30,493 nt of DNA, from the IMG/VR virus record IMGVR_UViG_3300049740_000584, positions 1 through 30,493 of that record; one strand, given 5' to 3'. This document shows, one piece after another, positions 1 through 30,493 of this stretch. The stretch comes from a virus. A model generated the notes under the pieces. That model saw only the letters and a program-made list of their open reading frames with translations. It was not told the DNA's origin and did not search any database. Both the position numbers and the translations under genes were made by a program. Each line of letters opens with the position of its first letter. Position 1 is the stretch's first letter.

Positions 1-18
1 CATCCTCATTTCATTTTA

Positions 19-573
19 TTATACGGGCGCTTCTTGTCTATTATGGACAGTCCCTTCCCAATTATTATATGATAGTTGTATGGTTAATTCTGTTAAACCA
101 CCTTGTTCGTTTGTAAACTCTATTGCATTTACAAGAGTAGGAAATGCATCTATAAGTTTACAAGTATAGATAACATGACCATTTTGATCGAACTGTGATA
201 TCATAACATCTCGAGTGTAACCCGAACCGGGAGATGATCCATACTTATATTCTAATTCATATGTATCAAAATCTACAGACAATCCAGACCAATAATCAAA
301 ATATCTTTTTGCTTCATAAGCATTTGTAAGCATGAAGTTCATTGTTACATCATCTATTAAAAATCCATTTGCTACCTTTTCAGCTTTCGGTATACCTATT
401 ACTCTTTCATTTACGCTTATAGATCGTCCTGGCATTGTAACACTTTTACACATAAAATTTAATTGATTAGCACTAATATCGGGCAAGGCGGTAAAAGTCG
501 GAAACCTAACTTTAAAAAGATTATTTCTTGCTAAACCTTCTTTTAAAGATGCTCTAAAATCTTCTACTCTCAT
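19..573 (-). CDS. Tail tube / baseplate tube-initiator family protein (T4 gp19/gp54-like)
   Basis: A 184-residue protein likely to have the contractile-tail tube fold and to form part of the tail tube or the ring on which it polymerises. It opens with EDF....L...L.RNNLF, which resembles the start of T4 gp54 (EEF...DFqRNNMF). It then has a CKSVTMPGR segment, a predicted run of beta strands, and a final amphipathic strand (LTELTIQLSYNNWE) typical of tube proteins. It is shorter than gp54 (320 residues) and close to gp19 (163). Its start shares one base with the upstream stop (TAATG), so the two genes are probably translationally coupled. A further minus-strand gene may start at about position 3 or 9 and run off the window. 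Family membership is fairly sure; gp19, gp54 or another tube paralogue cannot be separated by eye. Confidence 0.65.
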   Translation of the reverse strand: MRVEDFRASLKEGLARNNLFKVRFPTFTALPDISANQLNFMCKSVTMPGRSISVNERVIGIPKAEKVANGFLIDDVTMNFMLTNAYEAKRYFDYWSGLSVDFDTYELEYKYGSSPGSGYTRDVMISQFDQNGHVIYTCKLIDAFPTLVNAIEFTNEQGGLTELTIQLSYNNWEGTVHNRQEAPV

Positions 574-1172
574 TAGATCATATTCCTTGATGCTTTATAT
601 ACTGCAGCACCACTTGATTTATTCCAAGATGCTGTAGGAAGGAAGGTTGCAATCTCCCATTCTGGCGAATCCACTTTTGCAAATCTACTTCTCACATTTG
701 AATTTAAATAGTGCTTTACACATGGTTTAAAATATCTTAAATTGGAAGCACTTTTAAGTTGTCTATATCTTATATTAAATTTAGTAGATTCATCAAATTT
801 TTTATTATTTGTTGTATCCATAAGACCGTCAAGAAGTTTTGCTCTTAAAACTGGCGGCAAATAATGTAAATTTAAACCTAGAAAACCTTTTTCTGCAGGA
901 CCGATTGGTATTACTAGAGGAAATCCATCATAATATGGTAACGTGTCTTTATGTTTTGGATCATAGAAAAACATATACATATTACCAATAACAGCTCTAT
1001 TTTCAAGAGACAGTTCTTCATCTCTCAATAGAGTATTCCTATTGATTCTGCGCATTGCTCCACCACGTAAAGCACCGATTCTTTTTCTAAACCAATCTCT
1101 CGATTCTTGTGTCCGAGGGTTAATACCTGCTCTAAACGCTTCGATCTCAAGATTCTGAAATATACTTGCCAT
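573..1172 (-). CDS. Conserved T4-like myophage virion protein (possible gp2 DNA-end protector)
   Basis: A 199-residue basic protein. Its core reads MYMFFYDP..KDTLPYYDGFPL, then GFLGLNLHYLPP.LR, a signature I associate with a protein shared by many T4-like myophages. The N-terminal 50 residues are rich in Arg and Lys (WFRKRIGALRGGAMRRINRN), consistent with nucleic-acid contact. It lies between gp4 and a tube-type protein. In T4, gene 2 (DNA-end protector, 274 residues) is next to gene 4, so gp2 is the leading candidate from position and charge. That name is inference, not recognition of gp2 residues. The start lies 8 bases after the gp4 stop, and a late-promoter-like box sits in that gap with no evident Shine-Dalgarno sequence. 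No membrane segment or signal peptide is visible. Confidence 0.6.
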   Translation of the reverse strand: MASIFQNLEIEAFRAGINPRTQESRDWFRKRIGALRGGAMRRINRNTLLRDEELSLENRAVIGNMYMFFYDPKHKDTLPYYDGFPLVIPIGPAEKGFLGLNLHYLPPVLRAKLLDGLMDTTNNKKFDESTKFNIRYRQLKSASNLRYFKPCVKHYLNSNVRSRFAKVDSPEWEIATFLPTASWNKSSGAAVYKASRNMI

Positions 1173-1177
1173 TGTAG

Positions 1178-1185
1178 TATTTATA
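1178..1185 (-). promoter_or_regulatory. Late-promoter-like TATAAATA abutting a start codon
   Basis: The minus strand reads TATAAATA across the gp4 stop, ending five bases before the ATG of the 199-residue gene. T4 late transcription usually begins about six bases after this box, so a transcript from here would be leaderless or nearly so. It may be a true promoter or a chance match in AT-rich DNA. Confidence 0.4.
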
Positions 1186-1675
1186 ATGATTTTTTAATTT
1201 TTTTCATCTTCGGAAGACTCTTCATTTTAGACTGCTTTGGCATTATTCCCATACTCTGTAATGTTTTTTCTGTCCAAATTTGGAACTCCCAGTTTCTGTC
1301 ATCTGCAAAGTTTTTAGCTGCTTTCCATTTATTCATATTTTTAACATATGTCATACCTTCATTAATGTATCTTTTAGTTTTTCTTCCTGGAAACTTTGGA
1401 GGGACCGTTTGACTATCTGGTTTAATTTCCACAATAATAGTCTTACCATCTTTAAATGTTATCTTTAGATCAACAAAGTATCTATGATATTTTTTATCAA
1501 CTTCATAGAAGTATGGGACTACAACTTCTTCAGAAGCCCAAGTTTTTATTGAAGGATTATTATCACACCATTTAAAACAATGTCTTTCCCACATTGATCT
1601 ATAAATTATATTATCTGGATCACCACGATATTTTGACCGGTGTTTTACTTTGTATTTTCCTTGGTATGTTTTCAT
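1181..1675 (-). CDS. 4: Head completion protein, T4 gp4-like (TnsA/PD-(D/E)xK nuclease fold)
   Basis: A 164-residue protein matching T4 gp4 in length (150) and in neighbourhood; gp4 is added to the filled head before tail joining. It is highly basic, with a Lys-rich tail (residues 146-163). A nuclease-type signature is visible: Glu30 in SMWER, Asp69 in HRYFVDL, and Glu83-x-Lys85 in IVEIKP, with spacing like TnsA-type PD-(D/E)xK endonucleases. In this family the fold may trim or hold DNA at the portal, though cleavage by this protein is not shown by sequence alone. It is the first gene of the leftward group and is transcribed away from gp48. The gp4 assignment is strong; active nuclease is inference. 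Confidence 0.85.
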   Translation of the reverse strand: MKTYQGKYKVKHRSKYRGDPDNIIYRSMWERHCFKWCDNNPSIKTWASEEVVVPYFYEVDKKYHRYFVDLKITFKDGKTIIVEIKPDSQTVPPKFPGRKTKRYINEGMTYVKNMNKWKAAKNFADDRNWEFQIWTEKTLQSMGIMPKQSKMKSLPKMKKIKKSL

Positions 1676-1694
1676 AATACTTTCATTTTAATTA

Positions 1695-1702
1695 TATAAA
1701 TA
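1695..1702 (+). promoter_or_regulatory. Late promoter (TATAAATA) for the hub operon
   Basis: A perfect T4-type late box, 36 bases upstream of the gp48-like start, in the 63-bp divergent gap. T4 late promoters consist essentially of this octamer, read by the gp55 sigma-like factor. It would drive the rightward hub genes. Confidence 0.8.
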
Positions 1703-1717
1703 AGAATAAGATAATTC

Positions 1718-1725
1718 TATTTATT
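1718..1725 (-). promoter_or_regulatory. Candidate divergent late promoter (AATAAATA) for gp4
   Basis: The minus strand reads AATAAATA, one mismatch from the late consensus, 42 bases upstream of the gp4 start. It faces away from the plus-strand box at 1695, so the short gap would serve both directions. The single mismatch and AT-rich context keep confidence moderate. Confidence 0.4.
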
Positions 1726-1738
1726 AGGAATAATTTGG

Positions 1739-2749
1739 ATGGACAATAATAAACATAAAACACATATGTTCCCTATTGAAAATAGAGATAAGTATAAGGC
1801 ATATATTAAATTTACGCCGATTATTAAAAACGGACCTACTTATCAGAGTAGAGTAAATATACCTCAGACAGAAGCGCAATCTTCTAGCGATACCGCTAAG
1901 AGTTTTTTAGAAAATGCATTTAATCAATTCGGAAACTCGGCAATTTCTGCTTCTACCGAAAGGAGAGGTGATGAGTCTGTCGCTTTATATATGCCCACAC
2001 CAGTTACTATTCAGGATGGAGTTAGTATAGAACCAGCAAGTCTTGGCATTTTAGGAGAGGGTGCTTCAAGGTCAATGGATGCTGGAAGCGGGATTGTTGC
2101 AGCTGTAGGTGCAGCCCTTCAAGATGGTATGGGAAGTTTAATTGAAACACTAAAAGGAAATGTATCCGGCGATGCTGCATCTCTTGGTGCTAGTAGATTG
2201 GCTGCGGGATTACCAGGCCCGGGTACCGATGCGGTTAGAGGATCGTTAAGAGTAACTCCTAATCCGAACACTAGAATGATGTTTAGATCCGTAAATATAC
2301 GAGAGTTTTCCTTTGACTTTAAGATGGTCCCAACAAGTAAAAGAGAGCAAGAAGAGATTAAAAATATTGTTTCATTCTTTAGGATAAATCTTTATCCAGA
2401 AGTTATTAAACTAGAGGGCACTGGTGGTAATAGTATAGATGCTGGTTATAAGTTTCCCAATTTATTTGAAATTAAACTAATGTATGAGGGAAAAGATTTA
2501 TCTAAAGATAATCCTAATTTAAGTTTTAAGCATATGTACCTTAAAGCATTTACTGCATCATATAATTCCACTGGTGGTTTTTATAAAGATGGAGAATTTA
2601 ATGAAGTTTCAATACAAGTATCATTTGCCGAAGAATTTACTTTAAATAAAGATGATGCTAAACTTGGAATGGCTAAGAAAGCAACAGCAGCAGCTAGAAC
2701 AGAAGCGGTATTGGCTGATAGAGCCCGCGGAATTGAAAGAGGGTTTTAA
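1739..2749 (+). CDS. 48: Baseplate tail-tube cap, T4 gp48-like
   Basis: A 336-residue protein, close to T4 gp48 (364). It forms the ring that joins the hub to the tail tube. Residues 80-99 hold the gp48/gp54-type segment SVALYMPTPVTIQDGVS. A Gly/Ala-rich middle follows (roughly 110-180), then NPNTRMMFRSVNIREFSFDFKMVP, which is the tube-fold strand seen in gp48 and gp54, and a helix with SKREQEEIKNIVSFF. The C-terminal 40 residues are Ala- and Arg-rich. It is the first gene of the rightward unit, 36 bases after a perfect late promoter, and two bases before the gp53 gene. gp48 and gp54 are themselves related, so gp54 is the alternative name; the size and the adjacent gp53 favour gp48. Confidence 0.8.
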   Translation: MDNNKHKTHMFPIENRDKYKAYIKFTPIIKNGPTYQSRVNIPQTEAQSSSDTAKSFLENAFNQFGNSAISASTERRGDESVALYMPTPVTIQDGVSIEPASLGILGEGASRSMDAGSGIVAAVGAALQDGMGSLIETLKGNVSGDAASLGASRLAAGLPGPGTDAVRGSLRVTPNPNTRMMFRSVNIREFSFDFKMVPTSKREQEEIKNIVSFFRINLYPEVIKLEGTGGNSIDAGYKFPNLFEIKLMYEGKDLSKDNPNLSFKHMYLKAFTASYNSTGGFYKDGEFNEVSIQVSFAEEFTLNKDDAKLGMAKKATAAARTEAVLADRARGIERGF

Positions 2750-2751
2750 TA

Positions 2752-3474
2752 ATGACATTTTTTGCAGGATTTCCAGAAGTTATATACAAATATGGTAATG
2801 AGAAAGAATTTAATCTTGCTCAAAATCTTTCCGTATATGTTGATATAATTGATAGATTTAAAGATAACTCATCAATGTACACTTTTTATAATCTATATGA
2901 TGGAGAAAGACCAGATCAAGTTTCTCAAATGTTATACGGTACTACAGATTATTATTGGACATTCTTTTTACTTAATGATAATTTAAAGACAAAAGGTTGG
3001 CCACTATCAAGTAAAAGTTTAGATCAATATGTTAAAAATAAATATAACAACACTACTCTTACAACTCGTGATTATTTTTATGATAAATTTAAAGTAGGTG
3101 ATTCTATTACTGGGCAAGAATCTACTGCAGTTGGTAAGGTGATATCAACTAATTCAAATCTAGGAACTATTACAGTTCAATCAACTCCAACTTTTATTTT
3201 AGGTGAAACTATACAATTAGTTGGAGATCCTAATAAAACTGTTACACTACACTCAACTAGTGCAGAATATAATGCAGTAAGATATTATAAATCTGGTAAT
3301 GATATCGTTGATATAGATCCTACAGTAGGCCCTGGTGCGTCTTTAGTTGAAGTGACAAATCTTGAATATTATCAAGAACAAAATAGTGAAAATTTTACTA
3401 TAAAAGTATTTAAACCAGAAACAGTTTCTAGTGTCTTTGCTGCATATAAGAGTGCTCTCCGAGAGAATATCTGA
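2752..3474 (+). CDS. 53: Baseplate wedge protein, T4 gp53-like
   Basis: A 240-residue wedge protein; T4 gp53 (196 residues) clamps neighbouring wedges around the hub. The family pattern is clear: an early VYVDIIDRFK helix, then YDGERPDQVSQMLYGTTDYYWTFF and a GWPLS motif near residue 83. The extra length comes from an inserted beta-rich module at about residues 110-160 (FKVGDSITG, then VGKVISTNSNLGTITV), similar in style to a segment in the gp8-like protein downstream. The C-terminal part (about 165-240) returns to wedge sequence. Its stop overlaps the next start by one base (TGATG), showing translational coupling to the hub gene. Confidence 0.9.
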   Translation: MTFFAGFPEVIYKYGNEKEFNLAQNLSVYVDIIDRFKDNSSMYTFYNLYDGERPDQVSQMLYGTTDYYWTFFLLNDNLKTKGWPLSSKSLDQYVKNKYNNTTLTTRDYFYDKFKVGDSITGQESTAVGKVISTNSNLGTITVQSTPTFILGETIQLVGDPNKTVTLHSTSAEYNAVRYYKSGNDIVDIDPTVGPGASLVEVTNLEYYQEQNSENFTIKVFKPETVSSVFAAYKSALRENI

Positions 3475-4826
3475 TGGTCGAACAATCAAATCACGAGATT
3501 AATGCTGAATTTCTTATTAGAAAAATTATAATTGAAAAACAGTCTTTAAATACAGAATTTAATATAACTTCTGTTATTAATGAAGTTAACATATATGAGC
3601 ATGTTGATAAGCCATATTTAACTGGACAAGTTGTATTTGCTGATACAAATAGAATTTTAGAAACAGCAGAAATCAGTGGAACCGAATTAGTTACTATAGA
3701 AATATCAAGTACGCTAGATGATTCTGAATTTACTATCATGAAAAAATTTATTATAAGTGAAATAGTACAAAGCGTAAAATCAAATGATAATACTGAATTA
3801 GTTGGTATTAGTTTAATAGAGGATATAGGATATTACTCAAGGTTGATGCGTGTTCAAAAACCCTATAGTGGTGTACCAAGCTCTATTATTAATAATATAT
3901 TAAGCGAATACTTAGGAAGATCAGTTGCGCAGATTGGTGGAAGTGAACACATTGATGGTAATATGAAAGTATTAATTCCAAATATGGAACCAATTCAAGC
4001 AGCTAATTGGATAAAAGACCGAGCATCTTCGGCAACTGGTCTCCCATATTTTTTATTCTCTACAATATGTGATGATCAATTAAGATTTTTAGATTTAGAA
4101 AAAATATTAAATTTAACACCACTTAATCAAAGCACATACGACTATACTTTTTCACAATCAATTGGTTCTGGATTTAAGACTCGAGATCCTAGACAGTTCT
4201 ATGCAATAAGAAATTTTAAATATACAAATATTGAAGATCAATTAATGATGGCAAGAAAAGGTTTTACTGGATCAACTTATAATTTTATTGACACAATAAA
4301 AAATAAATCTTATACTTCAAGAATTAATGCTCAAGAAGTATTTGGTGGCATTCCATATTCACCTAGACAAAATCTTCCAATTTATGATGGAATAACAGCA
4401 TTTCCTGGAGGTGCTATGCATAATTATGATACAAGTGAAATTAGTCAGATGGCTCCATCAAAAACTTTTGAGGACGGTTCTTTTAATTATTATGAAGCCT
4501 CTGGAACGTCATCACACATGTTTAAAGCAAAGTCAAAATCTCTTAGACATTTCTTACATAAATCTTCAATAGATATATCAGTACCAGGTAAAAACTTCTT
4601 ACATAGAGGCATAAATAAATCTGTAGGCAATTTAATTAATATATCATTTAATTCTAATATGGCAGATACTTCAAATTCTAGCCCAGATAATAATTTGGAT
4701 AAGAAAAAAAGTGGAGCATATATGATATATGCTACAAGACATGTATTTCAAGAAAACATTTATAATGCTGTAATCTCTTGTGCTAAATTAGGATATAAAC
4801 CTAGATCAGCTGGAGGGTTTACGTGA
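3474..4826 (+). CDS. 27: Baseplate central hub, T4 gp27-like
   Basis: A 450-residue protein in the position and style of T4 gp27 (391 residues), the trimeric hub ring that holds gp5 and continues the tail tube. The N-terminal half (about 20-130) is made of beta strands (NITSVINEVNIYEHVDKPYL, then SGTELVTIEIS). A segment at 160-185 (NMKVLIPNMEPIQAANWIKDRASS) is typical of gp27 and gpD-type hub proteins, followed by LPYFLFSTICDDQLRFLDL. The start overlaps the gp53 stop. The end overlaps the GTG start of the OB-fold/lysozyme gene by four bases, fitting tight hub-needle stoichiometry. The hub call is strong; exact equivalence to gp27 rests on order and pattern. Confidence 0.82.
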   Translation: MVEQSNHEINAEFLIRKIIIEKQSLNTEFNITSVINEVNIYEHVDKPYLTGQVVFADTNRILETAEISGTELVTIEISSTLDDSEFTIMKKFIISEIVQSVKSNDNTELVGISLIEDIGYYSRLMRVQKPYSGVPSSIINNILSEYLGRSVAQIGGSEHIDGNMKVLIPNMEPIQAANWIKDRASSATGLPYFLFSTICDDQLRFLDLEKILNLTPLNQSTYDYTFSQSIGSGFKTRDPRQFYAIRNFKYTNIEDQLMMARKGFTGSTYNFIDTIKNKSYTSRINAQEVFGGIPYSPRQNLPIYDGITAFPGGAMHNYDTSEISQMAPSKTFEDGSFNYYEASGTSSHMFKAKSKSLRHFLHKSSIDISVPGKNFLHRGINKSVGNLINISFNSNMADTSNSSPDNNLDKKKSGAYMIYATRHVFQENIYNAVISCAKLGYKPRSAGGFT

Positions 4827-5695
4827 GAAATAATAATTTAAAAACTTTACAGGGTGATTATTATGGTGACTATTTTAGATGGTTTATAGGTATAGTTGTC
4901 AATAATAAAGATCCCCTTAAACTTGGTAGAGTAAAAGTACGAATAAGAGGTATTCATTCTCCTAGTGTTGCACAAACTTCGACAAATGATTTACCTTGGG
5001 CTCAAGTTATAGTTCCATCAACTGAAGGAGGTATATCAGGAATAGGGAAAATGCCTCAGCTTCAACAGGGTTCTCAAGTAATTGGTTTTTTTATAGATGG
5101 TTCTAGTTCTCAGCTACCAATGGTTATGGGATCTGTACACCACTTTGAAAGAAAGAAAAATGCCACGGGTAATAATAAAGAAGAAACTCCTTTAGACGGA
5201 GAAGAACCTAGTGATGTTCAAGATGGTGAGGGCAACGATGGCCGTAAGATTGATTCTCAAGATTTACCAGGTGGCTCAAATGGTGAGAAAATATTTAACT
5301 ATTTAAAGAAACAAGGATTGACTGACGAACAAGCTGCTGGTGTTATAGGCAATTTAACAGCGGAATCAAATTTAGATCCTAATGCACTTAATCCGAACGA
5401 TGTTGGTAAACCAGCTTTCGGGCTTGCACAATGGAGAGGTTCGAGATATGAGGATCTTATAGAATTTTCTAATAGTAATGGTTTAGATCATACAACTCTT
5501 GAAGCACAGCTACCTTTCATGATGCACGAATTAGAATCACAGTCTTGGTTAGGTTACGGTGCATTACAAAATGCAACAACAGTTTCTGATGCAACAAGAG
5601 TATTTGAAACAAAGTTTGAAAGACCTAGACCTGGAACATTTGGCAAAAGATATAACTTTGCTCAAATAGCATACGATTTATACAGTAGTTCTTGA
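4823..5695 (+). CDS. 5: gp5-type OB-fold plus tail lysozyme protein, without the needle
   Basis: A 290-residue protein with two domains. Residues 14-108 form the gp5/VgrG-type OB-fold: FIGIVVNNKDPLKLGRVKVRI, LPWAQVIVPS, QGSQVIGFFIDG and PMVMGSVHH. An acidic, Gly-rich linker (110-150) leads to a lysozyme-like domain at 153-288. That domain carries GVIGNLTAESNLDPNA (likely catalytic Glu181), GLAQWRGSR (200-208) and FETKFERPRPG, the pattern of phage-tail lysozymes that cut glycan strands. T4 gp5 also has a C-terminal triple beta-helix, but this protein stops after the lysozyme; the helix is in the gene at 7617. The start is GTG in a GTGA overlap with the hub stop, with GGAGGG just upstream (4812-4817). 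Confidence 0.88.
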   Translation: MRNNNLKTLQGDYYGDYFRWFIGIVVNNKDPLKLGRVKVRIRGIHSPSVAQTSTNDLPWAQVIVPSTEGGISGIGKMPQLQQGSQVIGFFIDGSSSQLPMVMGSVHHFERKKNATGNNKEETPLDGEEPSDVQDGEGNDGRKIDSQDLPGGSNGEKIFNYLKKQGLTDEQAAGVIGNLTAESNLDPNALNPNDVGKPAFGLAQWRGSRYEDLIEFSNSNGLDHTTLEAQLPFMMHELESQSWLGYGALQNATTVSDATRVFETKFERPRPGTFGKRYNFAQIAYDLYSSS

Positions 5696-5708
5696 TGGAG
5701 TTTATTTT

Positions 5709-7613
5709 ATGTCTTTATTAAAAAATTCAATTAGCCCAGACGGTTTTAGTTCCATTTTAGGTGGAGTAAAAGAACAGACAAACATTTCTGAAGTTTCTGA
5801 AACTATTTCCAACTTAGGTGTTTCTAATCAATCTACATTAAGTAGTGTAGTAGCCAAAAATGCAAATACTACAGTTGCTAATATTGAATCCTTAACTTCT
5901 TTAAGTGATACATCTGACCTTAATTCAATACCAGATATTGGTCCAGTGAGATTAAAAAATCCTATTGAGGGATTTTTCTCGGCATTTACTAGCACACCAA
6001 CAAATAGTAGAGCCCTGCAAGCTATAACTGGTAAAGCTCCAGTATTAGGAAATTTAAAATCTCACGTAATTGCATCATCGCCATTTTCTATTTTTAGTAC
6101 AATAGGTAATATTAGTGGTATTGATCCAAATGATTCATTAATAGGTCAACTTACAACCGCAGCTGCAGATACGGTTATTTCAAATATTAAAGATACAACA
6201 AGAGAAAGTTCATTTGCAAATTCTCTTGCTTCCGCAACTATATCCAGACTTAGCTCTACTAATAATTTCGAAGGCGGTATATTAACCAATTTACTCTTAT
6301 TGGGAACCGATGTTTTAAGAAATGAGCTTGTGTCGAGTACTGATGGTTTATTAAAAGACTCCGTTTTAAATCAAGCTATGCAAGAAATAGTTTTAGGTAG
6401 AAAAGAAAATGCTGTTAATATTATACAAAGAGGATTAGAAAGTTTACCTAATCAGCCTTCTAATATAGATAATATTCTTAAGAGTGTTTATAGCATAAAT
6501 CCTTCAATATCTAATGTTGTAGCTAGTAGAGGTTCTGAATTTACTCAATTAAAACCAGCAACTACTAAAGTAGAAAGATTAAATTCAAACGAACAGAATT
6601 TTCCAATTTCTTCTACAGTAGATAAAGGTGTTCCAAGTTCTTATGATTTTAAGTTTGTTGATAGCTTAGAGGAACTTATTGCTGATTTTAGAGGAACCAA
6701 TAGAGAAATTACCGAAACTGTTGTACACTGGACCGCACATTATATGGACCAAGGGCATGTTGGTTCGGAAGAATTGCATAACATAGCAATAAATAGAGGA
6801 TTTTCAGGATGCTCATACCATTATATTATTAAAAGAGATGGGTCACTTCAAAGAGGAAGACCGTTGAACCGGATCGGGGCACACGCAAAAGCTAATGGTC
6901 ATAATAAGTATAGTATAGGTGTTTCAATGGTAGGTGGATATAATTGTAATAGTGGTAATCCACGCTATAATAAATTTATTAGTGCCGAGTCTATCACATC
7001 AGAACAATGGAATACTTTAGATCAGTTTCTTAAAGCTTTTTATGTTGTATGGCCTGGTGGACAAGTTTGGGGTCATAACGATACTGATCCAGAGTCAAAG
7101 GTTGATCCTGGAATTGATATGCAAGAATATGTGCAAAATAAATTTAAGAAGAAAAATAAATCCGCATCAGGAACTCTTCCGCCCTTGTCTCCTTCCGAAC
7201 TTGTGGGAGCAAGTAATACTAAAGCTGTTCCCGAACAATCCGCTGTGAATACTGTAACTTCTGAACCTACACAAAATTCGGAAATAAATAATAGCACATC
7301 TTATAATATTAATACTAGAGATTTTGTTTCTATAAAATCGGCAGCTGAAAGAAATGGTCTTTCCGAATTAGTAAAACTTCCAGAATGGCCATTATCAGAA
7401 ATTTTAAATGCAGCAAAAAGCGGAAAGTATCCAGTAGGTACAACATTTAATATTTTTGATGCAGATGGGATAAACTCATTTCATGTAGATAAGTGGCAAG
7501 TATGGGAAAGTTCTTATGGAACTAAAACTTTAGTAGAAATTACCGATCAAGATGCTGTTGCTAGATTAAACAGAATGGCAACAAATGGCAGATACACATG
7601 GATAACAGGATAA
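5709..7613 (+). CDS. Baseplate-associated N-acetylmuramoyl-L-alanine amidase (Amidase_2/PGRP type)
   Basis: A 634-residue protein. The first 310 residues are Ser/Asn/Thr-rich with amphipathic helices and no domain I recognise; they may anchor the protein to the hub. Residues 334-475 form a zinc amidase of the T7 lysozyme/PGRP family: VVHWTAH (zinc ligand His340), SYHYIIKRDG (Tyr372 region), GAHAKANGHN, VWGHND (His456) and SKVDPG (Lys464, Asp466). These match the usual His, His, Cys/Asp ligands and catalytic Lys. A Thr/Ser/Pro-rich linker (485-535) leads to a last domain (537-634) that I do not recognise. The gene sits between the lysozyme and needle genes, so the enzyme probably travels in the tail tip and cuts the stem peptide from the glycan. 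No signal peptide is present, which argues against a free endolysin. Confidence 0.85.
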   Translation: MSLLKNSISPDGFSSILGGVKEQTNISEVSETISNLGVSNQSTLSSVVAKNANTTVANIESLTSLSDTSDLNSIPDIGPVRLKNPIEGFFSAFTSTPTNSRALQAITGKAPVLGNLKSHVIASSPFSIFSTIGNISGIDPNDSLIGQLTTAAADTVISNIKDTTRESSFANSLASATISRLSSTNNFEGGILTNLLLLGTDVLRNELVSSTDGLLKDSVLNQAMQEIVLGRKENAVNIIQRGLESLPNQPSNIDNILKSVYSINPSISNVVASRGSEFTQLKPATTKVERLNSNEQNFPISSTVDKGVPSSYDFKFVDSLEELIADFRGTNREITETVVHWTAHYMDQGHVGSEELHNIAINRGFSGCSYHYIIKRDGSLQRGRPLNRIGAHAKANGHNKYSIGVSMVGGYNCNSGNPRYNKFISAESITSEQWNTLDQFLKAFYVVWPGGQVWGHNDTDPESKVDPGIDMQEYVQNKFKKKNKSASGTLPPLSPSELVGASNTKAVPEQSAVNTVTSEPTQNSEINNSTSYNINTRDFVSIKSAAERNGLSELVKLPEWPLSEILNAAKSGKYPVGTTFNIFDADGINSFHVDKWQVWESSYGTKTLVEITDQDAVARLNRMATNGRYTWITG

Positions 7614-7616
7614 ATC

Positions 7617-9656
7617 ATGGTTACCGAAAATGATAATATAGAAGAAAGAATTGCAACCGACGGGAAAGCTCAGGTTAATAATGAAGGTGTGCCTACAGAC
7701 GGATTTGTTGACCCAGACGGAAAATATCCTAAAGATGAATATGTTGGCGAACCATCAGTTAATAAGGGATCACGTGGAACAAAAGTTCATAATTTAAAAA
7801 TTAAAAATGGTTCCATAGGCTGTGAGACAACTTTAGTAAAACAACCAAAAGCGATATATCCCTTAAATCAAGTGAACGAGTCAACATCTGGTCATATAAT
7901 TGAAATTAATGATACTCCTGGCGGAGAAAGAATACTTATTAAACATAAAGATGGTGCAGGTGTTGAAATAAAACCCGATGGTACTATTATTGTCAATAGT
8001 TTAGGTAATAGAGTTGATTTAGTATCTGAAAATCATACTATGGCTGTAGAAGGTAATGGTTGTATTACATATTACGGCAATTTAAATCTTACTGTTCAGG
8101 GTGATTATAATTTAGATGTGAAGGGTGATTATAATGTAAAAGTTGGCGGGAATAATATATTAAATGTTATAGGCAATTATCGTAAAAATATTGTCGGACT
8201 GTTTAATGAAGTAATACAGAAAACAAAAACATCTACTGTACTACAAAAAGTTGCTAATACATATTTAAGTGGATTTGGTACTTACACAAAAGGCACATTT
8301 AATAATGAAGTAGATGGTACTGCAGAATATTCACATAGTGGTAATACATATATAACTTCTGAATCTGAAATCAGTATGTCTTCACCAAATGTAAATATTG
8401 CCGCTTCAGATATTTCAGTATTCGGAGATGATGGAACTATTGGTGGCGACAATGTAACAATGTTTTCACAAAATAGTTATGTAGGTAGAACTTTGCATGC
8501 AAGTGAAGTCGAAGCAAAGAAAACTATGAAAGCAAAAGTATTTCACGGCAGTTTAAATGGTACAGCAAAAGGTGCACTGAAAGCTGGTACTGCTGCCCTA
8601 GGAGCGTCACACAGTGGATCTGTAGATACTACTGCACATAGTAAAGAAGATCCTGTAGCACAAGGTAAAAAATTTAAACCAACTTCAACCATTGTCAATG
8701 CATTTCTATTCAATGAAGATAGAGGTGTAAGAGAAATTAGAATTGACAGAGATGGTGGAATATTAGATGGCATTAATCAAACTAAAAATTCTGGTGGTAT
8801 AACAGATAAAAAATTAGATACTGGAGAAGTAAGATCAAAGTTGAAAGAAACTTCTAATCTAAAAAATAATAAATTTTTGGAAAGCCAGGTTGCAAATGAA
8901 TCACTTAATTCTGAATTTGCTTCTGTGGCACCAGAAAAAATTGGCAGAATAAAAGGTATAAATCAAACAGCAAGAACTGGCTATACACCAATAGGTTCAA
9001 GAAGGGAAGAAGCCCTAAGTAAAAAATATACACTTAGAGAGTCTTCATCTCGTGGAGTAGAAAGAACTATACCCGTTGATTCTAAGTATGATCCTAATAA
9101 ACAAAGTGATATTACTATGGGAACTAATCTTGGAAGTGGTATTCCTATTTCTAAGTTTATAGCTGGAGCTAAAGACCCCATAAATTTAAATCATACAACT
9201 AGCGCAGAACAAAGAAAAAATATAGCAAGGAATTTATATCCTCAGTCTGAGATAATTAATTTATTTTATCAGCTTGATCAATTTCAAGGGTATAATTTAG
9301 TAGTTGTTGAAGGCTTATATAAACCCGGACCTGAAGAAACTTTGACTCCCGGAGGTATTAAAGAATCCGCTAAAGATGGCAAGTTTGTTGTATATGAAGT
9401 CTATGACTCATTTACTGGTCAAATTTCTAATAGTAAATCTTTTGATTTTGCTGTATATTTAAAAGATAATACTAATTATGAAAATTTAATTATGTACTAC
9501 GATAATTATAACACTGATGGATCTTTACACTCTCAGGTAGGTGTTGGTATGCCGACCATACCAGAAAATTATACTGCATTTTTTAATAAAAATATTAAAA
9601 CAGTTTATAACGGTACATTACAGACAACAACAGACTTAATCGAAGTATTACCTTAA
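7617..9656 (+). CDS. Membrane-puncturing needle protein (gp5 C-terminal beta-helix type) with long C-terminal extension
   Basis: A 679-residue protein. Residues 1-90 are polar. Residues 92-130 (GHIIEINDTPGGERILIKH, then DGAGVEIKPDGTI) match the strand pattern that opens gp5 and VgrG beta-helices. Residues 130-195 carry eight-residue repeats such as LTVQGDYN, LDVKGDYN and VKVGGNNI, the octads of a triple-stranded helix. The helix seems to fade near residue 270. Residues 295-330 (VFHGSLNGTAKGALKAG) look like fibre sequence. About 350 more residues follow, including IPISKFIAGAKDPINLNH and GYNLVVVEGLYKPG, whose role I do not know. In T4 the helix ends the protein, so this extension is unusual. 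It completes the gp5 set begun at 4823. Confidence 0.8.
   Translation: MVTENDNIEERIATDGKAQVNNEGVPTDGFVDPDGKYPKDEYVGEPSVNKGSRGTKVHNLKIKNGSIGCETTLVKQPKAIYPLNQVNESTSGHIIEINDTPGGERILIKHKDGAGVEIKPDGTIIVNSLGNRVDLVSENHTMAVEGNGCITYYGNLNLTVQGDYNLDVKGDYNVKVGGNNILNVIGNYRKNIVGLFNEVIQKTKTSTVLQKVANTYLSGFGTYTKGTFNNEVDGTAEYSHSGNTYITSESEISMSSPNVNIAASDISVFGDDGTIGGDNVTMFSQNSYVGRTLHASEVEAKKTMKAKVFHGSLNGTAKGALKAGTAALGASHSGSVDTTAHSKEDPVAQGKKFKPTSTIVNAFLFNEDRGVREIRIDRDGGILDGINQTKNSGGITDKKLDTGEVRSKLKETSNLKNNKFLESQVANESLNSEFASVAPEKIGRIKGINQTARTGYTPIGSRREEALSKKYTLRESSSRGVERTIPVDSKYDPNKQSDITMGTNLGSGIPISKFIAGAKDPINLNHTTSAEQRKNIARNLYPQSEIINLFYQLDQFQGYNLVVVEGLYKPGPEETLTPGGIKESAKDGKFVVYEVYDSFTGQISNSKSFDFAVYLKDNTNYENLIMYYDNYNTDGSLHSQVGVGMPTIPENYTAFFNKNIKTVYNGTLQTTTDLIEVLP
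8098..8135 (+). repeat. 24-bp-period direct repeat coding beta-helix octads
   Basis: The 14-base unit AGGGTGATTATAAT occurs at 8098-8111 and again at 8122-8135, exactly 24 bases apart. This equals one eight-residue beta-helix repeat (GDYN.). Identity at the DNA level suggests recent duplication of an octad in the needle gene. Confidence 0.8.
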
Positions 9657-9662
9657 AAACAT

Positions 9663-9670
9663 TATAAATA
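9663..9670 (+). promoter_or_regulatory. Late promoter (TATAAATA) for the wedge operon
   Basis: A perfect late box in the 37-bp gap between the needle gene and the gp25 gene, 23 bases upstream of the ATG. An AAGAG ribosome-binding site follows at 9683-9687. It would start the wedge transcription unit. Confidence 0.82.
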
Positions 9671-9693
9671 ATACAATAAAATAAGAGAAAAAT

Positions 9694-10140
9694 ATGCCAT
9701 CAAGATCATTATCAATTGAAGATAGAAAATTAGATGCTGGAGTAAAAATAGTTGCTTCAAGCAGTAGGATATATTCGGATATTGATTTAGCATTTAAAAA
9801 GAAAAAGAATGGTGATATATTTAAAAAGACTGACGCTAATGCGGTAAAACAAGCTGTTAAGAATTTAATTCTTACAAATCACTATGAAAAACCTTTTGTA
9901 CCTTTCTTTGGTGGAAGTATTAGAGATATGCTGTTTGAACTTGGTGATCAGTTTTTAGATTTTGAAGTAGAACAAAGAATAAAATTAGCAATAGAAAATT
10001 ATGAACCAAGAGCTGAAGTAATAGACGTATCCACTTCATATAGAGACTATGCAAATTCTCTTGACGTATCAATAACTTTTGTTATATTAAGTACAAATGA
10101 AACAATTACACTAGAAACAGAAATTTCGAGGTTGAGATAA
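9694..10140 (+). CDS. 25: Baseplate wedge / sheath initiator, T4 gp25-like
   Basis: A 148-residue protein, close to T4 gp25 (132). It is one of the most conserved baseplate parts in contractile machines (P2 W, T6SS TssE) and starts sheath polymerisation. The family hallmark EPRAEV is present at about residues 109-114, preceded by a PFFGGSIRDMLFE helix (PF....G...R..LFE) near residue 70. A variable N-terminus holds YSDIDLAFKKKKNGD. The stop shares one base with the gp6 start (TAATG), fitting the obligate gp25-gp6 complex. It is the first gene after a late promoter. Confidence 0.93.
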   Translation: MPSRSLSIEDRKLDAGVKIVASSSRIYSDIDLAFKKKKNGDIFKKTDANAVKQAVKNLILTNHYEKPFVPFFGGSIRDMLFELGDQFLDFEVEQRIKLAIENYEPRAEVIDVSTSYRDYANSLDVSITFVILSTNETITLETEISRLR

Positions 10141-11981
10141 TGGCCACAAATATTACATCAACAGCTTTAGATTTTGATGCTATAAGAAATAGTTTAAAAA
10201 CTTATTTTGCACAGCAACCAGAATTTTCTGACTATAACTTTGAAGCATCTGGCTTATCTAATGTATTAGATGTTTTAGCTTACAATACACACTTTAATGG
10301 GCTTACCGCAAACTTTGCAACTAATGAAGCATTTTTAAATACTGCGCAATTAAGATCATCAGTTGTATCACATGCCGAGGCTCTTGGTTATAGACCAAGA
10401 TCAAGAACCCCATCATCTTCTTCACTCACGCTATATGTTAATCTTTCCGGCGTTGCAAATCGGCCATCTTCAATAACTCTAACTTCTGAGTGGGTATTTA
10501 ATGCATCTAATGAGTCTGAAACTTTTCAATTTATAACAGATAAAAATTATAGCGCACAAGATGATGGAAATGGATTATATAGATTTTATGATGCAAATGG
10601 GAATTCGGATATTAAAGTTTTTCAAGGCGAGTTTAAAACAAAAACTTTTATTGTTGATGATACAGCAGAAAATCAAATATACGTTATACCAGATGAATCT
10701 CTTGATACCGGAAAAATAACAGTAAATGTTTATGATACACCAACATCTACAAAATTTACTTCATATTATTTCTTAGATACTGCACTTACTGTGGACTCAA
10801 CTACTGCATTCTTTGATATAAAAGAATCGCCAAACGGATACTATGAGATTAATTTTGGTGATGGTAAGAGTTTCGGTAAATCTCCTGCAGTTGGCAGTAA
10901 AGTTGTAGTCAGATATTTTTCTTCAAGAGGAACTGATGCAAATGGATGTACTGGTTTTAAAAGCGCAAATAGTTTTGTTTTAAATGATGTAAACTATCCT
11001 GTTAATATTCAAATACAAAAATCTTCTACAGAAGGTTATGAAAAAGAAACAATAGAATCAATTCGTAAATTAGCACCACTTCAATTTGCAGCTCAGAAAA
11101 GATTAGTAACATCTGCAGATTACAGAGCAATGATTTTATCTAACTTCCCTGTTATAAAAGATGTTGCAGTATGGGGCGGAGAAGATAATGTCCCTATTGA
11201 TTATGGTAAGGTGTATATTAGTCTTCAATATCAAGATGGAACATCAGATGCAGTAAAAACTGCAACACAAAATAGCATTGAAACTAACTTTACTAATCAA
11301 CTTTCTGTTATGTCAATTTCAAATAAATATGTAACTCCTGAAGAAACATATTTAGAAATAACGGGTAATTTTAATTATGATCCTAGTTTAACTAATGATA
11401 CAGGTTCTGCTATCCAAACAACTATTACAAATTTTCTACAAGAATATTTTACAAATACTTTAAATAGTTTTAATTCATCTTTTAGTAGATCAGAAGTATT
11501 AACCGAAGTAAGTGATTTAAATAGAGCCATACTTTCGGCAAAGATGGATCTTAAGGTTCAGCAAAGAGTAGATATAACTGTTGGTTCTCCTAAAAATTAT
11601 AATATATATTTTCCAGTAATGTTAATTCCTGCTGAAGCGCAAGACTATAGTATTGAATCTTCAATGTTTACTTATGGTGATGATGCAGTTCGTTGTACGG
11701 TTAAAAATAAATTAAACTCAAATATATTACAGGTTGTATCAACTACGGGATCTATAATTGTAGAAGATATTGGAAGTTATAATTATCAAAAAGGTAGTGT
11801 AAATCTTAACGGTTTTACTCCAGTCTCAATATCGACTGGAACTACATATATTACATTTAGTTCAACTCCTCTTGATCAGAGTATGATTTCTCCTCTTAGA
11901 AATTATGTACTAAGATTGGATACTGCAAAATTAAGAATGCAGCCACTAAAGAATGAACAAGATACAAAGGTAGCGTTGTAA
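10140..11981 (+). CDS. 6: Baseplate wedge protein, T4 gp6-like (P2 gpJ family)
   Basis: A 613-residue protein, near T4 gp6 (660), which dimerises to form the inner ring of the baseplate. Residues 10-85 read LDFDAIRNSLKTYFAQQPEF, YNFEASGLSNVLDVLAYNTH and SHAEALGYRPRSRTPS, the typical gp6 start. The middle holds beta-rich sequence with YEINFGDGKSFGKSP, and residues around 300-345 read ESIRKLAPLQFAAQKRLVTS followed by ADYRAM. That stretch is the conserved gpJ-type segment. The C-terminal region includes SEVLTEVSDLNRAI. It lies directly after gp25 and before a gp7/gpI-like gene, the same W-J-I order as in P2. Confidence 0.92.
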   Translation: MATNITSTALDFDAIRNSLKTYFAQQPEFSDYNFEASGLSNVLDVLAYNTHFNGLTANFATNEAFLNTAQLRSSVVSHAEALGYRPRSRTPSSSSLTLYVNLSGVANRPSSITLTSEWVFNASNESETFQFITDKNYSAQDDGNGLYRFYDANGNSDIKVFQGEFKTKTFIVDDTAENQIYVIPDESLDTGKITVNVYDTPTSTKFTSYYFLDTALTVDSTTAFFDIKESPNGYYEINFGDGKSFGKSPAVGSKVVVRYFSSRGTDANGCTGFKSANSFVLNDVNYPVNIQIQKSSTEGYEKETIESIRKLAPLQFAAQKRLVTSADYRAMILSNFPVIKDVAVWGGEDNVPIDYGKVYISLQYQDGTSDAVKTATQNSIETNFTNQLSVMSISNKYVTPEETYLEITGNFNYDPSLTNDTGSAIQTTITNFLQEYFTNTLNSFNSSFSRSEVLTEVSDLNRAILSAKMDLKVQQRVDITVGSPKNYNIYFPVMLIPAEAQDYSIESSMFTYGDDAVRCTVKNKLNSNILQVVSTTGSIIVEDIGSYNYQKGSVNLNGFTPVSISTGTTYITFSSTPLDQSMISPLRNYVLRLDTAKLRMQPLKNEQDTKVAL

Positions 11982-11985
11982 TACA

Positions 11986-13533
11986 ATGTCTGAAGATAGA
12001 AATAATTTATCACTTAGAGCAGACTATGTAAGGGATATTCTCCCGGAGTATTTTACTGCAGATTATCCTAATCTTATTCAGTTTTTAGAAACTTACTATG
12101 ATGCTTTAGATAGTGATGGAAATTTCGGTAATACTATAAAAGACTTATATGAAATAAGAGATATAGGAAAAACAGATTTAAAATATCTTGATAATTTATT
12201 TGGCGAAATAGGTCTCAGTTTATCTTCGGAGTTTGTTTCTAACCCAAGAGAAATATTAAAAAATTTAGCCAAGTTTTTTAGAGTAAAAGGTTCTCTTTAT
12301 TCTGCCGAAGGTTTCTTTAGAGGATTTTTTGATGCATCAGCAGAAGTTGAATATCCAAAAGATAAAATTTTTACATTAGATGATCCATTATCAATACTCG
12401 GATCTAAATCATCTAAGAAAATGCAAGATGGTAGATTACATCAGGTATTATCTCATCTTATAAAGACCACAGTACCATTAAAAGACTGGGAACAATTATA
12501 TAAAAAGTTTGTACATCCAGCAGGATTTTATTTACATGCTGAAGCACAGCTTTATACTAATCCAACATATAAGCCTGTTGGTGTTCTTTCAGATGCAACT
12601 CCTTTAAATTTAAGAGTTGAAACTGATAGTGCTTTACCGAAGTTGGCTATAGATACTCGTATTATTAGTAAAACTGATATGGGAAATAGTGACATCCTTA
12701 TTATGGATGGCCATAAAGAATATGTTTGTGGATCAAATACTAGAAGATTTCAATATGCAAATATACTAGACTATGCTGATAGTGAAGGGTGGTTTATTGA
12801 AGATAGTTATGGTAGAGCATTAGAAGGTCCGGGTCTTTCTGTTAAAAATTCTGTAGATGCTGGATTGTATAGTAATAAAGAAATACATGTTGCTGCTATT
12901 GATTTATCACCAACATTAAAAAGTGAAGATATTAAATATCAGCCAAGCCTTACGGAAGTACCAGGGGAGCCATATACTATATTTGAAGCTTCTCCGGCAA
13001 CAATTAAAACATTAAATACACAAACACCAACTACATCATCAACTTTAATTCAAATAAATGTTCCTTCAGAATTAAATAAAACTCTTGAACAAATTACAAG
13101 AGGCGATAGTAAAACATATATTTCAAGAATGTATTTAACAGGCAATTATTCTTCCACAAAGCTTGATATAGCTTTGCCTGGTTTAGGAGATTCTTTTGGT
13201 GGGGATTATTTCTGCATCGGTGGCGATTCGGATGCTGCTAATCATTCTACTGCAGTTGTATCAGCCTCAGCTCCAGTATTAAGAGTTGATGATATTCTTG
13301 ATTCATATGGTATGTTAGATATAAACATTAAAAAGACTGGATCCGGTTCTATTAGTGTAAAATTTAATCTTTCACATAAATTTAACAGTATATATGAGTG
13401 GATTAAGTATGATTCTAATGCAGTTTTTGATATAAATAGTTTTAATTATGGTGACAACCAAAGTATGAGAAATGTGACTATTCAAGAATTAAGAAACAAG
13501 AATATGTTATATTTAAAAGACGCAATAATTTAA
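11986..13533 (+). CDS. Baseplate wedge protein, gp7/P2 gpI-like
   Basis: A 515-residue protein. The N-terminal 190 residues match the conserved core of P2 gpI and T4 gp7: YVRDILPEYFTADYPNLIQF, LETYYDALD, LYEIRDIGKTDLKYLDNLFG and FFRVKGSLYSAEGFFRGFF, then a later KFVHPAGFYLHAEA. This core forms the heterotrimer with two gp6 copies. T4 gp7 is about twice as long (1032 residues), so the arms of T4 gp7 are absent. The C-terminal 300 residues are beta-rich and not recognised. Position after gp25 and gp6 strongly supports the wedge role. Near its 3' end the coding sequence contains a perfect TATAAATA at 13431. Confidence 0.8.
   Translation: MSEDRNNLSLRADYVRDILPEYFTADYPNLIQFLETYYDALDSDGNFGNTIKDLYEIRDIGKTDLKYLDNLFGEIGLSLSSEFVSNPREILKNLAKFFRVKGSLYSAEGFFRGFFDASAEVEYPKDKIFTLDDPLSILGSKSSKKMQDGRLHQVLSHLIKTTVPLKDWEQLYKKFVHPAGFYLHAEAQLYTNPTYKPVGVLSDATPLNLRVETDSALPKLAIDTRIISKTDMGNSDILIMDGHKEYVCGSNTRRFQYANILDYADSEGWFIEDSYGRALEGPGLSVKNSVDAGLYSNKEIHVAAIDLSPTLKSEDIKYQPSLTEVPGEPYTIFEASPATIKTLNTQTPTTSSTLIQINVPSELNKTLEQITRGDSKTYISRMYLTGNYSSTKLDIALPGLGDSFGGDYFCIGGDSDAANHSTAVVSASAPVLRVDDILDSYGMLDINIKKTGSGSISVKFNLSHKFNSIYEWIKYDSNAVFDINSFNYGDNQSMRNVTIQELRNKNMLYLKDAII
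13431..13438 (+). promoter_or_regulatory. Possible internal late promoter within the gp7-like gene
   Basis: A perfect TATAAATA inside coding sequence (Asp-Ile-Asn-Ser codons), 105 bases upstream of the gp8-like start. It could add transcripts for gp8 and the downstream fibre genes, but it may be chance in AT-rich coding DNA. Confidence 0.35.
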
Positions 13534-13543
13534 TAGGTAGAGC

Positions 13544-14905
13544 ATGTCGACAATTGTAACACAAAACTTTAAGAAGGAACTCATGATTGGGACCATTCGT
13601 AGTATTAATAATACTACAGAGAACTATTATATTGGCGTGTCTCGATCTAATCCATGGAATGCTGTAGATTCAGCACCAACAGCTAAAGATAATATTAGGA
13701 TTCAAAACGAATTCCGAAACGGTCTTCAATCTATTCATAGAGTTGCAGCTGCTGCATTAGTTGTTCCTCGTAAATCTTGGACTACTGGATCCACATATGT
13801 TGCATATGACGACAAAAAAGATTTATCTGACTACGGTTCAGACTTTTTCTATGTTGCAAATAATAATCATGATGTTTATATTTGTTTAAGACAGGGAACA
13901 GATGCAACTGGCTCAGCGGTAGCTTCGACGGTTCAACCTACAGGTTCTAATAATGATCCATTTGAAACATCTGATGGATATGTTTGGAAATTTCTTTATA
14001 CTATTAGTGCATTAGATGCTACTTTATTCATGACTAACGATCATATGCCTATTGATCGTATTTTAGCCACAGATTCAAATTCTACTGGTAATGAAATAAA
14101 ACAGTATGAAGTTCAGAGTGCTGCAAAGCCCGGGATGATCACAGCATTTGAAGTAACTGCGGCTGGAACTAATTATAGTAACCCATCAATTAATATCAAT
14201 GGTGTCAATTATCCTGATCTTGTAGATTTTACGTTAAATTCTGGCGCTATTGTAAAAGCGGAATATAATCCTGATTCCTCAGGTACCACTTTAAACTATG
14301 TTCACGGATTAAGAGGAGCACAAATAACTCTTACTGATTCTAATGGAACAAATGGTGAAGTGAGAGCTGTTATGTCCAGTGGATTAGGTATTGGTGGAGA
14401 TGCATCTTCTGATCTTAAGTGTGGTTCTATGATGATTGGTGTAAGAGTTGATGGAAATACATCTGACTGGTTACTTAATCAAGATTATAGACAAATTGGT
14501 ATTATTAGAGGAATTAAAGATTCTGCTCAAGGTACTCAGTGGACTAATCTTACTGGGGGTGCTTTACAATCTATGACTCTTGCGACACAAACAGTTGCAT
14601 TTACAACAGATGAAGTTATTGTTGGTGCTACAAGTGGTGCAAAAGCATACGTTGATCAAACTAATGGTAATACAATTCTATTCCATCAAAATGATTCAAC
14701 TGGTTATGTTGGATTTGTAGCAAGCGAAACTTTAACAGAAATGAGTGGACCAGGACAGGGTACTGTAGGCAATCCACTTATAGCATCAGAAGTTGATCCA
14801 TTTACAGGCGAAATACTGTATATAGATAATAGGTCTGCAGTAACTAGAGTTGCTAATCAGACAGAAGATATTAAAATAGTTATTCAATTGGATGAGTGTT
14901 CATGA
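13544..14905 (+). CDS. 8: Baseplate wedge protein, T4 gp8-like
   Basis: A 453-residue protein; T4 gp8 has 334 residues and forms a dimer on the outside of the wedge. The N-terminal half matches the family: ENYYIGVSRSNPWNAVDSAP, IHRVAAAALVVPRKSW, YVAYDDKKDLSDYGSDFFYV, VYICLRQG and DGYVWKFLYTISALDATLF. The C-terminal part is longer than in T4 and includes a small repeat-like beta module (FTTDEVIVGATSGAKAYVDQ, about residues 352-371) similar in style to the gp53 insert. AGGTAG before the ATG serves as ribosome-binding site. The stop overlaps the next gene as ATGA. Confidence 0.87.
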   Translation: MSTIVTQNFKKELMIGTIRSINNTTENYYIGVSRSNPWNAVDSAPTAKDNIRIQNEFRNGLQSIHRVAAAALVVPRKSWTTGSTYVAYDDKKDLSDYGSDFFYVANNNHDVYICLRQGTDATGSAVASTVQPTGSNNDPFETSDGYVWKFLYTISALDATLFMTNDHMPIDRILATDSNSTGNEIKQYEVQSAAKPGMITAFEVTAAGTNYSNPSININGVNYPDLVDFTLNSGAIVKAEYNPDSSGTTLNYVHGLRGAQITLTDSNGTNGEVRAVMSSGLGIGGDASSDLKCGSMMIGVRVDGNTSDWLLNQDYRQIGIIRGIKDSAQGTQWTNLTGGALQSMTLATQTVAFTTDEVIVGATSGAKAYVDQTNGNTILFHQNDSTGYVGFVASETLTEMSGPGQGTVGNPLIASEVDPFTGEILYIDNRSAVTRVANQTEDIKIVIQLDECS

Positions 14906-17900
14906 CCGTAAACTATACTAAAAATTTAGAAACCCAAGTTTATAAAGACGACTTTGATCCCGATAAAGGGTTCCATAAAGTATTATTTAAAAGCGGTAAA
15001 GCACTTCAAAGTAGAGAATTGAATCAGCTTCAATCTATTATACAAGAAGAAATTAAAAGACTTGGCACTAATCTTTTTAAAGAGGGTGCTTCACTCGAGT
15101 CTGCTGCTCTTACTTTTAATAATCGTTACAGATATATTAAACTTAATACTGACCCAACTGATGCTACAACTCCTGGTGTTTCTTTACCTACAAATGTTTC
15201 TAATTTTAAAGATAAAGTTTTTATTGGACAACTTTCTGGAATTTCTGTAAAAGTTATTGAAATAGTAGAAGCTGAGGGATCTGATCCGGCAACAATTTAT
15301 GTTCAGTACATTGATACTTTAAATGGAACATCTGGAACAGAACCTGCTTCTGTAACTCCAGGCGAAGAATTACTAGAAAAAGACGGTTCTGTGGTATTGG
15401 TTGTTCAAACAACTAACACTACTGCAGATCCAGCAACTGGTTATGGTTTTAGAATTTCTGCTGGACCAGCATCATTCTTTGCTGAAGGACACTTTGTTCA
15501 TGCGCCAAAACAAAGTCTTATTGTTGCAAAGTATTTTTCAAATCCAACTGCTACTATCGGGTTTAAACTTACACAGGTAGTTACTACAGCAGATGATGAT
15601 GATTCTCTATATGACAATCAAGGAGATTTACCAAATTATACGGCTCCTGGTGCAGATAGATATACAATTAATTTAGAACTTGTAAATAAGAATACTATTC
15701 AAGCTGATGAGACATTTATCTATTACGCTAAAATTGAACACGGGTTCCTTGTTGAAGCAGTTACTGGATACGAGCAATATAATAAAATTAATGATATTAT
15801 GGCCGTACGAACGAAAGAAGAGTCTGGTAATTATACTGTAAAACCATTTAGACTTTCTTGGGATGAACATTCATCAGATAACACAAAACTATCTTTAGGC
15901 GTAAGTAGCGGTACAGCGTATGTAAATGGTTATAGAGTAAGTAAAGCATCTGCTAGTACTTTAGATATACCAAGATCAACTACTACTATAACACAAGAAA
16001 ATAAAGGCATCTCTGGAACATATGGTAATTATATACTAGTTGAAGCTGGTTTCTTCGGCGTTCCTGATGTAAATATTTTTGAACGAGTAGATATCAGTGA
16101 CGATACTACAGGAACTGCCCCTTTTGATGTTAACGATAAAATTGGTTCTTTAAGAATTAGAGGTGTAGATCCTGGAGAGCCAGGATCAAATACATTTAAG
16201 GTATATGTGTTTGATATTGAAATGAACGCCGGTAAAATATTTAATAGAGATGCTAGGGCAATCGGTTTAGATAGTGGAGCTTGTAGTTGTGAAAGACAAG
16301 AAATGAGACTTGTCAGATCAAATAATAAAGTTATAATATATGAAACTCAAGCAAATGAGCTGTTCTTTAAAATACCAGGCAATAGACCAAGCGCAGTTTC
16401 AGATGTTTCTATGACTCTTGCAAAAAGATATAGAGGTACTGCTGCATCAAATGGTTCGATGACAATAACTGCTTCAGCGGGAGAAGTATTTACAGATACT
16501 GCTAATTGGATTATTTCAGACCCAGGCGGAGCAACAGCAGGACAATCTCCTACATATGCTGGAGTTGGTACATCAAGTGTTACTATTACGGGTTTAGTTA
16601 GTTCTAAAAATAGTGGAGTTATTGCTACAGGTTTTGATCAATTTGAAGTATATGCTTATACATTTAAGGGTGCATGTAATGTAGCTTCTAAAACAAAAGT
16701 CACGACTACAGCACTTGTTACTTTTAATCCAAGTACAGGTGTCGCACAGCTACCCTACACTGATGTAATAGGCGTAGAAGAAATTAGAATATTGGCTTCT
16801 AACGGAAATCTTGTTACAGATAAGTTTGAAGTAGATGGTGGTCAAAGAGATAATTCATACCAGAAAGGTTCTATTACCATTAAACCTGGTAGAACAGTTA
16901 CTGGTAATTTCCAGAATACAACTCTTCAGCTATTTGTTAAATTCTCTTATTTTGCTCATGGTTCTGGTGACTTTTTTGGACCTAGTTCTTACTCAACAAT
17001 TGATTATCAAGATATTCCTAATTATCAATTAGCAAACGGCCGCTATGTGGATTTAAAAAATTATCTTGATTTTAGATCATCAAAAGGAAGTAGTGGTACA
17101 TATTCAACCACTGATGCCGAAATATTTATTTTACCGAGACAAGGCTCAACTATTGTAGCTGACGTTTCATATTATCAACCAAGATATGATAAGTTAGTTT
17201 TAACACAACAGGGCGAATTTAAATATATTAAAGGAACACCATCTTTAAATCCTAAGTTTCCTTCAATTCCTGATGGTGCTATGGAACTTCATAGAATTAG
17301 ATTAAATGCTGGAACATTTGGTCCTGATGATTTAACATTCTCAATGCTTGATAACAAACGCTATACAATGAGAGATATTGGAAAGCTAGAGAAAAAGATT
17401 GATGATCTTGCAGAAGTAACATCTCTTACACTATTAGAAATGGATACTGCAAATATTGATGTATTAGACGAAGATAATAGGAATAGAACAAAATCAGGAT
17501 TTATGGCGGACAATTTTGAGAATCAATATTTCTCAGATATTACACATCCAGGGTATTCAGCAGCTATTGATCCAAGAAATAAACTTATAAGACCAAGAGC
17601 AATTACAAATAACATTGGTCTTTATTATGACTCAAATGCATCCACAAATACTATTATGAAAGGTGATAATGTATATACAACTTATAATACAACACCTTAC
17701 ATTGTTCAAGATATTGCATCATCGTCCATAAATGTCAATCCATATTTGAATTTATTTTACAATGGTGCTATGTCACTTTCCCCAGCATCTGATGACTGGT
17801 ATGAAACTGATTATATCCCAGATAAAATTATTCCAGGTGGATCATTACTTAATACAGACTTGGCTCTTCAATGGGGTGATCATGAATGGAATTGGGGTGG

Positions 17901-20427
17901 CACTGATATTAATAATCTTAATGTTGGTGATGAACAATCTATTACTTCAGAGATTGCTAGAAATAATTGGAAAGAAAGAGTCGGATATCTTTGGAACAGA
18001 AAAACTACAACCGGAACAGATGTTACAAGTGAAACCGTTGTTAATAGAGTTGTTGCTTCAGAAACAGTCAGAGAAGTTATTGATGATAGAGTTGTAGATG
18101 TTGCATTTATTCCGTTTATGAGGTCAAAGTTAGTGACTTTCCAAGCTGAAGGTCTTGCTCCTAATACTCAAGTATTTGCTTATTTTGATGGTAGGTCAGT
18201 TGCTAAATGGGTCAGACAAGAAGTATTTAGTGGAGTTAATGTAACAAAGCAAACTGATGTAAGTAATCTTTATAAAGCTGCAACCGAATATCCTTTAACT
18301 GGCGGTAAGACAAAATTATATACTGATGGCCAAGGTAAGATTCAAGGTGCATTCTTTATACCATCTTCTAATACAAGAACAGCAGGAACAATAAACTTTA
18401 GAACAGGTGATATTGAATTTACTTTATTAGATATTACTGAGTTTAATAAAAAGAATGCAAGCTGTGCCGCTTCAGCAATCTTTAGTTCTACTGGTACTCT
18501 TACTACAAGACAAGAAGATGTTTTATCTACACGTCTTCTTCACATTGTTGGAACAAGTACAACAGCAACAGAAACAATTAATGTATCATCATCTGGTGGT
18601 GGCGGAATAGATATTCTTGGTGCAGTTAATACTGTGGCTGGAGGTATTGCAACAGGAATCGGAGAGGTTTTTCAAGGAGATTTAATTGGCGGAGTTTCAT
18701 CAGCTGTAGGTGGAGTAGCAACTGCTGCTGGAGATTTAATTAGTGATACAGTAGGTGTTGTTGAAGATGTATTTAGCTTTGTAAAAGATATTTGTTTCTT
18801 TGATCCTATTGCACAGTCTTTCCTAGTCACAGAAGCAAATGGAGTATTCTTAACAGAAGTCGGTTTATTCTTTGCTAAGAAAGACACAAGCGAACAACCG
18901 TTTCCAGTAACTATACAAATCAGACCTACCGTAAACGGACATCCATCTTCTGATCTTTCGCTTCCCGGATCTATTGTTACTATTCCAGCAAGTGATGTTG
19001 TAGTTTCAACAGATGCTTCGGCAGAAACAAAAGCAGTATTTAAAGAGCCAGTATATTTAAAACCATTTACCGAATATGCAATTGTAGTGATTTCTAATAG
19101 TGATGCATATGAAGCATATATTTCAAAAATGGGTGAGTTTAAATTAGGTTCCACAACCGAAAAAATTAATACTCAGCCATATCTTGGTTCGTTCTTTAAA
19201 TCTCAAAACAATAGAACATGGGAACCAGATCAAATGTCTGATCTTAAGTTCACATTATATAAAGCTGAGTTTAATGCAAATCTTACAACTAAGGCAATAT
19301 TTAAAAATGTTGCAGTTCCAAGAAAGATTCTTCAGAGTGATCCAGTAGAATTATTCTTTAAAGATAGTTCAGATTTCTCTGATGTATATATTAGAAGCCC
19401 TCTTCATGGTTTATATGCTGGAGACACTGTTAATTTAAATGGTATTATTGGAACACCAGTAGATAGTGATTTAAATAATAATCCATATACTGTTACTGAA
19501 GTTGATCCTACAGGATTTGTAATTACAGTTCCAACTCTTACTTCGCCAGCTCCATATTATAATTCTGTAGCTGGTGGTAATGCCGTAACTGTCGAACAAG
19601 CTTATAATTATAGTACAATTTGGCCATCTGTGCAATCAATCGAGCCGCCATCAACTAGATTAGATTATAATATTAAAATGGCAGCAGGTAAATCATATGC
19701 CGATAATAGTTCTAATGCTATTAATAATGCAGATATTTTAGATACCGTAGCTACAGTAGTTGCACCTAATCAAGATAATGAGCTTGGTATTATGAAAAGA
19801 GTATCACCTCCATCCAAGCTTGCAACATCTATGGTACTAGAAGCGGAAATGAAATCAAGTAATGTTTATGTAACACCAGTTATTGATCTTCAAAGAACAT
19901 CAGCAACTCTTATTACAAATCTTATTGATAATCCAAGTAATGTTCAGAGTACAACACAGAATAGACCCATTGAGTGGTCTCACGCTTTAGATAGTGATAC
20001 CGTAAATGATATTATGGGCACGACTAATTATACAGCTTACTACGATCCTCTATTTGGTGAAACAAGAGAGAATGGTCCTGCTTCTGCAAAACATATTACT
20101 AAGCCTGTGCGTCTAGCAGCTTCTGCTGTAGGACTAAAAATTATTATGGGTGCTAATAGACCATCTGATACATTTATTGATATGTATTATAGAGCATCAA
20201 AAGCTGATACACTTGTTGGAACAACTTGGACAAGAATTGATTCAGAAAAACCAATTCAAACCGATGACGATACAAGTATCTTTAGAGAATATCGTTATTT
20301 AGTTGGTGCTGTTGATGGAACAAGTGATGAATTTACACAGTTTCAATTAAAAATTGTTCTAAGGTCTACTAACCAAACTAAAGTGCCTAAATTAAATGAT
20401 TTAAGAGTGATTGCACTAGGAGACTAG
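14902..20427 (+). CDS. Very large baseplate/tail structural protein (DUF4815-like N-terminus)
   Basis: A protein of 1841 residues from the ATG at 14902, chosen because it forms an ATGA overlap with the gp8 stop; a GTG two codons earlier is possible. The N-terminus (YKDDFDPDKGFHKVLFKSGK, then LQSRELNQLQSIIQEEIKRL) is the start seen in DUF4815-type tail proteins of large marine phages. The middle is beta-rich with repeated jelly-roll-like segments. Residues about 1230-1300 form a Gly/Ala/Val-rich hydrophobic stretch. It is followed by FFDPIAQSFLVTEANGVFLT and a conserved segment with TIQIRPTVNGHPSSDL, near residue 1300-1345. T4 gp9, gp10, gp11 and gp12 are not found as separate genes, so this protein may take over outer-wedge and fibre-attachment roles. 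That is inference from position and size. Confidence 0.75.
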   Translation: MTVNYTKNLETQVYKDDFDPDKGFHKVLFKSGKALQSRELNQLQSIIQEEIKRLGTNLFKEGASLESAALTFNNRYRYIKLNTDPTDATTPGVSLPTNVSNFKDKVFIGQLSGISVKVIEIVEAEGSDPATIYVQYIDTLNGTSGTEPASVTPGEELLEKDGSVVLVVQTTNTTADPATGYGFRISAGPASFFAEGHFVHAPKQSLIVAKYFSNPTATIGFKLTQVVTTADDDDSLYDNQGDLPNYTAPGADRYTINLELVNKNTIQADETFIYYAKIEHGFLVEAVTGYEQYNKINDIMAVRTKEESGNYTVKPFRLSWDEHSSDNTKLSLGVSSGTAYVNGYRVSKASASTLDIPRSTTTITQENKGISGTYGNYILVEAGFFGVPDVNIFERVDISDDTTGTAPFDVNDKIGSLRIRGVDPGEPGSNTFKVYVFDIEMNAGKIFNRDARAIGLDSGACSCERQEMRLVRSNNKVIIYETQANELFFKIPGNRPSAVSDVSMTLAKRYRGTAASNGSMTITASAGEVFTDTANWIISDPGGATAGQSPTYAGVGTSSVTITGLVSSKNSGVIATGFDQFEVYAYTFKGACNVASKTKVTTTALVTFNPSTGVAQLPYTDVIGVEEIRILASNGNLVTDKFEVDGGQRDNSYQKGSITIKPGRTVTGNFQNTTLQLFVKFSYFAHGSGDFFGPSSYSTIDYQDIPNYQLANGRYVDLKNYLDFRSSKGSSGTYSTTDAEIFILPRQGSTIVADVSYYQPRYDKLVLTQQGEFKYIKGTPSLNPKFPSIPDGAMELHRIRLNAGTFGPDDLTFSMLDNKRYTMRDIGKLEKKIDDLAEVTSLTLLEMDTANIDVLDEDNRNRTKSGFMADNFENQYFSDITHPGYSAAIDPRNKLIRPRAITNNIGLYYDSNASTNTIMKGDNVYTTYNTTPYIVQDIASSSINVNPYLNLFYNGAMSLSPASDDWYETDYIPDKIIPGGSLLNTDLALQWGDHEWNWGGTDINNLNVGDEQSITSEIARNNWKERVGYLWNRKTTTGTDVTSETVVNRVVASETVREVIDDRVVDVAFIPFMRSKLVTFQAEGLAPNTQVFAYFDGRSVAKWVRQEVFSGVNVTKQTDVSNLYKAATEYPLTGGKTKLYTDGQGKIQGAFFIPSSNTRTAGTINFRTGDIEFTLLDITEFNKKNASCAASAIFSSTGTLTTRQEDVLSTRLLHIVGTSTTATETINVSSSGGGGIDILGAVNTVAGGIATGIGEVFQGDLIGGVSSAVGGVATAAGDLISDTVGVVEDVFSFVKDICFFDPIAQSFLVTEANGVFLTEVGLFFAKKDTSEQPFPVTIQIRPTVNGHPSSDLSLPGSIVTIPASDVVVSTDASAETKAVFKEPVYLKPFTEYAIVVISNSDAYEAYISKMGEFKLGSTTEKINTQPYLGSFFKSQNNRTWEPDQMSDLKFTLYKAEFNANLTTKAIFKNVAVPRKILQSDPVELFFKDSSDFSDVYIRSPLHGLYAGDTVNLNGIIGTPVDSDLNNNPYTVTEVDPTGFVITVPTLTSPAPYYNSVAGGNAVTVEQAYNYSTIWPSVQSIEPPSTRLDYNIKMAAGKSYADNSSNAINNADILDTVATVVAPNQDNELGIMKRVSPPSKLATSMVLEAEMKSSNVYVTPVIDLQRTSATLITNLIDNPSNVQSTTQNRPIEWSHALDSDTVNDIMGTTNYTAYYDPLFGETRENGPASAKHITKPVRLAASAVGLKIIMGANRPSDTFIDMYYRASKADTLVGTTWTRIDSEKPIQTDDDTSIFREYRYLVGAVDGTSDEFTQFQLKIVLRSTNQTKVPKLNDLRVIALGD

Positions 20428-20428
20428 A

Positions 20429-20647
20429 TTGGAAGATTATAGATATGCTAAAGTGGAAAACTATCCCGGTTATAAAAGAGATTTAGAAACTGGAGCAATA
20501 GTAAATACAGATGAAGAAGCCTTAATTAGATCAAGGCAAATATTGAAAAAGAAAAGAAAAGAAAAACAGGAATTAGCAAAATTAAAAGATGATGTTGCAG
20601 AAATTAAAGAACTGCTTTCAACACTTTTAAATAAAATAGGTGATTAA
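20429..20647 (+). CDS. Small conserved coiled-coil protein of T4-like marine phages, TTG start
   Basis: A 72-residue protein. The N-terminal half (DYRYAKVENYPGYKRDLETG, then AIVNTDEEAL) resembles a small protein common in T4-like cyanophages, with the pattern RD...AI.N.D. The C-terminal half is a charged helix with heptad-like Leu and Ile (LAKLKDDVAEIKELLSTLLN), likely a coiled coil for oligomerisation. The start is TTG, supported by AGGAG at 20418-20422 with six-base spacing and by the one-base gap after the previous stop. Its stop shares one base with the next ATG. It lies between the giant tail protein and the first fibre, suggesting a connector role, but its function is unknown. Confidence 0.7.
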   Translation: MEDYRYAKVENYPGYKRDLETGAIVNTDEEALIRSRQILKKKRKEKQELAKLKDDVAEIKELLSTLLNKIGD

Positions 20648-21795
20648 TGGCAAGGCAAATATATGTAGACCTAAGTAACTCCATTGAAGCATGGAGACAG
20701 AAGACCAACTTGATGGGAGACTACATCGGCGATTTAGATAATCTTGCCGCACCAGCTCCCTATGATTCAAGTATTGTTTCAGCATTTAATTATTTAGATG
20801 CTACTGTATTAGATTCATCTGAGACAAGAAATCTTATTTCACTTGTAACATCTGGACCTAATGCTCTTGCTTCTTTATCATATAATAATGCTAACGGAGA
20901 ATTTACTTTTATTACAAACCCTCTTACACCTAGTTTAGTGCCAGCTCTTCCTGCGGGTAAAATAACATCAGGTTCTTTTGATCCAGCAAGAATTCCTAAT
21001 TTATCTGCAACTAAAATTACTTCAGATAAATTGGGTCTGGCTCATGTTCCGGATTTACCTGCAAGTATTATCACATCAGGAATTTTAGATTCTAATAGAA
21101 TACCTAACACTCGTGGCTCAAAGATTGTAAGCGAACTACCTTTAGAGCATATTCCACCATTACCTATTGATGTTATGCCTCTTGAACTTGATTCTTTAGG
21201 TTTTGGATTTCCAACTGATCTTTATGGTTCTAATCCAGATGGTCCAGTTCTTCTTACTAATTTACAAACAATAAGTGGCAATAAAACATTTACTGGTGGC
21301 ATAACAATGTCATCTAATCTTACAATTAACGACCATGTTTTATCCGCAAGTAATAATAGTTTTAACATTGGCGAAAATACTAATAGATTTGCTACCATGT
21401 ATGCTACAACCTTTAATGGTGTTGCAACTTCTTCACTATATGCTGACCTTGCGGAAAAATATACAACTCGTGAAGAATTAATTCCAGGTACCGCTGTTGC
21501 TGTTTCAAATAGCGAAGAATATGAAGTTAGAGAAGCAACTATGTCAGATTATTGTATTGGTGTAATCTCTACCGAGCCAGCACTTATGATGAATAGTGAA
21601 GCCGAAGGTCAATATGTTGGTCTAAAAGGTCGTGTTCCAGTAAGAGTAAAAGGTCCCGTTAATAAAGGTCAAGCCGTTCATGCACTAGAAGACGGTGTAA
21701 GTACAACTCTTAAAACGACTGCTTTGGTTGGTATTGCTCTTGAAACAAATTTAGCTCAAGAAGAAAAGCTAGTTGAATGTGTTCTTAAAGTGTAA
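20647..21795 (+). CDS. Tail fibre protein with RIP-type repeats and a DLAEKY tip domain
   Basis: A 382-residue fibre protein. Residues 1-33 (SIEAWRQKTNLMGDYIGDLDNL) share an anchor with the protein at 23770, so both probably attach to the same site. Residues 104-172 hold four imperfect 17- to 18-residue repeats of the form KITSG.(L/F)D..RIP.L.A, with RIP or HVP/HIP at fixed positions. Residues 207-228 read TISGNKTFTGGITMSSNLTI, a common fibre shaft motif. Residues 246-382 form a tip domain opening YATTFNGVATSSLYADLAEKY, with GVISTEPALMM and LKGRVPVRVKG, which is common at the ends of cyanophage-type fibres. A receptor-binding or fibre-end role is likely; the receptor is unknown. Confidence 0.8.
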   Translation: MARQIYVDLSNSIEAWRQKTNLMGDYIGDLDNLAAPAPYDSSIVSAFNYLDATVLDSSETRNLISLVTSGPNALASLSYNNANGEFTFITNPLTPSLVPALPAGKITSGSFDPARIPNLSATKITSDKLGLAHVPDLPASIITSGILDSNRIPNTRGSKIVSELPLEHIPPLPIDVMPLELDSLGFGFPTDLYGSNPDGPVLLTNLQTISGNKTFTGGITMSSNLTINDHVLSASNNSFNIGENTNRFATMYATTFNGVATSSLYADLAEKYTTREELIPGTAVAVSNSEEYEVREATMSDYCIGVISTEPALMMNSEAEGQYVGLKGRVPVRVKGPVNKGQAVHALEDGVSTTLKTTALVGIALETNLAQEEKLVECVLKV

Positions 21796-21804
21796 GGATG
21801 TAAT

Positions 21805-23715
21805 ATGGTTGCTGGAAATGTAATAGGAGCTTCAGGAGATTTAGTAGATGAACTTCCTATAATTACAAAATTTAAAGAACTATTTCACGATAAAGTTGTT
21901 TCGGAAATAGTTTGGTCTGGAGAAAATGGACCTGATGTTCAGAGTGATCCTAATGTTGCAGCCGCTTTTGGTGCACCTCTTGAACTTACAGGACCAAAAG
22001 TTCTTAATTTAGGTACTAGAAGTAATGTAGAATTTATAGCTGTGGCAGGCGGTGGTGGCGGCGGTGCAGGTAGAGATGGTGGCGGCCCGCATGCCGGGCC
22101 CAATGGTGAAGTGTCTGGAAAAAATGGAACCAATACTAAATTTGAATTTAGGGCTGGATCAGCTGATGGAACTCTTATATCATCATATAACTTAGCTGGT
22201 GGTGAAGGCGGCACAAGTTGTAATATTAGTTGGAGTCGAAAACCAAGACGAATAGATTTACAAAATGCTTTAGATATTGTATCTTCAGATACAAATTATA
22301 ATATTATAGGTGAAGGTGGTTTTACTGCTGAAAGAAGACGTGGAACTGATGCTACTGGCTTTGGTGCTGGTGGCGGAGGTGGAGGCGGCGATCAGCCATC
22401 ACCTTTGATCAAAACTCCATTTGGCGATATAGGTTTTGATGCGTCTGGTAATGGCGGTAGCCGCGGTGTGGGTGGTGAATTTAAAGAAAAAAAAGAAGAC
22501 TTTTCTGCATATGCAGGACAAAATATATATTTGGTGATTACTCAAGTGGGCGCGGCTGGTGTAGGAGCTGATGGAGAAAATGATGGGGGTAATGGTGCCC
22601 CAGGTGTTGTAATAATAAAAGAAGCAAAACCTACTTTAATACCCGAAAGCGGGCCTGTGTTTGACGAACAAGGATTAATCCAATCTTTACGGGGCGATGA
22701 TCATCTCGGTTTAGGTTATAAAATTGACGGAAATAAAATATTTGATGTATTTTTAAATGAAGCAAATAAATATACTGCTATTAGAAAATTAAAAGTTGTA
22801 ACTGCACGTGATGATGGTTCTGTATACAATGAAACACAGGTGGCTTATTTAGGTTCACAATTTATAACTAATATAGATATTACAACTTCAGCTTTAGTTG
22901 CAGATGAGAATAATTTAGATCCTTCTGAACTAAACGAAGACGAAAATATTATACAATATTTTAATAATTTATATTATGGTTGGACTCTTATAAGAGATGA
23001 TCCTATTATAAATGGCATATTAGGGTTAGGATCGAACCCTCTACCAACATTTGATTCCAATACTGGATTATTTTCAACATCACCTACATCAGTAAAATTA
23101 TATACAACAAGCCAATCTTGGAGCCCAACAACTTTACAGAATATTGCTCTTGTTGCCGTAGGCGCAGGAGGTTCAGGCGGGCTCGGATCCCAAAGCTATG
23201 GCGGCGGCGGCGGCGGTGTTGCTATAAGAATACTTCAAGTTACACCTGGAGAAATCTATAATTTTAACATAGGTTCTGGCGGTTACGCAGTAAATGGTGG
23301 AAGTAATGGTGTAAATGGTGGTAATACATCCATATCTGGAGGAAGTTTAAGTTCTTCAGTATTTGGTGGTGGAGGACAAAGAGGTGAAGCAACAGGTGAC
23401 TCCCCTACTAATGGTGGAACATCTTCAGGCGGAGATTATAATATAGATGGTGGTAATGCCGCAGGAGCAGCGGCTGGAGAACAAACATCCGGCGGACCGG
23501 CTGGCGGTCCAGACGCTTCGTTATCAGAAGTGAATGTTGTTCCTTCAATATTCACATCATCTTCAGATTTAACAAAACCTAATGGTGTTGCAATATGCGG
23601 AAGCGGTAAAGGCACATCCTCTTCCGGTGGTAACTTTGGTGGTGGCGGTGGAGCTGCTGCTAGTGGCTATACTGGTGCCGGATCTCAAGGTGTTATTGCA
23701 GTATTCTTTTTCTAG
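21805..23715 (+). CDS. Glycine-rich adhesin/fibre-tip protein with two Gly-rich domains
   Basis: A 636-residue protein with two similar glycine-rich domains. Domain 1 (about 74-272) opens VEFIAVAGGGGGGAGRDGGG, has GAGGGGGGG near 187-195, and ends NGAPGVVIIKE. Domain 2 (about 445-636) opens IALVAVGAGGSGGLGS, has GGGGGG, FGGGGQRG and GGGGGAAASG, and ends GAGSQGVIAVFFF. This pattern of strand, poly-Gly loops and a final GVV/GVI strand belongs to phage Gly-rich tail domains. It recalls the polyglycine loops of T-even gp38 adhesins, though no homology to gp38 is claimed. The domains are separated by about 150 residues that I do not recognise. The N-terminus is short and polar. Local GC is raised by GGN codons. 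Host-receptor binding is the likely role. Confidence 0.75.
   Translation: MVAGNVIGASGDLVDELPIITKFKELFHDKVVSEIVWSGENGPDVQSDPNVAAAFGAPLELTGPKVLNLGTRSNVEFIAVAGGGGGGAGRDGGGPHAGPNGEVSGKNGTNTKFEFRAGSADGTLISSYNLAGGEGGTSCNISWSRKPRRIDLQNALDIVSSDTNYNIIGEGGFTAERRRGTDATGFGAGGGGGGGDQPSPLIKTPFGDIGFDASGNGGSRGVGGEFKEKKEDFSAYAGQNIYLVITQVGAAGVGADGENDGGNGAPGVVIIKEAKPTLIPESGPVFDEQGLIQSLRGDDHLGLGYKIDGNKIFDVFLNEANKYTAIRKLKVVTARDDGSVYNETQVAYLGSQFITNIDITTSALVADENNLDPSELNEDENIIQYFNNLYYGWTLIRDDPIINGILGLGSNPLPTFDSNTGLFSTSPTSVKLYTTSQSWSPTTLQNIALVAVGAGGSGGLGSQSYGGGGGGVAIRILQVTPGEIYNFNIGSGGYAVNGGSNGVNGGNTSISGGSLSSSVFGGGGQRGEATGDSPTNGGTSSGGDYNIDGGNAAGAAAGEQTSGGPAGGPDASLSEVNVVPSIFTSSSDLTKPNGVAICGSGKGTSSSGGNFGGGGGAAASGYTGAGSQGVIAVFFF
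22084..22100 (+). repeat. GC-only inverted repeat in the first Gly-rich domain
   Basis: GGCCCG at 22084-22089 and CGGGCC at 22095-22100 flank a five-base loop (CATGC). A six-pair GC-only stem is conspicuous in such AT-rich DNA. No T-run follows, so it is not a standard terminator. Confidence 0.6.
23494..23510 (+). repeat. GC-rich inverted repeat in the second Gly-rich domain
   Basis: GGACCG at 23494-23499 and CGGTCC at 23505-23510 flank a five-base loop (GCTGG). Stem and loop lengths equal those of the hairpin at 22084. There is no terminal T-run. Confidence 0.6.
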
Positions 23716-23729
23716 TGTCTGATAATTTG

Positions 23730-23737
23730 TATAAATA
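23730..23737 (+). promoter_or_regulatory. Late promoter (TATAAATA) for the second fibre group
   Basis: A perfect late box in the 54-bp gap after the Gly-rich adhesin, 32 bases before the next ATG. It separates the first fibre group from the second and would allow separate control of fibre dosage. Confidence 0.8.
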
Positions 23738-23769
23738 GTATTAATTAAAAATTTAGAGATGGTATAAAA

Positions 23770-24978
23770 ATGGCCAGAAAACCTACAGTTAATTTAACAG
23801 ATACATTTGAGACTTGGAGACAAAAAACAAATCTCGTCTCAAGTAATGTTGGAGATCCGGATAACTTGACAACTCCGGTGACTACTGATCTTGTTCAGGC
23901 TTTAAATGAAATTAATGGTAGAACAACTCAAGCATATATTCGTAATAGTGTATCACTAAATGCGAGTAATAATGCACTACACGCATCTATGTCATATAAT
24001 GCAGCAACTGGAGTGTTTTCTTTCCAATCTAATACAATTACAGATTCCGATATTCCTACATTAGATGCAAGTAAAACTGGTACTGGAATATTTAATGCTC
24101 AGCGTATTCCTGGATTAGATGCCTGTAAGATTATTACGGGTGTTCTTGATTCTGCTAGAATGCCAGTTGGCTATTTTGATAAAGAATTTCTAAACAATAC
24201 AACAGATGATCTTCAAGAAGGTGCAACAAATCTTTATTATACAGATCAAAGAGTGCACGCTGCTGTAGGAATATATCCTGGTGATTCGACACTTGATTAT
24301 AATACAGCTACAGGACAATTTAGAGTTAATGTTTCAGGATTACTTAGCCAGCTTCCCAATATACTTGATTCCGCACAAAGTGGCACTGTTGCACAAGATG
24401 CAATTGATTCTGCATATATTAATGCAAGGGTAGATGCTGATTCTGGTATAGCCTTAACTGATTTATCTGTAACAACTGGATCTGCTTCAGGCGGCGGCTC
24501 TTTAGCATATAATAATGGAAGTGGGGCATTTACATTTAGTCCAGCAGATATGAGTAATGCAGGTACTAGAGTTTATAGACAGACTGTTACTATAGCTGGA
24601 GGTGTTAATGGTGCATCATATCAGTGGCCAGCCAGTAGTTTTCCTAGTGGAATATCTCGTAAACCAGATGTTATTAGTACAAAATTTATTTGTGTTCAAC
24701 CCGCTGGAGGGTTTTCTGTTGGAGATGAAATATATTTACCTCCACATTTTAATGAACCTGCTGGAGATCAGCAAGGTTATAATATATCATGGGATAATAG
24801 CGCGTCTAAACTTATATCAACTTTAGGTGATGATGGATTATCTCTTATTCAAAACAGAACGGGTGGAAAATGGTTTTATGCTTATGTAACACATTGGAAT
24901 GTTGTTCATAATTTAGTTTGGTATGGCACTGATGCGGATGAAGATATAGATACAATTAGTAGCATGAGCGCTCTTTAA
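23770..24978 (+). CDS. Tail fibre protein, paralogue of the fibre at 20647
   Basis: A 402-residue fibre protein. Residues 10-33 (TDTFETWRQKTNLVSSNVGDP) match the anchor of the 382-residue fibre, including WRQKTNL and D(L/P)DNL. Residues 97-133 hold a shorter RIP repeat block (GTGIFNAQRIPGLDACKIIT, then GVLDSARMP). Residues 143-165 contain TTDDLQEGATNLYYTDQRVH, a frequent phage-fibre motif. Segments of the form (L/M).YN...G.F occur at 74-85, 175-186 and 245-256. IDSAYINARVDADSG at 212-225 recurs in modified form in the next fibre. The C-terminal 130 residues (from about 270) differ wholly from the paralogue and may be the binding domain; I do not recognise it. Confidence 0.75.
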   Translation: MARKPTVNLTDTFETWRQKTNLVSSNVGDPDNLTTPVTTDLVQALNEINGRTTQAYIRNSVSLNASNNALHASMSYNAATGVFSFQSNTITDSDIPTLDASKTGTGIFNAQRIPGLDACKIITGVLDSARMPVGYFDKEFLNNTTDDLQEGATNLYYTDQRVHAAVGIYPGDSTLDYNTATGQFRVNVSGLLSQLPNILDSAQSGTVAQDAIDSAYINARVDADSGIALTDLSVTTGSASGGGSLAYNNGSGAFTFSPADMSNAGTRVYRQTVTIAGGVNGASYQWPASSFPSGISRKPDVISTKFICVQPAGGFSVGDEIYLPPHFNEPAGDQQGYNISWDNSASKLISTLGDDGLSLIQNRTGGKWFYAYVTHWNVVHNLVWYGTDADEDIDTISSMSAL

Positions 24979-24990
24979 GGAAGAAAAGCA

Positions 24991-26016
24991 ATGGTAAGAA
25001 TATTAGATTTAACCCCAATACAACAAGCTGATATAGATTCAAATGACCATCTTGTTATTTCTAATGTCGGTGGGTCACCGATGGCTTCTTCAAGAGTTAG
25101 TATTACTGATTTAATTGGATATATTAATTCTGGTGGAAATTTGTATGCAACGACTCTTCAAATTGATAGTTCAATTCAAGCTAATAATACATTATATTTT
25201 CCTTTTACTATAAATGCTGGATTGGGTCTTGATAGTTTATCAAACGGTATTTTAGACAGTGCTAATGACACAATTACAATTAATCATACGGCCACTTCTG
25301 CTACGTCAATTACTAGTGCTGGTACAACAAATATTATTCGTAATATTACCTTAGATGGTTCTGGACATATTTTATCCATAGATGAATCAAATGGCGGTAC
25401 TATATTCTTAGAGTCTGCTGGTGTATTTGCGGGTACAGGTTTATCTGGTGGTGGTCAAATTACTCCAGGTAGCGGACCCGTTTATATTTCTCATCCAACT
25501 GCTGGTAGCTTATCTAATTCTACAAATACAGGCACTAATGTTCTACAGAGTATTACATTTGATACATATGGCCACGGTGCATCAGTAACACCAGTTGATT
25601 TAACTACCGTTATTGATTCATCTTATGTCTCAGCAAGAACTCCTGATTTTGTAAGTGCAACTTCGGGTGATTCGATGGTTGGGGACTATTATATTACTGG
25701 TGAATTATTTGTATCTGGTAATATTACAGGTTTTGCAAACTTCTCGGATATAACATTAAAAGAAAATCTTGAAATTATTAATAATCCAGTAGATAAAGTA
25801 ATGAATCTTAATGGCTATACTTTTAACTATATTGGTAGTGATATTCGTATGCCAGGTTTAGTTGCTCAAGAAGTTGAAGAAGTTTTACCAGAAGCGGTAT
25901 ATGAAACACCTCAAGGTAAAAAAGCACTACACTATGCGAACATGGTAGGACTACTCGTAGAAGCTGTAAAAGAGCTGAAAGCTGAGGTAGAAGAACTGAA
26001 AACAAAGATAGGGTAA
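24991..26016 (+). CDS. Tail fibre with C-terminal S74 intramolecular chaperone
   Basis: A 341-residue fibre protein. Residues 1-45 form a polar N-terminal region (QADIDSNDHLVISNVGGSPM). The shaft holds two copies of a motif, NIIRNITLDGSGHILSI (114-130) and NVLQSITFDTYGHGASV (183-199), plus VIDSSYVSAR (207-216), shared with the fibre upstream. Residues 251-341 are an S74 peptidase/chaperone domain: FSDITLKENLEII, VMNLNGYTFNYIG, MPGLVAQEVEEVLPEAV and HYANMVGLLVEAVKEL, ending in a coiled coil. In this family the domain trimerises the fibre and then cuts itself off just before the Ser of the SD pair (here Ser252-Asp253). AAGGA upstream serves as ribosome-binding site. Confidence 0.9.
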   Translation: MVRILDLTPIQQADIDSNDHLVISNVGGSPMASSRVSITDLIGYINSGGNLYATTLQIDSSIQANNTLYFPFTINAGLGLDSLSNGILDSANDTITINHTATSATSITSAGTTNIIRNITLDGSGHILSIDESNGGTIFLESAGVFAGTGLSGGGQITPGSGPVYISHPTAGSLSNSTNTGTNVLQSITFDTYGHGASVTPVDLTTVIDSSYVSARTPDFVSATSGDSMVGDYYITGELFVSGNITGFANFSDITLKENLEIINNPVDKVMNLNGYTFNYIGSDIRMPGLVAQEVEEVLPEAVYETPQGKKALHYANMVGLLVEAVKELKAEVEELKTKIG

Positions 26017-26017
26017 C

Positions 26018-27361
26018 ATGCCAGATTACAGTCTCTTCCCAACAACAAAAGGAAATCAGTTTTCATTCGATGATTTTAGAACTGCATTAGATGTGGGTAA
26101 TAATCAGCCTATTTCTTTTGCTGATTTATATCCTGGTGGAGTGTATATACCAGATAATAATAATTTCTTTACTTGTGTTTTATCGGTACCAGATAGTGGA
26201 GATGTTTCTATAAATGATTTTCAAAGTAATGACATTATATTAGCAAATTTGACTATTGGCACGCCTGATGCTAATAATCATATTGAAGATCAAACAACTA
26301 GAAATCTTGCAACCATAAGTTTAACTGGAACTACTGGCATATTTAACTCGAGTCAAAGAATATATTATGAATTAGAACCATCTACCGGTGTTACTGATCC
26401 AGATTTTACTGCCGATGATGTAACATTCATGACTGGAAGAATAGGTAATACTTTAACCGGGGTTGCAACAGTTGATCTTACCAATCCCTTTTGGCGGACC
26501 CAAATAATAATTGAAGTTGCATTTAAAACAGATATGACAACGGAAGGTGATATTGTATTAAGATTAAAAATACCTGGTTTAGATAATAGCACACCCGTAG
26601 GAACTAATGACTGGACACCTACAGTTGTTTCTCCTCTAACTGATACCAGTATAAATTTTGTTAATCTTGATTTTGCAGACACAACAGTTCTATCTACTAG
26701 TTCTCTTATCACAGAAATAAACGGATGGACAATTCAAAAACAACATTTAAGATTGGGTAAAACAACAGGAAACAATCATAACGGTAGTGGTATTACTTGG
26801 AATAATAGCGGAACAAATAGAACATTTACTGCTCCAACTGATCCAACGCCAACTCCATCGGGTAATGGAGGAACAAGTGGCGGAGACTTTTATAATTTTG
26901 CGTCTGGTGCAAACTTTGCTTATGAATTTAAAGATCCCACTGATACTGTTCAAGGAGGGAGTGCACAATTAGGATATTCATGTATTAGATTATATAATTC
27001 TGGAACAACCACAAATGGTTTTGATGTTGTACACGGACCACTATTAAAAGGAAAGGTATGGCTTCCTCTTACAACAAGCGATTCAGTAAGATTTAAATGG
27101 AGAGCAGTTGGTGGTAGTGATGCATATGATGTATTTGCGTGGTTGCAAGAATGGGGTACCAATGATAGTACAGATATTCAGCAAGTATTATTAAATCAAA
27201 CTCAAAGTTCAACAGGCGGTGATAGTGGATGGCAAACAGTTACTGCAAGTGTTAGTGTAAATGGCACATACTCATTTGGGTTTATGTGTGGCACGTTTGA
27301 TTTTTCTGGTGGTAGAGCAGCCGGAGCAAATTTATATGTTACAGATATTGAAGTTATTTAA
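26018..27361 (+). CDS. Tail-associated protein with a C-terminal beta-sandwich (possible carbohydrate-binding) domain
   Basis: A 447-residue protein. Residues 1-72 (NQFSFDDFRTALDVGNNQPI, SFADLYPGG, VSINDFQSND) resemble the short Ile/Phe-Asp-Phe modules at the start of many phage fibre proteins. The middle is a beta-rich region of unknown type. A hinge rich in Pro, Thr and Gly (about 270-289) precedes residues 285-447, which read as a jelly-roll-like domain: FAYEFKDPTDTV, GPLLKGKVWLPL, VRFKWRAVGGSDAYDVFAWL and a last GYSFGF-like strand with GGRAAGANLYVTDIEVI. Such domains often bind sugars, so a receptor-binding role is plausible, but this is pattern-based inference. The start follows the S74 fibre stop by one base. 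Confidence 0.6.
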   Translation: MPDYSLFPTTKGNQFSFDDFRTALDVGNNQPISFADLYPGGVYIPDNNNFFTCVLSVPDSGDVSINDFQSNDIILANLTIGTPDANNHIEDQTTRNLATISLTGTTGIFNSSQRIYYELEPSTGVTDPDFTADDVTFMTGRIGNTLTGVATVDLTNPFWRTQIIIEVAFKTDMTTEGDIVLRLKIPGLDNSTPVGTNDWTPTVVSPLTDTSINFVNLDFADTTVLSTSSLITEINGWTIQKQHLRLGKTTGNNHNGSGITWNNSGTNRTFTAPTDPTPTPSGNGGTSGGDFYNFASGANFAYEFKDPTDTVQGGSAQLGYSCIRLYNSGTTTNGFDVVHGPLLKGKVWLPLTTSDSVRFKWRAVGGSDAYDVFAWLQEWGTNDSTDIQQVLLNQTQSSTGGDSGWQTVTASVSVNGTYSFGFMCGTFDFSGGRAAGANLYVTDIEVI

Positions 27362-27373
27362 TAGGAAAAGAAA

Positions 27374-27760
27374 ATGGCACAGTACGAAGATATAACAATT
27401 GATAAAGGATCCGATGTAACTATTCGTTTGGATTTATATAATATTGATGGTTCTCCTAAACAAATGAATATTCAAGATTCAGACCTTAACTTTGTACCTA
27501 TTTACAATGTTAATGCAAAAATGAAAAAGACATATAATACTAAAGATTCTGATGCTACAACATTCTTTGCGACAACTGTTGATCCAGATAATTTAGATTA
27601 TGTAATTCACCTATCTTTGACAAATACTCAAACCGATTTGCTAAAGCCTGGACGATATGTATATGATGTTGAAATCTCAAGATACGATTCAAATGAATCT
27701 TCTACTATAGTAGAAAGAATATTAGAAGGTAATATTCAAGTAACACCATCTGTAAGTTAG
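27374..27760 (+). CDS. Small conserved tail protein with an Ig/BppU-like beta fold
   Basis: A 128-residue protein of the kind often found among fibre genes of T4-like marine phages. The visible pattern is ITIDKGSDVTIRLDLYNIDG, VNAKMKKTY, then HLSLTNTQTDLLKPGRYVYD, VEISRYD and ERILEGNIQVTPSV. These features (an acidic/hydrophobic strand, Leu-Thr-x-x-x-Thr, GRYVYDVE, ILEG) resemble N-terminal domains of baseplate BppU-type proteins. It probably forms a beta-sandwich that decorates the fibre base. AGGAAA precedes the ATG. No enzymatic residues are seen, and its partner is unknown. Confidence 0.65.
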   Translation: MAQYEDITIDKGSDVTIRLDLYNIDGSPKQMNIQDSDLNFVPIYNVNAKMKKTYNTKDSDATTFFATTVDPDNLDYVIHLSLTNTQTDLLKPGRYVYDVEISRYDSNESSTIVERILEGNIQVTPSVS

Positions 27761-27769
27761 AGGTATAAA

Positions 27770-28015
27770 ATGTCCGGTATAAAACTAGTATCAAATAGAA
27801 CACTTATAAAAAAGATTACAGTAGGAACTCCGATTTTTACAACCAAACGTGTTCAAATTAGAGCAAGTTTAAGTGATATTGTTGATGTTAATGTTGATGA
27901 AACAGAATCTACAGACCCTGCGGTTTTAGCTGGAGCTAATGGTCACGTATTAGTTTATGATGCAACAGAGCAAAAATATGTAAGTCAAGAACTGGATGGT
28001 GGTAATACTTTTTAA
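27770..28015 (+). CDS. Small fibre-linked hypothetical protein
   Basis: An 81-residue protein. It begins with a basic N-terminus (IKLVSNRTLIKKITVGTPIF), then RASLSDIVDVNVDETESTDP and a C-terminal GHVLVYDATEQKYVSQEL. The last segment is a common phage-fibre motif (G.VL.YD.....YV). AGAGGT lies just upstream of the ATG. It is the last gene before the late promoter at 28022, so it closes the second fibre unit. It may be a short fibre adapter, but I cannot assign a function. Confidence 0.6.
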   Translation: MSGIKLVSNRTLIKKITVGTPIFTTKRVQIRASLSDIVDVNVDETESTDPAVLAGANGHVLVYDATEQKYVSQELDGGNTF

Positions 28016-28021
28016 AAACCT

Positions 28022-28029
28022 TATAAATA
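28022..28029 (+). promoter_or_regulatory. Late promoter (TATAAATA) for the PKD fibre gene
   Basis: A perfect late box in the 49-bp gap between the 81-residue gene and the long fibre gene, 35 bases before its ATG. Confidence 0.8.
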
Positions 28030-28064
28030 CTAATAATTCAGAATTTATCAAGGTTTGATCTAGT

Positions 28065-30493
28065 ATGGCTTTCAGCATAATTAGAATAAAAAGATCCTCG
28101 ACACAAAGTGTGCCGACTAATCTTAAAACTGGTGAGTTAGCCTATTCATCAGTTGATTCTTCAAGAGCGTTATTTATTGGTGTTGGAGAACCTGTTGATT
28201 CTTCGGGTACAGCTCCACGTATTGCAAAAATTGGTGGAGAATATTTAACTTCACTTAATCCTGATTCTGCTGGTGTTACACAATCCTTAAGATTTTTATT
28301 AGCGGGCGATAGTCGTGATTTAGATTATCTTAAAATTAATAACGAATTTATTGTTCCTATCGGATCTACTGGCGAAAGACCAGATAATGTAGTTGGCTCC
28401 ATAAGATTTAATACTGAGGATACATCATTTGAAGGATATGATGGTAACGTATGGAGCGGCCTTGGTGGTGTAAAAGACGTAGATCAAGATACATATATTA
28501 TTGCTGAGTTAGCACCTGGTACCGATGATGATACTCTAAACTTTTATACTGCAGGATCAAAAAGATTTTCAATAACAGATTCAGGGCAATTAGTTGCTGC
28601 TGCCGAATATGCTCCAGATAGTTCTCAATCTCTTGTTACAAAAATATACACAGATAATGTAAAAGCTGGCACACCATTGGATGGTGCTTGGGAAGATGGT
28701 GCCTATAGATTTTTCAATGATGATGATAGAGTAACAGATGTTCTTGATGGCCTAAATGAAGCAATTAATAATGTAAGAAATAATGCTTTCTGTAGAGACC
28801 TAACCTTTATTACAAATCCAACTGCTGCTGGTGCTGGATTTACTGCAACAATGACAGTAACAAATGATGGAACTCCAAATAGATATGATATTAATTGGGG
28901 CGACGGAACTATTGATTCAGCCGTAACAGCAACTAATCCTACACACGTTTATAGTGACCCTTTATCAAGTCCAGCTACTGTCACTGTGAGAGCATGGCAC
29001 ACTAATGGGATCGGAACAGGTAGTGAAGCAATAAGAACAAACACGGACTATATTACAATTTACACTCCAGATCCTACGGCAGTATTTTCTTTACATAGAG
29101 CAGCTTCTGCGGTCAGCCCAGCTTTAACTGGAAATGATGTATATGTTATTGAAGGGCAGGATCTATTTTTAAACAATAATAGTACTAATACAAATGTTGC
29201 GGATAAAAACGGGCAAGCAGACGTTACATATAGTATAAATTGGGGGGATGCCGGACCTGGATCAAATATTGCTTCAGATACAGATACCGGTGGTGTTCAA
29301 GGTCCCAGAATAGGTCATACTTGGGCGGCAGGGACCTCAAGCGGTACGGGAAGAGATACCGTTACACTTTCTATGGATACTCATAGTACGGCAGATCCAA
29401 ATGTTATACCACAAACTGCTTCAGCACTATTAAAAGTTTATAATCCAAATATTGCACCTCCAAATGGTTTAAGTACTAAATCAATTGGTAATGTATCTTC
29501 AACTGGACAATCTCCTAGATTAGCTGCAAGTTTTACAGATAATACTACAGGTGCAGTATTATCAGCGGGACAAGATGTTAATAGAGTTACTCCTTTATCT
29601 GGTAATGTTGAAACATCTCTTTCATCTCCTGGTATTGCATATAGTGGAGCAACAGGGAGTCTCACTGCAGAAATAAATGGATCAGCAGACGGAATTGTTA
29701 ACTTTAGTACATCAAATAATAATGGTACATATACAAGTTTAGTTGTATCAGATAATGTTGATTATAATTTATTTGATGCTTCTGGAGCAACTACTAGTTT
29801 TGCTACTAGCATTTATCACCCCGAGTTATATCAAGGATTTAAAGCCAAGGTGAGAAAGAATGCAGGTAGTTTGCCTATAGGTCTTAATAGTTATAAATTA
29901 AGTCATTCTATTAGCGGTGATACTAATTTAATTGAATTTGTTAAAGATGATTTGGTTAATTCTCCTACAATGGGTGGCGGTACTGTTTCTCAGAATGTTG
30001 GTGGCACATTTAGATATATTAGCGGTATTCCTCATTATACATCAGGTTCATCTTTAACCGTTAGCGGTTTAACAATTACTGATTTTATTGGTCAGACTTA
30101 TAAAAATACAAGTGATGTAGTTGAAGCTTCAAGTGGAACAAACTTGGAAGGAACATCAGGTAGTGCTATAGGTAATCCTCAAGATTATAATTATTCACAA
30201 ATAGATGGTGCTGTTACTTTTCTATCGGGTGGGATTCCTCAAGCAGATACAGGTAATGGTTCTGCTTATGGTATAGGAGATATTTCTGTTAATATTAATA
30301 ACGGAAATGTAAGAGCAATAGAAACTATAAGATTTAGAGCACAGAATGTAAATGGATATGGCGGATATAATCAATTAAGTGAAAAAATACAAGTTCATTC
30401 GGCAGCTCAATCTAATATAAGTGAAATAGCAATTAGTGTAGATGATAATTTAGGATTTGGATTTAATGACGATGGTATTCGTATTTTTGACTT
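28065..30493 (+). CDS. Large tail fibre/adhesin with PKD domains, 3' end outside the window
   Basis: The frame opens with ATGGCTTTC and stays open to the window end, at least 809 codons. The N-terminus (RIKRSSTQSVPTNLKTGELA, then YSSVDSSRALFIGVG) is a fibre-start motif of the KRS...P..L..GELAY type. Residues 245-325 hold a PKD domain with YDINWGDGTID and THVYSDP. A second PKD-like unit at about 370-455 has YSINWGDAGPG, IGHTWAAGT and DTVTLSMDTH. The rest is Gly/Ser/Thr/Asn-rich beta sequence with no recognised domain. PKD units are spacers in surface proteins and may extend the fibre. AAGG before the ATG is a weak ribosome-binding site. The absent C-terminus should hold any binding or chaperone domain. 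Confidence 0.82.
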   Translation, partial: MAFSIIRIKRSSTQSVPTNLKTGELAYSSVDSSRALFIGVGEPVDSSGTAPRIAKIGGEYLTSLNPDSAGVTQSLRFLLAGDSRDLDYLKINNEFIVPIGSTGERPDNVVGSIRFNTEDTSFEGYDGNVWSGLGGVKDVDQDTYIIAELAPGTDDDTLNFYTAGSKRFSITDSGQLVAAAEYAPDSSQSLVTKIYTDNVKAGTPLDGAWEDGAYRFFNDDDRVTDVLDGLNEAINNVRNNAFCRDLTFITNPTAAGAGFTATMTVTNDGTPNRYDINWGDGTIDSAVTATNPTHVYSDPLSSPATVTVRAWHTNGIGTGSEAIRTNTDYITIYTPDPTAVFSLHRAASAVSPALTGNDVYVIEGQDLFLNNNSTNTNVADKNGQADVTYSINWGDAGPGSNIASDTDTGGVQGPRIGHTWAAGTSSGTGRDTVTLSMDTHSTADPNVIPQTASALLKVYNPNIAPPNGLSTKSIGNVSSTGQSPRLAASFTDNTTGAVLSAGQDVNRVTPLSGNVETSLSSPGIAYSGATGSLTAEINGSADGIVNFSTSNNNGTYTSLVVSDNVDYNLFDASGATTSFATSIYHPELYQGFKAKVRKNAGSLPIGLNSYKLSHSISGDTNLIEFVKDDLVNSPTMGGGTVSQNVGGTFRYISGIPHYTSGSSLTVSGLTITDFIGQTYKNTSDVVEASSGTNLEGTSGSAIGNPQDYNYSQIDGAVTFLSGGIPQADTGNGSAYGIGDISVNINNGNVRAIETIRFRAQNVNGYGGYNQLSEKIQVHSAAQSNISEIAISVDDNLGFGFNDDGIRIFD

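Follow-up and report, generated by a model that had tools for sequence, protein, structure and literature searches.

A probable T4-type puncturing device with gp5 split over two genes and an added amidase

The DNA analysed here (the window: 30,493 nucleotides of IMG/VR virus record IMGVR_UViG_3300049740_000584) probably encodes, at a likelihood of about two in three, a T4-type puncturing device in which gp5 comes in two pieces and an amidase, itself probably virion-borne, has been added. The textbook example of a puncturing device is the T4 spike, which also serves as the model for type VI secretion spikes. Where T4 makes a proteolytic cut, the window has a gene boundary; the hydrolase slot varies among relatives, and the position of the amidase gene between the gp5 pieces is constant. 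The locus offers a natural way to ask which of the spike's covalent links are important, and why gp5 is cleaved in T4 in the first place. A search of the mostly open literature found no report of gp5 being split at the gene level, and no such split is described in the accessible parts of PMC3322345, PMC3037559, PMC9004378 and PMC7824862.

The device lies in a hub operon, listed here with the wedge genes that follow it:

1695..1702, + strand: TATAAATA, T4-type late-promoter match, 44 nt before the first hub-operon ORF
1739..2749, + strand: baseplate tail-tube cap protein (phrog_230, 5e-33)
2752..3474, + strand: baseplate wedge protein, gp53-like (Pfam Phage_gp53, 5.7e-5; phrog_232, 1.4e-24)
3474..4826, + strand: gp27-like hub protein, 450 aa (phrog_350 'tail protein', 4e-43; its relative in Ochrobactrum phage vB_OspM_OC, here OC, carries the annotation 1WTH_D)
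4823..5695, + strand: gp5 part 1, OB and tail lysozyme, 290 aa (Pfam, phmmer)
5709..7613, + strand: amidase-bearing protein, 634 aa (Pfam, phmmer, Foldseek)
7617..9656, + strand: gp5 part 2, needle, 679 aa (Pfam, phmmer, AlphaFold model)
9663..9670, + strand: TATAAATA, late-promoter match, directly after the needle gene and 31 nt before gp25
9694..10140, + strand: gp25-like wedge/sheath initiator (Pfam)
10140..11981, + strand: gp6-like wedge protein (phrog_219, 8.7e-132)

The three genes of 290, 634 and 679 residues that a sequence-only reading of this DNA had proposed are borne out, with ORFs of exactly these lengths on one strand, gaps of 13 and 3 nt, and the amidase ORF in the middle. Their dN/dS values of 0.07-0.28 (against three relatives) indicate purifying selection on all three. 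Two matches to TATAAATA, which we take to be the T4-type late-promoter motif, bracket the six-gene hub unit; the motif was found 6 times against 7.2 expected, so it stands out by position and not by number.

The first gp5 piece starts at a GTG, overlaps the gp27-like ORF by 4 nt and holds two domains:

4862..5158, + strand: OB domain, aa 14-112 (Pfam; phmmer against the PDB)
5264..5692, + strand: PF18013 tail lysozyme, aa 148-290, with Glu181 in an AESNL motif (Pfam; phmmer)

Pfam finds Gp5_OB (E 9.7e-7), Phage_base_V (3.5e-5) and Phage_lysozyme2 (1.4e-32) in this protein. Its N-terminal domain is the gp5/VgrG-type OB domain of T4 gp5, and it matches residues 7-102 of the T4 gp5 chain 1k28_A (1.1e-13, phmmer against the PDB). 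The PF18013 profile scores 113.2 bits (cut-off 28.2), and the lysozyme domain matches 'Morphogenesis protein 1' 3csr (3.3e-9, phmmer against the PDB), which we take to be phi29 gp13; Glu181 is presumably the catalytic Glu. Both domains expected in this protein are thus present, but the lysozyme is of the PF18013 (phi29 gp13) type, another family than T4's GH24, which is absent according to Pfam. Among relatives, the hydrolase slot holds PF18013, a GH24 insert (in L061, to which L097 is near-identical), an M15/VanY-like domain, or nothing recognised.

The second piece is the needle:

7686..7778, + strand: gp5 linker GFVDPDGKYP...NKGSRG, aa 24-54, which follows the OB domain in several unsplit gp5 proteins
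7893..8549, + strand: beta-helix region, aa 93-311 (phmmer, AlphaFold model, V/I-x-G motifs)
9048..9653, + strand: C-terminal alpha/beta domain, aa 478-679, tentatively of M15/Hedgehog-type fold

This protein carries the C-terminal beta-helix of T4 gp5 with its V-x-G octads: it matches 1k28_A at 381-454 and 478-542 (2.7e-10, phmmer against the PDB), and V/I-x-G motifs at 144, 160, 168, 176, 184 and 192 keep the 8-residue register of the T4 helix, with further motifs outside that register. The Pfam matches, Gp5_trimer_C (1.1e-5, 26.0 bits) and Gp5_C (0.014), are both below cut-off (30.9 bits for the former). An OB fold within the needle gene, which the sequence-only reading had named as the result that would speak against it, was detected neither by Pfam nor by the domain search of the loci nor in the predicted structure, so as far as these tools reach the needle gene has none.

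The predicted beta-helix is not all that the needle protein contains, since a C-terminal domain follows from about residue 478. Models tentatively suggest an M15/Hedgehog-type fold for it. The AlphaFold models are monomers built from shallow alignments (mean pLDDT 60 and 52), with almost all of needle residues 1-147 below pLDDT 50. Comparison of the C-terminus with Hedgehog domains gave a VIA Z of 5.5-5.6, under the tool's caution level of 8; Foldseek gave LysB4 a probability of 0.60 (E 0.44), and the best viral match, named Peptidase M15A, has a TM of 0.25 over the whole model. Among 7 members of this domain, no invariant His was found that could stand for the conserved M15/Hedgehog metal ligands. 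Kinship with M15 by sequence was rejected: hhalign against four M15-like domains gave a probability of 0.1, a PDB profile search returned nothing relevant, and Pfam found no M15 in the needle C-terminus.

According to the accessible part of PMC3004832, the cleavage of T4 gp5 falls between Ser351 and Ala352, within the linker from lysozyme to helix, and the T4 complex is (gp27-gp5*-gp5C)3, with nine chains. Judged by domain order, the gene break sits about where T4 cleaves its own spike protein. The sequence-only reading had contrasted the locus with a single gp5 chain in T4, which does not describe the mature spike, and its call for new contacts was overstated, as T4 itself breaks the chain between lysozyme and helix. 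Because mature T4 gp5 is cut between the same two domains, the gene break may need little that is new, and the two gp5 pieces could meet non-covalently without new principles. We agree that gp5 is genetically split, over two genes instead of the proposed three: the amidase is an addition and not a gp5 fragment. The argument from the linker covers only part of the family, because GFxDP was not seen in Cr30, VP-1, lineage B (described below) or the short fused proteins printed.

The middle protein has three parts:

5709..6668, + strand: N-terminal region, aa 1-320, predicted helical, mostly at low confidence, and without a Pfam family
6681..7148, + strand: Amidase_2 domain, aa 325-480, with H340, Y370, H456, K464 and D466
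7236..7610, + strand: C-terminal extension of 125 aa, present or absent among near-identical phages

The Amidase_2 assignment is strong (E 1.8e-13, 51.4 bits against a cut-off of 26; Pfam), the domain matches T7 lysozyme (4.4e-11, phmmer against the PDB), and its fold matches 6srt (4.3e-7) and 1lba (2.7e-6) in Foldseek. H340 is invariant and Y370, H456 and D466 are kept in at least 90% of 15 aligned rows, while K464 varies; the active-site roles of these five residues presumably follow T7 lysozyme/AmpD. As had been anticipated, two different peptidoglycan-cleaving domains, PF18013 and Amidase_2, are encoded.

A search of related phages, which the sequence-only reading had suggested, found that the three-gene order recurs. 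After 20 repeat loci were dropped, 103 loci had at least one domain hit, and 64 of these show both OB and helix. In 22 of the 64 (the window included, and some of them nearly identical) an Amidase_2 ORF separates the OB ORF from the helix ORF; in a further 11 split loci the ORF in between is only weakly amidase-like, 7 are split without such a match, and 24 are fused. A 177,535-base relative has one strong match each to OB, helix, PF18013 and amidase, all in this cluster. Nine representatives of the amidase-split order form one side of a branch (84/87). From its gene layout, a family of mostly uncultured T4-like phages appears to build its spike from separate gene products. No isolate with the same three genes was found: nowhere in 50,697 phage records, a collection that may omit records very near the window's genome, was 80% of the needle or amidase covered (the best matches listed cover 35% of the needle and 38% of the amidase protein), and megablast of 12 kb found nothing.

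Outside the count of 64 stand 18 loci (L089-L106 minus L097, plus L108) whose OB protein is ~670 aa long (truncated at 488 in one of them) and which lack a confident helix match; L101 and L102 have a separate 191-aa ORF with a weak helix match (E 2e-3). A fivefold split in L078 was rejected and its fifth gene not counted, because the break between OB and lysozyme lies within the lysozyme domain, possibly through a frame error. A single origin of all gp5 splits is uncertain, with AU-test p values of 0.03 for 31 rows and 0.116 for 30 rows.

Lineage B consists of 15 IMG/VR contigs and Rhizobium phage RHph_I1_18, and with the amidase lineage it forms one side of a weakly supported branch (70/27, 30 rows). 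It shares the window's order of OB-PF18013, middle protein and needle, but its middle protein is only 116-126 aa long and amidase-like without catalytic residues; the end of the RHph_I1_18 needle matches M15 below threshold. Against Pfam Amidase_2, the small protein reaches 0.024 at best (6 of 15 members at E 1), a PDB profile search found no amidase, and hhalign, run with the full-length alignment, gave a probability of 4.6 (L085 alone, 6.3). Among 2,439 ORFs, it does not stand out with a first-round amidase profile (E 1.1, 2.4). With a third-round profile, which included other phage amidases but not lineage-B proteins, L085 and L062 rank next below the true amidases (E 0.002 and 0.0026; next 1.4). 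When the domain profile was used and RHph_I1_18 left out, hhalign gave a probability of 65 and a score of 33.2, whereas scores did not exceed 18.5 in 100 column shuffles or 23.1 for eight other cluster domains. This is moderate evidence that the small protein resembles a shrunken amidase.

A somewhat unlikely reading of these two lineages makes the middle protein a constitutive third subunit, an amidase-fold piece bridging OB collar and needle. Amidase activity would then be secondary, working in one lineage, and the protein shrunken and inactive in the other, kept in the same position for structure. If true, the spike would be a three-protein machine common to two deep phage lineages.

We favour a two-piece gp5 with an added amidase. 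Part 1 would form a trimer beneath the gp27-like hub; part 2 would begin with gp5's own linker, continue as the trimeric needle and end in the C-terminal domain; and the middle protein may ride on the hub or needle via its 320-aa N-terminal region. Upon contraction, the needle would pierce the outer membrane and leave, after which the lysozyme would cut glycan strands and the amidase would remove stem peptides. We infer joint assembly, virion location of the amidase, timing and enzyme activities; the order of the genes would not by itself put the amidase in the spike.

Alternatively, the amidase could be a tape-measure or pilot-like virion enzyme inside the tube or hub and not part of the needle, which we think unlikely. 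The low-confidence helical prediction for its N-terminal region is consistent with this, the gp27-like gene of cyanophage P-RSM1 has a neighbour encoding an M23 + Hydrolase_2 protein, and the accessible part of PMC10966104 places lysozyme, endoglucanase and peptidase domains in the hub of phage A-1(L). However, placement between the two gp5 pieces and the gp5-amidase fusion of VP-1 argue for the spike.

It is more doubtful still that the amidase is the lysis endolysin, merely located in the tail operon, with the split gp5 alone forming the spike. In the 177,535-base relative, the amidase is the only Amidase_2 match. GH24, M15_3, M15_4, phrog_894, GH108 and M23 gave no match there at E 0.1, nor did eight hydrolase pieces from relatives match any of its 221 ORFs at E 1. 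Because no other lysis-family enzyme was found among the families tested, the amidase may be, or also be, an endolysin, and its PHROG matches are labelled lysis. However, the test covered few endolysin families and a single, possibly incomplete record, and the amidase, with its 320-aa N-terminal region, is not of the single-domain endolysin type, which according to the accessible part of PMC6116005 is essentially confined to phages of Gram-negative hosts. The amidase also stays between the gp5 pieces across 22 loci, the lineage-B protein at the same place seems to have lost its active site, and VP-1 has a separate amidase besides the one in gp5.

That a fused gene was merely broken by an error in sequencing or assembly is hardly credible for this clade: breaks in L078 and L043 could be frame errors, but the same order occurs in 22 contigs with proper starts and stops where complete, and all three genes appear to be under purifying selection.

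T4 gp5 and the window have in common the OB domain, a peptidoglycan hydrolase, the gp5-type linker, the octad beta-helix and the gp27-like neighbour. They differ in that T4's chain break arises by proteolysis while the window's is in the genes, with no single primary polypeptide; in the hydrolase, which is PF18013 before the GFxDP linker in the window and GH24 after it in T4; and in the window's long C-terminal needle domain and intervening amidase gene. PAAR (gp5.4) was not found in the 177-kb relative, RHph_I1_18 or two cyanophages tested. Replacement of the PAAR tip by the needle C-terminal domain is only a hint and was set aside, as Methylophilales phage Melnitz combines a sub-threshold PAAR match with an M15-like end of the needle, and PAAR is also missing from the two cyanophages.

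Other gp5-type spikes show further arrangements. OC gp5 is OB-M15-PF18013-linker-helix and that of Caulobacter phage Cr30 is OB-PF18013-helix, each in one polypeptide with PAAR present; HTVC008M gp5 is also fused (OB-linker-helix). Melnitz, which stands with UP87 in the trees (91/83 with 31 rows, 95/87 with 30 rows), has OB and needle in adjacent separate genes with the linker on the needle, but unlike the window it has a sub-threshold VanY-like match beside the OB and no middle gene. T7 lysozyme shares its Amidase_2 fold and active-site residues with the middle-gene amidase, which is instead embedded in a 500-641-aa protein of a tail operon. Finally, Vibrio phage VP-1 carries OB, helix, Amidase_2 and S74 in one unsplit chain, with the amidase C-terminal to the helix, in addition to its second amidase gene, and by its domain content it offers a precedent for an amidase as part of the spike.

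The 30,493-base IMG/VR virus record carries a T4-like baseplate cluster, with genes in the order tail-tube cap, gp53, gp27-like hub, three spike-region genes, gp25 and gp6. Downstream of the wedge genes, a 1843-aa protein (14896-20427) matches phrog_358, a family of unknown function. The three spike-region ORFs (290, 634 and 679 aa) have exactly the lengths and positions given by the sequence-only reading. We put the probability at about two in three that they form a two-piece gp5 T4-type puncturing device with an added, probably virion-borne amidase.

In the 290-aa product, a Phage_lysozyme2 domain (PF18013) comes after the gp5 OB domain. The proposed pairing of OB fold and lysozyme therefore stands, and the T4 lysozyme type does not: unlike T4's GH24 lysozyme, this domain is kin to 'Morphogenesis protein 1' structures, which we take to be phi29 gp13. 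The amidase assigned to the 634-aa protein was found as an Amidase_2 domain at 332-468, with all expected residues present (H340, Y370, H456, K464 and D466, whose roles we assume from T7 lysozyme and AmpD). Across 15 aligned rows, H340 is invariant and Y370, H456 and D466 occur in at least 90%, while K464 does not. The 679-aa protein matches regions before and within the T4 gp5 helix, as the predicted beta-helix needle should, and has V/I-x-G motifs on an 8-residue register at 144 and 160-192.

The octamer TATAAATA, presumably the T4 late-promoter core, occurs six times in the window against 7.2 expected, i.e., without enrichment. Four of the five plus-strand copies lie 31-44 nt upstream of an ORF start (the zone 20-60 nt upstream of 20 listed starts makes up 2.7% of the window):

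1695, plus strand, late-promoter-like octamer 31-44 nt before an ORF start
9663, plus strand, the same
23730, plus strand, the same
28022, plus strand, the same
13431, plus strand, copy outside the 31-44-nt set
1178, minus strand, copy outside the 31-44-nt set

Because of this placement, the copies suggest a T4-type late regulon in which they may mark the borders of transcription units. Those at 1695 and 9663 flank six genes, tail-tube cap to needle, with no further copy between the two.

Neither profiles nor the AlphaFold model gives any sign of an OB fold in the needle gene, which the sequence-only reading had named as a finding that would refute it: no OB profile matches the protein, and before residue 93 the model falls below pLDDT 50 and contains no strand as long as three residues. 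The gene start instead carries the gp5 linker, GFxDPxxxYP...N.xARG. This linker follows the OB domain in the unsplit proteins of T4 (gp5, 111-124), Aeromonas phage UP87 (111) and HTVC008M (102-128, GMRDP), and follows the lysozyme in the single chain of Ochrobactrum phage OC. The needle gene begins with it in the window, Methylophilales phage Melnitz, and contigs L055, L061 and L064. Our reading is that a hydrolase would have been inserted between OB and linker, and that the break separates the hydrolase from the linker. Caulobacter phage Cr30, Vibrio phage VP-1, lineage B (Rhizobium phage RHph_I1_18 and 15 IMG/VR contigs) and the short fused proteins inspected did not show the motif, so this history would cover only part of the family.

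IMG/VR was searched for relatives, the queries being OB-lysozyme, amidase and alignments made for all three proteins, and domain profiles were then built and scanned against ORFs of at least 60 aa (at least 50 aa for the 15 lineage-B contigs). After 20 repeat loci were dropped, 103 had a match, 39 of which were set aside (31 OB only, 7 helix only, 1 neither), including some cut contigs and 18 with OB proteins of ~670 aa. These 18 are L089-L106 without L097, plus L108, one being cut; a Pfam scan of L096 found no hydrolase, and a separate 191-aa ORF in L101 and L102 may be a helix.

The three-gene order does recur in related phages: 22 of the remaining 64 loci, window included and several nearly identical, are split with an Amidase_2 ORF between (OB or needle extends past the contig end in L025 and L010). 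Another 11 split loci have a weak amidase-like ORF there, and seven more are split with no amidase-like match: Melnitz and L043, and also RHph_I1_18, L115, L116, L117 and L122, in which a small protein takes the middle place. The other 24 are fused, 21 without PF18013 and Amidase_2, two with PF18013 and one with Amidase_2; HTVC008M and C48C1, inspected separately, are also fused. In a tree of OB and helix columns, nine split-with-amidase rows form one side of a branch (84/87), as do seven in a second tree (81/68), and short fused proteins and fused isolates fall outside that group. The machine is very well known, and its rearrangement here is real and recurrent; the gp5 split is already visible in the deposited phages Melnitz and RHph_I1_18. 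Our literature search found no paper on a genetically split gp5 or on an amidase in the middle.

The hydrolases themselves vary. In L061, the PF18013 domain of the OB protein is interrupted by a GH24 (T4-type) lysozyme domain (L061:1028-2320, near-identical to L097:7992-9284), giving two lysozymes in one chain, and the amidase is also present. PF18013 is missing from L066 and L067, OC has M15 plus PF18013, and Melnitz has sub-threshold VanY-like matches. The window's amidase gene has a 125-aa C-terminal extension (375 bases, 7236-7610) that is absent from L012 and L030, phages 97-100% identical on both sides; it is also in L029, only its end is in L034, and a single scan for near relatives turned up no further copy. 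The extension apparently travels as a module, since the window and L029 show zero synonymous differences across its 125 codons and a dS of 0.21 in the rest of the gene.

The needle's own C-terminal domain (478-679, pLDDT mostly 67-93) is tentatively an inactive M15-type tip domain, judging from its AlphaFold model. VIA-align matched it to Hedgehog N-domains (Z 5.5-5.6, five with rmsd 2.9-3.7 over 103-113 residues), and Foldseek to LysB4 (probability 0.60, E 0.44); its top viral structure match is named Peptidase M15A, at a TM of only 0.25. Sequence profiles give no support for M15 kinship, and the domain has no invariant histidine. It occupies its own gene downstream of the helix gene in L064, L066, L067 and L078, so the spike is fragmented further there.

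A place for the amidase in the virion has points on both sides. Those in favour are its gene's fixed place in the hub operon, VP-1 (Amidase_2 within gp5, plus a separate amidase gene), lineage B, where the middle protein is conserved though apparently inactive, and multi-hydrolase tails such as that described for A-1(L) in PMC10966104. A search with L085's middle protein gave the 15 IMG/VR contigs of lineage B (L111-L125), and in all of them, as in RHph_I1_18, the order is OB-PF18013, 116-126-aa protein, needle (L125 has a truncated OB). In a small search, the third-round amidase profile, built without any lineage-B small protein, matches that protein at E <=0.003 in 11 of these 15, and profile-profile comparison with the amidase scores 33.2 (100 column shuffles, at most 18.5; eight other domains, at most 23.1). 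The remaining tests, first-round profile included, gave weak or negative results. What aligns is the core around 'YxFIIDVDGxVYQG', and the alignment contains neither the H of the amidase HW motif nor the GHND motif. The small protein is probably an inactive amidase-fold remnant. That the middle protein is a constitutive third spike subunit, bridging OB collar and needle, is doubtful. Still less probable is that the middle amidase serves as the lysis endolysin. What speaks for that role, and against a place in the virion, is a 177,535-base related record, possibly incomplete, in which it is the only Amidase_2 found and the six other families sought (GH24, M15_3, M15_4, phrog_894, GH108 and M23) gave no match.

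The break in gp5 has a parallel in T4. According to PMC3004832, T4 gp5 is cleaved between Ser351 and Ala352, in the lysozyme-helix linker, both pieces remain joined as (gp27-gp5*-gp5C)3, and lysozyme activity of the trimer with gp5C is 10% of the monomer's. The 'new contacts' that a split tip was thought to need are therefore mostly ones that T4 has already, because its proteolytic cut and the window's gene boundary separate the same two parts.
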